Below, piece after piece: positions 1 through 64,000 of a DNA stretch of 64,000 nucleotides (its first letter is position 1; every line of letters starts with the position of its first letter). The stretch is from Gluconacetobacter dulcium (GTDB taxonomy: Bacteria; Pseudomonadota; Alphaproteobacteria; Acetobacterales; Acetobacteraceae): assembly GCF_014174165.1 (NCBI RefSeq), contig NZ_JABEQN010000003.1, positions 1-64,000 of the forward strand, read 5' to 3'. The position numbers and the translations under genes are program-made. The notes under the pieces are model-generated. The model had not been told where the DNA came from and did no database searches. It saw only the letters and a program-made list of their open reading frames with translations.

Positions 1-1
1 T

Positions 2-70
2 TACGTCACGCCGAACGAAGCAGAGGAGATCTTCTATACAATCCTGAACGATGATAAAAAAGCAGCCTGA
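2..70 (+). pseudogene. 3' end of an insertion-sequence transposase (probably IS3-family OrfB), cut by window edge
   Basis: Only about 22 codons lie inside the window, ending in TGA at 68-70; the reading frame contains TPNEAEEIFYT, which resembles the extreme C-terminus of IS3-family integrase-type transposases. It is followed directly by a terminal-repeat-like sequence (see 71-111), the normal arrangement at the right end of such an element. Family assignment rests on this context and on recall of similar IR sequences, not on a catalytic motif, which would lie left of the window. Confidence 0.4.
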
Positions 71-111
71 CTATTGAACCAAAAACTCTCCGGTAAACCC
101 GGGGCGGTTCA
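71..111. repeat. Probable terminal inverted repeat of the left-hand insertion sequence
   Basis: Read outward-in on the minus strand from 111 the sequence begins TGAACCGCCCCGGGTTTACC, a form typical of IS3-family ends. The homology of the minus-strand IS5-type transposase stops exactly at base 112, so 111/112 is the insertion junction. The partner repeat and the target duplication lie outside the window. Confidence 0.5.
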
Positions 112-443
112 GACATCCCTTGTGAGGCGGCGGCAGCGTCCGAGCTATGCAAAGCTGCGCTCCACGATCCAGCGTTTTGGCAGGACGACAAAGCCTTCTG
201 TCCGATCGCTGCGCTTGACAATCTCGATCGTCCACCGGCCGAGTTCGGCCATCGCGTTACGCAGCCTCTCGCCAGCATACCCTCCGTCACCGATCAGATG
301 GCGGAGCCAGGGGAACAGGGAGCGTATCCGGGTTGCCACCAGCGGCGCGCCGTCACGATCCTGAACGTCGGCGGGATGCACGACAGCCGCTACGACGTGA
401 CCCATCGTGTCGGTTGCGATATGCCGCTTGCGTCCCTTGATCT

Positions 444-1565
<1,122 letters not shown>

Positions 1566-2053
1566 TCTTGCCCGCGTCATAGCCACGCGGGCCGCCATTT
1601 TCTGCGGTTTTCACCGACTGGCTGTCGATGATGCCCACCGAAGGCGTGGCGTCTCGTCCATCCTGCTCACGCGACAGGATCACGAGAATATGGTTCATGG
1701 CCTCCCATCGTCCCTCGCGTATCCACCAATAGAAATAACCTTGCACGGTCGTAAAGGCGGGAAAATGCCGGGGCAGTTGCCGCCATTGGCAGCCGGTCGT
1801 GACGATATAGAGGATCGCCTCCATGACGCGGCGCAAATCCGTGCGGCGCGGCCTCCCCAGACGTTTCCTCTCGGGCATCAGCGGCTCAATCAGCGCCCAC
1901 TCCGCATCGCGCAGGTCACTTGCATACTCAAGGTCGTCCCGACGATACTGCGCGCGGGTGATTTCAGTCCAGGCCATCTTGATCTCATCAGGTCATCGCA
2001 AACCCATGAATCATAACCTGCTGAAATCACTCAACTCATTTTAAGTCAGACAC

Positions 2054-2443
2054 TCAGACTCTCTGGATCAGTTCGATCTTGTACCCGTCCGGGTCTTCGA
2101 CAAAAGCAATGACAGTAGTGCCGAATTTCACGGGTCCGGCCTCACGGATGACTTTACCGCCGCCGGCCCGCACCACCTCAACCATCTCCGCAACATCGGG
2201 CACGCCGACCGCAAAATGCCCGAATCCAGTGCCGGCTTGATATCCGTCATCTTTACCCCAGTTATAGGTCAGTTCGATTTCTGCCTGACCTGCGTCGTTA
2301 TCGGCATAACCAATAAAGACCAGAGTATATTTACCCTCGGGCACGTCACGTCGGCGCAACTCATGCATACCGAGCAATTTATAGAAAGCAATGCTGGTAT
2401 CGAGATTATGGACACGGACCATCGTGTGCAGATAGGTAGCCAT
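2054..2443 (-). CDS. gloA: Lactoylglutathione lyase (glyoxalase I)
   Basis: A VOC-fold metalloenzyme of 129 residues that isomerises the methylglyoxal-glutathione hemithioacetal to S-lactoylglutathione. The four metal ligands of the bacterial Ni-type family are visible: His in YLHTMVRV, Glu in AEIELTYN, His in GFGHFAV and Glu in DGYKIEL. ATG at 2443 is preferred because AGGAG lies about 7 nt upstream; another ATG at 2449 would overlap the lpxI stop by 4 nt. It is the last gene of the envelope operon and ends a few bases before the mobile-element nest. Its C-terminus (IQRV) is short compared with enterobacterial GloA, so the insertion may have shaved it without touching the active site. Confidence 0.9.
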
Positions 2444-2445
2444 CG

Positions 2446-3330
2446 TCATTCTCCTGTTCTACCAGTTGGCACACCCACCGCCCCCTCATTGATCCCCATC
2501 AGGAACAGGCCAGTCTCATCGGCAGCGGCGACGCAGGCCGCCGAATCGATCATCAGAGTCGCACCTGCTTGAAAGGCGATACCACGTAGCCCCACCTCTG
2601 CAGCACGCCGGACGGTATCCGATCCAATCGTCGGCAGATCGGCGCGGAGATCCTGCCCAGGTTTGAGCATCTTGACCAGAACACCACCCGGCCGCCCCGG
2701 TTGCCTGCATTCTCCGGCCCGCAACAGCATCCGGTCAGTACCTTCCATCGCCTCGACGGCCAGCACCAAACCGTCCTGCACCACACACCCCTGTCCGATA
2801 TCCAACCGCCCGATCGCCTCGACCACATCCTGACCGCGACGGATGTCCGCCAAGGCTCCCGAATCGGGCTGGATGCGCCCCAATACACCAGAGCGACCAA
2901 CTGAACCCGAAAGGAACTCATGGGCGCCATGAATAACAAAGCCTTCTTCGGCCAGCACACGTACGATCGCCGCAAGCAATCCATCATCACCCGAGAACAG
3001 TGCCCGTCCGATTCGTCCCATGATCCGCACACCCGCCGCATCTGGGCGCAGATCGGAAAAAGATGGCCGGCGTACCGGCCCGATCAGGACCAGATCTCGG
3101 CACCCTTCCGCTCGCAGACAAGACAGGATCTCACCGGCCGCAGCCAGCCTGATATAACGGTGCGGCCAAGGTTCGACCACGCCAGGTTCGGCAAAATCCT
3201 GGAACCCAACGATGAAGACGCGACGCCCAAGCCTTTCCACGGTGCGCGCTACCTGCCCCGGCAGTGGCCCTCCTCCAGCCAAAATGCCCACGCAGCTTCC
3301 GGCTAGTCTAGGGCCGTCACCGACGATCAT
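2446..3330 (-). CDS. lpxI: UDP-2,3-diacylglucosamine pyrophosphatase LpxI (DUF1009)
   Basis: A 294-residue protein with the LpxI/DUF1009 signature. It has the N-terminal [15 protein letters not shown], the [21 protein letters not shown] segment in the middle, and C-terminal [17 protein letters not shown] and [13 protein letters not shown]. LpxI hydrolyses UDP-2,3-diacylglucosamine to lipid X in lipid A synthesis, replacing LpxH in alphaproteobacteria. It lies 20 nt after lpxA in the same operon. In relatives lpxB usually follows; here gloA and then mobile DNA follow instead. ATG start at 3330. Confidence 0.93.
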
Positions 3331-3350
3331 GCCGATACCCTATCCTCGCC

Positions 3351-4205
3351 CTATACCCCGTCAGATTCAATCGATACCGCACCACCGCCAGCCACTCGCA
3401 CCAATCCGCGATGGCTGGGAGCTTCGATGAAGGCTAAAATCTCAGCCACCTTCGGCTCATCACCATATTCCGTTCGCACCGAAGCCATACGCTGGCTGAA
3501 CGCCATCGATTGCTCTTCCATTGCGCGGGGATAAAGCGCACGGAACGCACGCCGCAAGCGATGCACCTCTTCGGCCTGCACGCCATTACGCTTTAACCAA
3601 ATCCAATGCAGCCCGACCAGCCGGGCTCGATTTCCAAGCACGCTGCCATAGGGAATCACATCGGCCTCTACACCGCATACGCCGCCGACCAGCGCCGCAC
3701 GACCGATACGCACGAACTGATGCAATGCCGCTGCACCCATGATTCGCGCGTGGTCCCCGATTGTGACATGCCCTCCCATGACGACATTGTTCACGATGAT
3801 CACGCTGTTCCCTAGCGCGCAGTCATGCGCAACGTGGGAATTGGCCATGATCAGGCAATCGTCACCCACGCGTGTCACGCCGGTGCCGGTCGCAGTGCCC
3901 CGATGAATAGTCACATGCTCTCGGATCACGGTTCGTGCTCCGATGATACAGCGCGTCGACTCTCCTCGGTATTTCAGGTCTTGAGGTGCCATGCCGATCG
4001 TAGTGAATGGATAACAGACAACTCCTGGACCAATCTGCGTATGACCATCGACGATCACATTGGCGATCAAATGCACGCCATCTTCGATCACGACGTCGGG
4101 ACCAATCGAACACCATGGACCAATCCGGACCCCATGCCCAATCACCGCCCCGTCGGCGACGATCGAGGACGAATGAATCTCTGCTGCTCGGCTTACTGAG
4201 TCCAT
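3351..4205 (-). CDS. lpxA: UDP-N-acetylglucosamine acyltransferase
   Basis: First committed step of lipid A synthesis: transfer of a 3-hydroxyacyl chain from ACP to UDP-GlcNAc. The protein is a left-handed beta-helix of hexapeptide repeats (IGHGVRIGPWCSIGPDVVIE and following) with the catalytic His in NSHVAHDC, then the C-terminal helical part (NGVQAEEVHRLRRAFRALY). From ATG 4205 it has 284 residues; the frame stays open upstream to 4355, but alignment to the family's usual N-terminus (SRAAEIHSSSIVADGAVIG) supports the inner start. Another ATG lies at 4265. It sits between fabZ and lpxI, the standard order. Confidence 0.93.
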   Translation of the reverse strand: MDSVSRAAEIHSSSIVADGAVIGHGVRIGPWCSIGPDVVIEDGVHLIANVIVDGHTQIGPGVVCYPFTTIGMAPQDLKYRGESTRCIIGARTVIREHVTIHRGTATGTGVTRVGDDCLIMANSHVAHDCALGNSVIIVNNVVMGGHVTIGDHARIMGAAALHQFVRIGRAALVGGVCGVEADVIPYGSVLGNRARLVGLHWIWLKRNGVQAEEVHRLRRAFRALYPRAMEEQSMAFSQRMASVRTEYGDEPKVAEILAFIEAPSHRGLVRVAGGGAVSIESDGV

Positions 4206-4417
4206 TTGTACCAAATCGGTCAATATGCTCTCCCACAGCGGGGCTCGGCCCAGAACCGTCTGCATGCCGATGCCCCGGTTCAGCCAGCGTTCATCTTCAG
4301 CGCGGTGATCTCTCGTCAAGCGCCGCATACCAGCGAATCGGATATCGCATTCCACGCAAGGAGGAAACTATTGCCCAGAAACGGAACGGAACGTTTCAAT
4401 CCGACCCAGCGGCGGCT

Positions 4418-4903
4418 TTAGCCCATAATCATCGCGCTGAATGTCGCCTCGGCTACCGATACGCCATCCACACGTGCCACGCCCCTGAATTTCCAGACAT
4501 TAGCACGACTACGTTCCTTTTCGACATGGATCCGCAACTGATCGCCAGGTTCTACCGGACGGCGGAACTTGGCTCCGTCGATGGTCATGAAATAAACCAA
4601 TTTACCTTCAAAGGCGGCCCCCAGGGTCAATACGACGAGAGTCGCCGCCGTCTGCGCCATCGCCTCAATTATCAGCACACCAGGCATTACGGGGCGGGAT
4701 GGGAAATGCCCCTGGAAATGCGGTTCACTTGCGGTAACATTCTTGATGCCTACAGCGGAAGAACCCAGTATTATATCGACCATCCGGTCAATAAGCAGAA
4801 ATGGATAGCGATGAGGAATCGCCTCCATAATCCGCATCACGTCGATCGACTCAATACTCGTCGGGCTATCGCCCACTGCGGGAACCTCTACTTCTTTATT
4901 CAC
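4418..4903 (-). CDS. fabZ: 3-hydroxyacyl-ACP dehydratase FabZ
   Basis: A hot-dog fold dehydratase of fatty-acid elongation, 161 residues from a GTG at 4903. The catalytic His is in [11 protein letters not shown] and the Glu in [24 protein letters not shown] is the family core motif. The frame continues upstream to 5059, but that would overlap lpxD by 62 nt and add an atypical tail, so the GTG at the point where family similarity begins is chosen. There is no strong ribosome binding site, so the start is the uncertain part. Confidence 0.9.
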
Positions 4904-4997
4904 GTCGTCCGACCATATTTTGCTCAGGACGGCAGGTCCAAGCACCTTTTCATACAAACACCCACCTATCCCGGTTGAATTCCGGGGGCCTGCTGTC

Positions 4998-6071
4998 TCA
5001 GGCCTCTCCTCCTCCCTCGCGCGGCGTCTTTTTCGCCAAGCGCCGCAACACTGCCACATTCCGAAAAAACTCCCGGAATGGCATCGCGGGACTGCCGATA
5101 ACGTCAGCCCCTGCCTCCACGTCCGACATCACTCCACATTGCGCACCGATCCGGGCTTTGGTGCCAATACGAATATGGCCAATCAAGCCAGCCTGGGCAG
5201 CAACGGTAACGAAATCGCCGAGTTCCGTAGATCCTGATATCCCCGCCTGAGAAACCACGATACAGCAGCGACCCAAGCGCGCATTATGACCAATCTGCAC
5301 CAGATTGTCGAGGCGCGAGCCTGCACCGACAACAGTGTCCTGTGACGAGCCTCGGTCTATCGTGGAGTTCGCCCCGACTTCGACCCCATCCTCCAAGATC
5401 ACGCGCCCCAATTGTGGAACGGTCTCGAAGCCATTAGGGCCCACCGCAAAACCAAATCCTTCCTGACCGATCCTTACCCCTGCCAGCAACGTCACCCGAT
5501 CACCCAAAAACGCGTGTGATACGCAGGCATGGGCGCCTACTCTGCATCGCTCACCAATCCTTACCCCTTCACCGATCACCGCGTGCGAGTCGATACGGGT
5601 TCCTGCCCCGATGGATGCTCGTGCTCCGATCACAACGAAAGGACCGATCTGCGCCGATGGATCGACGGCAGCCTCCGTTCCCACCAACGCCGTCGGATGA
5701 ATGCCTGGAACCACGGCTGGCGCCGGATGAAACAGACTAGCCACCCGTGCCCACGCCAGATAGGGCGCCTGACAGACCAGCCCGACGGTACTCTTGGGCA
5801 ACCGGTCGACAAAAGCCTGACCCAAAAGCACTACACCCGCGCGCGTCTGCTCCAGCAACGGCGCATAGCGGCGATTATCCAGGAAGCTGACATCCTGCGG
5901 ACCGGCCGATTGCAGCGGAGCTATGCCGACATACAGCCTATCGGGATCAATGCCTTCATTCCCAACGATCCGGGCATCCGCACATTCCGCGAGCTTCTGG
6001 AGCGGAAACGGACCGTTCCGCTCGAAGAACCGCTCATCACCCGGCAGGGCGGCGTCGACCTGCCCTTTCAT
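4998..6071 (-). CDS. lpxD: UDP-3-O-(3-hydroxyacyl)glucosamine N-acyltransferase
   Basis: Third step of lipid A synthesis, adding the N-linked hydroxyacyl chain. It has 357 residues: an N-terminal nucleotide-binding part ([19 protein letters not shown]), then hexapeptide-repeat beta-helix ([20 protein letters not shown] onward) with the catalytic His in [11 protein letters not shown]. It starts 15 nt after the skp-like gene. Length and motifs match the family; no anomalies. Confidence 0.95.
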
Positions 6072-6086
6072 TCCCAGTTGCGCCCC

Positions 6087-6995
6087 TCAGTGATGTGCCA
6101 CCGCGGGCGCAGCCGCGGCAGGAGCTTCAGGTGACGCTACCGGGGCCTGAGCCTCCTGCTGCTGACGTTCAACATCGGCGGTGGTGGGCATCGTACCAGA
6201 CTTTGCCAACACTTCGGGATCAACATTCGCCGCCGGGATAAACACCGTCGGCAATACCTTGTTCAGTTGATCGGCAACTTGCTGGGTGATGTCCAGCCCG
6301 TCTTGGCTGAGAGCCACCTGCTCACGATGCAGAATCAGGTTCATTCCCCGACTACTCGCAACCTGACGGATGATCTGAACCAGTTCACGCTCGATCTGCC
6401 CCAGCGAGACCTGAGCCGCTTCCTGAACGACGCGATTACGATTGCGGAAATCGCGCTGGGCGCTGATTACACGCTCCTGCAGATGACGCTCGCGCTGCTG
6501 AATCTGATCGGAAGCCATATTTTTCGCTTGGGCCTGCAACTTCTGCTGCTCGTCTCGCCAGCCGGCTTGTTCCTTCTGCGCGTCGCGCGCCAGTTCATCA
6601 CGCCGTGCCCCCAGCACGCGTTCGGCCTGTTGCGCGGCACTGGAAAGGCGCATTACGTCAGGCACACTGATCACGCCAATTACAGGCACAGGCGGTGCAA
6701 CGCCACGTGGAATGTCGGGCGACGGCGGCACAGGCGGCAGCGGCAACACAGGCGGTGTCTGGGATTGCGCCTCGTCGCCATCGGCTGGGGATGCTGGCAT
6801 CGGAACCGGCGCAGGATGAGCCTGACTACGGGGAGCCGACGCAGCCGGGCCGGGCTGGGCAGTCTTGGGAACGAACCAACCGGCATTTCCACCGGAGGGC
6901 GCTACCCCCTGCGCCCATGCCGGAACACAGGCCGTGCCGGCGCATGACAGCACGACAGCCGCGACCAGAGCGGATACGCCACTTGAACGAAGCAT
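6087..6995 (-). CDS. OmpH/Skp-family periplasmic chaperone with proline-rich N-terminal extension
   Basis: ATG at 6995 with GAGGTG 5 nt upstream starts a signal peptide (MLRSSGVSALVAAVVLSC, cleavage near AWAQ). The mature protein has about 75 residues rich in Pro/Ala (PPVLPLPPVPPSPDIPRG), then the Skp/OmpH domain with a long charged coiled coil (ARRDELARDAQKEQAGWRDE onward) and a Pro/Ala/Gln tail ending in His-His. Skp chaperones outer-membrane proteins in the periplasm and its gene lies between bamA and lpxD in most proteobacteria, as here. At 302 residues it is nearly twice the usual Skp length; the extra mass is low-complexity ends. Confidence 0.88.
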   Translation of the reverse strand: MLRSSGVSALVAAVVLSCAGTACVPAWAQGVAPSGGNAGWFVPKTAQPGPAASAPRSQAHPAPVPMPASPADGDEAQSQTPPVLPLPPVPPSPDIPRGVAPPVPVIGVISVPDVMRLSSAAQQAERVLGARRDELARDAQKEQAGWRDEQQKLQAQAKNMASDQIQQRERHLQERVISAQRDFRNRNRVVQEAAQVSLGQIERELVQIIRQVASSRGMNLILHREQVALSQDGLDITQQVADQLNKVLPTVFIPAANVDPEVLAKSGTMPTTADVERQQQEAQAPVASPEAPAAAAPAVAHH

Positions 6996-7002
6996 TGTCA
7001 CC

Positions 7003-9423
7003 TCAGAATTGCTGGCCGAAGCCGAAGCGGAACAATTGGGTCCGGTCATGTTTCTGCTTAAGGACCGGAATACCAAGATCGATATTGATCAGGCCAAATG
7101 GGCTTTTCCACGCAAAGCCTACGCCAGTCGTCACGCGGGGCGTCAACGTGTCACCATAAACCGGCGTATAGCGGGGCATGTCCTGCGGATAGGCCGTATA
7201 GCGATTCCGCACACGCAGACCGTCCAATCCACCCATATCCACGAAATAACGGCCGCGAATCCCCATATCCGCCCCGAAAGGCATCGGAAAATTAAGGGTG
7301 GCCGAGGCGGTATAAAGGAAGCGGCCGCCGATGAAATCCTCTTGCGAATGCATCGGATAGGTCTGGCCGTTCCACGTATAGGCTGGGATGCCCATGCTAC
7401 GTGGCCCTGCACCTCCGTCCAGAAAGCCGCGTAGCGTATTACCGCCTAGATAGAAGTTATCGATGATGTCACTACGACCACCACCCCAATTGGCAATCTC
7501 TCCTGCACCAGCCGTCAGCGCCAATGTCCAGTCATGGTTACCCGTGAGATCGTCCATCGGAATGTAGTAGCCTAGATCCACCTTGCCGCGCACATAGCGT
7601 TCGTTACCGCCCAAACCGGCGAAATCACCGCCAAGTCTTACGACGTAGCCACTATGTGGCTGCATGCGGTTATCGCGCGTGTCGTACGTGATAGTCGTAC
7701 TGAGCTGCGATAGCAGCGACCAGCCGGTCTGGTCGAGAACATACCAGGATGCATCGCTGTACGCGTTATCAACGTGACGATCCGTCAGCGTGTAGCTCCA
7801 AGACTGCGACAGACGATTGGTATAGGCATACCCCATCCTCAGCGTGATGCCGTAGCGCCCTTCTGAATAGTTCTGGTAGGTCTGGTAATTATTTTCAATA
7901 ACGAACAGATCGACGCCAGCGACCAAGTTGCGGTTCAGGAAGTAAGGATCGCTGACCGACACGTCCGCCTGCCGCTGGTAATAGGCCATCGTCCCGGAAA
8001 TACCAGCATCAACACCAGATCCCAGCAGATTATGCTGCTTCAGCCCAATATTACCCAGAATACCTACGTCGGTCGAATAGCCACCACCCAGCGAAAATTC
8101 GCCTGTTGGCTTCTCGACGACATTAACCGCCACGTTCGTCCGGTCTGGTGCCGAACCCGGTGTCTGGTCCACCGAGACGCTGCTGAAGAAACCCAGATCC
8201 TGCAAGATCGCCTTGGTGTATTTCCGCTCGGTGGGAGTGTACGGGTCGCCTTCAGACATCGGGATCTGGCGTCGGATCACCGAATCCTGCGTAATCGTGT
8301 TGCCATTGATATCGATCCGCTCAACATAGGCGCGTGGCCCTTCGCTTACATCGAACAGCAGGTCCACAACGCGCTTTTCAGGGTTGCGGGCGATTTCTGG
8401 GCGCACCATCGCAAACGGATAGCCCTGCCCCTGTAGAATCTCCTGCATGTCAGTCGCGTTATGCTGCACTGCGCTGCCATCGTACCACTGGTTCGCAAAC
8501 AACTCGATATATTTGCGCATCGATGCTGCGCTCACATGCTTCAGCGACGAGCGAATATTGACCTTACCTAACCGATAGCGCGGCCCTTCATCCACCGCGA
8601 AGGTCACATAGAAGGATTTGCGATCAGGCGCGAGTTCGCCCGTCTGGTTGCGCACCTGAAAATCGACGAACCCATTACGGAGGTAAAATCGGCGCAACAG
8701 CTCGGAATCGTAGCGAATACGCTCGGGGTTATATTCATCGGACGAAGCGAAGAACCGATACCATGCCGTTTCCTTCGAGGATATGACTTGGGCCAGACGG
8801 GCTTCACTGAACGCCTTGTTGCCAACGAATGAAATTTTGTGGATCAGGGTTTGCTGGGCTTCGTTGATCTGAAAGACCACATCGACCCGATTATGCGCCA
8901 GCCGGATGATCTGTGGCGTTACCGTTGCGGCATACCGTGCCTTGCTGGCGTAGACCTCCAGGATCTTTTTACGATCGGCCGCCGTGATTTGAGTGGAGAA
9001 CACCGCGCGCGGACGTAACGCGATCACCTTTCGTAGATCCTCGTCCTTCGCGGCATGGTTGCCTTCAAAGGCGATGCGATTGACAATCGGATTCTCGGCC
9101 AGACGTACTTGAAGCACATTACCCGCCCGATGAAGCGTCACATCCCGGAACAAACCGGTTGCATACAATGTCTTCAGCGAACGATCGAGTTGGTCCTGAT
9201 TGAACGGATCCCCGGGCTGCACCACCATATAGGATAGAACGGTGCTGGTCTCGATCCGGTCATTGCCGGTGACCTGTATTGCTTCGATAATGCCGCCGGA
9301 TCGAGCCATATGCCCCGCCGGAGCGTGATCTGCCGGGACTCCACGCCGCGCCTCGGCGGTTCCGGCGAGAAACAGCGGCACGAGGCAGACCGACGCCAGA
9401 AGCGTTGAACGTTTAGTCGGCAA
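7003..9423 (-). CDS. bamA: Outer membrane protein assembly factor BamA
   Basis: Central Omp85 component of the outer-membrane beta-barrel insertion machine, 806 residues. It begins at a TTG (9423) with GGGGGAAG 7 nt upstream, followed by a signal peptide (TLLASVCLVPLFLAGTAEA). Five POTRA repeats follow to about residue 400 (for example IQVTGNDRIETSTVLSYM), then the 16-strand barrel with DPYFLNRNLV, the GGNTLRGF motif and a C-terminal LFRFGFGQQF ending in aromatic Phe as in exported barrels. It lies between rseP and the skp-like gene, the conserved order. Confidence 0.95.
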   Translation of the reverse strand: MPTKRSTLLASVCLVPLFLAGTAEARRGVPADHAPAGHMARSGGIIEAIQVTGNDRIETSTVLSYMVVQPGDPFNQDQLDRSLKTLYATGLFRDVTLHRAGNVLQVRLAENPIVNRIAFEGNHAAKDEDLRKVIALRPRAVFSTQITAADRKKILEVYASKARYAATVTPQIIRLAHNRVDVVFQINEAQQTLIHKISFVGNKAFSEARLAQVISSKETAWYRFFASSDEYNPERIRYDSELLRRFYLRNGFVDFQVRNQTGELAPDRKSFYVTFAVDEGPRYRLGKVNIRSSLKHVSAASMRKYIELFANQWYDGSAVQHNATDMQEILQGQGYPFAMVRPEIARNPEKRVVDLLFDVSEGPRAYVERIDINGNTITQDSVIRRQIPMSEGDPYTPTERKYTKAILQDLGFFSSVSVDQTPGSAPDRTNVAVNVVEKPTGEFSLGGGYSTDVGILGNIGLKQHNLLGSGVDAGISGTMAYYQRQADVSVSDPYFLNRNLVAGVDLFVIENNYQTYQNYSEGRYGITLRMGYAYTNRLSQSWSYTLTDRHVDNAYSDASWYVLDQTGWSLLSQLSTTITYDTRDNRMQPHSGYVVRLGGDFAGLGGNERYVRGKVDLGYYIPMDDLTGNHDWTLALTAGAGEIANWGGGRSDIIDNFYLGGNTLRGFLDGGAGPRSMGIPAYTWNGQTYPMHSQEDFIGGRFLYTASATLNFPMPFGADMGIRGRYFVDMGGLDGLRVRNRYTAYPQDMPRYTPVYGDTLTPRVTTGVGFAWKSPFGLINIDLGIPVLKQKHDRTQLFRFGFGQQF

Positions 9424-9576
9424 ATTCAGCTTCCCCCAAACCAGACGCTCCGCGAACCCTTAACCGCACCATACAACCAGAGTCGTAGTGCTCACGGTCG
9501 ATCATATCCGCTTGGCGGACGTATCCGAAATCCCCCCCTTCGCGCAAGCACCCGCGTGTTCGGATATGCGAGCGCG

Positions 9577-10680
9577 TCAACCGTTCAAGGACGCAACCCA
9601 GCGAAACAGGCCAAAATGCGACAGGTCATTAAACGTGGAAAAGAGAAATAGTCCCGCGATCACGGCAAACCCTGCCTGAAAACTGATGTCGCGCACACGG
9701 CGCGAAACCGGACGCCCGAGCAGCGCCTCCAACCCGTAGAACACCAACCTCCCGCCATCCAGCACGGGAATCGGAAACAGGTTGATCAACCCCAGATTGA
9801 CGGACAGCAACGCCATGAACGACACGAGACTGGCTACCCCGTATTGTGCCACTTGGCCCGACATCTGAGCGATGCGCAGGGGACCGCCCAAGTCCTTCGC
9901 GCTGTGCTGCCCGGTCAGCATCTGCCACAACCCGCCCAGCGTCTGGATTATCAGGCGCCAAGTCTCCTGCACGGCCGCGCCCACCGCTGCCATGGGCGAC
10001 ATCGGCTTGCCGACTGTCGCAGTAAACATCACCCCAAGCTGCCCGGTCCTGGTGCCGCTTTTGTCCGTCACGGTCCCCACGATCACGGGAAGCGTCACAA
10101 CCTGACCGCCGCGTCGAACGCCCAGTTCGGTATGCGCCCCAGGTTCCGCGGTAACACGAGCCTGAATATCCGCGACATCAGAAACCGTATGATCCCCGAT
10201 CCTGACAATCACGTCATCCGGTTTCACTCCGGCGGCCTCGGCTGCACTGCCTGCCACGACCTGTCCCACGACATTGCGGATCTCCGGCCGACCCGCGAAC
10301 ATGAAGAGACCGGCAAACAGCACGATAGCGAGCAGAAAATTGAATATCGGCCCGGCAGCGATTACGATCGCGCGCGAGAGCACAGGTTTGTCATGAAAGG
10401 TTCGTCCTGGCAGCCAAGCCGCCATCTGTTCGGGCGTCGCCTCATCAGGTCCTTCGAACCCATGTGGCTTGACGTATCCTCCCAGCGGAATCGGACATAG
10501 TCGCCATTCCGTACCGACACGATCGTGCCAGCGCAGCAGGGGGCGCCCGAAGCCGATCGAGAAGACCTCGACATGCACCCCCCGCCAACGGGCGGCCAGA
10601 TAGTGGCCCAACTCGTGAATAAAGACCAACACACCCAGCACCAGGGCGAAGGCAAGAAGGGTCCGAAGCAACTCGGGCAT
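9577..10680 (-). CDS. rseP: RIP site-2 metalloprotease RseP
   Basis: Inner-membrane zinc protease that cleaves transmembrane anti-sigma factors and spent signal peptides; 367 residues. The zinc site HELGH is in the first transmembrane helix (VLVFIHELGHYLAARW), a PDZ domain follows (VVGQVVAGSAAEAAGVKPDD), and the second catalytic motif is NLFPIPVLDGG near the C-terminus. Only one PDZ domain is obvious, as in many alphaproteobacterial copies. It sits between dxr and bamA. Confidence 0.94.
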   Translation of the reverse strand: MPELLRTLLAFALVLGVLVFIHELGHYLAARWRGVHVEVFSIGFGRPLLRWHDRVGTEWRLCPIPLGGYVKPHGFEGPDEATPEQMAAWLPGRTFHDKPVLSRAIVIAAGPIFNFLLAIVLFAGLFMFAGRPEIRNVVGQVVAGSAAEAAGVKPDDVIVRIGDHTVSDVADIQARVTAEPGAHTELGVRRGGQVVTLPVIVGTVTDKSGTRTGQLGVMFTATVGKPMSPMAAVGAAVQETWRLIIQTLGGLWQMLTGQHSAKDLGGPLRIAQMSGQVAQYGVASLVSFMALLSVNLGLINLFPIPVLDGGRLVFYGLEALLGRPVSRRVRDISFQAGFAVIAGLFLFSTFNDLSHFGLFRWVASLNG

Positions 10681-10717
10681 GATGATGGATCAGCTCCTCA
10701 TAACGATATCGCTGAGG

Positions 10718-11875
10718 TCAAGCAGCGAGGGATGTCGTCCGCAGCCGGGCAGCGCGACGAGCTTCCTCGTCCCAATGCAGCACCTCTTCAAGCGAATCAG
10801 CACTCTGGCGCCCGAGAGCCAGCATCACGCCCTCTACCACCCGCGCAATGTCGAGGAACCCTATGGAGCCGCCCAAGAATGCCTCGACCGCGATCTCATT
10901 CGCCGCTGACAGGATAGTGGGGACGGCGCCGCCGACACGCAAGGATTCACGCGCCAAACGCAGGGCGGGGAAACGTACCTCGTCCGGTTCCTCGAAATCC
11001 ATTCGTCCGAGCGCGGCAAGGTCCAGCCGAGGCGAGTTCGTCGCCATGCGTGCCGGCCAGGCCAGGGTGTGCGCGATGGGAATACGCATGTCGGCCGAGC
11101 CCATCTGCGCCACGATGCTGCCGTCGCTATACTGAACGAGCCCATGCACGACTGATTGCGGATGAACCACAACGCCGATTCGGTCCTCGGTCAGCGCGAA
11201 CAGGCGCGCGGCCTCGATCACTTCCAGACCCTTGTTGAACATGGTGGCCGAATCGATGGTGATCTTGGCGCCCATTGTCCATGTCGGATGCTTCAGCGCA
11301 GCTTCCAGCGTTGCCTTTTCCATCTCGGCGAGCGTGGCACGGCGGAATGGACCGCCCGAGGCGGTCAGCACGATTTTTTCCACCTCGGCAACCTGACGGT
11401 CGGCCATCGACTGGAAAATCGCATTATGCTCGGAATCGACCGGCAGCAACGTAGCCCCAGCCTGTTCGACGGCGCGCAGCATGACGTCACCCGCGCAGAC
11501 AAGGGCTTCCTTGTTCGCCAGCGCGACGAAACCACCATTCCGGACCGCCGCCAGGGTTGGTTCAAGCCCGATCGCCCCGGTAATGGCGGCCATGGTCCAA
11601 TCTACCTGACGCGCAGCCGCCTCGATCACCGCCTGACGGCCGCCCGAAGCCATAATGCCGGTGCCTGCCAGCAGCGCGCGCAGGTCCGGCAGACAAGCTT
11701 CATCGGCGATGACGGCCTGCTCGGCGCGTAGCGCCCGCGCCTGCTCGGCCAAGCGCTGGACGTTACGGCCGCCGACGAGCGCCACGGCACGAAAACGCTC
11801 CGGTGCCTGCAGCAGCAGATCGACCGTGGAGCATCCGATGCTGCCGGTGCTGCCCAGAACGGTGACTGACTTCAT
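10718..11875 (-). CDS. dxr: 1-deoxy-D-xylulose 5-phosphate reductoisomerase
   Basis: Second step of the MEP isoprenoid pathway (DXP to MEP, NADPH). NADPH-binding motif VTVLGSTGSIGCSTVD at the N-terminus, the DXP/metal motifs PVDSEHNAIFQ and TASGGPFR, and MFNKGLEVIEA. ATG at 11875 gives 385 residues, the normal size; the open frame extends to 11974 but without family similarity and into cdsA. It overlaps nothing upstream and is followed 37 nt later by rseP. Confidence 0.95.
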   Translation of the reverse strand: MKSVTVLGSTGSIGCSTVDLLLQAPERFRAVALVGGRNVQRLAEQARALRAEQAVIADEACLPDLRALLAGTGIMASGGRQAVIEAAARQVDWTMAAITGAIGLEPTLAAVRNGGFVALANKEALVCAGDVMLRAVEQAGATLLPVDSEHNAIFQSMADRQVAEVEKIVLTASGGPFRRATLAEMEKATLEAALKHPTWTMGAKITIDSATMFNKGLEVIEAARLFALTEDRIGVVVHPQSVVHGLVQYSDGSIVAQMGSADMRIPIAHTLAWPARMATNSPRLDLAALGRMDFEEPDEVRFPALRLARESLRVGGAVPTILSAANEIAVEAFLGGSIGFLDIARVVEGVMLALGRQSADSLEEVLHWDEEARRAARLRTTSLAA

Positions 11876-11918
11876 GCCTTTTTCTTCCCTGCCGTTAGGC
11901 GTCGACACGCCATCACTC

Positions 11919-12839
11919 TCATTCGACCGTATGCCCGCCACGCGCCATATGCGGCATATCCGTGTACGTCCCAAACACGGCGGAAACCAGACCGGTGGGC
12001 GTCACATACCAAAATGCCCCGGCCCCCGCCGCCCCCAGAGACAACAGGGCTGCCAGCGGCGCCGCAACCAGCAAGCCGTCGAACCGATCCAGCAATCCGC
12101 CATGCCCTGGAATGATCGCACCGGAATCCTTTACCCCGCGCGCCCGTTTCAGCGCACTTTCCGCCAAATCCCCAATTTGGGCTGCCACAGCCATCAGGCC
12201 ACCGAACATTATTCCATGCCCCCAGGCCCCCGAACCGGAGACAAGCGCGCAGATTACGCTGCCGGCCACCATGGCGCAGCCCAGCCCCCCCAGCGATCCC
12301 GACCATGTCTTGGCCGGTGAGATCGCCGGGGCCAGCTTGGGGCCACCGATCAGGCGGCCGATCAGATAGGCCCCGCTGTCGCTGACGGCGACACAGGTGA
12401 TGACGAACAGCACGACACTGGCACCCGGCACTGTCATCAGGCGCAGCCACAGCAACGCCAGGCCGGCGCAGCCAATCACCATCTGGCCGCTCCACAGCGC
12501 TGGCCCGAAAACGAATGCACCGCCGATCACCAGAAATGATTCCAGCCAATGTCCGCCCAGCGCCGCAGCCATGACGGCAACCGGCCAGAGGACATAGAGC
12601 GCACCACGCCAGGACCGGAGATTGAGCCCGAACAGGCGCCCCCATTCCACCGCCATGCCTGCGCTGGCCAGCAGGACCAGCAGCGCATAAGCCGCTCCGC
12701 CCGCCCAAATACACAATGCAGCCACGGGAACCAGTACCGCGGCGGAGATCAGGCGCGCACGCAGGTCTTTCCAGTTCCTGCCTCCGCGTGGAATGGCGGA
12801 AGGCTCAGAGCGTGGGTCGGGCACCGAAGCGTCTTTCAC
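11919..12839 (-). CDS. cdsA: Phosphatidate cytidylyltransferase
   Basis: Integral membrane enzyme making CDP-diacylglycerol from phosphatidate and CTP. About eight hydrophobic segments are visible, and the C-terminal signature runs SDSGAYLIGRLIGGPKLAPAIS-PAKTWSGSLGG, with the later GDLAESALKRARGVKDSG and PGHGGLLDRFDGLL. A GTG at 12839 gives 306 residues and overlaps the uppS end by 35 nt; the frame extends to 12965 but deeper into uppS, so the inner start is preferred. Start uncertain, identity firm. Confidence 0.93.
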   Translation of the reverse strand: MKDASVPDPRSEPSAIPRGGRNWKDLRARLISAAVLVPVAALCIWAGGAAYALLVLLASAGMAVEWGRLFGLNLRSWRGALYVLWPVAVMAAALGGHWLESFLVIGGAFVFGPALWSGQMVIGCAGLALLWLRLMTVPGASVVLFVITCVAVSDSGAYLIGRLIGGPKLAPAISPAKTWSGSLGGLGCAMVAGSVICALVSGSGAWGHGIMFGGLMAVAAQIGDLAESALKRARGVKDSGAIIPGHGGLLDRFDGLLVAAPLAALLSLGAAGAGAFWYVTPTGLVSAVFGTYTDMPHMARGGHTVE

Positions 12840-13617
12840 GCCGGGCGAACATGTCCAACGCCGCGTCGAAATGCTGTTCATTGAAATCCGGCCACAGGGT
12901 GTCGAGAAACACAAGTTCGGCATAGGCCGACTGCCAGAGCAGAAAATTGGACAGCCGGCACTCACCGCTGGTCCGAATGATCAGGTCGGGATCGGGCAGA
13001 TCGGCCGTGAGCAGAAAACGGCCGAACAGCGATTCATCCAGTTGCGCCGGGTCCAGCGCGCCGTCACGCACCGCCAGCGCTACGTGCTTCGCCGCCTGCA
13101 TGATATCCGCCCGCCCGCCATAGGACAGCGCCAGCACCAGTGTGAGCCGGCGGTTTGCGGACGTTACGTCCTCCGCCCGTTTCGCTTCGGCCCGTACATC
13201 GTCGTCAAAGCGCGACAGATCGCCGATGATGCGGATCCGCACCCCCTCGCGCGACAATTCGGCCACCTTGTGACGCAGGTAATAGCGGAGGAGCGACGTC
13301 AGATCCGCCACCTCGTCTGGGGTACGGCGCCAGTTTTCAGACGAAAATGCATATAGTGTCAGATAACCGACCCCGCGCCTGATCGCGGCCTGCACGCATC
13401 GCCGCACGGCCTCCGCGCCCGCGCTGTGTCCGGCGGCGCGGGGTAGCCCGTGCGCCATGGCCCAGCGGCCGTTGCCATCCATGATCAACGCGACATGCCC
13501 CGGCGGAGCCGGCACAGCGCCACCATTGCCCCGACCCGCTATATCGAGAGGGGTATTGGGGGGTATCTGCGCGTCTGTTGTCCCGGCCGCCGGGCCAGGT
13601 ACGGAGCCCATGGTCAC
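12805..13617 (-). CDS. uppS: Undecaprenyl diphosphate synthase (isoprenyl transferase)
   Basis: Cis-prenyltransferase making the C55 carrier for peptidoglycan and surface polysaccharides. The catalytic Asp motif IMDGNGRWA is near residue 46, with TLYAFSSENWRR and the C-terminal IRTSGECRLSNFLLWQSAYAE. It has 270 residues from GTG 13617 (ATG 13611 is an alternative), longer than the usual 230-250 because of a low-complexity N-terminus (GPAAGTTDAQIPPN). It lies 7 nt downstream of frr. Confidence 0.94.
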   Translation of the reverse strand: MTMGSVPGPAAGTTDAQIPPNTPLDIAGRGNGGAVPAPPGHVALIMDGNGRWAMAHGLPRAAGHSAGAEAVRRCVQAAIRRGVGYLTLYAFSSENWRRTPDEVADLTSLLRYYLRHKVAELSREGVRIRIIGDLSRFDDDVRAEAKRAEDVTSANRRLTLVLALSYGGRADIMQAAKHVALAVRDGALDPAQLDESLFGRFLLTADLPDPDLIIRTSGECRLSNFLLWQSAYAELVFLDTLWPDFNEQHFDAALDMFARRERRFGARPTL

Positions 13618-13624
13618 GGCGAGG

Positions 13625-14191
13625 TCAGACCTGCTTGATCTCGCGTTCCTTCTCCGCGAGCATGTCGTCGATCCGCTTTACATACTGGTCGGTCAATTTC
13701 TGGATCGCCTCGGACCAGACTTTTACGTCGTCCTGACTGATTTCGCTCTTCTTCTCGAACGTCTTCGTCTGGTCCATGCCGTCGCGCCGCACACCGCGCA
13801 CCGCGATCTTGGCGTTTTCGGAATATTTGCCGGCCGTGCGCGCCAGGTCGTTGCGACGTTCTTCGGTCAATTGCGGGATCGGCACCCGCACCGTCTGGCC
13901 ATCGGCCGCCGGGTTCAGCCCCAGGCCGCTATCGCGAATCGCACGCTCCACGGCACCGACCAGCGAGCGGTCCCACACCTGCACCGTCAGCATCCGGGCT
14001 TCCGGCACTGCGATCGACCCGACCTGCGTCAATGGCACTTCACCGCCATAAGCTTCCACGCGCACCGGTTCGATCAGGGCCGGGCTGGCCCGTCCCGACC
14101 GCAATCCGGCGAAATCGCGGCGCAGGCTTTCCAGCGCGCCGTCCATCCGGCGGACAAGGTCATCCAGCAGTGTCTTCTGATCAGCAGCCAC
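13625..14191 (-). CDS. frr: Ribosome recycling factor
   Basis: RRF splits post-termination ribosomes with EF-G. 188 residues from a GTG at 14191 that has GGAGG about 6 nt upstream; a GTG at 14206 is in frame but lacks such a site. Family blocks seen: RSGRASPALIEPVRVEAYGG, PLTQVGSIAVPEARMLTVQVW and IPQLTEERRNDLARTAGKY. It follows pyrH after about 90 nt. Confidence 0.95.
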   Translation of the reverse strand: MAADQKTLLDDLVRRMDGALESLRRDFAGLRSGRASPALIEPVRVEAYGGEVPLTQVGSIAVPEARMLTVQVWDRSLVGAVERAIRDSGLGLNPAADGQTVRVPIPQLTEERRNDLARTAGKYSENAKIAVRGVRRDGMDQTKTFEKKSEISQDDVKVWSEAIQKLTDQYVKRIDDMLAEKEREIKQV

Positions 14192-14283
14192 AGTGGCCCT
14201 CCACACTCAAGCAGGGCGGCCACCGGAGCGGCCACCCGTCATACACATCAACTCGCCACAGGAGCGCCGGGGCGCCCTGACTG

Positions 14284-15024
14284 TCAGGACGCCTCGACGA
14301 TCTTGGTATACAGTCCCTCGCCCCGCATTACCTGGGGAAACGCGCCCGGTGCGTGGATATTGAACACAAGAATCGGCAGGCGGTTTTCGCGCGCCAGGCT
14401 GATGGCGGCGGCATCCATCACATGCAGGTCGCGCGCCAGCACATCGAGATAGGTCAGCGTCTCGAAACGGGTGGCGTCGGGCACCTTGCGCGGATCGGCC
14501 GAATAGACGCCATCGACCTGCGTGCCCTTGAGCAGCGCATCGCAATCCATTTCGGCGGCACGCAGCGCGGCCGCCGTATCGGTGGTAAAGAACGGATTAC
14601 CCGTCCCCGCCGCAAAAATGACGACCCGGCCCTTTTCCATATGGCGGACCGCCCGCCGGCGGATATAGGGCTCGGCCACCGACGACATATGGATCGCCGA
14701 CATCACGCGCGTCGGAACGCCATGGCGCTCCAGGGCATTCTGCACCATCAGGGCGTTGATCACGGTCGCCAGCATGCCGGCATAATCGCCCTGCGCCCGG
14801 TCCATGCCGCGCGCGGCCGCCGCAACGCCACGGAAGATGTTGCCGCCACCGATCACCAGGCAGACCTCGACCCCGGTCTGGGCGACGATCGCCACGTCCG
14901 CGGCGATGGTGTCCACCATTTCAGGGTCGATGCCATACGAGCCGTCGCCCATCAGGGCCTCGCCCGAAATTTTCAGCAGGACACGGCGGTAACCCTGAAC
15001 GTCTTGTGCTTCACGATCCGTCAC
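14284..15024 (-). CDS. pyrH: UMP kinase
   Basis: Phosphorylates UMP to UDP. Amino-acid-kinase fold with [41 protein letters not shown] and the [18 protein letters not shown]-terminal part. A GTG at 15024 preceded by GGGGGA (about 6 nt) gives 246 residues, the normal length; the frame runs on to 15084 without similarity. The usual rpsB-tsf pair does not precede it: era lies upstream instead. Confidence 0.95.
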
Positions 15025-15159
15025 GAGGTCCCCCGATTGCTTATACGATGGCTCCTCACGGGGAATGCTCCCCGCCTGGACCACACTTACGCCGATCCTC
15101 TTAATCCCCCTGATGACCGGTCACAAGCACACTCGTCATTCCAAACTCAATCCTCCCGT

Positions 15160-16104
15160 TCAGGAGGCGTCGTCCAGTCCGAGCGCGCGCAGGCGGGCCT
15201 TCTCCTCGTCCCAGCCGGCGCGCTCCTTCACATTCAGAAACAGATGGCACGTCCGGCCCAGCAGACGCGACAGATCCTTGCGCGCCTTCTCGCCGATCGC
15301 GCGGATCCGGCTGCCTTTTTCGCCGATCAGGATCGCCTTGTGCCCTGCGCGCGCCACATAGATCGTCACCTCGATCCGCACCGAGCCGTCGGGTTGCTCG
15401 CGGAAGTTCTCGGTTTCGGCGGTGGCGGCGTAGGGCACTTCTTCGTGCGTCTGGAGAAAGATCTGTTCGCGCACCAGTTCGGCCGCCAGCAGGCGATCGG
15501 GCAGGTCGGTCAGGTCGTCCTCGGGATACAGGTACGGTCCCTCGGGCAATGCCGCGCCCAGCGCATCCAGGAGGTCGTCAACCCCGTCGCCGCTCCGCGC
15601 GCTGACCATGTAGACGTGCTCCACATCCAGCAGGCCGGACAGTTCGGCCGTCAGCGGAAGCAGGGCCTGGCGATCCACCAGGTCGGTCTTGTTCAGCACC
15701 AGCCAGACGCGGCGGCGCGTCTTGGCCAACTGCTCGATAATGGGGCGCACCGTGTCACACAGGCCGCGACGTGCGTCGATCAGCAGCAGCGTAATGTCGG
15801 CATCCTCGGCACCGGTCCAGGCCGCCTTCACCATCGCGCGGTCCAGCCGGCGACGGGGCTTGAAGATGCCCGGCGTGTCCACCAGCAGGATCTGGCTGGC
15901 GCCGCGCATCAGAATGCCCAGCACGCGGAAGCGGGTCGTCTGTGCCTTCGGACTGACGATGGACAGTTTCGCCCCCGCCATCCGGTTCAGCAAGGTCGAT
16001 TTCCCGGCATTCGGCGCACCGACGATGGCGACAAAGCCGCAGCGGGTGGTCATTTCGTGTACCCTTTCCGGCGAGGTCGTCCCCTCGCCACAATAATCCG
16101 TCAT
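15160..16104 (-). CDS. era: GTPase Era
   Basis: Small-subunit assembly GTPase binding 16S rRNA 3' end. G1 GAPNAGKST, G3 DTPG, G4 NKTD, then a KH domain with the signature IGEKGSRIRAIGEKARKDL. ATG 16104 overlaps the rnc stop as ATGA, implying translational coupling, and gives 314 residues; ATG 16053 (starting MTTRCGFVAIVG) gives the more usual 297 and is an equally good candidate. Gene order lepB-rnc-era is standard. Confidence 0.95.
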   Translation of the reverse strand: MTDYCGEGTTSPERVHEMTTRCGFVAIVGAPNAGKSTLLNRMAGAKLSIVSPKAQTTRFRVLGILMRGASQILLVDTPGIFKPRRRLDRAMVKAAWTGAEDADITLLLIDARRGLCDTVRPIIEQLAKTRRRVWLVLNKTDLVDRQALLPLTAELSGLLDVEHVYMVSARSGDGVDDLLDALGAALPEGPYLYPEDDLTDLPDRLLAAELVREQIFLQTHEEVPYAATAETENFREQPDGSVRIEVTIYVARAGHKAILIGEKGSRIRAIGEKARKDLSRLLGRTCHLFLNVKERAGWDEEKARLRALGLDDAS

Positions 16105-16850
16105 CCGATCCGCCGCAGCAGGTCTGCCGCCGCGGCACTTTCGGCCGCGCGCTTGCTGCCCGCCTCCCCTTCGCCCGACTGGCCGCCGGCCGTCACCGCG
16201 ATCACGAACCGGGGGGCATGCGACGGCCCGTCGACCAGTACCGTCTGATAGGACGGCAGCGGTTGCCCGCGCGCCAGCACCCATTCCTGCAAGGCGGTCT
16301 TGGGGTCCTTGGGCGGGCGGGCCTGGGCGATGATCGCGTCGTTCCAGGCCGCGCGCACGAAACGGCGCGCGGGTTCCAGGCCGCCATCCAGATACATCGC
16401 GCCCAGAATCGCCTCCACCGCGTCAGCCAGCACGTTGGCGACCTGGCGCACGCCGGCGCGGGCCTCGTGCTCGGCCACGTCCAGCGCCCGCGTCAGGTCC
16501 ATCGTGGCCGCGATGGCGGCCAGGATCGGGCGCGACACCAGATGCGCGTGGCGTGGCCCCAGCGCGCCTTCCTGCTCGTCTGGAAAGCGCTCCAGCAGCC
16601 ATTCGGCCATCAGCAGACCCAGGACGCGGTCACCGATGAATTCCAGCCGTTCGTTGGAGCCGGCGCCGCGGCGGGATGCCGGTTGACGGCCGCGGCGGCC
16701 TGATCCGCCGCTGCGCTGGTGGGCGGCGGAGCGATGGGTCAGGGCTTCGCGCAGCAGGTCGGTGCGGCGGAAATGATAGCCTAGCCGGGCCTCGACCGCC
16801 GCCACGTCGCCACCGGGCGCGACCTCTTCCACGGTGCCTTCGGCAGTCAT
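16101..16850 (-). CDS. rnc: Ribonuclease III
   Basis: Double-strand-specific endoribonuclease for rRNA and mRNA processing. 249 residues from ATG 16850, which overlaps the lepB stop as ATGA. The catalytic signature NERLEFIGDRVLGL and downstream acidic residues are intact, and a C-terminal dsRNA-binding domain begins at DPKTALQEWVLARGQPLPSY. Unusual: about 22 extra residues rich in Ser, Gly and Arg (HQRSGGSGRRGRQPASRRGA) inserted just before the signature motif, probably a surface loop. Confidence 0.95.
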   Translation of the reverse strand: MTAEGTVEEVAPGGDVAAVEARLGYHFRRTDLLREALTHRSAAHQRSGGSGRRGRQPASRRGAGSNERLEFIGDRVLGLLMAEWLLERFPDEQEGALGPRHAHLVSRPILAAIAATMDLTRALDVAEHEARAGVRQVANVLADAVEAILGAMYLDGGLEPARRFVRAAWNDAIIAQARPPKDPKTALQEWVLARGQPLPSYQTVLVDGPSHAPRFVIAVTAGGQSGEGEAGSKRAAESAAAADLLRRIG

Positions 16851-17659
16851 TTCACGCCCATGAAGAGGCGGTTCCAACGGATTTCGGCCGGCCACATCCA
16901 GAATTCCCACACCGGATAGCGCGTATCGAGCGACAGGAATATCCATTTGGCCTGGCCGATCAGGTTCTCCATCGGCACGAAACCGAGATCTTCCGGGTCG
17001 TCGCCCATGAAGCGGCTGTCGGCGCTGTCGTCGCGATTGTCGCCCATCGCGAAGAAATAGCCCTGCGGCACGACATAGACCGGGGTGTCGTTCTGGAAGC
17101 CCTCGTTGGTCAGCTTCAGGATGTCGTGCCGGACGGTCGGCGCGCCGGCACTGCCCGGCAGATCTTCTTGAAAACGCTGGCCTTCCATGCGGGTGCGGTG
17201 CTCGTCCACCGCCACGTAATCGCCCTTCGACACGCGGGGGACCAGCACGTCGTTGAGATAGAGTTCGCCGCCGCGCACCTGCACGCGGTCACCGGGCAGG
17301 CCGATGATGCGCTTGATGTAGTCGATCGACGTGTCCTTGGTGAAGCGGAAGACCGCGACATCGCCGCGATGAGGCGTGCGCGCGAAGATGCGCCCGCTGA
17401 ACAGGTCGGGCGAGCGCGGCAGCGAGAAATGGGAGTAGCCGTAGCTGTATTTCGCGACCCAGAGATAGTCGCCGACCTGCAAGGTCGGGATCATGGACCC
17501 GGAGGGGATGTTGAACGGCTCGAACAGGACGGTGCGCACCCCGATCGCCAGCGCGCCGGCGATGATGATGGTGCGGGCCATGTCCCAGACGCCGCGCAAG
17601 GCCGGAAGAACGCCCCCTGACGAGAGGGGTGATGTATGGGTCTTGTGCGGGTCATCCAT
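16847..17659 (-). CDS. lepB: Signal peptidase I
   Basis: Membrane serine protease that removes Sec signal peptides. 270 residues from ATG 17659. One transmembrane helix (ARTIIIAGALAIGVRTVLF), the catalytic serine in IPSGSMIPTL, the catalytic lysine in YIKRIIGLPGD, and the box E motif GDNRDDSADSRFMG. First of the coupled lepB-rnc-era set. Confidence 0.95.
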   Translation of the reverse strand: MDDPHKTHTSPLSSGGVLPALRGVWDMARTIIIAGALAIGVRTVLFEPFNIPSGSMIPTLQVGDYLWVAKYSYGYSHFSLPRSPDLFSGRIFARTPHRGDVAVFRFTKDTSIDYIKRIIGLPGDRVQVRGGELYLNDVLVPRVSKGDYVAVDEHRTRMEGQRFQEDLPGSAGAPTVRHDILKLTNEGFQNDTPVYVVPQGYFFAMGDNRDDSADSRFMGDDPEDLGFVPMENLIGQAKWIFLSLDTRYPVWEFWMWPAEIRWNRLFMGVK

Positions 17660-17770
17660 AGGTATGGTGTCTGAATCCGGAAGGTGATGCGGGGGCCGCC
17701 CGTGGGGCCAGCGGATGAAGCCGGGGGGACCGTCCCCTGTCAACCGGCGCGCGATCTTATTAGCCCGATC

Positions 17771-18181
17771 CTAACCCACGGGGCCAGCGTCGATCATCAC
17801 CTGTGCGAACGCATAGGGATATTCGTCGGTCATCGTCAGCAGAATGCGCGCCGTGGCGCCGGGCGGCAGCAGCGCGTCCAGCCTTGCGCGCGCGCCGCCG
17901 GTGAGCACCATCACGGGCTGGCCGGTCGGCAGATTGTCCACGCCCAGGTCGCGGTGGAACACGCCGTGGGAAAACCCTGTCCCCAACGCCTTGGCACATG
18001 CTTCCTTGGCCGCCCACCGCTTGGCGTAGGCCCCCAGGCGCGCCTGCCCGTTGCGCCGGTCGGCGCGCCGCCGCTCGGCTTCGGTGAAGACCCGGTCCAG
18101 GAAGCGTTCGCCGTGGCGGCCCAGCGCGCGCTCGATGCGGCGGATGTCACACAGGTCGGAGCCGATGCCGAGCAGGTTCAT
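17771..18181 (-). CDS. acpS: Holo-[acyl-carrier-protein] synthase
   Basis: Transfers 4'-phosphopantetheine to ACP. 136 residues; [15 protein letters not shown] at the N-terminus (magnesium-binding Asp) and [15 protein letters not shown], the hallmark motif with Glu. ATG overlaps the rsh stop as ATGA. AcpS acts on the fatty-acid ACP; whether it also loads the large PKS at 44182 is unknown. Confidence 0.95.
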
Positions 18182-20544
18182 CCCTTCGCCCGCTCCACCT
18201 GGACGACGCTGCTGGCCGCGCGCATCGCCGCGATCAGCGAGGACAGGTGGCGCAGGTCGCGCACTTCGATATCCGCCAGGATCTCCATGAAATCGAGCTG
18301 GCGGTTGACGATGCGCAGATTGACGATGGTGCCGTCATGCTTGGAGGCGACATTGGTCAGGGTGGCGAGGATGGAGGGCTCGTTGGCGGCGACGATGCTC
18401 AACCGCCCGATATGCGGCTCGCCGGTGCCGCGACCGATCACGTCGTAATCCCAGTCCACATCCATGAAACGCTCGGGCGTGGCGGCGAAGCTTTCCAGCG
18501 TCTGGCAGCCGGCGGTGTGGATGGTGATGCCCTTGCCGGTGGCGACGATGCCCACGATGCGGTCGCCCGGCAGGGGATGGCAGCACCCCGCGAAATGAAC
18601 CGCGATGCCCGGCCCGATGCCGGCCAGCGCCATGCCGCCGCCCGACCTGGCCTTTGCGGTGCGCGCGGGCGCGCGCATGGGGATGCCGGGGACCATGCGC
18701 GGCGCGCGCGGCGTCTGGCGCAGTTCGGGATAGGCGGCGTGTACCACGTCGCGCGGCCCGATATTGCCGTTGCCGACCGCGACGTACAGATCTTCGACCG
18801 ACGCCTGCTTGAGGTCGGCGAGAAGGCTGTCCAGCACCTTTTCCGACCCGTCCACGCCCTCTTGCCGGAACGCCTTGGCCAGTGCGGCGCGGCCGTTATC
18901 GACATGGGCTTCGCGCTGCTGGGCCGCCACATGGCGGCGGATGCGCGCCCGCGCCTTGCCGGTGACGACGAATCGCTCCCACGACGGTGACGGCGTGCCG
19001 CCGCGCGCCGTCATGATCTCGACCTGATCGCCGTTCTGCAATTCGTGACGCAGCGGCATCAGCCGGCCGTTGATGCGCGCGCCCACGCAGGTGTCGCCGA
19101 CCTGGCTGTGCACCGCGTAGGCGAAATCGACCGGCGTGGCGCCGCGCGGCAGCGAGATCAGTTGCCCCTTGGGCGTGAAGCAGAAGACCTGATCCTGGTA
19201 GAGTTCGAGCTTGGTGTTTTCCAGGAACTCGTCCGGGGCCGCCGAATCCTCCAGGATGTCCAGCAGATCCTGCACCCAGCGCAGGCCGGTGACGACCTGC
19301 CCCGCGCCGCCGGCACCGGGCAGTTGCTTGTACATCCAGTGCGATGCCACGCCGTTTTCGGCGATGTCGTGCATTTCGGCGGTGCGGATCTGCACCTCGA
19401 TCTTCTGGTTGCGCGGATAGCGCAGCGTCACGCCCGTATGCAGGCTCTGATAACCGTTGGCCTTGGGGGTGGAGATGTAATCCTTGAAGCGGCCGACGAT
19501 GACCGGGAAGGCCGCGTGGACCGCGCCCAGGGCCACGTAACAAGCCTCGCGCGTCGGGACGAGGATGCGGAAGGCCATGATGTCGGAAAGCTGCTCGAAG
19601 GCGACATTGCGCTTCTGCATCTTTTCCCAGATCGAGAAGGGCGATTTTTCGCGCCCCGATACCTCGACCTCGCCCAGGCCGGCCTCGCGGCAGAGCCGGA
19701 CCAGATCGCGCCGGACCTCTTCGATCACATCCGCGCCCTGGCCGCGCAGGTAGTTGAGCCGCGCGCGGATGGTGGTGTTGGCTTCCGGCTCCAGTTCCGC
19801 GAAGGACAGGTTCTGGAGTTCGGTCTTGACCTTGTCCATGCCGATGCGCCCGGCCAGGGGCGCATAGATTTCCATGGTCTCGCGGGCGATGCGCTGGCGC
19901 CGGTCCAGCCGCTGCACGTAATGCAGCGTGCGCATGTTGTGAAGCCGGTCCGCCAGCTTGACGATCAGCACCCGGATGTCCTTGGACATCGCGAGCACCA
20001 GCTTGCGGAAATTTTCGGCCTGCTTGGTGCGGTCCGACTGGAGTTCCAGCCGGGTCAGCTTGGTGACGCCGTCCACCAGATCGGCGATCGCCGGGCCGAA
20101 TTCGGCGCGCAGGCGATCGTGCGTGACCCCGGTATCCTCGATCGTGTCGTGCAGCAGCGCGGTCGCGATGGAAGCCGGGTCGAGATGGAAGCCGGCGAGG
20201 ATGCTGGCGACGGCCAGCGGATGGGTAATGTAGGGGTCGCCGTTATCGCGCGCCTGCCCGGCATGGGCTTCCTGCGCGACGGCGAAGGCGCGGCGGATCA
20301 GGTCGAGATCGGCATCCGGAGCATAGGCACGGACGCGCCGCACCAGTCCTTCGCAGGAAATGACGCGGGCGGGAGGGGGCTCGGGCGCCGCATTCCCATC
20401 CGTGTCTTCAGGCCCATCCGTGCCTTCAGGCGCGGTCGAAGCAGCGGAAACCAGCGCCCGGCCATCGCCCGGCGCGGGCGAGGCCGGCGCCTGGGCGGTG
20501 ACATCGACGACCATGTCGGTCGGGCCGGCCGCATCCGCTGCCAT
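18178..20544 (-). CDS. Bifunctional (p)ppGpp synthase/hydrolase (Rsh, RelA/SpoT family)
   Basis: Makes and degrades the stringent-response alarmone. 788 residues: an acidic, low-complexity first 70 residues, HD hydrolase domain with HDTIEDTGV intact, the synthetase domain with [16 protein letters not shown] domain ([15 protein letters not shown]), a zinc-finger-like [15 protein letters not shown] and a C-terminal ACT domain. Both enzymatic halves look competent, as expected for the single long Rsh of alphaproteobacteria. It lies 4 nt after rpoZ, so rpoZ, rsh and acpS probably share a transcript. Confidence 0.94.
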
Positions 20545-20548
20545 GGGC

Positions 20549-20944
20549 TTATCGCCGCGAACGGCCGCCCAGTTCGGCCTCGATCGCGGCCTCCAGCTCT
20601 TCGGCCGACATGCCGGCGCCGTGGGCGGCCTCTTCCTCGGCCGAAACGTCCTGAAGACCGAAGATGTTCTGCTCGGTCGGGATCAGGTCCATCACTTCCT
20701 CGTCGGCCGGCTCGGGCTCCGGCGCGCGGGCCAGCGAACGGACGAGATCGGTGCGGATCTGTTCGAGCTCGATCGTCTGGTCGGCGATTTCCCGCAGCGC
20801 GACGACCGGGTTCTTGTCGTTGTCGCGGTCGATCGTCATCTCCTCGCCACGCGACAGGCCGCGCGCGCGCTGCGCCGCCAGCAGAACCAGCTCGAAGCGA
20901 TTGGGAACCCGTTCAACGCAATCTTCGACGGTGACGCGCGCCAT
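20549..20944 (-). CDS. rpoZ: RNA polymerase omega subunit
   Basis: 131 residues starting [20 protein letters not shown], the standard omega N-terminus; the middle has [21 protein letters not shown] lies 9 nt before the ATG. The C-terminal half is acidic, as in other alphaproteobacteria. First gene of the minus-strand block; the 115 bases upstream to the folK stop include a short AT-rich stretch (about 20960-20995) that may hold its promoter. Confidence 0.95.
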
Positions 20945-21059
20945 AAGGCAAGCCTCCGGTATTTACATTATTAAAAAAAACGATTTTATCCACAGTGCGG
21001 CGCAAACGCAAGGCCGGGTTTGGTGGGTTGCCCGGTTGGCGGGTTGGCGGGTTGCCCCG

Positions 21060-21557
21060 TCACGCATCGTCCAGCCGGCGGATCTCCTGCGCCGGGAGGG
21101 ATGCGATCGCCGCCCCGACACGATGCCCCGTGCGAGGATTGCGCCAGTCCGGCGCCACATCGCGCAGCGGGAGCAGGACGAAGGCCCGCTCCTCCGCCCT
21201 GGGATGCGGCAGGATGGGATCGGGCGCGTCACGCACGCAGGAGCCCATCGCCACGATATCGAGATCCAGCGGCCGCGCCGCGTTGGCGACCGTGCGCCGC
21301 CGGCCCGCCTCGGCCTCGATCGCCTGCAAGGCGGCCAGCAGCGCGGCGGGGTCGATCTCGCCCGCCACGCCCACCACGCCGTTGACGTAAGGCGGCTGGC
21401 CCGAGGGAGGAACCGGCGCGCTTTCGTACCACGCCGAGACCGCGACCACCCGCAGGCCGGGAATGGCGGCGATGCGCCCGACCGCCCAGCGACAGGTCTC
21501 GATCGGCGTGCTGCCCCCTTCACGCGGCAGGTTGGCCCCGATGGCGATCAGGATCAT
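21060..21557 (-). CDS. folK: 2-amino-4-hydroxy-6-hydroxymethyldihydropteridine pyrophosphokinase
   Basis: Folate-pathway kinase (HPPK), 165 residues: IAIGANLPREGG at the N-terminus, YVNGVVGV, and the signature RPLDLDIVAMG followed by LPHPRAEERAFVLLPL. ATG at 21557. Divergent from the NYN gene at 21783. Confidence 0.94.
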   Translation of the reverse strand: MILIAIGANLPREGGSTPIETCRWAVGRIAAIPGLRVVAVSAWYESAPVPPSGQPPYVNGVVGVAGEIDPAALLAALQAIEAEAGRRRTVANAARPLDLDIVAMGSCVRDAPDPILPHPRAEERAFVLLPLRDVAPDWRNPRTGHRVGAAIASLPAQEIRRLDDA

Positions 21558-21782
21558 GGTGACGGCCTGGTTGACGGGATGATCGAAATCTTCTGAAACA
21601 TGAAATATCCAATTGAAAATTTTATATTTTTTTACAAAAAAACGTCTTATATGGTCCGTTTCGACCGTATCAATTTGTCCGCGACGGCTCTAATCTGACG
21701 TTTGTTGAGCATATTCTTCAGGTTCAGCACTTCATCCGCACGACTTTTCAACCTCAGGTCATTTTACGAGGATTCATAACCC
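21558..21782. other. Divergent intergenic region folK / NYN gene
   Basis: 225 bases between two divergent starts. 21595-21660 is strikingly AT-rich (runs of T and A around 21620-21642) compared with the surrounding high-GC DNA, as expected for a promoter region. No clear -35/-10 pair with standard spacing was found. GAGG lies about 13 nt before the ATG at 21783. Confidence 0.4.
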
Positions 21783-22397
21783 ATGTTTTTTCAACCCGGC
21801 GAACGGACTTGTCTTTTCATCGACGGCTCAAATCTCTACTCGGCCTCGCGTCATCTGGGGTTCGATGTCGATTACCGCAATCTGCTGACATTCTTTCGCT
21901 CGAAATGCCATATCATCCGTGCCTATTACTATTCGGCGATCCTGGAAAGCGAGGAATATTCCCCGCTCAAACCGCTGACCGACTGGCTGGTCTATAACGG
22001 CTATTCGCTCGTTACCAAGACGGCCCGCGAGTTCGTCGACCAGAACGGGCGCCGGCGCGTGAAGGGCAGCATGGATATCGAACTGGCCGTCGACATGATG
22101 GAGATGGCCGCGAAGATGGACCATGCCATCCTGTTCAGCGGGGACGCCGATTTCCGCCGCCTTTTGGAAAGCGTGCAGCGCCAGGGCGTGCGGACCACGG
22201 TCATTTCGTCCGTGCGCACCTCGCCGCCGCTGATCGGCGACGACCTGCGGCGGCAGGCCGACCAGTTTGTCGATCTGGCCGATATCGCATCGCACTTCAC
22301 CCGGCGCCAGAGCGAGGCGCGGGTCGTGCGCCAGCAGCAGGCCCCGATCCGCCACCCCGCCGACCAGTTCAGCGAACTGGACGACGACGAAGACTGA
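21783..22397 (+). CDS. NYN-domain (LabA/DUF88-like) putative RNA-processing PIN-fold protein
   Basis: 204 residues. The N-terminal CLFIDGSNLYSASRHLG carries the first conserved Asp; KGSMDIELAVDMMEMA and ILFSGDADFRRLLE supply the other acidic residues of the NYN/PIN active site. This is the LabA/DUF88 pattern, and the family is inferred to be a metal-dependent ribonuclease. The acidic tail (FSELDDDED) is low complexity. It is monocistronic, convergent with mqo. No direct target can be inferred. Confidence 0.85.
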   Translation: MFFQPGERTCLFIDGSNLYSASRHLGFDVDYRNLLTFFRSKCHIIRAYYYSAILESEEYSPLKPLTDWLVYNGYSLVTKTAREFVDQNGRRRVKGSMDIELAVDMMEMAAKMDHAILFSGDADFRRLLESVQRQGVRTTVISSVRTSPPLIGDDLRRQADQFVDLADIASHFTRRQSEARVVRQQQAPIRHPADQFSELDDDED

Positions 22398-22408
22398 CTT
22401 GCGGCACC

Positions 22409-22439
22409 GCCGGGCGGGGCGCCATGCGCCCTGCCCGGC
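22409..22439. terminator. Strong hairpin between convergent NYN gene and mqo
   Basis: A 14-bp stem (22409-22422 with 22426-22439), one G-U pair, 3-nt loop CAT. It lies between two convergent stops and could end transcription from both sides. No T-run follows, so classical intrinsic termination is not assured. Confidence 0.5.
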
Positions 22440-22487
22440 CGAGACGCGCGGAGGACAGGCCGCCAGCGCGCGTTTGCGGTCAGACTC

Positions 22488-23984
22488 TCAGCTTTCGAGT
22501 TGCAGGCTGCGCGTCGTGCGCTCGTGCACCTGGGCGCAGAGTTCGGGCCGGTCGGCCAGCGGGGCGCCGTAGGACGGGATCATTTCCCGCAGCTTTGCCT
22601 CCCAGCGCGGCAGTTCGCTGGGGAAGCATTTGCTGATCACGGTCAGCATGATCGAAACGGCGGTCGAGGCCCCAGGCGACGCGCCGAGCAGGGCCGCGAC
22701 CGTGCCGTTGGCCCCGGTGACGACTTCGGTGCCGAATTGCAGCACGCCGCCCTTTTTGGCGTCCTTCTTGATGACCTGCACGCGCTGGCCGGCGGTGATC
22801 AGTTCCCAATCCTTCGCCTGGGCGTTCGGCACGAAATCGCGCAGGGCATTGAGCCGCGTCTCGTTGGATTGCAGCACCTGCTGCACCAGGTAGCGGGTGA
22901 GCGGCATGTTGTCGCGCGCCACCGCCAGCATGGCGCCGAGATTGTCCATGCGAATGGATTTCGGCAGGTCCCACAGCGAGCCCTGCTTGAGGAACTTGGT
23001 CGAGAAGCCGGCATAGGGGCCGAACAGCAGCCCCTCCTTGCCGTCGATCACGCGGGTGTCGAGATGCGGCACGGACATCGGCGGCGCGCCGACCGATGCC
23101 TTGCCGTAGACCTTGGCATGATGGCGGGAGACGATGTCCGGGTTGGTACAGCGCAGGAACTGGCCGCTGACCGGGAAGCCGCCGACGCCCTTCGATTCGG
23201 GGATGCCGGTCTTCTGCAACAGCGGCAGCGCGCCGCCGCCCGCGCCGATGAAGACGAAGCGCGCGCCGACCGACACGGTGGCGTTCGACGTGAGATCGCG
23301 CACCGCCAGCCGCCAGGAACCGGAGGCGTCCTGCTTCAGGTCCTCGACCTCATGCGACAGTTTGAGGTCGAAACCCGGCTGGCCGGAGAGGAAATTGACC
23401 AGCAGGTGCGTCAGCGCGCCGAAATTGACATCGGTGCCCGCCGCGATCCAGGTCGCGGCCAGCTTGGTGCCGGCGGTGCGGCCTTCCATCACCAGCGGCA
23501 TCCATTGCGCAAGCTGCGCCGGGTCGGTGGAGAAGCGCATGCCGCTGAACAGCGGATGATCCTTCAGGGCTTCGTACCGGCGGCGCAGATAGTCGCAGTT
23601 TTCGTCGCCCCAGACGAAGCTCATGTGCGGGATCGGATTGAGGAACGCGCGGGGCGAGGCGATGATGCCCGATTCGACCAGATAGGCCCAGAACTGCCGC
23701 GAAAGCTGGAATGCCTCGTTCACGCCGACCGCCTTGGAAATGTCGATCGTGCCGTCGGCGCGCGCGGGGGTGTAGTTGAGTTCGCACAGCGCGGAATGGC
23801 CCGTGCCGGCGTTGTTCCAGGCGTTGGAGCTTTCCTTCGCCACGTCGTCCAGCCGTCCGAACATCCCGATCGACCAGTCCGGCTGCAGGAGCTTGAGCAG
23901 CGCGCCGAGCGTCGCGCTCATGACCCCTCCGCCGATCAGGACGACATCATAGGCGGATTCGGTTCGGGTCGTATTCGAGGTCAT
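22488..23984 (-). CDS. mqo: Malate:quinone oxidoreductase
   Basis: FAD enzyme of the membrane face that oxidises malate to oxaloacetate with electrons to quinone. From ATG 23984 (CGGAG 7-9 nt upstream) it has 498 residues. FAD-binding DVVLIGGGVMSATLGALLK, then NAWNNAGTGHSALCELNYTP, FVFIGAGGGALPLLQKTGIPE and the C-terminal GASPGASTAVSIM match Mqo. The frame stays open upstream to 24401 without similarity. Acetic acid bacteria commonly rely on Mqo rather than NAD-malate dehydrogenase. Confidence 0.95.
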   Translation of the reverse strand: MTSNTTRTESAYDVVLIGGGVMSATLGALLKLLQPDWSIGMFGRLDDVAKESSNAWNNAGTGHSALCELNYTPARADGTIDISKAVGVNEAFQLSRQFWAYLVESGIIASPRAFLNPIPHMSFVWGDENCDYLRRRYEALKDHPLFSGMRFSTDPAQLAQWMPLVMEGRTAGTKLAATWIAAGTDVNFGALTHLLVNFLSGQPGFDLKLSHEVEDLKQDASGSWRLAVRDLTSNATVSVGARFVFIGAGGGALPLLQKTGIPESKGVGGFPVSGQFLRCTNPDIVSRHHAKVYGKASVGAPPMSVPHLDTRVIDGKEGLLFGPYAGFSTKFLKQGSLWDLPKSIRMDNLGAMLAVARDNMPLTRYLVQQVLQSNETRLNALRDFVPNAQAKDWELITAGQRVQVIKKDAKKGGVLQFGTEVVTGANGTVAALLGASPGASTAVSIMLTVISKCFPSELPRWEAKLREMIPSYGAPLADRPELCAQVHERTTRSLQLES

Positions 23985-24440
23985 GACATTCTCCGGAACG
24001 AGGCGCGCAGGCCGAAGCCTGTGAATACGGTCTGGGCCGCCGGTCCCATCGCGGCGGACCGAAGGCGGGAAAGAGTGGTCGTCCAAGGACCGGACGAACC
24101 TGAACCGGGTGGCATGCGGGCCGTATCGTCGCGGACAATCCGCCCATCGCACAAACGGGATCGCAGAGCCATAACCCGGTCCGGTCCTCCGGAACGCCCC
24201 AACCTCTTGCCATCTGAACCGGCATTCCGAGACATCATCTCTGCGCGAGCCCATCCTGACCCGCTCCATTGGGCGCGGCAAGCGGGGACAGAAGACCGAT
24301 CCGGCCTGTTCCTTCTTATTGCTTCCATTTTCTGGAATTCCCCGGCGGAATTGCCGGTCTTTCCATTCCGGCAGCGCATGACTGTCAGGCTTTTCCCGCA
24401 TCGTGGCAAGGGAACCATCACCGAAATCCGGATGGCCGGT
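23985..24440. other. Intergenic region between msrQ end and mqo start
   Basis: 456 bases with no gene I can support; open frames here are upstream extensions of mqo or opposite-strand shadows. It presumably contains the mqo promoter on the minus strand. The stretch around 24295-24345 is less GC-rich than the rest. No convincing terminator or operator was seen. Confidence 0.35.
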
Positions 24441-25052
24441 TCAGGCCGGCGGCGGCTTTGCGCGCCGGGGCATGGCCCGCCAGACCCGGTAGGCCAGCAG
24501 GCCGGACACGACCCCGCCATAGAGCAGCGTTTCCGCCCGGATCACCTTGAAAGACAGGATGAAATGGATGGCGGCGCAAATCGCGGCCGCGTAGGCTAGG
24601 CGATGCAGCACCTTCCAGCGCCTGCCCAGCCGGCGGATCGACCAGCCGTTCGATGTCGCGGCCAGCGCGGCCAGGATGGTGAAGGCGACCATGCCGAGGA
24701 TGATGAAGGGCCGTTTCGTCACGTCGGCCAGCAGGGTGAGCAGGTCGAACCCCTGGTCCAGCGCCACATAGGCCGACAGGTGGAACAGCGCGTACCAGAA
24801 GGCCAGTAGCCCCAGCGCCCGCCGGTAGCGGAGAAGGTTTATCCCGGTCAGGTCCCGCAGCGGCGTGACGCACAGCGACAGGATCAGGAAGCGCAAGGCC
24901 CACAGGCCCAGCGTGCGCTCGAATGTATTGACCGGATCGGCGCCCAGCCGGTCGGTCGCGCCCAGCACGAACGACACCGCCGCCGGAAGCAGCCCGAAAC
25001 CGTAGAGGGCCAGCCGGATCGGGCCGGCGGACCTTGCGTGCCATGGCGCCAT
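24441..25052 (-). CDS. msrQ: Heme-binding membrane subunit MsrQ (YedZ)
   Basis: Six-helix cytochrome-b-like protein that passes electrons from the respiratory chain or flavin reductase to MsrP for repair of periplasmic methionine sulfoxide. 203 residues from ATG 25052, which shares one base with the msrP stop (TGATG). Conserved: GLWALRFLILSLCVTPLR, YRRALGLLAFWYALFHLSAY (heme His) and WKVLHRLAYAAAICAAIHF (heme His residues). Confidence 0.94.
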   Translation of the reverse strand: MAPWHARSAGPIRLALYGFGLLPAAVSFVLGATDRLGADPVNTFERTLGLWALRFLILSLCVTPLRDLTGINLLRYRRALGLLAFWYALFHLSAYVALDQGFDLLTLLADVTKRPFIILGMVAFTILAALAATSNGWSIRRLGRRWKVLHRLAYAAAICAAIHFILSFKVIRAETLLYGGVVSGLLAYRVWRAMPRRAKPPPA

Positions 25053-26008
25053 CAGAAATCGCGCCGCAGGTCCATGCCGGCATAGAGGCCGGCCACCTGT
25101 TCGCCATAGCCGTTGAACGGCAGGGTGGGCTGACGGGCGGCGCCGAAGAAGCCGCCGCCGGCACCGATCGGCCGCTCGCTGGCCTGGCTCCAGCGCGGAT
25201 GGTCCACGGCCGGATTGACGTTGGCGTAGAAGCCGTATTCGTCGGGAGCGCGGAGGTTCCACGATGTGCGGGGCTGCCGGTCGGTCAGGCGGATGCGCAC
25301 GATCGATTTGATGCCCTTGAACCCGTATTTCCACGGCACGACCAGCCGGATCGGCGCGCCGTTCTGGTTGGGCAGGGTCTGGCCGTACAGCCCGACCGCC
25401 AGGATCGTGAGCGGGTGCATGGCCTCGTCCAGACGCAGCCCCTCGACATAGGGCCAGTCGAGCACCGGCAGCACGCCGCCCTGCTCCGGCATTTCCGACG
25501 GGCGCACCACCGATTCGAAGGCGACATATTTCGCGCTGCCCAGCGGCTCGACCTCGGCCAGCAGGTCGCGCAGCGCGAAGCCGATCCAGGGGATGACCAT
25601 CGACCACGCCTCGACGCAGCGCATGCGGTAGGTCCGCTCTTCCAGGGGGCGGGTCAGCAGCGCGTCGATGTCGTAGGTGCGGGGTTTGGCCACCATGCCG
25701 TCGACCCGCACGGTCCAGGGACGGGGGTGGAACGCGCCGGACCGTTCGGCCGGGTCGGTCTTCTCCAGTCCGAATTCGTAGAAATTATTGTAGTGCGTCA
25801 CGTCGCGCAGGGGCGTGGGCTTGAGCCCCGTGCCCGACAGGGCGCCCGGACGGGCCGCCAGCTCCGCCGCCCCGGCCGGGCGTGGCGGCAGGATCGAACC
25901 CGTGAGGCCGGCGCCGGCGGCGGCGGCCAGCATGGCGCGCCGCGACAGCCACAGCGCGGGTGGCGTGATGGCTGAGGATGGCGGTGCGGGGTAGCGAAAG
26001 ACGCGCAT
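25052..26008 (-). CDS. msrP: Periplasmic methionine sulfoxide reductase, catalytic subunit MsrP (YedY)
   Basis: Molybdopterin enzyme of the sulfite-oxidase fold, 318 residues from ATG 26008. A twin-arginine signal is visible ([16 protein letters not shown]). The molybdenum-ligand Cys is in [17 protein letters not shown], and later [13 protein letters not shown] and [11 protein letters not shown] match the family. Coupled to msrQ. Confidence 0.95.
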
Positions 26009-26129
26009 GAGGGGCCTTCTTTCCTGGGGCCTCCTGGGGTCCCGGCACGCGCCGGGCGGAGGGCGTGACACCGCTGGGATCGTCCGGCACCTTGCCGGAA
26101 ACGGGACGGTATTGAAAAGGAGCATGACC

Positions 26130-27026
26130 ATGACCGATTCCTCTGATCACGGCACGGCAGGGACTGTCGGCTTTGTCGGCTTTGGCGCCATGGCCAGCCG
26201 CATGGGCCGGAATCTCGAAGCCTCCGGCTATCAGATCGTAGCCTATACCCCATCGGGCAAGGGTGGCGACGGCACGACCCGCTTTCTGCCCTCGCCCCGC
26301 CAGTTGGCCGAAGCCTCGGGCGGGACCGTCATTCTCTGCGTGCCCGATGACGAGGCGCTGGAAAGTGCCGCCTATGGCCCCGACGGCGTGCTGGCGGGCA
26401 TGGCGGCCGGGACGCTGCTGATCAATACCAGTTCGGTGTCGCCGGAAGCCTCGCTGGCGCTGGCGGAGGCGGCCGGCGAACGGGGGATCGCCGCCCTCGA
26501 TGCCCCGGTGTCGGGCAGCACACCGGAGGCCGATGCCGGCACGCTGGTGGTGCTGGTCGGCGGAGAGGCGGAGGTTGTGGCGCGCGCCCAGCCGATCTTC
26601 GACATTATCGGCCAGACGACGATCCATGCCGGGCCGGCCGGCTGTGGCTCGAAGCTGAAGCTGGTGATCAACGGCATCATGGGTGTGGGGCTGGCGGCGG
26701 TTGCCGAAGGCTTCAGCTACGGCGTGGCCGCCGGGCTGGACCGGGACATGCTGTTCGAGGCGCTCGATTCGGTCGCGGTGATCTCGCCCCATCACAAGCG
26801 CAAGCTCAAGGCGGCCAGGGCGGGCGATTTCCGGCCGCAATTCCCGACCCGGCTGATGCAGAAAGACATGCGGCTGCTGCTGGACGCCGCCGCCCGTGTC
26901 GCCGCCCCGGTGCCGACCATGGCGACCACCACCCAGCTTCTGTCGCTGACGCGGCGGGGGCATGCGAACGACGATTATTCCGCGTTGTTCGCCGTGCTGG
27001 AAAGCATGGTGGCCAATACGCCGTAG
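26130..27026 (+). CDS. NAD(P)-dependent beta-hydroxyacid dehydrogenase (HIBADH family)
   Basis: 298 residues; Rossmann motif [21 protein letters not shown], substrate-binding [16 protein letters not shown], and catalytic-lysine motif [15 protein letters not shown]. The family reduces short beta-hydroxy acids or semialdehydes (tartronate semialdehyde, succinic semialdehyde, hydroxyisobutyrate); the exact substrate cannot be read. ATG 26130 is chosen because AAGGAG lies 7 nt upstream; ATG 26124 is too close to it. Confidence 0.88.
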
Positions 27027-27039
27027 GGCGCGCCGGCCC

Positions 27040-27888
27040 TCAGCCGAATGCCATTGCCGCCATGACGGCCAGCCGGTCGCCGAGGCCGCGTGGCGCCGGG
27101 TCGGCCCCACGGGCGAAGTCGCGCCGGGCCAGCACGCCCGGCAGCGCCGCCGCCCTGGCCTGGCGCGGCAGGCGCCGGCGGCCGGCCTCGGCCAGGAATG
27201 CCTGCCCTTCGCGGCGCAGGTCCGCGCGCAGCGCCCGCGCGATGTCCGGCGGCAGGGGGGCGCCGTCGCGAATCGTGTCGCCCGACAGGCCGGATTCGGC
27301 CAGCGCGGAATCGGGCACCGGGCAGCGGCCGCTGGCCAGCACCAGTTCCAGATGCCGCACCAGGCCGCCCGCGCCGTAGGCGGCGCCGTGCGATTCGACC
27401 GCTTTCAGCAGGTCCGGGTCCGTCACGCCGGCCGCCTGGGCGATGGCGACCTGTATGCCGCCGGCGCCGCCGCGCATTGCCGTGCGCCAGGCGGGCCAGT
27501 CCGCCAGCCCGTCCAGTTCGGCCTCGCGGGCGTCGAGGATGCCCAGCAGGGTTTCGGGCTTCACGCGGCCCTGCGCGATCAGCGCGCGGATGGGGTCGGC
27601 AATTTCGTGCGGGTGGGGGGCGCCTTCGATGATTTCGCGCCACCATTGCAGGCGGATCAGCCCCGCCATCGACCCCGCGACGGCGCGGGATTGCATGCCG
27701 CCGAGGGCACGAACGGTTTCGTGATTGAAGGCGAGCAGGGTGAAGGCGGCTTCGCGCGCCGCCGCCGGCAGGAACAGCGCGCACAGGAAGCGGTCGGGGT
27801 CGGCGCGCCGGGCAATGGGGGCGTCGGGGGAAACTCCGGCGGCGGCGGCGCGTCTTTCCGGGGGGGCCGTCATGGCAGTGCGTGTCAT
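27040..27888 (-). CDS. Squalene/phytoene-synthase-fold protein lacking aspartate-rich motifs (NDUFAF6-like)
   Basis: About 282 residues from ATG 27888 (ATG 27873 also possible). Fold landmarks: DRFLCALFLPAAAREAAFTL, LQWWREIIEGAPHPHEIADP, and GAAYGAGGLVRHLELVLASG, which aligns to the second substrate-binding helix. True synthases have DxxxD in the first helix and DxxED in the second; here FNHETVRALGG and VRHLELVLASG replace them, so prenyl-transfer activity is unlikely. Mitochondrial complex I assembly factor NDUFAF6 and its alphaproteobacterial relatives have the same loss. A role in respiratory-complex assembly is inference. Confidence 0.72.
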   Translation of the reverse strand: MTRTAMTAPPERRAAAAGVSPDAPIARRADPDRFLCALFLPAAAREAAFTLLAFNHETVRALGGMQSRAVAGSMAGLIRLQWWREIIEGAPHPHEIADPIRALIAQGRVKPETLLGILDAREAELDGLADWPAWRTAMRGGAGGIQVAIAQAAGVTDPDLLKAVESHGAAYGAGGLVRHLELVLASGRCPVPDSALAESGLSGDTIRDGAPLPPDIARALRADLRREGQAFLAEAGRRRLPRQARAAALPGVLARRDFARGADPAPRGLGDRLAVMAAMAFG

Positions 27889-28035
27889 GACAATGGCTTG
27901 CCGCGCGCGACGGCGTGGCGCAAGAGTTTCGGCCGGCGGGTCGGCCGTCCCTGTTCCGTCACTTGACGCCCCTTCCCCGCCCCCATAGCTCTGACGGGCG
28001 GCGTTTTCGCCGCTGCAATTCCAAGGAGAACGTCC

Positions 28036-28644
28036 ATGGCTTTCGAATTGCCCACTCTTCCGTTCCAGACCAACGCGCTGGCGGCGCGCGGCATGTGCCA
28101 GGAAACGCTGGAGCTGCATCACGGCAAGCACCACCAGGCCTATGTCACCGCGCTGAACGGCTTCGTCGAAGCCAAGCCCGAACTTCAGGGCAAGTCGCTC
28201 GATGAAATCATCCTGGCGGTCAAGGGGGATGCGGCCCTGGCGCCGGTGTTCAACAATGCCGGCCAGCATTGGAACCATATCCTGTTCTGGCAGAACCTGT
28301 CGCCGACCGGCGGCACGATCCCCGACGCGCTGGCCGCCAAGATTGCCGAGGATTTCGGCAGTGTCGATACGTTCAAGACCGACTTCAAGGCGGCTGCGAC
28401 CTCGCAGTTCGGCTCGGGCTGGGCGTGGCTGGTGCTGGGTTCGGACGGCAAGCTGAAGGTGACCAAGAGCGCCAACGGCTCCAACCCGCTGGCCGAAGGC
28501 CAGGGCAAGGTGCTGCTGGGCCTCGATGTGTGGGAGCATTCCTACTATCTCGACTTCCGCAACCGTCGCCCCGACTACGTGACCAACTATCTGGACAAGC
28601 TGGCGAACTACGAGTTCGCCGAGGCGCAGCTCAAGGCCGCCTGA
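28036..28644 (+). CDS. sodB: Superoxide dismutase [Fe]
   Basis: 202 residues. Metal ligands: His in LELHHGKHHQAY, His in AGQHWNHILFW, and Asp/His in LDVWEHSYYLDF. The GSGWAWLVLGSDGKL and HHxxY patterns and the length fit Fe/Mn SOD; Fe preference is by overall similarity. AAGGAG lies 8 nt before the ATG. An intrinsic terminator follows. Confidence 0.95.
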   Translation: MAFELPTLPFQTNALAARGMCQETLELHHGKHHQAYVTALNGFVEAKPELQGKSLDEIILAVKGDAALAPVFNNAGQHWNHILFWQNLSPTGGTIPDALAAKIAEDFGSVDTFKTDFKAAATSQFGSGWAWLVLGSDGKLKVTKSANGSNPLAEGQGKVLLGLDVWEHSYYLDFRNRRPDYVTNYLDKLANYEFAEAQLKAA

Positions 28645-28674
28645 ACGGCCGACGGTACCGCGTGACCTGGAATG

Positions 28675-28700
28675 CCCGGCCCCCTTGGGGCCGGGTTTTT
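28675..28700 (+). terminator. Intrinsic terminator after sodB
   Basis: Perfect 9-bp GC stem (28675-28683 with 28687-28695), loop CTT, followed by TTTTT at 28696-28700. It lies about 30 nt after the sodB stop and at the convergent junction with the sugar porter gene. Confidence 0.85.
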
Positions 28701-30175
28701 CATGTACGGCCGCCGGAGAGCGGCCCGGCGTGCCCGATATCGCGCAGCCTGACGCCGGACGCGAGGTCCCGCTCGATCCGCTCCAGCGTCAGGCCCTTGG
28801 TCTCGGGCACGAACAGGGCGACCAGCAGCACGAACAGCGCGTTCAGCCCCGCATAGAGCCAGAAGGTCGCGGACAGGCCCAGGCGGTCCATCAGCGACAG
28901 GAACGACACGCCCACGATCATGTTGGCGACCCAGTTGGCGGCGGTGGAGCAGCCCACGCCGAACTCCCGGCCTTGCAGCGGCTGGATTTCCGCGCACAGC
29001 ACCCATGTCACCGGCCCGGCCGAAAAGGCGAATCCGGACACGAAACAGATCATGCCGCCGATGGCGAGCGCCTGGGCCGTCGTCTCGCGCACTTCGGCGG
29101 AGGGGGAGATGCCCAGCAGCGCCATGCCGATGGCCATCACGACCAGGCCGCAGACCAGCAGCGGGCGGCGGCCCCAGCGATCGACCAGCCCGATCGCCAC
29201 GAAGGTGGCGGCCACGTTCACCGCGCCCACGATGACGGTGCCCCACAGGCGCCCATGGTCGATGAAGCCGGCGAGGCCCAGGATGCGCGGGGCGTAATAC
29301 ATGACCACGTTCATGCCGGTGAATTGCTGGACGAGCTGCAACGTCACCCCCAGCGCCACCGAGCGGCGGAAATTCCGGTCCTTGCGCAGGAGCGCCCAGC
29401 CCGAGGTGCGGACGTGCAGGCGGGCGTCGATCTCGCGCAGTTCGCGGGCGACACTCTGGCCCTGGCCGCGCAGGTCCTGCAACGCGCGCCGCGCGGCCTC
29501 GCGCTTGCCGCGCATCATCAGCCAGCGCGGGCTGGCGGGCAGGAAGGCGACGCCGATCATGAAGACGATGCCGGGAAAGGCCACGATGCCCAGCATCCAG
29601 CGCCATGTCTCGAAATAGGAAAACAGCGCGTTGGAGACGAACGCCGCCATGATGCCGATGGTGATCATGAGCTGGTAGATCGCGACCATGGCGCCCCGGT
29701 GCCGGGGATCGGCGATCTCGGCGATATAGAGCGGCGCGGTGAAGGTGGAGATGCCGACCGCGAGGCCCATCGTCACCCGCCCGGCGATCAGCGTGCCGAC
29801 CGACCCGGCCATGGCGCAGAACAGCGACCCCGCCACGAACAGGGCCGCGCCGATCAGCAGCGTGTGCTTGCGCCCCCAGCCGAAGGAGAGCCGCGCCGCG
29901 ATGGGCACGCCCAAGGCCGCGCCCACCATCATGGCCGCGACGATCCATTCCTGCACGAGCCGGGTGGCGTGAAATTCGCGCGCGACGGGGCCGAGCGCGC
30001 CGGAGATGACGCCGATATCGAGACCGAACATGAGCCCGGCCACCGACGCCAGGCCCGAGGCCACGCCGGCCTGGCCGCGCATGCAGGCGGGCTGGCAGAC
30101 GGGCTGGAAGCGTTCGGCGCCCCGCCCGGCCCCGCGCTCGGCTCTGACTGCCTCGATCTCTCCGTACAGCGTCAT
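28700..30175 (-). CDS. MFS sugar porter (XylE/GalP-like)
   Basis: 491 residues, 12 hydrophobic segments. Sugar-porter signatures: GLMFGLDIGVISGALG in TM1, GWGRKH loop, FLPASPRWLMMRGK after TM6, DRWGRRPLL, and VPETKGLTLERIE at the C-terminus. Such proteins are proton-sugar symporters; the substrate (hexose or pentose) cannot be assigned. The N-terminal 30 residues are hydrophilic and unusual. Monocistronic on the minus strand. Confidence 0.9.
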   Translation of the reverse strand: MTLYGEIEAVRAERGAGRGAERFQPVCQPACMRGQAGVASGLASVAGLMFGLDIGVISGALGPVAREFHATRLVQEWIVAAMMVGAALGVPIAARLSFGWGRKHTLLIGAALFVAGSLFCAMAGSVGTLIAGRVTMGLAVGISTFTAPLYIAEIADPRHRGAMVAIYQLMITIGIMAAFVSNALFSYFETWRWMLGIVAFPGIVFMIGVAFLPASPRWLMMRGKREAARRALQDLRGQGQSVARELREIDARLHVRTSGWALLRKDRNFRRSVALGVTLQLVQQFTGMNVVMYYAPRILGLAGFIDHGRLWGTVIVGAVNVAATFVAIGLVDRWGRRPLLVCGLVVMAIGMALLGISPSAEVRETTAQALAIGGMICFVSGFAFSAGPVTWVLCAEIQPLQGREFGVGCSTAANWVANMIVGVSFLSLMDRLGLSATFWLYAGLNALFVLLVALFVPETKGLTLERIERDLASGVRLRDIGHAGPLSGGRT

Positions 30176-30245
30176 GCCCCTTTCCCCCCGGAGAGGGCTA
30201 ACGGCCGGCGAAGCGGCCGGTTCGCCGGCCGCCGCCGGGCGCGGT

Positions 30246-30626
30246 TCAGCCGGCCTTGGGGGCGGCGTCGTTGGCGGGCTTGGCGGTGCTGGTGACGACC
30301 GAGGTCAGGGTCTCGCGCACCACCGTCACGCGGACGTTGGGGGCGATTTCGATCTCGATTTCGTTCGAATCGTCGCGGATCTTCTGCACCACGCCGATGA
30401 TGCCGCCGGCCGTCAGCACCCGGTCGCCGCGACGGATCGCCGCGAGCTGGGCGCGCAACTGCTTCTGCTTCTGCTGCTGCGGGCGGATCAGGAGGAAATA
30501 GAAGATCGCGAACATCGCGACGTAAGGGAGGATCGACATCAGCCCGCCGGCGCTCAGGAGCCCCCCCTCGCCTCCGGCGCTCTGGGCATATGCCGGGGTC
30601 ACAAGGAAATCTGAAAGTGCGGTCAT
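30246..30626 (-). CDS. yajC: Sec translocase accessory subunit YajC
   Basis: 126 residues from ATG 30626. One transmembrane helix (LPYVAMFAIFYFLLI) followed directly by RPQQQKQKQLRAQLAAIRRG and DRVLTAGGIIGVV, the YajC hallmark. Part of the SecDF-YajC complex, but secD/secF are not adjacent; the gene stands alone, divergent from a DUF815 ATPase, an arrangement seen in other alphaproteobacteria. Confidence 0.95.
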   Translation of the reverse strand: MTALSDFLVTPAYAQSAGGEGGLLSAGGLMSILPYVAMFAIFYFLLIRPQQQKQKQLRAQLAAIRRGDRVLTAGGIIGVVQKIRDDSNEIEIEIAPNVRVTVVRETLTSVVTSTAKPANDAAPKAG

Positions 30627-30765
30627 GTCGTGCTTTCGGCGCTCATTTAATGGGTTGCGGGCTGAGGCAGTGGACCATAGTTTTCGTCCGTTTCCCGTCA
30701 AGGCGTCGGTTTGCTTTCCGCCGCGCTCCGGGTCCGATCGCGCCTTTCCAGCCACAGGACCGACG

Positions 30766-31680
30766 ATGGAGTCTCACCCTCTCCTGCCCTTTCTCGACCG
30801 TATCGCCCAGGCGCTGGAGCGGCTGTCGCCGCCGCCGCCGAGCCTGGCCGGGCTGGATGCCGCCGATGCCTTCGTCTGGCACCCCGCGCGGGGCCGCCTG
30901 GAGCCGGTGGCCCATGTGGCGCATGTCGATATGGACCTGTTGCGCGGCGTCGAGACACAACGCCGGCTGGTGCTGGACAATACGCTGCATTTCGCCCGTG
31001 GTTTGCCGGCCAACAACGTGATGCTGTGGGGCGCGCGCGGCATGGGCAAGTCCTCGCTGGTCAAGGCCGCCCATGCGCAGGCCAACCTGACGGCGGAGGG
31101 CGTGCCGGCGGCGCCCGGCCGGGGGAGCCTGGTGCTGATCGAAATCCAGCGCGAGGACCTGTCCACCCTGCCCGACCTGCTGGCGCTGCTGCGCACCAGT
31201 GCGCGCCGCTTCGTCGTCTTCTGCGACGACCTGTCGTTCGAGAGCGAGGATGCCGATTACAAGGCGCTGAAATCGGTGCTGGATGGCGGGATCTCGGGCC
31301 GGCCGGAGAACGTGCTGTTCTACGCGACCTCCAACCGGCGGCACCTGATGCCCCGCGACATGATCGACAACGAACGCTCGACCGCCATCAATCCGTCCGA
31401 GGCGGTCGAGGAGAAGGTCTCGCTGTCCGACCGGTTCGGGCTCTGGATCGGCTTTCATAACTGCGCGCAGGATGTCTTTCTGGACATGGTGCGGGCCTAT
31501 GCCGCGACCCGGCGCCTCGCGATCGGGGAGGACGAGCTGGCGCGGCGCGCCAATGCCTGGTCGGTTGCCCGTGGCGGGCGCTCGGGGCGCGTCGCCTGGC
31601 AGTTTATCGAGGACCTGACCGCCGAACTCGCCACCTCGCCGCACGTTGGGGAGCCCGTTGGGGAATCGACACGTCCTTGA
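30766..31680 (+). CDS. AAA-type ATPase of the DUF815 family
   Basis: 304 residues from ATG 30766. Walker A in LWGARGMGKSSLVKA, Walker B-like FVVFCDDLSFE, NVLFYATSNRRHLMPRD (sensor 1 region), and SLSDRFGLWIGFHNC. Family function is unknown. It sits divergent from yajC and 140 nt from its start. Confidence 0.9.
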   Translation: MESHPLLPFLDRIAQALERLSPPPPSLAGLDAADAFVWHPARGRLEPVAHVAHVDMDLLRGVETQRRLVLDNTLHFARGLPANNVMLWGARGMGKSSLVKAAHAQANLTAEGVPAAPGRGSLVLIEIQREDLSTLPDLLALLRTSARRFVVFCDDLSFESEDADYKALKSVLDGGISGRPENVLFYATSNRRHLMPRDMIDNERSTAINPSEAVEEKVSLSDRFGLWIGFHNCAQDVFLDMVRAYAATRRLAIGEDELARRANAWSVARGGRSGRVAWQFIEDLTAELATSPHVGEPVGESTRP

Positions 31681-31896
31681 TCAGAATCAAGGCCGGCGAC
31701 CGGTGCGTTGCCTGATATCATAAGGGCTTCCAGCCTGACCGGCGGGAAGAGAAACCGGGCCCTTGCCGCTGTCGGGCAATGACATGGATTATCAATTGCG
31801 CGACAGGATGAGATGCCTCTTTAATGCGTGCGGCTTCTGTCACGATGCCGCGCGACCCACCGGACAGCCGCAGGCGACCGAGCACATAGAGAGACG

Positions 31897-32982
31897 ATGA
31901 ACCAGATTTTTTCGACGGACAGCATGCCCCGCCCCACCCTGACCCTTGGGGAGGATCTGCGTCGCATCCGCTGCGATCCCGATTTCTGGTATCCCGTGGC
32001 CTGGTCACGCGAACTCAAGGCCGGCAAGACCATCGGCACCCGTTATGCCGGCCTGCCGATCGCCCTTGTGCGCCCCGTTGAAGGCGATGTCTTCGCGCTG
32101 GAGGACCGCTGCGCCCATCGGCAGGTGCCGCTGAGCAAGGGCACGGTGAAGGGCCAGGCGGTGCAGTGCTGCTATCACGGCTGGGCCTATGGGCGCTCGG
32201 GCCGGTGCATCGACGTGCCCTATCTGGGCAAGGGCAAGCTGCCCAACGGCGTGAAGACCTATCCCTGCCGCGAGCAGGACGGGCTGATCTTCATCTTTCC
32301 CGGCGATCCGGAGAAGGCCGAGACCGTGCCGATGCCCCGGCTGTCGCAGGTTGCCAACCCCGACTACAAGACCCGCCGCTTCGGCCGGCATGTGAAATGC
32401 CACTACAGCTTCATGCATGAGAACCTGATGGATATGAACCATCAGTTCATGCACATGAAGCAGATGGGCCAGATGAAGCCGCGCTTCCTGGGCCAGGATC
32501 GTGGCCCCGGCATGATCGAGGCGCGCTATACCTTCGCCCGCACCGGCGGCAAGCAGCCGATCGGCGAGGCGCTGGTCTTCGGGCAGAAGCGCGACAACAG
32601 CGCGAAATTCGCCCATCGCGATGTCATGACCATCCGCACCGAATATCCGTACCAGACGCTGAAGATCGAGCCGACCGGCGGCGAGGCGGTGATGGATCTG
32701 TGGATTGCCTACGTGCCGCAGGACGAGGAGCAGTTGACCAACCGGGTCTTCGGGCTGCTGTCGATCAAGCGCCCCAAGCTGCCGGGCGTGCTGGACCTGG
32801 CCTGGCCGTTCCTGGTCGCGTTTACCGAGCGGATCTTCCGCGAGGATCGCGAGATCGTGGAACTGGAGCAGAATGCGTGGAACGAACTGGGCGGCGACCA
32901 TAACCAGGAAGTGTTCCCGGTGATTCGCGACCTGCGCCAGCTTCTGGCCGAATGCGGCATTCGCGTACCCGAGATCGGCTGA
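31897..32982 (+). CDS. Rieske non-heme iron oxygenase, large subunit
   Basis: 361 residues from ATG 31897. The Rieske [2Fe-2S] site is C72-x-H74 and C91-x2-H94 (CAHRQVPLS, CCYHGWAYG). The mononuclear iron triad is in NLMDMNHQFMH, with the usual Asn-x2-Asp-x2-His-x3-His layout. Such enzymes hydroxylate or demethylate aromatic, choline-like or sterol-like substrates. No reductase or ferredoxin gene is adjacent, so the substrate is unknown. Upstream (31681-31896) no other gene is seen. Confidence 0.87.
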   Translation: MNQIFSTDSMPRPTLTLGEDLRRIRCDPDFWYPVAWSRELKAGKTIGTRYAGLPIALVRPVEGDVFALEDRCAHRQVPLSKGTVKGQAVQCCYHGWAYGRSGRCIDVPYLGKGKLPNGVKTYPCREQDGLIFIFPGDPEKAETVPMPRLSQVANPDYKTRRFGRHVKCHYSFMHENLMDMNHQFMHMKQMGQMKPRFLGQDRGPGMIEARYTFARTGGKQPIGEALVFGQKRDNSAKFAHRDVMTIRTEYPYQTLKIEPTGGEAVMDLWIAYVPQDEEQLTNRVFGLLSIKRPKLPGVLDLAWPFLVAFTERIFREDREIVELEQNAWNELGGDHNQEVFPVIRDLRQLLAECGIRVPEIG

Positions 32983-33009
32983 GGGTTTCGCAAGCTCCAT
33001 GTCAGTTCC

Positions 33010-34011
33010 ATGATCGACGAGCGGACGGATACCACCCTGGAGGCCGGCCCCTTCCGGCTGCGGGCGCTTGTGTCGTCGGACGCGGGCGCGATGCACCGGC
33101 TGGTCAATGACTGGAGCGTGATCCGGATGCTCAGCCGGGTGCCGTTTCCCTACCCGCGCGGGCTGACGGATGAATGGATCGCCTCGACCGCTGAACTGGC
33201 GCGGCGGGGGGTGGCCTATCATTTCGCCATTACCCACCCCGAATCGGATACGCCCGATTCGCTGATCGGCTGCATCGGGTTGCAGGTCGATCGGGGCCGC
33301 CGGTCGGCCACCGTGGGATACTGGGTTGGCCGCCCTTACTGGAACCGCAAGGTCGCCACCAGCGCGGTGGGGCGGATCGCGCGCTGGGCGCTGGCCAACA
33401 TGCCGGTGGACCGCGTGGCCGCCGCCGTGGCGCATGATAACCCGGCCTCGATCGCCGTGCTGCGGCGGCTGGGGTTTCGCGAGACCGGAACCGGGCACCA
33501 GGAATTCGTCTCGCGCGGCGGGGAGCATCCGGTGCTGCTGTTCGAGGCGAACCGGGAGGATATGGCGATGGATGCGTCGTCCGGCGCCGCGACCACCCAG
33601 GCCGGGGAGCGGAAGCGCGTGGTGCTGGTGGCCGCCGTCGCGCTGATCGATACCGATGGCCGCATTCTTCTGGCCCGTCGGCCGGAAGGCAAGCCGATGG
33701 CGGGCCTGTGGGAGTTCCCCGGCGGCAAGGTCGAGGCCGGGGAGACGCCGGAGGCGGCGCTGATCCGCGAACTGGACGAGGAGCTTGGCCTGGATGTCAG
33801 CCGGTCCTGCCTCGCGCCCTATACGTTCGTGTCGCACGATTACGGGCATTTTCATCTGCTGATGCCCGTCTATGTCTGCCGGCGCTGGAAGAATGTGCCC
33901 CGCCCGCGGGAAGGCCAGACGCTGGCGTGGGTTCGGGGGGACGATCTTTCGGCCTATCCGATGCCGGAAGCGGATCTGCCGCTGGTGCCTCTGCTGCGCG
34001 ATCTGGTGTGA
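33010..34011 (+). CDS. GNAT acetyltransferase-Nudix hydrolase fusion
   Basis: 333 residues. Residues 1-185 form a RimJ/RimL-type GNAT domain (FRLRALVSSDAGAMHRLVND, VGYWVGRPYWNRKVATSAVG, HDNPASIAVLRRLGFRETG). Residues about 200-333 form a MutT-type Nudix domain with a complete Nudix box (G239 to L261, GGKVEAGETPEAALIRELDE and on) and WEFPGGK in front. The MutT half would sanitise 8-oxo-dGTP or a related nucleotide; the acetyl acceptor is unknown. The joint is a short Ala/Thr-rich linker (ASSGAATTQAGE) with no stop or frameshift. It begins 27 nt after the Rieske gene. Confidence 0.9.
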   Translation: MIDERTDTTLEAGPFRLRALVSSDAGAMHRLVNDWSVIRMLSRVPFPYPRGLTDEWIASTAELARRGVAYHFAITHPESDTPDSLIGCIGLQVDRGRRSATVGYWVGRPYWNRKVATSAVGRIARWALANMPVDRVAAAVAHDNPASIAVLRRLGFRETGTGHQEFVSRGGEHPVLLFEANREDMAMDASSGAATTQAGERKRVVLVAAVALIDTDGRILLARRPEGKPMAGLWEFPGGKVEAGETPEAALIRELDEELGLDVSRSCLAPYTFVSHDYGHFHLLMPVYVCRRWKNVPRPREGQTLAWVRGDDLSAYPMPEADLPLVPLLRDLV

Positions 34012-34079
34012 GAGACGGCGACGGCCGGCCCTCTGCATGGAGACCCTCTATGGGGCGGCCCTCTGTGGGGCGACCCCCT

Positions 34080-34988
34080 CTATAGAGCGAAGGGTGCGTC
34101 CAGCGTGAAGGTGGCCTGTTTCTGGCCGGCGATGCTGGTGCCGAAGGCGAACAGGCTGCCGCTGAGGGGCTGGTCCACGAGTTGGCGGGCCGACAGGCCC
34201 TTGCGGGCGGTGGTGACGAAGACGGTGCGGTAATCGGCGCCGCCGAAGGCGACCTTGGTGACGTTGCGGGCCGGCATGGGAATGGGCTCGACCCCGGTGC
34301 CGTCGGGGGCCAGACGTTCGATCCGCCCGCCGTCCCATACGCCGACCCAGAGGAAGCCCGCGCTGTCGACCGCGATGCCGTCGGGGTAGCCGTCCCGCAG
34401 GGTGGCGAAGACCCGGCGGTTCGACAGGGTGCCCTCGGGCGACACGTCGAAGGCGTAGACGGTCCGGGCGGGTGAGTGGTTGTGGTAGAGCGTGCGGCCG
34501 TCAGGCGACAGGGCCGGGCCGTTGCTGACCACGTAGCCCGTATCCTCGCGCCGGATCGACAGGGCGCCACGGTCCTGGCGGACGGAATAGAGCGAGCCGG
34601 TGGGCTCGGTCTCGGCATCGTGCATGGTGCCGAACCACAGGCGGCCGAACCGGTCCACATGGCCGTCATTGATCCGGTTGCCGGGCTGGTCGGGCTCGAC
34701 GGGCAGGTCGAGGCCGAATCGGCCGGTGGCGGGGGAAAACCGGTGCAGCCCGTCGCGCAGGCCGCACAGGAAGGTGCCGTCGGCGAGCGGCACCAGGAAG
34801 CCGGGCCGGTCCGGAGCGGGCCAGGAGGTTCTCTCGCCGCTTTCCGGCCGGTAGCGGTGGATCGCCTTTCCCACGATATCGACGAAATACAGCGCCTGTT
34901 CGGCTTCCGACCAGACGGGGCCTTCGCCCAGCATGGCTGGAAGTTCCCACACGCAGCGCGGCACGCCGCACATCGGTCCTTCCCTCAT
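34080..34988 (-). CDS. SMP-30/gluconolactonase family lactonase
   Basis: 302 residues from ATG 34988, which has AGGAGG about 9 nt upstream. Beta-propeller blocks: MLGEGPVWSEAEQALYFVDI (metal Glu), RINDGHVDRFGRLWFGTM (metal Asn), and YHNHSPARTVYAFDV / PDGIAVDSAGFLWVG (catalytic Asp region). The family hydrolyses sugar lactones such as gluconolactone, which acetic acid bacteria make by periplasmic glucose oxidation; no signal peptide is obvious, so it is probably cytoplasmic. Confidence 0.88.
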   Translation of the reverse strand: MREGPMCGVPRCVWELPAMLGEGPVWSEAEQALYFVDIVGKAIHRYRPESGERTSWPAPDRPGFLVPLADGTFLCGLRDGLHRFSPATGRFGLDLPVEPDQPGNRINDGHVDRFGRLWFGTMHDAETEPTGSLYSVRQDRGALSIRREDTGYVVSNGPALSPDGRTLYHNHSPARTVYAFDVSPEGTLSNRRVFATLRDGYPDGIAVDSAGFLWVGVWDGGRIERLAPDGTGVEPIPMPARNVTKVAFGGADYRTVFVTTARKGLSARQLVDQPLSGSLFAFGTSIAGQKQATFTLDAPFAL

Positions 34989-35069
34989 CGCCCCAATCCT
35001 CCTGTCTGGCCGGAAGCGGATTCCGGGCTCATAATGCGGTTCAATGCCATTGGACGGGAACCCGCCATC

Positions 35070-35825
35070 ATGAACCCGACAGCCTGCATCCTGGTCATCG
35101 GTAACGAGATTCTCTCGGGCCGGACGCAGGACGTCAACGTGCAATATATCGCACGACGCCTGTCCGAACTGGGGATCACGCTCGCCGAAGTGCGGATCAT
35201 CCCCGATCGCCGCGAGGTGATCGTGACCACGCTGTGCGATGTGCGGGCGCGATTCGAGCATGTCTTCACCACCGGCGGCATCGGGCCGACCCATGACGAC
35301 ATTACCGCGCCCTGCGTCGCCGAGGCGTTCGGGGTGCCGTGGGTCGTCCATCCCGAGACCTTCCGGCTGCTGGAAGCGCATTTTCGGCCGGGGGAGTTCA
35401 ATGCCGCCCGGCAGCGCATGGCGACCCTGCCGCAGGGGGCGACCCCGATCGCCAACAACGTTTCGATCGCGCCGGGATTCAGCATCGGCAATGTCCATGT
35501 GCTGGCCGGCGTGCCGCGCATCATGCAGGCGATGTTCGAGGCGGTGGCCCCGACCCTGCGGCATGGCACGCCCGTGACCTCGCGAAGCTGGTATGCGCTG
35601 GAGCTGTTCGAGGGGGCGCTGGCCGCCGGCCTGTCCGAGATCCAGGACCGTTATCCGGACCTCGATATCGGGTCCTATCCGTTCAGGCGGCCGGATGGAC
35701 GGCGGGGCGTGGCCCTGGTCTGCAAGGGGGTGGATCGCGGTGCCGTGCTGGCGGCGGCGCAGGCGACGCGCGACCTGATCGTGCAGTTGGGCTTTGCGCC
35801 GCAGGAAGGCGAGCCGCCGCCCTGA
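35070..35825 (+). CDS. Molybdopterin-binding-domain protein (CinA N-terminal/MoeA-like)
   Basis: 251 residues from ATG 35070 (ATG 35034 is also possible). The MPT-binding domain is shown by ACILVIGNEILSGRTQDVN, the FTTGGIGPTHDDITAPCVAEA motif and NVHVLAGVPRIMQAMFE. This is the stand-alone CinA-N-type (COG1058) form; the deamidase domain of full CinA is absent. Function of the stand-alone form is not settled. Divergent from the lactonase gene. Confidence 0.85.
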   Translation: MNPTACILVIGNEILSGRTQDVNVQYIARRLSELGITLAEVRIIPDRREVIVTTLCDVRARFEHVFTTGGIGPTHDDITAPCVAEAFGVPWVVHPETFRLLEAHFRPGEFNAARQRMATLPQGATPIANNVSIAPGFSIGNVHVLAGVPRIMQAMFEAVAPTLRHGTPVTSRSWYALELFEGALAAGLSEIQDRYPDLDIGSYPFRRPDGRRGVALVCKGVDRGAVLAAAQATRDLIVQLGFAPQEGEPPP

Positions 35826-35840
35826 GCGTGGGGAGGCTTC

Positions 35841-37793
35841 TCAGCCGCCTTCGGCATCGGGCAAGGCGCCGGGGATGTGCATCTCCGGCAGGTGGAGCGT
35901 CGTCTGCTGGCCCAGATTGGCGGAGTGGCCGCCCAGCGACACGCCGTACTCGCCCGCCGGCACCACCCAGTCCAGCGTTGCCGGATTCCAGTGGCCCAGC
36001 ATGCGCGCGTCGATCCCCACCGCCAGCCGTGCGGCCTGTCCGGGGGTAAGCTGCACGCTCCGCCAGCCGATCAGGCGCTTGGGGGCGTCGCCGGTTCCTT
36101 CGGGGAGGTCGAGATAGATCTGCGGCACGTCGCGGCCGGCCATGGCCCCGCGATTGGAGACGCTGAAGGCGACCAGCAGCCGTGAGCCGTCCCGCGTTAC
36201 CTTCAGGTCGCCATAGGCGAAACGCGCGCGGGCCGAGAGCCCGTATCCGAACGGGAACAGCGGCGCGACATGTGCCCGGTCGAATGCCTTGTATGCCGCC
36301 AGATGCGGGTGGGGCGGCGCGGCGCCGCCGGTAAAGGTGACGGGCAGGCGTCCGGAAAACTCGCGCTGGCCGGTCAGCAGGTCCGCCAGCGCGTCACCGC
36401 CGCCCTCGCGCCACGACCACGCCTGCACCACGCCGTCGACCTGGTCCAGCCACGGCATGGGGCGGGCGGGATCGTCCGACAGCAGGACGACGAGAACGTG
36501 CGCGCCCGTGTCGGCCACCGCGTCGATCAGGCGGTCGTCCTCGGGGCCGGCGGAGAAGAGGACGATATGGCCGGCCTGGGTGATATAGGGCGGCACGGGG
36601 CCGTCCGCCGGCGCGTCGGCGGCCCGGCGCGCGACCTGCCCTGTCCGGCTCAGGGCGTCGGCCATGATATCCGCTGCCTCCCGCGCCGCCCCGGTGCCCA
36701 GGACGAGGATCGGCTCGGCGGTGGTGCCGGCCAGGGGCAGGATCGCGTTTTCATTGCGCAGCAGCACCGTGCCTTCGGCGACCACGTCTTCCGCCAGCGG
36801 GTCGCGATAATGCACGGGGGCGCGCAGCGCGCCGAATGGTGGCGGATTCTCGGTCACGCCGGCGTCGTCCATCGACTGCATGACATGGGCGGCCATGCGG
36901 TCCAGCCGGGCGGGTGGCACGAAGCCTCCCTTCATGACCGCCTGGCGCAGCGAGGCGCCGAACAACGCCGTATCGGCGGTGCCGGGTTCGCCCGCCACGT
37001 CGATGCCGGCCGCCAATGCCGACAGCAGCATCGGACGGCGGGCCGCCGTGCCGTCCGGCGTCGGGCGGTCCGCCAGCAGGGCGATCATGCCGCCATAATG
37101 CCATCCGTCGCGCAGCGTGCGTTCCATGCCGTCCAGCGCGCCGCATGGCCGCGCATCCACGATCGTGACGTGGCAGAGCATGCCCGCGCCCCTTGCCTGC
37201 TCCAGGGCGACATGGAGGGCCAGCATGCGGTCCTCGGACGCCGCGTCGGCCGCGTCGGCGTCGGGCTGGCCACGGCCGCCGAACAGCGGCAGCACATGGC
37301 CGGCGATCAGCCCGGATGCGACCGCGCCCATCATCCGGCCGGCCAGCAAGGGGTCCTCGCCATCATAGGCGCGGCCGGCCGGCAGGGGGCCGACGCCGCC
37401 GACCGCCGCGATCGCCCGGCCGCCGGCCCGGATCGCCCGCGCCCGCGCCTGCCCCGCCCGCCGCGCCAGGTCGCGGTCCCAGGTCGCCATCAGCGCCAGC
37501 GGCGAGCGCTGCCCCGCGCCGGCTTCCAGCAGGGCCATGCGCAGGGCCGGCAGGCCGGCGCGCGGCACGCCGGGCAGCGTGACGAGCGACACGCCCGCGA
37601 CCGGCGTGGCCACGACCTCCGCCCGCACCAGGGTGAGTTTCTCCGTCTGGGTCAGGCGGGCGGCCGGGGAGGCCGTCCGCGCCGGGTGGTCGGCCGCGCC
37701 GGCCGGGGGGGCGGACAGCGCCAGGGCCGCCAGCAGGGCCATGCCCCGCCACGGCCCGCCGGCCCCTGCCCCCCTGCCCGCGATGCCTGCCAC
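35841..37793 (-). CDS. GH3-family beta-glucosidase-like secreted protein, degenerate motifs
   Basis: 650 residues from GTG 37793, with a signal peptide (MALLAALALSAPPAGAA after an Ala/Gly stretch). The architecture is GH3: barrel domain, alpha/beta sandwich (EGTVLLRNENAILPLAG), and C-terminal Fn3-like domain (FPFGYGLSARARFAYGDLKV; GRDVPQIYLDLPEG). The normally strict KHFAxNxxE motif reads CHVTIVDARPCGALD and the SDW nucleophile block reads ALLADRPTP, so substrate-binding Lys/His are lost and the nucleophile is doubtful. It may be a non-catalytic or altered-specificity paralogue. Divergent from the DUF3576 gene. Confidence 0.78.
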   Translation of the reverse strand: MAGIAGRGAGAGGPWRGMALLAALALSAPPAGAADHPARTASPAARLTQTEKLTLVRAEVVATPVAGVSLVTLPGVPRAGLPALRMALLEAGAGQRSPLALMATWDRDLARRAGQARARAIRAGGRAIAAVGGVGPLPAGRAYDGEDPLLAGRMMGAVASGLIAGHVLPLFGGRGQPDADAADAASEDRMLALHVALEQARGAGMLCHVTIVDARPCGALDGMERTLRDGWHYGGMIALLADRPTPDGTAARRPMLLSALAAGIDVAGEPGTADTALFGASLRQAVMKGGFVPPARLDRMAAHVMQSMDDAGVTENPPPFGALRAPVHYRDPLAEDVVAEGTVLLRNENAILPLAGTTAEPILVLGTGAAREAADIMADALSRTGQVARRAADAPADGPVPPYITQAGHIVLFSAGPEDDRLIDAVADTGAHVLVVLLSDDPARPMPWLDQVDGVVQAWSWREGGGDALADLLTGQREFSGRLPVTFTGGAAPPHPHLAAYKAFDRAHVAPLFPFGYGLSARARFAYGDLKVTRDGSRLLVAFSVSNRGAMAGRDVPQIYLDLPEGTGDAPKRLIGWRSVQLTPGQAARLAVGIDARMLGHWNPATLDWVVPAGEYGVSLGGHSANLGQQTTLHLPEMHIPGALPDAEGG

Positions 37794-38130
37794 GCCGCCC
37801 CTCCGAATCTTTCATGCCGAATCTTTCGTGCCGTCGCGCGGCGACTCCCCCGCGCGGCGCGGCCTGATCGGTCTTTTCAAACCGGCCGGACCCGTGAAGG
37901 CAAGGCTCGGGATGGTCTTGCCGGTCGTCCGTTGCCGCCGGGACGTGGTTGCCCGCGGGTGCGGCAGGGAGAAAATCACCGCCCGGCTTGGCGGGGATGG
38001 CGCTCCGGGATATGAAGACGGCAGTGAAACCGGCTGAACCGTGGTCCGACCGCCGGCCCCGGACGGGCAGGAACCGCCACGGCCGCCGATCCATCAGCGG
38101 GGCCAGACCCGAGGGGACCACAGGGGCAAC
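37794..38130. other. Divergent intergenic region GH3 gene / DUF3576 gene
   Basis: 337 bases between two divergent starts. High GC throughout; the open frames are extensions of neighbours. I see no gene, strong promoter pair or clear repeat. Confidence 0.35.
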
Positions 38131-38652
38131 ATGACCGTTCGACCGCCATCCGCCATTCACCGCCTTTCGCCATCGGCCCGCCTGCTGGGCGTGCTGGCCC
38201 TTTCCCCGATTCTGGGCCTGACCGCATGTTCCTCGCCGCGCCGCGCGGACGCGGGGCTGGCGATGCCGCAGAACCATCTGATCACCCAGGACCGCTCCGC
38301 CAGCGGCGGCGACGACCAGATCGGCAAGAGCGGCGTGAATGCCTATCTGTGGCGCGGCGCGATCGACACGCTGTCGTTCATGCCCTTCGCCTCGGCCGAT
38401 GCCATCGGCGGCGTGATCCTGACGGACTGGTACACCCCGCCGGCCACCAAGAACGAACGCTTCAAGATCACGGCCTATGTGCTGTCGCGCAATCTGCGGT
38501 CGGACGCGCTGCGCGTGTCGGTCTTCCGCCAGGCGTTCACGGATGGGCAGTGGGTCGATACGCCGGTTGCCCCGAACACGGTGTCGGACATCACGACGCG
38601 AATCCTGACCCGTGCGCGGCAGCTTCGCGCCGATAATGGCGGCGGCAAGTAA
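38131..38652 (+). CDS. DUF3576 outer-membrane-type lipoprotein
   Basis: 173 residues from ATG 38131. A lipoprotein signal is clear: LLGVLALSPILGLTAC with the lipobox LTAC. The body has IGVNAYLWRGAIDTLSFMPF-like text (GVNAYLWRGAIDTLSF), GGVILTDWYTPPATKNERFK and ITTRILTRARQLR, the DUF3576 pattern common in alphaproteobacteria immediately upstream of leuS. Function unknown; the leuS-lptE context suggests an envelope role. Confidence 0.9.
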   Translation: MTVRPPSAIHRLSPSARLLGVLALSPILGLTACSSPRRADAGLAMPQNHLITQDRSASGGDDQIGKSGVNAYLWRGAIDTLSFMPFASADAIGGVILTDWYTPPATKNERFKITAYVLSRNLRSDALRVSVFRQAFTDGQWVDTPVAPNTVSDITTRILTRARQLRADNGGGK

Positions 38653-38660
38653 GCCCCTTC

Positions 38661-38708
38661 CCCCGGCGTTCCCGCGCCGGGGACGATGCCGGGCCGTTGC
38701 CCGGCATC
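38661..38708 (+). terminator. Two consecutive hairpins between DUF3576 gene and leuS
   Basis: First hairpin 38661-38668 with 38675-38682 (8 bp, loop TTCCCG). Second 38685-38694 with 38699-38708 (10 bp, loop CGTT). Neither is followed by a T-run (CTTCTGCTTCG follows), so they may be a weak terminator or transcript-processing/stabilising structures rather than an intrinsic terminator. Confidence 0.4.
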
Positions 38709-38774
38709 CTTCTGCTTCGTATCGGCCGGTCGTGACAGACCGTGACGCCCCGGCCCGTGCTCCTGGACCCTGAC

Positions 38775-41390
38775 ATGACTGAAATGACCCCCGCTTCCTA
38801 CGATTTCCGCACGGCCGAACCGCGCTGGCAGGCCGAGTGGGAGCGGGCGGGCGCCTTCGACGTGCCCGACGTGCCGCCGGCCGACCGCCCCAAATATTAC
38901 GTGCTGGAGATGTTCCCGTATCCGTCGGGGCAGCTTCATATGGGCCATGTGCGCAACTACACGCTGGGCGACGTGGTGGCGCGCTTCAAGCGGGCCAAGG
39001 GGTTTTCGGTGCTGCATCCGATGGGCTGGGATGCCTTCGGCCTGCCGGCGGAAAACGCGGCGCGGGAGCGCGGCGTGCATCCGCAGACCTGGACGCTGGA
39101 CAATATCGCCGCCATGCGCGGCACGCTGAAGCGGCTGGGCTTCTCGTTCAACTGGGACCGGGAGATCGCGACCTGCCTGCCCGAATATTACGGCAAGCAG
39201 CAGAAGCTGTTTCTGGACATGCTTCAGGGCGATCTGGTCGAGCGGCGCGAAAGCTGGGTGAACTGGGACCCGGTGGACCATACCGTGCTGGCGAACGAGC
39301 AGGTGGTGGACGGGCGCGGCTGGCGTTCGGGCGCGCTGATCGAGAAGAAGAAGCTCTCGCAATGGTTCCTGCGCATCACCAAATTCGCGCCCGACCTGCT
39401 GGAGGGGCTGTCGCATCTGCCGCGCTGGCCGGAGCGGGTTCGCGTCATGCAGGAGCGCTGGATCGGGCGTTCGGTCGGCGCGCGCGTGCGCTTCGGGCTG
39501 CATAGCCCGCCCCAGGGCTTCGATACCGACCTGGATTCGGTCGAGGTTTATACCACGCGGCCCGACACGCTGTTCGGCATGGCGTTTCTGGCCGTCGCGC
39601 CCGACCATCCGCTGGCCGCGAAGGTTGCGCGCGACAATGCGGACGCCGCCGCCTTCATTGCCGAATGCCGCCGCCTCGGGACCTCCGAGGAGGCGATCGA
39701 GAAGGCCGAGAAGCGCGGGTTCGATACCGGCCTGCGTGTGTCGCATCCGTTCATGCCCGACGAGAGCTTTCCGGTCTGGATCGCCAATTTCGTGCTGATG
39801 GATTACGGCACCGGCGCCATTTTCGGCTGTCCGTGCGGCGACCAGCGGGATCTGGATTTCGCCAACGCCTATCACCTGCCCTTCCGCCCCGTCGTTCTGC
39901 CGCCGGGCGAGGATGCATCGACCTTCGCCATCACCGCCAAGGCGTGGGACGGTGACGGCACGATGATCAATTCCGGCTTTCTGGACGGGCTGGACACCAG
40001 GGCGGCGCGGGCTGGGGCCATCAGCCGCCTGGAAGGGCTGGGCGTCGGCCGGGGGGTCGAGAACTGGCGGCTGCGGGACTGGGGCATTTCGCGCCAGCGC
40101 TACTGGGGCTGCCCGATTCCGGTCATTCATTGCGCCGCCTGCGGCCCGGTGCCGGTGCCCGACGACCAGTTGCCCGTTACCCTGCCCGAGGATGTGACGT
40201 TCGACCGGCCGGGCAATCCGCTGGACCATCATCCGACCTGGAAGCATGTCGCCTGCCCGCGCTGCGGCGCCGACGCCACGCGCGAGACCGACACGTTCGA
40301 TACCTTCGTGGACAGTTCGTGGTATTTCGCCCGCTTTACCGCCCCGCACGCGGCCGCGCCGACCGTGCGCCCGGCGGCGGATGGCTGGCTGCCGGTCGAC
40401 CAGTATATCGGCGGGATCGAGCATGCGATCCTGCATCTGCTCTATGCCCGTTTCTTCACGCGGGCGATGCGGGAGACGGGGCATCTGGGGCTGGACGAGC
40501 CGTTCGACGGTCTGTTCACCCAGGGGATGGTCAATCACGAAAGCTATCGCGATACCGACGGGCTGTGGCTGTATCCCGAAGAGGTCGAGCGGCGCGGCGA
40601 TGGCGCGGTGCATCGGGAAACCGGTGCGCCGGTGACGATCGGCCGCGTTGAGAAGATGTCCAAATCCAAGCGCAATACCGTGGCGCCGGTGGCGATCATC
40701 GAGCGGTTCGGGGCCGATACCGCGCGCTGGTTCGTGCTGTCGGACAGCCCGCCGGAACGCGACATGGAGTGGACCGAGGCCGGCGTGGCCGGTGCGGCGC
40801 GCTTCCTGCAACGGCTCTATCGCGTGGTGCGGATCGTGGCCGAGACCGTTCCGGCCGCCGCTGCCCCGGAGGCGGTGCTCTCTGAAGCCGCCGACACGCT
40901 GCGTCGTGCCACCCACCGCGCCATCGCGGCCGTGAGCGAGGCGCTGGAAGGCTTCGCGATCAACGTGGCGGTGGCGCGTCTGCATGAGCTGACCTCCGCC
41001 CTGGCGGACGCCGAGCGCGCGGCCGACGATGCCGGCATGGCGTATGCCCGGCGCGAGGCCGCGCTGAGCCTGTGCCTGCTGGCCGCGCCGATGGTGCCCC
41101 ATCAGGCGGAAGAGATGCTGGCCCTGCTGGAGCCCGGCCAGGCGCCGGCCGTCGATCGTCCGTGGCCGGTGGCCGAGCCGGAATTGCTGGTGGCGCGCGA
41201 ACTGACCATCGCGGTCCAGATCATGGGCAAGCTGCGTGGGACCGTGGCCGCGCCGCCCGATGCGCCGGCCGAGACGGTGATCGCTCTGGCGGAAAACGAG
41301 CCCAATGTGGCGCGGCTGCTGGAGGGCAAGCGCATCGTCAAGCGCATTCATGTGCCCAACCGCATCGTCAATTTCGTGATCGCGGGCTGA
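38775..41390 (+). CDS. leuS: Leucyl-tRNA synthetase
   Basis: Class I synthetase, 871 residues from ATG 38775 (a GTG upstream at 38742 is in frame). HIGH motif in [15 protein letters not shown], the CP1 editing domain with [20 protein letters not shown], the zinc-type segment around [16 protein letters not shown], and the KMSKS loop [12 protein letters not shown]. Complete, no anomalies. Followed 4 nt later by lptE. Confidence 0.96.
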
Positions 41391-41394
41391 TCGG

Positions 41395-42144
41395 ATGCCG
41401 CATCTGCCCCGTCCCGACGCGCTCCGTTCGTCTCGCCCGCTGCGCCGGGCGGTGCTGATGGCCATGGTGACGATGCTGGGCGGGTGCGGCTTTCAGCCCC
41501 TGTATGGGTCGCCGGCCGGCAGCGCTGCCGCGGGCGGGACGATCCCCGACCAGTTGCGCCAGATTTACGTGGCCAGCATCCCTGAACGGTACGGGCAGGA
41601 ATTGCGGCTGTTCCTGCAACAGAACCTGGCCGGAGCCGAGCAGGAAGACCCGAACGGCTATACGCTGCGCGTCAATTCCTATGTGATGAACGAAGCGATC
41701 GACATCCATTCGGACAACACGACCGGCCGGACCCGCGCCACCGCCCACGCGCACTGGATGCTCTATACCGTCGCGCCCACCCCGATGCTGGTGACCCAGG
41801 GCGATACCCAGGTCATGGACGGCGAAAACGAGACGTTCGAGCAGTATTTCGCCCAGAACCTGAACCAGACCGCGCTGGCGCGCCGGGTGGCCCAGGCGGT
41901 CGCCGACCGGATTACCCAGCAGCTTGCGATCTGGTTCAAGACCCACGCCGCCCCCGCCCAGCGGACGGTGATGCCGCAGGCGACCTATGTCGACCCGAAC
42001 GTGATGCCCAATTCCAGCACCGAAATCCCGCGTCAGTCGGTCGGTGAAGACGGTCTGCCGGGCATGGCTATCGGCCGGTCCTCGCCCGATCCGTCCGGCA
42101 CGGCGGGCGGCGATCCGGGCAACGGAACAGTCAACAGCCAGTGA
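41395..42144 (+). CDS. lptE: LPS-assembly lipoprotein LptE
   Basis: 249 residues, signal RRAVLMAMVTMLGGC with lipobox LGGC, then GFQPLYGSP, the usual start of alphaproteobacterial LptE. LptE plugs the LptD barrel in the outer membrane. The last 55 residues are a Pro/Ser/Gly-rich tail beyond the usual domain. Positioned between leuS and holA, the conserved alphaproteobacterial order, and overlapping holA by 4 nt. Confidence 0.9.
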   Translation: MPHLPRPDALRSSRPLRRAVLMAMVTMLGGCGFQPLYGSPAGSAAAGGTIPDQLRQIYVASIPERYGQELRLFLQQNLAGAEQEDPNGYTLRVNSYVMNEAIDIHSDNTTGRTRATAHAHWMLYTVAPTPMLVTQGDTQVMDGENETFEQYFAQNLNQTALARRVAQAVADRITQQLAIWFKTHAAPAQRTVMPQATYVDPNVMPNSSTEIPRQSVGEDGLPGMAIGRSSPDPSGTAGGDPGNGTVNSQ

Positions 42145-43157
42145 AGATCGACGCGCGCTCGGTCGCCAGGGTCCTGCGCGAGCCCGGCGCGCTCAGGGCC
42201 ATTCTGCTGCATGGCGAGGATACCGGGCTGATTCGCGAGCGCGCCCGCCAGGCCGCGACCGCCATTGCCCCGCAACTGGACGACCCCTTTCGCGTCGCGG
42301 TGCTGGACCGGGATGCGGCGGAGCGGCTGGAAGAGGAAATCTTCTCTCTTTCCCTCAGCGGCGGGCGGCGGGTCGTCTGGGTGCGCGACGGGGGGGACAG
42401 TCTGACGGCGCCGTTGAAGGCCAGCCTGGCCCGCGAGTCCGATACGCTGGTCATCATCGAAGCTCCCGGCCTTGCCAGTCGCTCGCGCCTGCGCGCGCTG
42501 GTCGAAGCCCAGGCCGGTTGCGCGGCCATCGGCTGTTATCCCGAGGAAGGCCGGGCGCTGGAAGGCACGATTCGCCAGAGCCTTGGGGAAGAGGAGATCC
42601 GCATCGACGCCGATGCGCTGGCGTGGTTCGCCGGGTTGCTGGGGCCGGATCGGGCCGCGATGCGGGGCGAGGTTGAGAAACTGGCGCTCTATGCCGGGCG
42701 GGGCGGGCATCTGACGCTGGACGATGTGCGTACCTGCATCGGCGATGCCGCCGGCGTGTCGCTGGAAGATGCGGCCTATGCCGCCACCGCCGGCGATCGG
42801 GCCGGCGCCGATACCGCGATCGAGCGGGCGCTGGCCGAAGGCACCAGTCCGATCGCCGTTGCGCGGGCGTTGCTGTCGCACCTGCACCGGCTGAGGCGCG
42901 CGCGGATCGCGATGGATTCGGGGCAGAGCCGGGCGGATGCGATGCGGGGATTGCGGCCGCCCGTGTTCTTCAAGCGGACCGAATCCTTTGGCCAGGCGTT
43001 GTCGCTCTGGAGCGCCGAGCGTCTGATGGATGCCGCCGAGCAGACCCAGGCGCTGGAGAAGGACTGCAAGCAGACCGGGTCGCCCGACCTGGCATTGTGC
43101 CGCCGGCATATCGCGCGGCTGGCCGCGACCGCTTCGATGCTGCGCCGCGACCGCTGA
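42141..43157 (+). CDS. holA: DNA polymerase III subunit delta
   Basis: Clamp-loader subunit, 338 residues from GTG 42141, whose first bases overlap the lptE stop (GTGA). Family blocks: ILLHGEDTGLIRERARQAA (remnant P-loop region), SLSLSGGRRVVWVRDG, LGPDRAAMRGEVEKLALYAG and the C-terminal SPDLALCRRHIARLA. Identity also rests on the leuS-lptE-holA order. Confidence 0.93.
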   Translation: MKIDARSVARVLREPGALRAILLHGEDTGLIRERARQAATAIAPQLDDPFRVAVLDRDAAERLEEEIFSLSLSGGRRVVWVRDGGDSLTAPLKASLARESDTLVIIEAPGLASRSRLRALVEAQAGCAAIGCYPEEGRALEGTIRQSLGEEEIRIDADALAWFAGLLGPDRAAMRGEVEKLALYAGRGGHLTLDDVRTCIGDAAGVSLEDAAYAATAGDRAGADTAIERALAEGTSPIAVARALLSHLHRLRRARIAMDSGQSRADAMRGLRPPVFFKRTESFGQALSLWSAERLMDAAEQTQALEKDCKQTGSPDLALCRRHIARLAATASMLRRDR

Positions 43158-43220
43158 CGCGCCTTCCGGCCGCGGGGGCGCTTGCCCGAATCCCTGTGCT
43201 CGGCTAGAAGCAGAGCGTGT

Positions 43221-43525
43221 GTCCGCGTAGCTCAGCAGGATAGAGCACAGGATTCCTGGTTTTCAAATTGGGCGTCATGGCGGGAAACCTCATGACGGAT
43301 CCGCTCAAATTCGGGGAACGCTCTGACACCGTGTGTCGTGCCGATCCCGAGCCAAGCCCGGTCCTGCCGGGAAGGTGTAGAGACTGGACGGGCGGCACCT
43401 GTCGGCCTTCGGGCTTAGGGTGAAGGGACAGTCCAGACCACGAACGCCATTTTCGGATGGCGGCGGTGAAAGCCGAAGTGGGATGAATCCTGGGGCCGTG
43501 GGTTCGAATCCCGCCGCGGACACCA
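43221..43525 (+). tRNA. tRNA-Arg(CCU) split by a group I intron
   Basis: The exons are 43221-43257 and 43486-43525, 77 nt when joined, with CCA encoded. The acceptor stem GTCCGCG/CGCGGAC pairs perfectly and the D-arm is GCTC-AGCAGGATA-GAGC. The anticodon stem CAGGA/TCCTG forms only after removing 43258-43485 and frames the loop TTCCTAA (anticodon CCT), and the T-arm is GTGGG-TTCGAAT-CCCGC. The discriminator is A. The break lies immediately after the third anticodon base. It is 63 nt downstream of holA, same strand. Confidence 0.93.
43258..43485 (+). mobile_element. Group I intron (228 nt, no ORF) in the tRNA-Arg(CCU) anticodon loop
   Basis: It follows the rules for group I introns: the 5' exon ends in U, the intron ends in G (43485). 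An internal guide sequence ATTGGG at 43267-43272 is complementary to the ligated exons CCT-AAT, with the expected G-U wobble at the splice site (P1 plus P10). CTGGAC (43384-43389) within GTAGAGACTGGACGG and GTCCAG (43431-43436) can form P7. Insertion after CCU matches the known tRNA-Arg(CCU) intron of Agrobacterium. Subclass (probably IC3) is recalled, not computed. Confidence 0.88.
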
Positions 43526-44181
43526 TCATTGCGCCGGGATGCGTTTCACGCTCCCTGCCCCGCTTTCCGGGCATGTCTGGTGAGTGGGACACTGATATGT
43601 CTTTTGCGCACATGCATGGAGCATGGGTCGTTTCGACCCCGAACCGCCGGAAGACATAAAAAGAACACAGACATAAAGAATTTATACTTGAAGAGCCCGG
43701 TGGATGGCTGGTCGGCGGGCCTGCTCGTTGGCATCGGCGGCGCTGTCGGAGACGAGAATTACAGTGATCGCCGGAGGGCCGGCCAGACGATGCCTGACTG
43801 TCGTAAAGCGTTGCATGGCTGCCAATCGCCGGGAATGGGCAGCAAAATGCTGGCGCCTCCGGCCAGGCGGGATGCCGGGACGCGCGCCGCTCCTGTCAGG
43901 CAGGCATGGCAGATGCCGGTTCGATAGGCGAGGATGTGATTAAAATTTAGGCATAACGCGACAGCCGGCAGCGGCTGAAAATCTGAAGTTCGTATTCCGC
44001 CATATACTTACAGCATAAGGCCATTGCCTGTTCCGGCGTTGACGCCTTGTTTACGGGTTTACGGGCGAGGGAAGCACATGAAACGAGCGGAACTATTTTT
44101 TCAACGCCGATATGGCTTTTCCCCCCGACCCGACCGCGTTACATCGTAATCCGATCATCGCATTGGGACACATATCTCTTC
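43526..44181. other. Intergenic region upstream of the PKS gene
   Basis: 656 bases with no recognisable gene apart from a 23-codon leader-like frame (44078-44149). Two low-GC patches, 43655-43695 and 43935-44000 (for example ATTAAAATTTAGGCATAAC), stand out and are likely promoter regions for the PKS operon. GC and codon structure differ from the leuS-holA block, so this marks the border between core and accessory DNA. Confidence 0.4.
44078..44149 (+). CDS. Possible 23-residue leader peptide upstream of the PKS
   Basis: ATG at 44078 with GAGGGAAG 4-5 nt upstream, the best ribosome binding site in the region, begins MKRAELFFQRR and stops at 44147-44149, 33 nt before the PKS ATG. The PKS itself has no obvious ribosome binding site, so translation of this short frame could deliver ribosomes to it. 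It has no recognised motif. It could equally be chance. Confidence 0.3.
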   Translation: MKRAELFFQRRYGFSPRPDRVTS

Positions 44182-47100
44182 ATGCATAACAGTTCGACGT
44201 CCGAGCCCAAGACCACTACTCGGGATGAGCCCATCGCCATCGTTGGCGCATCCTGCCGCCTTCCCGGGGCGCCGGACGTTACCAGCCTGTGGCAGCTGCT
44301 GGACGAGGAACGCGAAAGCGTGCGGCCGATCCCGGAGAATCGCTTTCCATTAAGGGATTACTGGCATCCTCGTCGCGGCGAGACCGGCAAGTTCTATGCC
44401 ACCCGTGCCTCGACCCTGGACGAGATCGAACTGTTCGATGCCGCCTTTTTCGGCATTTCGGCCCGCGAGGCCCGGCAGATGGACCCGCAGCAGCGACTGT
44501 TGCTGGAACTGGCCTGGGAAGCCCTGGAAGATGCCGGCACGACGGCGGAGCGCATCGCGTCGGCCGGTGTGTATGTCGGCGCGTCGGGCCTGGAATATGC
44601 CAATCTGCGCCTGACCGACCCGTCGTCGGGCAACGCCTATTTCATGCCCGGCAACACGCTGAGCATCTTCTCCAATCGCGTGTCGTACGCGCTGGGGCTG
44701 CATGGGCCGAGCATGACCATCGATACGGCGTGCTCGTCGTCGCTGTTCGCCCTGCATGAGGCTTGCGAGGATCTCCGCGCGGGCCGCACGGACGTGGCGC
44801 TGGTCGGCGGTGTGAGCATGCTGCTGACGCCCTATCCCTTCATCGGCTTCTGCGCGGCCAGCATGCTGTCCCCGACCGGGCGTTGCCATGCCTTCAGTGC
44901 CGATGCCGATGGCTATGTCCGTGGCGAGGGCGGCGTCATGCTGCTGCTCAAGCCGCTGTCGGCGGCGCGGCGGGATGGCGACGATATCCGCGCGGTGATC
45001 ATGGCCAGCGGGATCAATGCCGATGGGCGGACGCCCGGCCTGACCTTCCCCAGTGCCCAGGCCCAGGCCGATCTGTTGCGCGAGGTTTATGATCGGGCCG
45101 GTGTCTCGCCGGATCAGGTCGCCTTCGTGGAGGCCCACGGCACCGGCACCCAGGCGGGAGATCCGGTCGAGACGACGGCGCTGGGCAAGGCCCTGGGCCA
45201 GTTGCGCGCCACGGCGCTGCCGATCGGCTCGATCAAGACCAATCTCGGCCATCTGGAACCGGCATCGGGCCTGGTCAGCATGTTGAAGGCCATGCTTGCG
45301 CTCCAGAACCGGCGCCTGCCCGCCTCGCTGCATTGCGCGAACCCGAACCCGGCCATTCCCTTCGCCGAGCTTAATCTGGAAGTCGTCACCGAGGCGCGTC
45401 CGCTTGACGATGGCCCGCTGATTGCCGGTGTCAATAATTTCGGTTTCGGCGGCGCCAATGCCCATGTGGTTCTGGCCAGCGCGCCGATCGAACCGGCAGA
45501 CGCGCCGGCCGCCGCGCCGGCGTCGGACGATGCCGTGCCGTTGCTGCTGTCCGCGCGTTCCGAGGCTGGTCTGGCCAGTCTTGCGCGGGTCTGGTCCACG
45601 CGGACCTGGACCGATTCCGAACTGCGCGGCGTGGCGACGCGACGTGCCCACCTGCCGCATCGTCTGGGCGTTCCCGGTGGGGACGCGGCGGAGATGCGCG
45701 CGGCGCTGGCGACGTGGGTGGAGACCCGCGCCCAGGCCGATGTCGTCACCGGGCAGGCCCTTGCGCAGGCGCGCACCGTCTTTGTCTTTTCCGGCAATGG
45801 CAGCCAGTTCTCGGGCATGGGGCGGGATCTGCTGGAGATCAGCCCCGTTTTCGCCGCCGGGGTGGCGGAGGCGGATGTGGCATTGCGTCCGCATCTCGGC
45901 TGGTCGGTTCTGGAGGCGATGCGCTCGGGCGACTGGTCGGCCGATCCGGCCGATGTCGCCCAGCCGATGCTGTTTGCGTTCCAGATCGGCGTTCTGCGCG
46001 GGTTGGAACGGCAGGGACTCAAGGCCGATATCATCGTTGGCCATAGCGTCGGGGAAATCGCGGCCGGGGTGCATGCCGGCATGCTGGAGATGGACGAGGC
46101 CGCGCGCATCGTTGCGCTGCGCAGCCGCCATCAGGCCACCGCGCCCGGTGGGGGCATGATCGCGCTCCATGGCGATGCCGAGGAGGCGCGGCGGCTGCTG
46201 GCCGAAGCCGGGCCGACGCTGGAGATTGCGGCCTTCAACGCACCCAACGCGCTGGCGGTGGCCGGCGAGGCCGAGGCGCTGGACCGACTGGAAGCGGCGA
46301 AGGGCAGTTCGTCGCTGCTGATCCACCGCCTGAAGGTGGGGTATGCGTATCATAGCAGCCATATGGACCGGATTGCCGAGGCGCTGATCCGCGATCTGGG
46401 TGCGATTACCGCACGCCAGCCCGAGCGGCTGATGATCTCGACCGTGACCAGCCAGCCTTTCACGGTCCTGCCCGATGCCGATTACTGGTGGCGGAATGTC
46501 CGCGCGCCGGTGCTGTTTGCGGAATCGGTGCGTCAGGCGGCGGCCGAAGGGGGCTCGGTCTTTATCGAGATCAGCCCTCGTCCGGTGCTACAGCATTATC
46601 TGCGCGACATTCTGCGGGGTGGCGATACGCAGTCGCGCGTGATGCCGGCGGTGCCGGCCAAGATTACGACCGATCCGTTCCCGCGCACCGCGCTGGCATG
46701 TTTCGCGGCGGGTTGCGACATTCTGTCCGCGGCGCATTTCGCGGGGCCGGCGCATGTGCGGGGCCTGCCCGGCGTGCAGTGGCAGCGCGAGCGGCATTGG
46801 TACGAACCGACCGAGGAAGCGCTGGCCGTGCTGTGGAACCAGCAGGGTACGCATCCCCTGCTGGGCGGTCATGGCAAGGCAGATGCCAGCGAATGGACCG
46901 CGCATCTGGATGGCGCGGTGCAGCCCTGGCTGGCCGACCACAAGGTGGGCGAGACGATCGTTCTGGCGGCTGCCTGCCTGATCGAATTCGCCTTTACCGC
47001 CGCGCGGGCGACGTGGCCCGAGGCCGAGATTCTGGAATTGCGCGATTTCCAGATCCTGCGTCCGGTGATCATCGAACAGACGCAGTTGCGCGAGATCCGG

Positions 47101-50100
47101 GTGCGGCTGGCGGCGGACGGCGCCGTGACCATCGACAGCCGGCCCCGGCTGTCGCACGCGGTCTGGACGCGCCATGCCACCGCGCGTGCCGGCCTGTCGC
47201 CAGTCGCGCCCGCGGCCCTGCCGACGGCCGCGACCGATACCGCCATGACCGGTGATGCGCTCTATGCCGTCGCGCGTGCCGCCGGGCTGGCCTATGGGCC
47301 GGCTTTCCGCCGTGTCGGTGCGATTTCGATGGCCGAGGGGCGGGTCGAGGCGACCTTGACGGGCGTGCCGCCGCTCGACGGGCTGACCCTGGACCCGACG
47401 GCGCTGGACGGCACCTTTCAGGCGCTGGTCGGGCTGGCGGTCAACCATGCCGATGCGGCCGAAGCGCCGCTGCCGCGCAAGTTCGGCGTGATCCGGCTGG
47501 ACCTGTCGGCCGGGCCGGCTGCTCGGGGACAGGCTGCCGTAACGACGTCCGGCCCGCGCGAAACCGAGGCCGACATCGTGATGCTGGATGCCACCGGCCG
47601 GGCCGTGCTGTCGGCGACCGGCTGCTGGTTTACCCGCATGCCGGGCGAACGGCCGGTGCCGGTGGCCGAGCGCAGTTTCCACGAGGTCTGGCTGCCGTCT
47701 CCCGTGGCGTCGGCCCCGCTCTCGGACGAGCGGTTTCTGGCGCTGCGCCCGGCCATGGAAACGCCGGTCGGCGATGCGGACGACAAGGATGCCGGGCTGC
47801 TGGCGCATACGATCCTGTCTGGGCAGACTTCGCCGGCCGGCGATGCTCCGGACGCCGCGCGGTTGTGGCAGACGCTTTTCCTCGACCTGCCGCAATGGTT
47901 GCCGGCGGCATTGCTGCTGGCGTGGATCGACGAGCGGAAGAATGCGGCGGTTGCCGCCGACGATGCCTTCCCCGACGTGGCGTTCCGGCAGTTGCTGTCC
48001 GGTCGCAGTGTGGAACTGGCGGCCGAGCAGATCGCGACCACCATCGCGGCCTATGCGCGGGACTGGCCGCAGGATCGCCCGCTGCGCGTGCTGGAACTGC
48101 ATGCCGACCGCGCCGCGCTGACGCGGCAGCTTGTTCCGCGTCTGGCAGACCTGCCGGGCCGGCTGGACTACACGATCCTGGAGCCGAACCGCGAGCGGCA
48201 GGCGCGGCTGCGGCCGAGCGTGCTGGCGCATCTGCCCGGCATCGTCATGGCCGAGACCGTGCCGGCCGGTGCGTATGACGTGCTGGTTGCCTATGCGCCC
48301 GGTCTGCACGGCCAGGTGCCGGCGGCGACGCTGGCCCATGCCGATCGGCTGGCGCCGGGCGGCCTGATCCTGGTGGTGGAAGCCGCCGAGGATGCGGGCT
48401 GGGCCACCTTGCGCGCGTTGTCGCCTGAACCGCTGCTGACGATCGGTGCCTGGCGCGACCTGCCGCACCGCCTGCGCGCGGTGGCCGAGAGCGTGCCCGC
48501 CCAGGCGCCCTTCCCGCTTGCCCTGCTGGCGGCGGTCGCGATCGACGCGGATGAATCCGAGGGTGAGGCCGTCTCGGCCGCCCCGGTGATTCGCGTGTCG
48601 CATGCTCCCGCGCAGGATGCCGGAGATGACACCGCGCGGACCGCTCAGGCGATGCTGGCGCTGGCCCGCGATGCCCGTGCCGCCGCCGAAGCCGGAGAGT
48701 GCCTGGCGATCGTGACCCGCGATGCGGCGGCCACGCCGCATGAGGCCGCGCGTGTTGCCCTGGGCCGGACGATCGCCAACGAGTTCCCTGCCCTGCGCTG
48801 TCGTCGGATCGATCTCTCTGCCGGCCTGTCGGAGACGGCGGTTGCGGCGGCGCTGGATGCCGAACGCGATGCGACCGATGACGAGCGCGAAGTGCGCTGG
48901 ACGGCGGATGGACGCTTTGTGCGCCGCCTGCGCGAGGGCCTGCCGGCCCGCGCCGCCGGCCCGCAGGGGGATGTGCGGCTGATCCAGCCCGTGCCCGGCC
49001 CGCTGGACCGGTTATGCTGGATGCCGGAACCTCGGGTCGAACCCGGTCCGCGCGACGTGGTGATCGACGTGCAGGCCAGCGGCCTGAACTATCGCGATGT
49101 GCTCTCGGCCATCGGCATGTTGCCTGACGAATTGCTGCTGGACGGTTTTGCCGGCGCCACGCTGGGCATGGAATGTGCGGGGACCGTGCTGGCGGTGGGT
49201 GCGGAGGTGACAGACCTTGCACCCGGCGACCGGGTGATGGCGCTGGCCGCCGCCGCCCATGCCAGCCGGGTGGTGACCGACCGGCGCAGCGTCTTCGCGC
49301 TGCCGGAATGGTTGTCCTTCGCGGCGGGTGCGACCATCCCGGTGACGTATCTGACCGTGCTCTATGCGCTGGAGACCGTTGGCCAGTTGCGGGCGGGCGA
49401 GACGATCCTGATCCATGGCGCGGCCGGCGGTGTCGGCCTGGCGGCCATTCAGTACGCCAGCCATGTCGGCGCGCGCATCATCGCCACCGCCGGCTCGCCC
49501 GCCAAGCGGGCGGCCCTGCGCGAACTGGGGATCGAGACCGTGCTGGACAGCCGGTCGCTGCGCTTCGGGGCCGATGTGCTGGCCGCGACCGGTGGGCTGG
49601 GCGTGGATGTGGTGCTCAATGCCCTGAGCGGCGAGGCCATGGAGCGCAGCCTGGAACTGGTGCGCCCGTTCGGCCGCTTCCTGGAACTGGGCAAGCGCGA
49701 CTTCCTGGCCAATACGCGCGTCGGTATCGGCCCGCTGCGGCAGAATGTCAGCTATCACGCGATCGACGTGGATGCGCTGGTGCGGCATCGGCCGGACCTG
49801 GTTTCGACCGTGACCGACCGCCTGCATACGCTGCTTGAGGATGGGGCGATCGGGCCGCTGCCTTATACCGCCTTCCCGGCCTCGGCCGCGACGGATGCGT
49901 TCGCGCTGATGCGGACCTCGGCGCATGTCGGCAAGATCGTGCTGACGAGGGGGCCGGTCCATGTGCCGCCCGCGCTGGATCTGCCCGCCGACCGCACCAT
50001 GCTGGTGACGGGCGGGACCGGCGGCTTCGGCGCGCGGGCCGCGCGGTGGCTCGTGACCCGTGGGGCGCGCCATCTGGTGCTGGTGAGCCGGCGCGGGCCG

Positions 50101-51204
50101 GCGGCCGAAGGCGTGGCGGCGTTGCGCGAAACGCTGCTGGAAGCCGGTGCGCGGACCGTGGAGGTGCGGGCCTGCGACGTGACCGACCATGCGGCGCTGG
50201 CGGCGCTGATTGCCGAGATCCGCGCCACCATGCCGCCTCTGGGCGGGATCGTTCATGCCGCCGTGACGGTGGCGGACGGGCTGGTGGCGACGCTATCCGA
50301 AGAACAGGTGACGGCTTCGGTACAGGCCAAGCTGGCCGGCGCGCTGTCGCTGGACGCGCTGACGCGGGATGATCCGCTGGCGCTGTTCCTGGTCTTCTCC
50401 TCCGCCACCATCACGCTCGGCGCGCCGGGTCAGGGGGCCTATGTGGCGGCCAATGCGGCGGTCGAGGCGCTGATCCAGCGCCGGCGGGATGCGGGCCTGC
50501 CCGGTTGTGCCGTGCGCTGGGGGCCGATCGCCGATGCGGGTTTCCTGGAACGCAACGAAGCGGCGCGCGAGGCGCTGGACCGGCGGCTGGGCGCGCGTTC
50601 GATGCGCGCGATGGCGGCGCTGGATGCCCTGCCCGACCTGCTGGCTTCCTCCGACCCCTGGCCGGTGCTGGCGGAAATGGACTGGCAGGCCACGGGCAGC
50701 CTGCCGATCCTGAGCGAGCCGCTGTTCGGCGCCGTGGCGCGGCGCCGGGACGAGGACGGCGATAGCGGCGACCTGATGAGCCTGCTGGCCACGGCCACCG
50801 AGGAACGGCGGGAAGAGATCGTCGCCGACCTGATCCTGGGCGAGCTGACCCGCATCATGCAGACCGACCGCGAGGCCCTGCCCCTGGACCAGCCGCTGGC
50901 TGAACTGGGTATGGATTCGCTGACGGCGGTCGAACTGGCGCTGGGGCTGGAACGCCGGCTGGGCGTGTCGCTGCCCGGCTTTGCCTGGCAGGAAATGACG
51001 GTGCGGCGCGTTGCGCGCCAGGTCTCCACCCTGCTGGGCAACAAGGGGCAGGAAGCCGCCGCCGCCACGCCGGATGAGGCCGTGATGGCGCGCCATCTGG
51101 CCTCGGACGAGGAACGGAACGTGGTGGTCGAGGCTGGCGAGGTTGCCGAAGGGACCGGGACGCCCGAGCCCGTGTTTTCGAACGAAGAAGAAACGACTCG
51201 ATGA
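44182..51204 (+). CDS. Iterative highly reducing type I polyketide synthase, RkpA-like (KS-AT-DH-psiMT-ER-KR-ACP)
   Basis: 2340 residues from ATG 44182. KS about 15-430 with Cys184 (DTACSSSL), His319 (EAHGTGT) and His357 (KTNLGH). AT about 535-830 with Ser622 in GHSVGE. DH about 865-1150 with His920 (LADHKVGE) and Asp1076 (TALDGTF); the usual Pro after the His motif is missing. About 1230-1460 is SAM-methyltransferase-like but lacks a GxGxG loop, so it is probably dead. ER about 1580-1930 with NADPH motif GAAGGVG at 1746. KR about 1938-2110 with GGTGGFG and Tyr2087. ACP with Ser2246 (LGMDSL). There is no thioesterase. Such a set would build a fully reduced acyl chain iteratively from malonyl units, like rhizobial RkpA. 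A 4-nt ATGA overlap joins it to the oxoamine synthase, which probably releases the chain. No loading module or second KS is present. Confidence 0.92.
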   Translation: MHNSSTSEPKTTTRDEPIAIVGASCRLPGAPDVTSLWQLLDEERESVRPIPENRFPLRDYWHPRRGETGKFYATRASTLDEIELFDAAFFGISAREARQMDPQQRLLLELAWEALEDAGTTAERIASAGVYVGASGLEYANLRLTDPSSGNAYFMPGNTLSIFSNRVSYALGLHGPSMTIDTACSSSLFALHEACEDLRAGRTDVALVGGVSMLLTPYPFIGFCAASMLSPTGRCHAFSADADGYVRGEGGVMLLLKPLSAARRDGDDIRAVIMASGINADGRTPGLTFPSAQAQADLLREVYDRAGVSPDQVAFVEAHGTGTQAGDPVETTALGKALGQLRATALPIGSIKTNLGHLEPASGLVSMLKAMLALQNRRLPASLHCANPNPAIPFAELNLEVVTEARPLDDGPLIAGVNNFGFGGANAHVVLASAPIEPADAPAAAPASDDAVPLLLSARSEAGLASLARVWSTRTWTDSELRGVATRRAHLPHRLGVPGGDAAEMRAALATWVETRAQADVVTGQALAQARTVFVFSGNGSQFSGMGRDLLEISPVFAAGVAEADVALRPHLGWSVLEAMRSGDWSADPADVAQPMLFAFQIGVLRGLERQGLKADIIVGHSVGEIAAGVHAGMLEMDEAARIVALRSRHQATAPGGGMIALHGDAEEARRLLAEAGPTLEIAAFNAPNALAVAGEAEALDRLEAAKGSSSLLIHRLKVGYAYHSSHMDRIAEALIRDLGAITARQPERLMISTVTSQPFTVLPDADYWWRNVRAPVLFAESVRQAAAEGGSVFIEISPRPVLQHYLRDILRGGDTQSRVMPAVPAKITTDPFPRTALACFAAGCDILSAAHFAGPAHVRGLPGVQWQRERHWYEPTEEALAVLWNQQGTHPLLGGHGKADASEWTAHLDGAVQPWLADHKVGETIVLAAACLIEFAFTAARATWPEAEILELRDFQILRPVIIEQTQLREIRVRLAADGAVTIDSRPRLSHAVWTRHATARAGLSPVAPAALPTAATDTAMTGDALYAVARAAGLAYGPAFRRVGAISMAEGRVEATLTGVPPLDGLTLDPTALDGTFQALVGLAVNHADAAEAPLPRKFGVIRLDLSAGPAARGQAAVTTSGPRETEADIVMLDATGRAVLSATGCWFTRMPGERPVPVAERSFHEVWLPSPVASAPLSDERFLALRPAMETPVGDADDKDAGLLAHTILSGQTSPAGDAPDAARLWQTLFLDLPQWLPAALLLAWIDERKNAAVAADDAFPDVAFRQLLSGRSVELAAEQIATTIAAYARDWPQDRPLRVLELHADRAALTRQLVPRLADLPGRLDYTILEPNRERQARLRPSVLAHLPGIVMAETVPAGAYDVLVAYAPGLHGQVPAATLAHADRLAPGGLILVVEAAEDAGWATLRALSPEPLLTIGAWRDLPHRLRAVAESVPAQAPFPLALLAAVAIDADESEGEAVSAAPVIRVSHAPAQDAGDDTARTAQAMLALARDARAAAEAGECLAIVTRDAAATPHEAARVALGRTIANEFPALRCRRIDLSAGLSETAVAAALDAERDATDDEREVRWTADGRFVRRLREGLPARAAGPQGDVRLIQPVPGPLDRLCWMPEPRVEPGPRDVVIDVQASGLNYRDVLSAIGMLPDELLLDGFAGATLGMECAGTVLAVGAEVTDLAPGDRVMALAAAAHASRVVTDRRSVFALPEWLSFAAGATIPVTYLTVLYALETVGQLRAGETILIHGAAGGVGLAAIQYASHVGARIIATAGSPAKRAALRELGIETVLDSRSLRFGADVLAATGGLGVDVVLNALSGEAMERSLELVRPFGRFLELGKRDFLANTRVGIGPLRQNVSYHAIDVDALVRHRPDLVSTVTDRLHTLLEDGAIGPLPYTAFPASAATDAFALMRTSAHVGKIVLTRGPVHVPPALDLPADRTMLVTGGTGGFGARAARWLVTRGARHLVLVSRRGPAAEGVAALRETLLEAGARTVEVRACDVTDHAALAALIAEIRATMPPLGGIVHAAVTVADGLVATLSEEQVTASVQAKLAGALSLDALTRDDPLALFLVFSSATITLGAPGQGAYVAANAAVEALIQRRRDAGLPGCAVRWGPIADAGFLERNEAAREALDRRLGARSMRAMAALDALPDLLASSDPWPVLAEMDWQATGSLPILSEPLFGAVARRRDEDGDSGDLMSLLATATEERREEIVADLILGELTRIMQTDREALPLDQPLAELGMDSLTAVELALGLERRLGVSLPGFAWQEMTVRRVARQVSTLLGNKGQEAAAATPDEAVMARHLASDEERNVVVEAGEVAEGTGTPEPVFSNEEETTR

Positions 51205-52487
51205 CAGGACCGAAATTCGGCCGGCGGCTGGGCGAACGCATCAAGCTGCTGGCCAGCCTGTCGGGCGGCGCACCGGCGGAGAGCAGCACGCGCGGCTGGT
51301 CGCTGCCCGGCGTGGAGGAAATGGAGTTCATCGCCAAGCGGGCGGCGGCGCTGGGCGTTTCCGACCCGTTCTTTCGCCAGCATGACGGGCTGGCCGCCGC
51401 CACCACCCTGATCGACGGGCGGGAATACATCAATTTCTCGTCCTACGATTATCTGGGGCTGAATGGCGATCCGCGCGTCATCGCCCAGGTGGAAGCGGCC
51501 CTGCACCGCTACGGCACGACGGTTTCCGCCAGCCGCATGGTGTCTGGCGAGCGGCCGTTCCATCGGGAACTGGAGCGGGCGCTGGCCGACTGGCATGGCG
51601 CCGAGGATTGCGTGGTGATGGTGTCGGGCCACGCGACCAACGTGACCACGCTGGCGCAACTGATGCGGCCGGGCGACCTGATCATCCATGATGCGCTGGC
51701 CCATAACAGCCTGATCCAGGGCGCGATCCTGTCGGGTGCGCGGCGCATCGCGTTTCCGCATAACGACGTGGCGGCGGCGCGCGAGCAATTATGGATGCAT
51801 CGCCGGGCGCACAAGCGCGCGCTGCTGGTGCTTGAAGGCCATTACAGCATGGATGGCGACATCCCTGATCTGGCGGCGTTCGTGGAACTGGCCCGCGAAT
51901 TCGACTGCATGACGCTGGTGGACGAGGCGCATTCGACCGGCGTGCTGGGCGCGCGCGGGCATGGCATTGCCGAAGAGGCCGGCGTGCCGCCCGACGCGAT
52001 CGACCTGTGGATGGGGACGCTGAGCAAGAGCCTGATCTCGTGCGGCGGCTATATTGCCGGCCGGGCCGAGATCATTACCTACCTGAAGCGCACCGCCGCG
52101 GGCTTTGTCTATTCCGTCGGCCTGCCGCCGACCAATGCGGCGGCCTCGATGGCGGCGCTGGACATTATCCGCGAGGAACCCTGGCGCATCGCGCGCCTGC
52201 GCGAGAACGCGACGCTGCTGCTACGTCTGTTCCGCGAGGCCGGTTTCGATACCGGAACCTCGGAAGGCTACGGCATCGTGCCGCTGGTCACCGGCAGTTC
52301 GCTGCTGGCCGGCCGGTTGTCGCAGGCGCTGTTCGAGCGCGGGCTGAATGTTCAGCCCATCATTCACCCGGCCGTGCCGGAGAAGGCGGCCCGGCTGCGC
52401 TTCTTCGTCAGCGCCTCACACACGCCCGAGCAGATCGCGCAGACCGTCTCGATCGTGACTCAGGCGCTGCGCGCCCTGTCGGAATAG
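51201..52487 (+). CDS. PLP-dependent alpha-oxoamine synthase (RkpG/serine palmitoyltransferase/BioF-like)
   Basis: 428 residues starting in an ATGA overlap with the PKS stop. Class II PLP fold: FSSYDYLGLNGDPRV, YGTTVSASRMVSGERPFH, LVDEAHSTGVLGARGHG (PLP Asp and His), and Lys276 in GTLSKSLISCGGY, the Schiff-base lysine. The family condenses an acyl thioester with an amino acid, losing CO2, to give an amino-ketone. The N-terminal 70 residues before the core are longer than in BioF, as in RkpG and PKS-linked members. Given the coupling, the acyl donor is probably the PKS ACP-bound chain. The amino acid (serine, glycine or alanine) cannot be read. Confidence 0.9.
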   Translation: MTGPKFGRRLGERIKLLASLSGGAPAESSTRGWSLPGVEEMEFIAKRAAALGVSDPFFRQHDGLAAATTLIDGREYINFSSYDYLGLNGDPRVIAQVEAALHRYGTTVSASRMVSGERPFHRELERALADWHGAEDCVVMVSGHATNVTTLAQLMRPGDLIIHDALAHNSLIQGAILSGARRIAFPHNDVAAAREQLWMHRRAHKRALLVLEGHYSMDGDIPDLAAFVELAREFDCMTLVDEAHSTGVLGARGHGIAEEAGVPPDAIDLWMGTLSKSLISCGGYIAGRAEIITYLKRTAAGFVYSVGLPPTNAAASMAALDIIREEPWRIARLRENATLLLRLFREAGFDTGTSEGYGIVPLVTGSSLLAGRLSQALFERGLNVQPIIHPAVPEKAARLRFFVSASHTPEQIAQTVSIVTQALRALSE

Positions 52488-53653
52488 GCTGACAATATCC
52501 GCCGCACCGAGCCCTCTACCGCGAGGGCTCGCCCCTCGGGGGTGAAGAAATCGCCTTCGACCAGGACTTCCTGGATCAGCATGCGGCAGAACGCATCGAG
52601 CAGTTCGGCATCCGGTCTGCTGGCCTCGCGCCAGAAGAGGTCCAGCGGTTCCTGGAACGTCAGACCCGGAACATCGTAGATGGCTTCGCCAAGAATCTTG
52701 ACCGGGCGGTCGCGCCGCAGGGCCAGCAGCCCGACCGTGCTGTTGACCGTGACGATCCCTTCGCTGGCGTCCAGCACGGGGTCGAGCTGGCCATCGGCCA
52801 TGAAATAGACCCGTGCCGCGATGCCCAGCGCGCGCGCGCGCTGGGTGATCAGCCCTTCCCAGTCCGTCAGGCGCGGATCGAGCGGATGGCGGCGGACGAC
52901 CAGGGAGAGCGTGTCGGGCGCATGGGCGGCGAAGGAGGCCAGGATCTGTTCCAGCGCCTCGGCCATGCCGCGAAACGGCGAATGGACCCGCAACTGGTAG
53001 TCGCCATCCAGTTGCATCGGCACCAGCATGAACGGCCCCTGGGGCAGGATCGCGTCCTTGGGCTTGCGCACCAGGCGCCCCGTCCAGTCCCGCAGCCAGC
53101 CCGCATATTCCACGAACGGACTGACCGCCGCATGGAAACGCGCATGGGGAAACAGCGCCGCCATGGCCACGCGCAGGCCGTGATAGGAAACATCGTAGAC
53201 CGCGCGCCGCAGGAAATCGGAATGCGGGTTGTAATGCATGGGGGGCCAGGGTGCCTGGCCCCGTTCGCGGATATGCGCGGCATCGCGCGGCAGGGCCGAA
53301 AAGCCGTTGACGCCATGGGGCTCCAGCGTGATCCAGCCGGGCCTGAGATAGCCTTCCTCGAACACCCAGATGGCGATGCCGTGCGCGCGGGCGATGTCGG
53401 TTGCCACGAGATGAATCGGGCGGCAGTCGCCGAACAGGATGAGTCCGTCCGGCTTGTCCTCGGCGATGATCTTTTCGAGGAAGGCAGGCAGGGCGCGCTC
53501 GCGCCCGCGAAACCATGTGACATCGTGCGAAAAGACGACATCGCCGCCATTGAAGGCAATGCGGCGGACATGATGGCCGGCTGCCCGGAGCGCAATCGCC
53601 AGTTCGGAGAAGAACGGCGTGGCATTTCCTTGCAGCATCAGAAAACTTAGCAA
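52460..53653 (-). CDS. KpsS/RkpJ-like capsular polysaccharide Kdo-transferase-family protein
   Basis: 397 residues from TTG 53653 (ATG 53638 is also possible). KpsS-type landmarks: FLMLQGNATPFFSELAIALR at the start, FGDCRPIHLVATDIARAHG, WVFEEGYLRPGWITLEPHGV (diagnostic), HPLDPRLTDW and VTVNSTVGLLALRRDRPVKI. In E. coli group 2 capsule systems KpsS adds the first beta-Kdo to a phosphatidylglycerol anchor. It is convergent with the oxoamine synthase, the stops overlapping by 28 nt. Its substrate here may differ if the anchor is a polyketide lipid. Confidence 0.87.
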   Translation of the reverse strand: MLSFLMLQGNATPFFSELAIALRAAGHHVRRIAFNGGDVVFSHDVTWFRGRERALPAFLEKIIAEDKPDGLILFGDCRPIHLVATDIARAHGIAIWVFEEGYLRPGWITLEPHGVNGFSALPRDAAHIRERGQAPWPPMHYNPHSDFLRRAVYDVSYHGLRVAMAALFPHARFHAAVSPFVEYAGWLRDWTGRLVRKPKDAILPQGPFMLVPMQLDGDYQLRVHSPFRGMAEALEQILASFAAHAPDTLSLVVRRHPLDPRLTDWEGLITQRARALGIAARVYFMADGQLDPVLDASEGIVTVNSTVGLLALRRDRPVKILGEAIYDVPGLTFQEPLDLFWREASRPDAELLDAFCRMLIQEVLVEGDFFTPEGRALAVEGSVRRILSAYSDRARSA

Positions 53654-53719
53654 ACCGTTCCCACCTTCCCCGTCCGTCCGTCCCTTGAACGCCCCATGGC
53701 GCGCCTGTCGGCGATTCCG

Positions 53720-54964
53720 CTATTGCTCGTTTCCGCACTCGATCACGGCCAGGGCGGCGAGGCCGGCCACCACCTGGGTCGGCCAGTCGGCGAATGACGG
53801 GGGTGCCTGCGCGGCCGCCCCCCTGTCATGCCCGCTCCGTTCGCGGATCGCACGTCGCCAGCCGGGGCCGTCCAATGGATCGAGATAGACCGGGAGGTCC
53901 CCGGCGATTTCGCGAAAGACCGGCAGGTCGCTGCACAGGCACGGAACGCCCATTGCCAATGCTTCCAGCAGCGGAAGGCCGAACCCTTCGGCAAATGACG
54001 GGAACAGCAACGCGCGCGCACCCCGGACCAGCCCCGCCACGGCCTGGTCGGATAACGTGGCGTGTTCGTGCACGACCCCCTGCAAGGCGGGGCATCGTTC
54101 GATCATGTCCAGGATGTTCTCGTTTTCCCATCCGCGTCGGCCGATGATCACCAGATGCGGCAGGGGCGTGGTGCCGCCCTCCATCGCCATCTGGCGCCAC
54201 AGATTCAGCAGCAGCAGGTGGTTCTTGCGCGGCTCGATCGTGCCCAGGATCACGAAATAGGGGGCGTCGGGCGCCAGATTGCCCACCAATGCCGGACCGT
54301 TGGACGGAACAAGGCAGCCGTGATGCACCACGCTGACCGGCGGACAAGGCCCGTGGGGGGCCAGATAATCGCGCAATGCGTCCCCGACCGGCCGGGACGG
54401 GACGATCACGCACTCCGCCAGCCGCCCCACGGTATCCATGCGGCGGCGATGGCGGTCGGGTTCGGTCGGGCGGGCATATTCGGGATATTCGATCGGGATC
54501 AGGTCGTGGACCATGACCGCCATCGTGGCATCGGCCCGTTTCAGAAAAACCTCGATCGCGTCGTCGCGCATCAGGTGATGATGCGAAAGCAGCAGATAGG
54601 TCCGGCGGTGTTTCGCACGGCCGGCCGCCCCGAGGGCCGCGGCCTGCAACAGCAGCCCGGCCAGCAGCGACGCCGTGCGCGACGGCCGCGTGCCGCCTGC
54701 CCAGGCGCGTGCGAGGGTCCGCAGGAAACGATCCGTCAGCCGACGCGGCATGAGGCCGATGCGCCCGATCGGGTGAAAGGCCACGAACATGACCTGGGAC
54801 GCGGGAAAGCGCATGAGATACAGCGCATATTCCAGTTCCACACGGTCGATCCCCGTCGGCACGGCGCTGCCGGCGCGCGACAGCAGGCGGGAGATATCCA
54901 TCAGAACCGGACGGGGCAGGATGTCGGCCGGCCGTCGCGAACCGTGCGCCACACTGCCGCTCAT
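53720..54964 (-). CDS. Glycosyltransferase, GT4-type (GT-B fold)
   Basis: 414 residues from ATG 54964, which overlaps the KpsC-like stop (ATGA). C-terminal GT-B domain with FVILGTIEPRKNHLLLLNLW, the GT4 signature FPSFAEGFGLPLLEALAMGV and CSDLPVFREIAGD. The N-terminal part (DISRLLSRAGSAVPTGIDRVE) resembles rhamnosyl/mannosyl-type transferases. Donor and acceptor unknown; dTDP-rhamnose is a reasonable candidate from the neighbouring rfb genes. Confidence 0.86.
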   Translation of the reverse strand: MSGSVAHGSRRPADILPRPVLMDISRLLSRAGSAVPTGIDRVELEYALYLMRFPASQVMFVAFHPIGRIGLMPRRLTDRFLRTLARAWAGGTRPSRTASLLAGLLLQAAALGAAGRAKHRRTYLLLSHHHLMRDDAIEVFLKRADATMAVMVHDLIPIEYPEYARPTEPDRHRRRMDTVGRLAECVIVPSRPVGDALRDYLAPHGPCPPVSVVHHGCLVPSNGPALVGNLAPDAPYFVILGTIEPRKNHLLLLNLWRQMAMEGGTTPLPHLVIIGRRGWENENILDMIERCPALQGVVHEHATLSDQAVAGLVRGARALLFPSFAEGFGLPLLEALAMGVPCLCSDLPVFREIAGDLPVYLDPLDGPGWRRAIRERSGHDRGAAAQAPPSFADWPTQVVAGLAALAVIECGNEQ

Positions 54965-56637
54965 GCGGGGCGGGCCGACCGGATGCGCGCCCATGCCTTG
55001 CGCAGCGCCGTCTGCGCGGCCAGCGCGCGCATCCATGGCGTGGGGCGCCACAGGTCGGGGGTTTGCAGACGGTCGATCAGAACTTCCGGACCGCAGGGCA
55101 GTCGCGTAACCGGGTCGAGATAGCGCGGGAACAGAATCAGCACTCCGGCAACGAGGTCTTCCAGGGACAGGCGCCGTGTCCGGCGTGCGGGAACATCCCC
55201 CAGGTCGACCGTCAGCCCCCACCCCGCATAGAACGGCGCGCCATAGGTCACAACCCGCCGTCCGCGCATAAGCGCCTCGAACCCGGCAAGGGAGGTCAGG
55301 GTATGGACCTCGTCGACCCGGGCGATCGTATCGAGGATCGCCCCGCCCCGGTCGATGCGATCGGCCAGTTGCATGACGACGGAATCCTCCATGTGGCCCA
55401 ATCTGTGCGTTGCCTCGACATCAGGATGTGGCCTGTAGACGATAAAGGCGTCAGGATTATGTCGCCGGACGGCCTGGAGCAGTTCCAGATTGCCGCCGAT
55501 CCGGCCGCCGCCGCAGCGCACCGACTGGTCGTCCGCCACCTGTCCGGGCACCAGGATCGTCCGCCGGTCTCCGCTGTCCCACGCTTCGGACACGCGGGCG
55601 GCCTGGCCGGCGCCGTATTTGGAAATGCCGAGCCGGACCAGGGAGTCGGTGAGCCGCCGGGCGCGGGCGCGCAGCGCCGGGTCGAAGGAGGCGGTCGCCA
55701 GGATATGTTCCAGGTCGCTCTCCCGCGCCGGATCGTAATAGATTCCGCGCGTGTCGAGGGTGATCGAGGATGGCGGCATCAGCGCGCTGCCCAGGCCGAT
55801 GGAGCGGACGAACCCGTCTTCCACGCGCCAGAGAGGCGTGCCCGCCCGGCGGGCATCGTCCTCCAGCCCCGGTGGCAGGCGCGTTGCCCAGACCGCGATG
55901 GCGCCCGGCGGGCCGGCGCGAAAAGCCGGGATGAACGGGGGAGCGCCGGGCGCCTGCGCCAGGAAATCGGCGATGCGCCGCCGTTTCCACCGCGACATGC
56001 CCAGGCAGGCCACGATCTGGCGGTTGACCAGGATCGTGCGGCGCCAGTCGGCCAGCAGGGTAATTGCCTCGGCACAGGGGATTGGCGCGGAGCTGTAGGG
56101 ACTGACGTAATCCGTGCGGTCCAGAAGATCGGCCAGCACATCGGCCCGCAGCAAGGGCTGCTCCTGCCCGCCTTCCGCCCCAAGCACGACAGGCAGGTCC
56201 CGCAGGGCTGCCAGCCGCACGACATCGCCCACCGAATCGGCGTAGACCCGCGTCACGCCATCGAGCAGCGCATGCGGATCGCTCTGCCAGGGCGCATGCG
56301 CGATGCCGAGGCGCCCAGCCAGCCCCGAGGCGGCCTCCGCCGGTCCCCGGCGGACCAGCAGGACATCCCGCGCGGGATGGGCCGCCAGGACGTGCTTCAG
56401 CATGGCCACGGCGCGATGGCGTGCGCGCGCCGTGCGGGACAGGACGACCAGGACCGGACGCCGCTGCGTGGGTGCCGGCGCCCAGAAACACCCGCCGACC
56501 CGTTCGCGACAGATCCGCTCCGCCAGTTCGTCCCGCTCCGCATCCGCAACGGGGAACGCAGGTGCGGTGTCCTGCCGCGCGCGGGCGAGCACGGGCACCG
56601 ATCGGTGGAAGGGCGGTATCCGCAGGAACCCGGTCAT
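54961..56637 (-). CDS. KpsC-like capsule protein with one intact GT domain
   Basis: 558 residues. The KpsC core is in the second half: LWRVEDGFVRSIGLGSALMP, SSITLDTRGIYYDP, YRPHPDVEA, and the end motif HTLTSLAGFEALMRGRRVVTYGAPFYAGWGLT. KpsC normally has two such domains in about 670 residues (beta-2,4 and beta-2,7 Kdo transfer). Here residues 1-230 contain only a faint echo (PVLVVLSRTARARHRAVAML, YVSPYSSAP) and lack the RxEDGFxRS block, so the first catalytic domain looks lost or replaced. Coupled with the GT4 gene below. Confidence 0.83.
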   Translation of the reverse strand: MTGFLRIPPFHRSVPVLARARQDTAPAFPVADAERDELAERICRERVGGCFWAPAPTQRRPVLVVLSRTARARHRAVAMLKHVLAAHPARDVLLVRRGPAEAASGLAGRLGIAHAPWQSDPHALLDGVTRVYADSVGDVVRLAALRDLPVVLGAEGGQEQPLLRADVLADLLDRTDYVSPYSSAPIPCAEAITLLADWRRTILVNRQIVACLGMSRWKRRRIADFLAQAPGAPPFIPAFRAGPPGAIAVWATRLPPGLEDDARRAGTPLWRVEDGFVRSIGLGSALMPPSSITLDTRGIYYDPARESDLEHILATASFDPALRARARRLTDSLVRLGISKYGAGQAARVSEAWDSGDRRTILVPGQVADDQSVRCGGGRIGGNLELLQAVRRHNPDAFIVYRPHPDVEATHRLGHMEDSVVMQLADRIDRGGAILDTIARVDEVHTLTSLAGFEALMRGRRVVTYGAPFYAGWGLTVDLGDVPARRTRRLSLEDLVAGVLILFPRYLDPVTRLPCGPEVLIDRLQTPDLWRPTPWMRALAAQTALRKAWARIRSARPA

Positions 56638-56828
56638 GCCCGTGGGCGGCCCGGCGAGAGGAGGGCGAAGCAGGGTCGGGCGGTCCCCCCGTGTGCTGCC
56701 TGCATGTCACCACCCTCCTGTCGAAGACTTATGAAACAGTCTGTTAGCACGCCCGTCTCCTAGCACGCTCGTCTCCGCGCCGAAACATCCGGCCCCGGTG
56801 GATGGCCCCGGGTTTCTCGCTGGTGGGT
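56638..56828. other. Intergenic region upstream of the KpsC-like gene
   Basis: 191 bases between the KpsC-like start and the end of the next minus-strand gene. It contains the tandem repeat at 56745-56776 and probably the promoter for the KpsC-GT4-KpsS group. No further feature is visible. Confidence 0.35.
56745..56776. repeat. 16-bp tandem repeat, two copies
   Basis: TAGCACGCCCGTCTCC (56745-56760) is followed at once by TAGCACGCTCGTCTCC (56761-56776), one mismatch. It lies about 110 bp upstream of the KpsC-like start. It could be a double regulator site or simple slippage. Confidence 0.7.
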
Positions 56829-57836
56829 TTATCGCTGGCTGGAAGGCGCGTATTGCGCGTCGTACCACGCGACGACCGCATCCACGCCGGTTTGAAGGGG
56901 CGTGGAAGGACGGAATCCGGTCAGGGCCTCGAGGGCCGAGCAGTCGGCCCAGGTTCGGGGCACGTCACCCGGTTGTATCGGCAGATAATGGCGCACGCAT
57001 GGCCGGCCGGTCGCTTTTTCGATCGCCGCGACAAATGCCGCCAGGCTGACGGGCTGGCTGTTGCCGATATTGACCACGCGATAGGGGGCCACGGGGCTGC
57101 TCCCCGGATCGCTCTCCCCTGCCTTTTCGGGGGCGACCCTGGAGAGGCGCAGGACGGCTTCCACCACGTCGTCGATATAGGTGAAATCGCGTGCCATCTC
57201 GCCGTTATTGTACAGCGTGACCGGCTGGCCCGCATGGATGTTGGCGATGAACCTGAACAGTGCCATGTCCGGCCGCCCCCATGGGCCGTACACGGTGAAG
57301 AAGCGCATGACGGTGGTGGGGAGTCTCCAGATATTGGCATAGGCGTGCGCCAGGTCTTCGGCCGCCTTCTTGGTCGCCGCGTACAGGCTCAGCGGATGAT
57401 CGCAGCGATGCGCCTCGGAAAAAGGCAGGACCGCGTTCGCCCCGTAGACCGAGGAGGACGACGCCATCATGAAATGAAGAGGCGGGTTGCGGCGCATGGC
57501 CTCCAGCAGCGTATAGGTGCCGAGGATATTGGAGCCGATATAGGTGCCGGGTGCGTCCAGACTGTGGGAGACGCCCGCCTGGGCGGCGAGATGCAGGACC
57601 ATCTGCGGCGCCCGTTGCGCGAACACCTCGCCCAGCGCCCGCGCATCCTCCAGCATGAATTCGTGGGACGTGAAAGTCTCGAACAGATGCAGGATGGCAT
57701 GACGCCGGCGTTTCAGGGAAACGTCGTAATAATCCGTCATCCCGTCGATGCCGATGACCGTATAGCCGTCTTCCAGCAGCCGTCTGGCGACATGAAACCC
57801 GATGAAACCTGCCGTGCCGGTCACGAGAATACGCAT
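56829..57836 (-). CDS. NAD-dependent nucleotide-sugar epimerase, UDP-glucuronate 4-epimerase-like
   Basis: 335 residues, extended SDR fold: RILVTGTAGFIGFHVARRLL (NAD), DGMTDYYDVSLKRRR (typical of UDP-GlcA 4-epimerases), SSSSVYGANAVLPFSE, catalytic YAATK, and RFFTVYGPWGRPDMALFRF. These features fit the CapI/UDP-glucuronate 4-epimerase class making UDP-GalA from UDP-GlcA for capsule. TGGAG lies 7 nt before the ATG. 57 nt separate it from the upstream glycosyltransferase. Confidence 0.9.
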   Translation of the reverse strand: MRILVTGTAGFIGFHVARRLLEDGYTVIGIDGMTDYYDVSLKRRRHAILHLFETFTSHEFMLEDARALGEVFAQRAPQMVLHLAAQAGVSHSLDAPGTYIGSNILGTYTLLEAMRRNPPLHFMMASSSSVYGANAVLPFSEAHRCDHPLSLYAATKKAAEDLAHAYANIWRLPTTVMRFFTVYGPWGRPDMALFRFIANIHAGQPVTLYNNGEMARDFTYIDDVVEAVLRLSRVAPEKAGESDPGSSPVAPYRVVNIGNSQPVSLAAFVAAIEKATGRPCVRHYLPIQPGDVPRTWADCSALEALTGFRPSTPLQTGVDAVVAWYDAQYAPSSQR

Positions 57837-57893
57837 CTGAAACTCCAGGAAATACCGGACGAGCCACGCCAGGCCCTGCCGGCATGGCGCGCG

Positions 57894-59096
57894 TCACATC
57901 AGTGAAGCGTAAAACCCGCGCAACCGGTCGAGATAGGCATCGGGCGAAAAGCGGGTGGCGCGGGCCGCCCCTCTGGCAATCAGCGCCAGGCGGGCCGGAT
58001 CGTTCTCGCCCCAGCCATCCAGCACGCGAATCCCCTGGGCGATGGCGGAGACATCGAGCGGATCGACCAGGATCGCGGCGTCTTTCGTCGCAATCTCGCC
58101 GGTCGCGCCGCCGCGCGCGGTCAGGACCGGGGTGCCCAGGAGCATCGCCTCGATGATCGGGATGCCGAATCCTTCGGCCAGGGAGGGAAAGAGCAGGGCG
58201 TGGGCGTCCTGCATCGTCCGGACCAGGGTGGCGCGATCGCTCCAGGGCAGGCGGATGACCGGCGTGTCGCCGACGAACGGTGCGTAATCCGGCCTGTCGT
58301 CGCCGTCGGGGCCGATCAGCACCAGCGGCCGGCGCGTGCCGCTGCGCGCATGGGCGGCGACCAGGCGGCAGATGTTCTTGCGTCGCTCGACCCGGCCGAC
58401 ATGCACGAAATAGCCCGGCGGGGCCGGCGGCCGGGCGGCGCGCGCCTGCCGCAGTTCGTCTTCGGAGAACGTCACGGCCTGGTAGAGGTTGTGGATGCGC
58501 GACGGGGCGATGCCGCACTGGGTGATGATGTCCTGCCGCGCGGTTTCGGAAACCGTTACGATCACATCGCTGCTTTCGGCCAGGCGCATCATCAGGCGCC
58601 GGAACCGTTCGGAGTCGATTCCCGTCAGGTCCGGATGGGTCAGCGGCACGGCATCGTGGACCGTGACCACGTTGCGCGCGCCTTCCAGCCGGATCGGCAG
58701 GGGATAGGTCCAGTGCATGATGTCGGGCGGCGCGGCTGTCCTGACCCGTGCCAGGGTGCCCTGATGCGTGAATTTGACATGGGCGATGCGGAAAATGTCG
58801 GGACAGACCGCCCACGGCGCCGCACTGGGTGCCTGCCCTGCCCCATCGGCCGCCCCGCCCTGGTTCGCAGAGTGCAGGGTCGCGCGGTAATGCGGGCGCA
58901 GGCTTTGCAGCCGGCGCCAGATCTGCCGGGCCAGCGTGTGCGGGTTAGCCGGGGCCATGCCGGGGGCGTAGTCGGTGAGGTAGGTCGGCTGCATGCCCGC
59001 CCCGGCCAGACATTCGGCGGTGAGTTCCGTATAGCGTGCCACACCAGTGCCACCAGTCCGGTTCATGTTCCGGGCATCCAGCCAGATCATCGGCAT
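57894..59096 (-). CDS. Glycosyltransferase, GT4-type
   Basis: 400 residues from ATG 59096, with AAGGAG 8 nt upstream. N-terminus LDARNMNRTGGTGVARYTE and VHDAVPLTHPDLTG, then GT-B C-domain YFVHVGRVERRKNICRLVAA, FPSLAEGFGIPIIEAMLLGT and TARGGATGEIATKDAAILVD. Complete GT4-type transferase. The TGGTGVARYT start is shared with mannosyl/rhamnosyl-transferases; the sugar is not determined. Confidence 0.87.
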   Translation of the reverse strand: MPMIWLDARNMNRTGGTGVARYTELTAECLAGAGMQPTYLTDYAPGMAPANPHTLARQIWRRLQSLRPHYRATLHSANQGGAADGAGQAPSAAPWAVCPDIFRIAHVKFTHQGTLARVRTAAPPDIMHWTYPLPIRLEGARNVVTVHDAVPLTHPDLTGIDSERFRRLMMRLAESSDVIVTVSETARQDIITQCGIAPSRIHNLYQAVTFSEDELRQARAARPPAPPGYFVHVGRVERRKNICRLVAAHARSGTRRPLVLIGPDGDDRPDYAPFVGDTPVIRLPWSDRATLVRTMQDAHALLFPSLAEGFGIPIIEAMLLGTPVLTARGGATGEIATKDAAILVDPLDVSAIAQGIRVLDGWGENDPARLALIARGAARATRFSPDAYLDRLRGFYASLM

Positions 59097-59238
59097 GGCA
59101 AAAGCTCCTTCTTCCCGGTAAGAGACATGCCCCATCGATCCCTACGCGACGAGAACCGAATTTTGCCGAGCATGCCCCCGAGTGCCCAGACGCGACAGAT
59201 GACCGCGCCGCGCCGCGCGCGGAAAACGGGAGCATAGG

Positions 59239-60735
59239 ATGCACGGCTGGGCTGTCGCGGCCGTATCAGGTCTCGCGATCATCGCACTTGTCATTCTTCG
59301 GATCACGAGTTGCAGGCCGTTCCGGCCGATCTGGAACGATCTGCCCGATGTGGCGGTCGCTCTGATCTTATGGCTCTCGCTGGCGTTGCTGACGCAGCGC
59401 CCGGCATCGTCGGCGTTGCTGTGGGTGGTGCTGGCGGCGGGGTTGCTGCTGGCCGACCATACCAAGCGGGCGGTTCTGCGCGAGCCGATCGTGTTTGCCG
59501 ATGCCAGCGAACTGCTGCTGGTCTTTACCCATCCGCGCTTCTACCTGCCCTATGTCCATCCCGCGATCTTCTACGGGATCGGCGGGTTGCTGGTGGGGGC
59601 GACGGCGCTGCTGTTTTCCATCGAGCCCCCGGCGATGCCGGGCGACCCGGCGCTGTCGCGGCTGGTCGGGGCGCTGCTGCTGATCGTGCCGATCGCCGCC
59701 TATTTCTGGCGGCCGTCGCTGAACGTCATGGCCAGGGTGATCCGCCTGCTGCGGCCCAGCGGCGACCCGGTGGAGGACGCCAGGACGCTGGGAATGCTGG
59801 GCAGCTTCGCCGCGCATACCGTCTGCTCGCGCCAGGAACGGCCGGCGCGCCAGGCGGCCTGCCGTTTCGGTAGCGTGAGCGTGCCGCCGGACAAGCCGCC
59901 GGTCGTGCTGGTCCAGGCCGAATCGTTCTTCGATATCGGCAGGCTGGACCCGGCCCTGCCGTCACCGCTGACGGAATTCCAGGCCTGCCGCGACCAGGCG
60001 TGGCGGCATGGGCGCCTCGATGTCGATTCCTGGGGAGCCAATACCACCCGCAGCGAATTCGCGGCCATCAGCGGTGCCACCCCGGCCGATCTGGGGCTGG
60101 ACCGGTTCAATCCCTATTATTCCTTCGCGCGCCGGCCGCTGGACACGCTGGCGGCGCGCATGCGGCAGGCCGGCTATCTGACCGTGTGCGTGCACCCCTA
60201 TGACCGCCGCTTCTATGGGCGGCACAAGGTCATGCCCAATCTCGGCTTCGATCACTTCATCGGTGGCGAGGCGTTCGAATCCCGGCGCGGCGAACTGGTG
60301 CCCGACGAAGTGCTGGGCGCCTGGATCAACGATTTCATCGCCCGCGAGACGCGGCCCGTCTTTCTGTTCGCCATCACGGTCGCCAATCACGGCCCGTGGT
60401 CTGCGCGGGCCGAAACCGACAGCCCGTTCGCGCCCATGCTGGGCGGTTATCTGGACAGCCTGATGGGCACCGACCGGATGATCGGCCAACTGGCAGGCTC
60501 CCGCTGGCTGAATGAGGATGGCGGGATCTTCGCGCTCTATGGCGACCACCAGCCCAGCCTGCCGGTTCTCATGAACGATGGCGCGCATATCGGCGCTTCG
60601 ACCGATTATTTCATTCTCGACCGCACGCGCCCTGCCGGCCCACGGCACGATATCCGCGTCGATCAGCTTGGCCGGGAGCTTGCCGGATGCCTGATGAACC
60701 ATACCCCCCTGCCGCGCGCCGTGGCCGGCCGGTAA
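59239..60735 (+). CDS. Membrane sulfatase-fold (LTA synthase/phosphoglycerol transferase-like) protein
   Basis: 498 residues: about five N-terminal transmembrane helices (to about residue 160), then an extracytoplasmic alkaline-phosphatase-fold domain. Family blocks: VVLVQAESFFDI, WGANTTRSEFAAISGATP (Thr nucleophile region), FGRHKVMPN-like YGRHKVMPNLGFDHFIGG, FLFAITVANHGPW (metal His) and IFALYGDHQPSLP (metal Asp-His). Such enzymes move phosphoglycerol or phosphoethanolamine onto envelope glycans. In this position it may decorate the polysaccharide; as I recall, rhizobial rkp loci also carry a sulfatase-fold protein (RkpI), which should be checked. Starts the plus-strand half of the locus. 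Confidence 0.82.
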   Translation: MHGWAVAAVSGLAIIALVILRITSCRPFRPIWNDLPDVAVALILWLSLALLTQRPASSALLWVVLAAGLLLADHTKRAVLREPIVFADASELLLVFTHPRFYLPYVHPAIFYGIGGLLVGATALLFSIEPPAMPGDPALSRLVGALLLIVPIAAYFWRPSLNVMARVIRLLRPSGDPVEDARTLGMLGSFAAHTVCSRQERPARQAACRFGSVSVPPDKPPVVLVQAESFFDIGRLDPALPSPLTEFQACRDQAWRHGRLDVDSWGANTTRSEFAAISGATPADLGLDRFNPYYSFARRPLDTLAARMRQAGYLTVCVHPYDRRFYGRHKVMPNLGFDHFIGGEAFESRRGELVPDEVLGAWINDFIARETRPVFLFAITVANHGPWSARAETDSPFAPMLGGYLDSLMGTDRMIGQLAGSRWLNEDGGIFALYGDHQPSLPVLMNDGAHIGASTDYFILDRTRPAGPRHDIRVDQLGRELAGCLMNHTPLPRAVAGR

Positions 60736-61095
60736 GAGGCTGTTTGCGCGGCGCGCGCGCCGCGTGGCGGGGGCCGGGTTTTCATCGTGCCGTGCCCGAT
60801 TGCGCAACTCGACCGGACGGCAGCCGTTGCAGGGAGATGCAGCGACGAGCGCCTTTACGACCCATTATCTTCTGCCCGATATCCTGCCGCCCATATGCCG
60901 CGATGCAGGACGAAACCGGTGGCAGGAAAATACGAAATAACCAGCCATCCATTCGGCCAGTTCCTCCAGCCAGACAGAGGTTAAATAAATAATAAAAACT
61001 CTGCCATCAAAACAAAATAACGAAACATCTTATAACATTTATTTTCTTGCGCAGTGGCTTTTTGATTGTAGCATGATTACACCAACAAACGAGGC
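60736..61095. other. AT-rich intergenic region upstream of the rhamnose genes
   Basis: 360 bases without a gene. 60975-61080 is markedly AT-rich for this genome (AATAAATAATAAAAACTC, ACATTTATTTTC) and holds the probable rfb promoter. Confidence 0.45.
61047..61074 (+). promoter_or_regulatory. Candidate sigma-70-type promoter for rfbBACD
   Basis: TTGCGC (61047-61052), 16-nt spacer, TAGCAT (61069-61074), 22 bases before the rfbB ATG at 61096. The match is moderate and the short distance leaves a leader of about 15 nt; ACGAGGC just before the ATG serves as a weak ribosome binding site. Confidence 0.35.
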
Positions 61096-62184
61096 ATGAG
61101 TGTGCGTATACTGGTAACAGGTGGATGCGGTTTTATCGGGTCGGCGGTGGTGCGGCATGTGATCGGGGCCACCGGCCACACCGTGGTGAATGTCGATACC
61201 ATGACCTATGCCGCCACGCGGGACTCCACTGCCGATGTGGCGGCGGACCCGCGTTACCTGCATATCCAGGCCGACATTACCGATGGCGCGGCGATGCGGG
61301 CCGTCTTTACGACCCATCAGCCGGATGCGGTGATGCATCTGGCCGCCGAAAGCCATGTGGACCGTTCGATCGACGGCCCCGGCGTGTTCATGACGACCAA
61401 TGTGCTGGGCACCTTCACCCTGCTACAGGCGGCGCGGGATTACTGGTCGGGGCTGGACGCGGCGCGGCAGGCGGCGTTCCGCTTCCATCACATCTCGACC
61501 GACGAGGTGTTCGGCACGTTGCAGCCGGGCGATCCGCCTTTTACCGAAACCACACCCTATGACCCGCGCAGCCCCTACTCGGCCTCCAAGGCGGCTTCGG
61601 ACCATCTGGTGCGGGCCTGGCAGCATACGTACGGGCTGCCGACCTTCGTGACCAACACCACCAACAATTACGGCTTCTGGCATTTTCCCGAAAAGCTGAT
61701 CCCGCTGGTGACGATCAATGCCATCAACGGGCGCGCCCTGCCCGTTTACGGCGATGGCGGCAACATGCGCGACTGGCTGTTCGTCGACGACCACGCCGAA
61801 GCCCTGGTGCTGGCGGTGGAACGCGGCCAGCCCGGCGAGACCTACGCCATCGGCGCCCGCCAGCCGCGCACCAACCTGGAGGTCGTCCGCGCCATCTGCG
61901 CCATTCTGGACGAGTTGCGCCCCGACCCGGCGGGGCCGCACGCACGGCTGATCCGCTATGTCACCGACCGGCCGGGGCATGATTTCCGCTACGAGATCGA
62001 CCCGTCGCACGCCGAGGCCGAACTGGGCTGGCGCCCCCGCCACGATTTCGAAACCGGTCTGCGCCGCACGGTGCAATGGTATCTGGAACATCGCGACTGG
62101 TGGACCGCGCTCCAGGCCCGGCACGACAGCACGAAGCGCCTGGGAACGGCCACTGGGGTTGCCACGGGGACGGCCGCACCATGA
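61096..62184 (+). CDS. rfbB: dTDP-glucose 4,6-dehydratase
   Basis: Second step of dTDP-L-rhamnose synthesis. 362 residues: [20 protein letters not shown] (NAD), [27 protein letters not shown] (catalytic Thr-Asp-Glu), [15 protein letters not shown] (YxxxK), and [16 protein letters not shown], where the family more often has NNYGPYQFPEK. First gene of rfbBACD, which overlap or lie within 7 nt. Confidence 0.95.
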
Positions 62185-63092
62185 GCAGGAACGCGACGAG
62201 GGCGGCGATGGACACGGGAATGAAGGGCATTCTGCTGGCCGGCGGGTCGGGCACCCGGCTGCACCCGATGACGCTGGCCACCAGCAAGCAGTTGTTGCCG
62301 GTCTACGACAAGCCGATGATCTATTATCCGCTCTCGACGCTGATGCTGGCCGGCATCCGCGATATCATGATCATCTCCACCCCCGACGACCTGCCGCAGT
62401 TCCGGCGCCTGCTGGGCGACGGGTCGCGCTATGGCGTGCGCTTCAGCTACCGCGCCCAGCCCAGCCCGGACGGCATCGCCCAGGCCTTCCTGATCGCCGA
62501 GGACTGGCTGGACGGCGCCCCCTGCGCCCTGGCGCTGGGCGATAACCTGATCTTCGCCGATCATCTCAGCACGCTGATGCAGCAGGCGGCCACGCGCGAC
62601 AGCGGGGCCACCGTCTTCGCCTATCAGGTGCGCGACCCCGAACGCTACGGCGTGGTGAGCTTCGATGCCGAAGGTCGCGCCAGCGCGCTGGTCGAGAAAC
62701 CCGCCAATCCGGCCTCCCCCTGGGCGGTCACAGGGCTGTATTTCTACGATGCCCGCGTCAGTACCTTCGCCCGCGAAATCCGCCCCTCGGCGCGGGGAGA
62801 ACTGGAAATTACGGACCTGAACCGGATCTATCTCGAAGAAGGCTCGCTCCAGGTCGAAAAACTCGGCCGGGGCTGTGCGTGGCTGGATGCCGGCGTGCCC
62901 GATGCCCTGCTTCAGGCCGGCATGTTCGTGCAGACCATCCAGTCCCGCCAGGGCATGTTGGTCGGCTCGCCGGCCGAGGTCGCCTTTCGCATGGGCTTTA
63001 TCGACGCCGGGCAGTTGCGCGTGATTGCCGGCGAGATTCCCAAGACCGAACTGGGTCGCGTGCTGCGCGACATCGCCGACGGAGCGCAGTAG
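62181..63092 (+). CDS. rfbA: Glucose-1-phosphate thymidylyltransferase
   Basis: First step of dTDP-rhamnose synthesis. The nucleotidyltransferase motif [20 protein letters not shown] and [20 protein letters not shown] are perfect; [10 protein letters not shown] carries the metal Asp. ATG 62181 overlaps the rfbB stop (ATGA) and gives 303 residues; ATG 62220 (MKGILLAGG) gives the family-typical 290 and may be the true start. Confidence 0.95.
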
Positions 63093-63098
63093 AGACCG

Positions 63099-63650
63099 AT
63101 GCAGATCGAACGCCTGGCCATTCCCGACATCCTGCTGCTGACGCCGCGCCGTTTCGCGGACGCACGCGGTTTTTTCTGCGAAACCTATAATATCCGCACG
63201 ATGGCTGACGCCGGCATTGCCCAGCCTTTCGTGCAGGACAATCACAGCCTGTCGCGCCAGCGCGGCGTGATCCGGGGGCTGCATTGCCAGCTTGCCCCCC
63301 ACGCCCAGGGCAAGCTGGTACGCTGCACGCGCGGCGCGATCTGGGATGTGGCGGTTGACGCCCGGCAGGATTCGCCCAGCTTCGGCCAATGGGTTTCGGC
63401 GGAACTCAGCGCGGAGAACGGATCGCAATTATGGATCCCGCCTGGTTTCCTGCATGGGTTCTGCACCCTGAGCGAGGACGTGGAGGTGCAGTATAAATGC
63501 ACCGATCTGTGGGACCGTGACTGCGAGCGTTCGGTGCGCTGGGATTCGGCGGAACTGGCGATTGCCTGGCCGGTGGCGGCCGGCGAGGCGATCCTGTCCG
63601 ACAAGGATGCCGAGGCCCCGGGCTTCTCCGCCGTGCGGGACTGGTTCTGA
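63099..63650 (+). CDS. rfbC: dTDP-4-dehydrorhamnose 3,5-epimerase
   Basis: 183-residue cupin epimerase: FADARGFFCETYN, NHSLSRQRGVIRGLHCQLAP (catalytic His), GAIWDVAVDARQDSPSFG, PPGFLHGFCTLSEDVEVQYK (catalytic Tyr) and CTDLWDRDCERSVRW. Begins 7 nt after rfbA and shares one base with the rfbD start. Confidence 0.95.
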   Translation: MQIERLAIPDILLLTPRRFADARGFFCETYNIRTMADAGIAQPFVQDNHSLSRQRGVIRGLHCQLAPHAQGKLVRCTRGAIWDVAVDARQDSPSFGQWVSAELSAENGSQLWIPPGFLHGFCTLSEDVEVQYKCTDLWDRDCERSVRWDSAELAIAWPVAAGEAILSDKDAEAPGFSAVRDWF

Positions 63651-64000
63651 TGGACACGGCGCCGGCCCGGCTTTCTCCGATTCTGGTCGTCGGCCGGTCC
63701 GGCCAGTTGGCCACCGCGCTGGGACGTGCCGACCGATCGGACATCCACTGTCTTGGCCGGCCGGATATTGATTTCGACCGACCGGAGACGCTGGCGGCGG
63801 CTTTTGCCGCGCTTTCCCCCGCCCTGGTCGTGAATGCCGCCGCCTGGACGGCGGTGGACGCGGCCGAAAGCGACCCCGAGGGCGCCGCGCGCGCCAATCG
63901 CGACGGCCCTGCCCTGCTGGCCCGGCTGTGCGCCGAACGCGGGATTCCGCTGATCCATGTCTCGACCGACTATGTGTTCGACGGCACCAAGGGCGCGCCG
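63650..64000 (+). CDS. rfbD: dTDP-4-dehydrorhamnose reductase, N-terminal part (cut by window edge)
   Basis: Last step of dTDP-L-rhamnose synthesis. The ATG overlaps the rfbC stop by one base (TGATG). 117 codons are present: PILVVGRSGQLATALGRA (NADPH), VVNAAAWTAVDAAESDPEGA and IPLIHVSTDYVFDGTKGAP. The YxxxK catalytic motif lies beyond the window. Confidence 0.93.
   Translation, partial: MDTAPARLSPILVVGRSGQLATALGRADRSDIHCLGRPDIDFDRPETLAAAFAALSPALVVNAAAWTAVDAAESDPEGAARANRDGPALLARLCAERGIPLIHVSTDYVFDGTKGAP

Follow-up and report, generated by a model that had tools for sequence, protein, structure and literature searches.

A polyketide synthase and oxoamine synthase pair beside capsule genes in Gluconacetobacter dulcium resembles the rkp-1 and wcb gene sets

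Gene sets combining a polyketide synthase (PKS) with an oxoamine synthase have been described next to capsule genes. In the rkp-1 region of Sinorhizobium, we take RkpG to be an oxoamine synthase, RkpH a short-chain reductase (SDR), RkpI a sulfatase-like membrane protein and RkpJ a KpsS/C-like protein. According to excerpts of two papers, rkpA is responsible for making a lipophilic molecule, which rkpGHIJ modify and transport and which possibly acts as lipid carrier or anchor of the K-antigen (PMC3557214; also PMC4881576). The same excerpts term it a specific lipid carrier or possible anchor and give no structure (PMC4881576, PMC3557214), and an excerpt of a further paper has rkpA as a single large gene (PMC7902896). 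For the capsule cluster of Burkholderia, the excerpted source lists the oxoamine synthase BPSL2787, the PKS WcbR (BPSL2789), the sulfatase BPSL2790, the SDR BPSL2791 and KpsS (BPSL2792) near one another; BPSL2788, which carries a deacetylase annotation, separates BPSL2787 from BPSL2789 (PMC4275268). A capsule-lipid cassette is thus a kind already known, as the rkp-1 and wcb sets were previously proposed to make a capsule lipid. An earlier note on the DNA studied here read its locus as making a long-chain amino ketone for the lipid end of a capsule, which is supported in part; its suggestion of a class of PKS-primed capsules is not new, since the excerpt on the K-antigen already proposes a lipophilic carrier or anchor (PMC3557214).

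In Gluconacetobacter dulcium (GCF_014174165.1, NZ_JABEQN010000003.1), capsule-type genes and a PKS/oxoamine synthase pair were found in the window, the whole stretch of 64,000 nt that was analysed (Table 1). With a KpsD-E-M-T-like exporter encoded elsewhere in the genome, the group 2-like ABC-transporter capsule gene set (KpsS, KpsC, KpsD-E-M-T) is complete, the N-terminal module of KpsC being eroded and KpsE being assigned by a TIGR01010 match of 227 bits, below that model's cut-off of 437.5. This N-terminal module forms beta-2,4 links according to an excerpted source (PMC7694667). The exporter had been missed by the earlier note, as had the glycerol-phosphate-transferase-like gene at 59239–60735 and the existence of two KpsS groups. 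PKS stop and oxoamine synthase start overlap by 4 nt (ATGA), and KpsS, GT4 and KpsC are convergent with this pair, overlapping it by 28 nt at 52460–52487; lying on opposite strands, the two blocks are not one operon. The KpsS, KpsC and glycosyltransferase genes said to follow the pair are present and closely associated, but on the opposite strand and with KpsC outside 44182–53653. The proposed rhamnose/uronate capsule retained its rhamnose part, with rmlB, rmlA, rmlC and an RmlD match just beyond the window end after RmlC, but not its uronate part, as the epimerase at 56829–57836 scored below every NCBIfam cut-off shown.

Table 1. Genes of the capsule-type locus in the window (positions in nt)
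Feature	Position	Strand	Remarks
Type I reducing PKS, RkpA/WcbR-like	44182..51204	+	KS-AT-DH-ER-KR-ACP by Pfam, without thioesterase; 2340 aa
Alpha-oxoamine synthase, RkpG-like	51201..52487	+	428 aa; below NCBIfam cut-offs for SPT, BioF, ALAS, KBL
KpsS-like beta-Kdo transferase	52460..53653	-	PF05159 250 bits; within cassette-linked KpsS clade
GT4 glycosyltransferase, between KpsS and KpsC	53720..55222	-	ORF as listed; actual start probably 3' of listed GTG
KpsC-like Kdo transferase	54961..56637	-	PF05159 126 bits; C-terminal module intact, N-terminal module eroded
NAD-dependent sugar epimerase/dehydratase	56829..57836	-	Below cut-off of every NCBIfam model shown
GT4 glycosyltransferase, second	57894..59135	-	
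RkpI-like sulfatase-superfamily membrane protein	59239..60735	+	RkpI-like judged by neighbouring genes; PF00884; 5 TM-like segments and catalytic domain akin to GacH, LtaP, LtaS
RmlB-like dTDP-glucose dehydratase	61096..62184	+	
RmlA-like nucleotidyl transferase	62076..63092	+	ORF as listed; start probably downstream
RmlC dTDP-4-dehydrorhamnose 3,5-epimerase	63099..63650	+	

Compared by description, the locus shares with rkp-1 a fused reducing PKS beside an oxoamine synthase, a KpsS/RkpJ-type protein and an RkpI-like protein, which supports the rkp-like gene set in an acetic acid bacterium that had been suggested. The rkp-1 order was matched by sequence in Agrobacterium (L087), where PKS, oxoamine synthase, SDR, RkpI-like gene and KpsS follow one another. 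Unlike rkp-1, the window has KpsS and KpsC convergent to the PKS, an RkpI-like gene about 7 kb off, a KpsC, and no RkpH-like SDR in the locus. The Burkholderia wcb cluster, compared by annotation alone, has the same protein kinds. With the E. coli group 2 capsule (kpsFEDUCS, kpsMT), the genome has KpsS, KpsC and KpsD-E-M-T-like genes in common, but the E. coli KpsS belongs to another clade and the eroded KpsC module distinguishes the window; the annotation of the 19 kb shown of an E. coli locus (L214) includes neither a PKS nor an oxoamine synthase nor a gene of sulfatase type.

When aligned with 20 relatives, the PKS was found to contain the active-site residues of KS (Cys and His), AT (Ser), DH (His and Asp) and ACP (Ser), and to retain the ER and KR nucleotide motifs and the Ser/Tyr of KR. 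The roles of these motifs are assigned by us, and the DH motif has Ala in place of what we take to be the usual Pro. No thioesterase domain was found by Pfam search, and domains, motifs and coordinates confirmed the complete reducing PKS that had been described as overlapping the oxoamine synthase. The swf-type PKS of sponge symbionts was rejected as a counterpart, since in the excerpted source its partners are a reductase-sulphotransferase plus a radical SAM protein instead of an oxoamine synthase (PMC3908369).

The oxoamine synthase scored below all three NCBIfam SPT cut-offs (300 vs 640, 272 vs 500 and 221 vs 670 bits). Its best PDB match was the SPT 3a2b (227 bits), with which the catalytic residues align; we presume that their roles correspond and that TLSKSL holds the PLP lysine. 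It belongs to the same PLP family as SPT and 8-amino-7-oxononanoate synthase, but differs in that every NCBIfam model it matches scores it under the cut-off. Elsewhere, the genome encodes an SPT (639 bits, cut-off 500), an ALAS (513, cut-off 339) and a BioF-like protein (412, slightly below the cut-off of 426), which makes the PKS-coupled enzyme a fourth member. A duplicate SPT, BioF or ALAS was rejected on the sub-cut-off scores together with these separate copies, in agreement with a dedicated PKS-coupled enzyme as expected earlier.

Our preferred reading, to which we give about an even chance, is that an rkp-1/wcb-like lipid cassette serves a KpsS/KpsC-initiated, ABC-exported capsule by the stepwise making of an anchor that mimics lyso-phosphatidylglycerol (lyso-PG). 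From the gene content, motifs and linkage observed, and from the co-inheritance with KpsS described below, we infer the chemical steps and the use of the lipid as capsule anchor as follows. The PKS would assemble and reduce an acyl chain attached to the ACP of the same protein. The oxoamine synthase would free this chain in a decarboxylative condensation whose second substrate is an amino acid, at a guess most likely serine or alanine, and the released compound would be a long-chain amino ketone. An RkpH-like short-chain reductase, whose gene adjoins in many relatives but is absent from this locus, would convert this to a sphingoid-like amino alcohol, to which the RkpI-like membrane enzyme may attach phosphoglycerol, with phosphatidylglycerol as the donor. 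The resulting lipid, with one chain and a phosphoglycerol head, would mimic lyso-PG, and on it the cassette-clade KpsS would set the first Kdo, with extension by KpsC and a rhamnose-containing glycan next.

The profiles for KpsS, RkpI-like, RkpH-like and other proteins were derived from oxoamine-synthase-linked loci with self-chosen score thresholds, so that distant cassette genes may escape. All seven PDB matches of the RkpI-like profile at E<=0.01 were glycerol-phosphate transferases, with GacH best (5e-24). Residues E228, T269, H319, R328, H384, D436 and H437 were invariant in a 7-row alignment that includes the window; their roles are presumably those in LtaS. The window and Agrobacterium (L087) proteins both carry PF00884 and are 25% identical in the alignment. 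The catalytic domain encoded at 59239–60735 is related to LtaS/GacH-type glycerol-phosphate transferases, with phosphoglycerol transfer as its predicted activity; sulfatase activity was thought unlikely on the profile search against solved structures. This kinship of the locus "sulfatase" was not found in our literature searches. An RkpH-like SDR is encoded, at best, by a gene unlinked on contig C4 (G000:C4:108433, 204 bits), the cassette SDR of another genome (G076) scoring 214 bits and equally strong matches of 208 bits occurring in G011 and G013; that the locus itself has no such gene counts against the preferred reading.

Five TM-like segments precede the RkpI-like catalytic domain, and in LtaS-type enzymes this domain lies outside the cytoplasm. 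With a probably periplasmic active site and KpsS at the cytoplasmic face, the lipid would need to cross the membrane again, which counts against the preferred reading. It speaks for an alternative in which a dedicated amino ketone or amino alcohol anchors the capsule but is made without the RkpI-like enzyme. That enzyme would instead place phosphoglycerol on the glycan or on some other surface molecule, and the amino lipid used by KpsS would have no phosphoglycerol head. GacH and OpgB-type relatives decorate glycans, and RkpI-like, KpsS and KpsC genes are kept in three Acetobacteraceae genomes (G011, G013, which is 87% complete, and G291) where searches at the cut-offs applied detected neither a PKS nor an oxoamine synthase, so that the RkpI-like protein is not dependent on that lipid, a point that also counts against the preferred reading. 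We hold this alternative to be unlikely; against it stands the presence of the RkpI-like gene in 5/8 class genomes with strong PF05159 and an oxoamine synthase vs 1/11 with strong PF05159 alone (p=0.024, relatedness ignored).

In a tree of 57 KpsS rows chosen by PF05159, all 22 loci with cassette genes fell into one clade of 25 (98/97) and none among the 32 rows outside, with 4 label changes vs 17.8 in shuffles. After addition of two E. coli and five reference rows, 27/27 cassette loci lay in a clade of 30 (100/99) and both E. coli rows outside. One KpsS clade is co-inherited with the cassette genes. Where a stretch held two KpsS, the copy nearest the oxoamine-synthase-linked profile was taken, and rows L168–L172 came from stretches of 1.7–3.7 kb, absence of oxoamine synthase and RkpI-like genes being judged there by genome-wide searches. 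The tree leaves out 26 of the 76 phylum genomes with PF05159 at E<=1e-35 (22 of family f23, plus G439, G552, G636 and G672); of 19 class genomes, G239 was also outside and G253 (L173) yielded no KpsS. The NCBIfam KpsS model does not sort the two groups, as all tested rows were under its cut-off of 600 and the E. coli row was not among them; a useful solved-structure match for KpsS was sought and none obtained. A division of KpsS into two groups was not found in our literature searches.

A PKS or an oxoamine synthase is present in only 14 of these 22 loci (13 besides the window; G115 and G230 by the oxoamine synthase alone, with no PKS detected in their retrieved stretches). In the stretches viewed, the other eight show no cassette gene besides the RkpI-like gene, the RkpH-like gene or both, which counts against the preferred reading, and no cassette genes were seen over 11–20 kb near three in-clade rows (L193, L194, L197). 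KpsS might instead act, like the E. coli enzyme, on ordinary lyso-PG, the lipid from PKS and oxoamine synthase being an accessory membrane lipid or carrier that aids export or surface retention. In favour of this, G011 and G013 have KpsS/KpsC loci at the same chromosomal site in which neither a PKS nor an oxoamine synthase was detected, and S. meliloti 1021 reportedly, by a title, has poly-Kdo with a phospholipid anchor, which may mean an ordinary glycerolipid and would also count against the preferred reading. The separation of the cassette-linked clade from E. coli KpsS, which an unchanged acceptor explains only through co-inheritance of a gene block, makes this alternative rather unlikely. 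At G011 (L139 only), the flanking LeuRS and HolA are 88% and 83% identical to those of the window and KpsS, KpsC and GT4 42–51%; a simple deletion of the PKS is not supported, the flanking genes being far more alike than the kps genes, and the capsule locus there was probably exchanged.

To follow the pair across genomes, the best 80 of 88 relatives found were used, ten of them from Gluconacetobacter. A PKS piece lies upstream in 78/80, the other two (L047 and L085) starting at a contig edge. With at least 7 kb available downstream (55 relatives), some kps gene was present in 41/55 and KpsS or KpsC in 32/55, or in 31/45 and 22/45 when Gluconacetobacter was left out; this neighbourhood comparison supports the close association with KpsS/KpsC proposed before, and by its recurrence the arrangement goes beyond chance. 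No kps gene was nearby in 14/55, six from Methylobacteriaceae and, of the other eight, six in one Roseomonas-type clade. Two of these six are recorded as Asaia MAGs. In the oxoamine synthase tree, kps-linked rows run throughout and unlinked rows sit in few clades (5 label changes vs 13.6 in shuffles). This quick-method tree, with long-branch warnings, has 83 rows (66 of the 80 relatives after 14 near-duplicates or fragments were dropped, 13 sample loci, the window and 3 outgroups; labels 49 kps, 15 none, 19 unlabelled; the kps-free L059 and L085 are outside it). The spread of kps-linked rows led us to reject a secondary-metabolite cluster as main reading, and the pair is not placed with unrelated clusters of that kind, as phylogeny might have done.

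Among 289 genomes of the class, the oxoamine synthase (E<=1e-70) occurs in 14, of which 8 have PF05159 at E<=1e-3 vs 45/289 overall (Fisher p=2.8e-4, relatedness ignored). At E<=1e-30, a cut-off picked after the list was seen, PF05159 is present in 19/289 and the association is stronger (p=1.7e-7, or 1.5e-6 without the own genome, relatedness ignored). In 7/8 class genomes having both, the distance from the oxoamine synthase to KpsS is about 8 kb or less. A PF05159 match at E<=1e-3 is absent from 6/14 genomes with the oxoamine synthase; of five examined, four (G224, G281, G312 and G315) have PKS pieces matching P0001 and G175 does not. These genomes and the 14 kps-free relatives indicate that the lipid can serve without KpsS, which counts against the preferred reading. 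That the pair makes a free lipid or signal unrelated to the capsule, its proximity to kps genes being an accident of surface-gene clustering, would fit the kps-free copies in Methylobacteriaceae (in L070 adjoining hopanoid genes), Roseomonas-type MAGs, G281 and G315, but is quite improbable given the recurrent kps linkage in Acetobacteraceae, Rhizobiaceae, roseobacters, several Betaproteobacteria, Pseudomonas and Desulfovibrionales, the tie of cassette loci to one KpsS clade and the connection of rkp-1 to the K-antigen in the excerpted papers (PMC4881576, PMC3557214).

Extending the preferred reading, we tentatively suggest, as a possible though doubtful generalisation, that KpsS-started Gram-negative capsules fall into two acceptor classes. 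The E. coli type would be built on lyso-PG. The other clade, whose range extends from acetic acid bacteria as far as Agrobacterium and Pseudomonas, would build on a dedicated amino lipid with one chain, the product of PKS, oxoamine synthase and reductase. A phosphoglycerol transferase that goes under the annotation "sulfatase", and for which we take RkpI and WcbQ to be names, would turn this lipid into a mimic of lyso-PG. The genes named here point to mutants worth testing and to a lipid mass to seek. If true, the sequence of KpsS alone would predict the type of capsule lipid anchor, and a capsule clade across several bacterial classes would rest on a sphingoid-like phospholipid, not on lyso-PG.

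The capsule locus in the window is a variant of a kind already known, since earlier reports already propose that rkpA makes, and rkpGHIJ modify, a lipid carrier or anchor (PMC3557214, PMC4881576), and the Burkholderia capsule cluster is listed with the same kinds of protein (PMC4275268). In the literature searched, which took in few subscription papers and some sources in part, no statement was found on a phosphoglycerol-transferase role of RkpI/WcbQ or on a division of KpsS into two groups.

Coordinates of the locus genes and of other features seen in the window
Feature	Position	Strand	Remarks
PKS	44182-51204	+	2340 aa; KS, AT, DH, ER, KR, ACP by Pfam
PKS DH-ER interval	47630-49000		about 450 residues
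Oxoamine synthase	51201-52487		start shares ATGA with PKS
KpsS	52460-53653	opposite to PKS/oxoamine synthase
GT4	53720-55222	opposite to PKS/oxoamine synthase
KpsC	54961-56637	opposite to PKS/oxoamine synthase
RkpI-like protein	59239-60735		sulfatase-superfamily membrane protein
tRNA-Arg(CCU)-like gene	43220-43530	+	apparently split by an insertion
Group I intron model match	43253-43456		35.2 bits (gathering score 50)
Group II intron matches	444-1541	-	with reverse transcriptase/maturase frame

The group I intron match, under the gathering score, falls on the apparent insertion in the tRNA-Arg(CCU)-like gene, the halves of which were recognised by eye; ARAGORN reported no tRNA within the window.

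Pfam identified no thioesterase in the window PKS. Its active-site motifs agree in an alignment with those of 20 relatives, except that the DH motif has Ala in place of its usual Pro. The DH-ER interval matched no Pfam family and looks by eye like a degenerate methyltransferase. The oxoamine synthase, 98% identical to that of G. liquefaciens in the host genus Gluconacetobacter, scored under the cut-off of each NCBIfam model that it matched, and its catalytic residues align with those of SPT. Elsewhere the genome encodes an SPT above the NCBIfam cut-off, adjoining the gene of an AMP-binding protein, an ALAS also above the cut-off and a BioF-like gene slightly under it; judged by sequence, the window enzyme is a fourth, distinct from these.

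Beyond KpsC lie an epimerase, a second GT4, the RkpI-like protein, rmlB, rmlA and rmlC, with an RmlD match immediately beyond the window end. The genome holds two proteins of PF05159, the family of KpsS and KpsC (E<=1e-3), both at this locus, and a KpsD-E-M-T-like exporter with a TIGR01010 score under cut-off on another contig (C4). PF05159 and a solved KpsC match only the C-terminal module of KpsC. In the N-terminal module the GFEAL-type motif is absent; it is present in four other rows (L071, L079, L156, L160) and also missing from KpsC of other Gluconacetobacter, Neoroseomonas and the genomes G011 and G291, with or without a PKS. Because the E. coli N-module forms a beta-2,4 link (PMC7694667) and the motif is missing here, the predicted Kdo linker is likely shorter.

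For the best 80 of the 88 relatives found in named genomes (10/80 Gluconacetobacter), a PKS piece lies immediately upstream of the oxoamine synthase in 78, and the remaining 2 start at a contig edge. Where at least 7 kb downstream was available, a kps gene of some kind was present in 41/55 relatives and none in 14/55, with KpsS or KpsC in 32, an RkpI-like gene in 23 and an RkpH-like SDR in 18; excluding Gluconacetobacter, these counts were 31 (any kps), 22, 14 and 18 of 45. The Agrobacterium order is PKS, oxoamine synthase, SDR, RkpI-like and KpsS, and KpsM-T-E follows the pair in several Betaproteobacteria and Desulfovibrionales.

Other arrangements were also seen. Methylobacteriaceae loci have the pair with no kps genes nearby, and in one of them (L070) it adjoins squalene-hopene cyclase and squalene/phytoene synthase genes. 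L147, L149 and L150 each have the PKS, the oxoamine synthase and an RkpH-like SDR consecutively; no kps gene was seen there, and PF05159 is undetected in their genomes at E<=1e-3, so that these perhaps put the lipid route to another use. The genome G224, in which PF05159 is likewise undetected at E<=1e-3, has two pairs (L145, L146), one of which adjoins KpsM-T-E. In two Gluconacetobacter genomes, G011 (L139) and G013 (L140), the same chromosomal site, following leuS, lptE and holA, is occupied by a diverged locus of KpsS, KpsC and RkpI-like genes, in which neither PKS nor oxoamine synthase was detected; L139 includes a fatty-acid-hydroxylase-family gene (5260-5886).

In a tree of 43 KpsS rows, all 31 from PKS/oxoamine-synthase loci fell into a single supported clade, joined only by G011, G013 and G291, each with an RkpI-like gene, and 9 rows lay outside. 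As this set was partly selected via the oxoamine synthase, the tree was repeated with 57 rows in all, the window's and those of loci selected by PF05159. All 22 loci with a cassette gene in the stretch seen, meaning at least one of the PKS, oxoamine synthase, RkpI-like and RkpH-like genes, grouped in a clade of 25 (98/97), compared with 0/32 outside (Fisher p=6.6e-13, ignoring kinship; 4 label changes versus 17.8 when shuffled). PKS or oxoamine synthase occurs in 14 of the 22 (13 without counting the window); in the other 8, some of which lie on short contigs, the only cassette genes are the RkpI-like gene, the RkpH-like gene or both, and five of the 22 (L178, L182-L185) come from outside the window's class. 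E. coli KpsS of the kpsFEDUCS locus and a second E. coli row both fell outside the clade. With seven rows added, the clade comprised 27/27 cassette rows and the same three without cassette genes (100/99). Two neighbouring KpsS-like genes were seen at L192, L194, L196 and L197.

Of 289 genomes sampled from the class, 14 gave a hit for the oxoamine synthase (E<=1e-70), and PF05159 proteins turned up in 45 (E<=1e-3), or in 19 at E<=1e-30, a cut-off chosen afterwards; both occurred together in 8 at either PF05159 cut-off. They are separated by at most about 8 kb in 7 of these 8, the exception being G057, with its oxoamine synthase (40% identity) on a different contig from PF05159. Seven class genomes matched the RkpI-like profile (E<=1e-25); strong PF05159 is present in 6 of them and the oxoamine synthase in 5.

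A profile built from 12 RkpI-like proteins picked out seven solved sequences (E<=0.01), every one a glycerol-phosphate transferase (GacH, 5e-24; LTA primase, 5e-15; also LTA synthases), and the window protein alone weakly matched the same kinds only (4/4, E 0.0015-0.0043). All 7 aligned RkpI-like rows share the same acidic, Thr and His/Asp residues in the motifs, and a hydropathy count gave five TM-like segments before the catalytic domain.

An ACP-bound chain without a thioesterase and an oxoamine synthase together yield an amino ketone, and an SDR fits ketone reduction. In the proposed route, the oxoamine synthase would release the PKS chain from the ACP as an amino ketone, an SDR would reduce the ketone, phosphoglycerol would be added, and the lipid may then serve as acceptor for KpsS. 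The simplest product consistent with the genes would be a single-chain amino lipid that bears a phosphoglycerol head and so resembles lyso-PG. Points against it are kps-free copies of the pair, the RkpI-like gene occurring without a PKS, mismatched compartments, the missing local reductase and the phospholipid anchor that a study of S. meliloti reportedly found.
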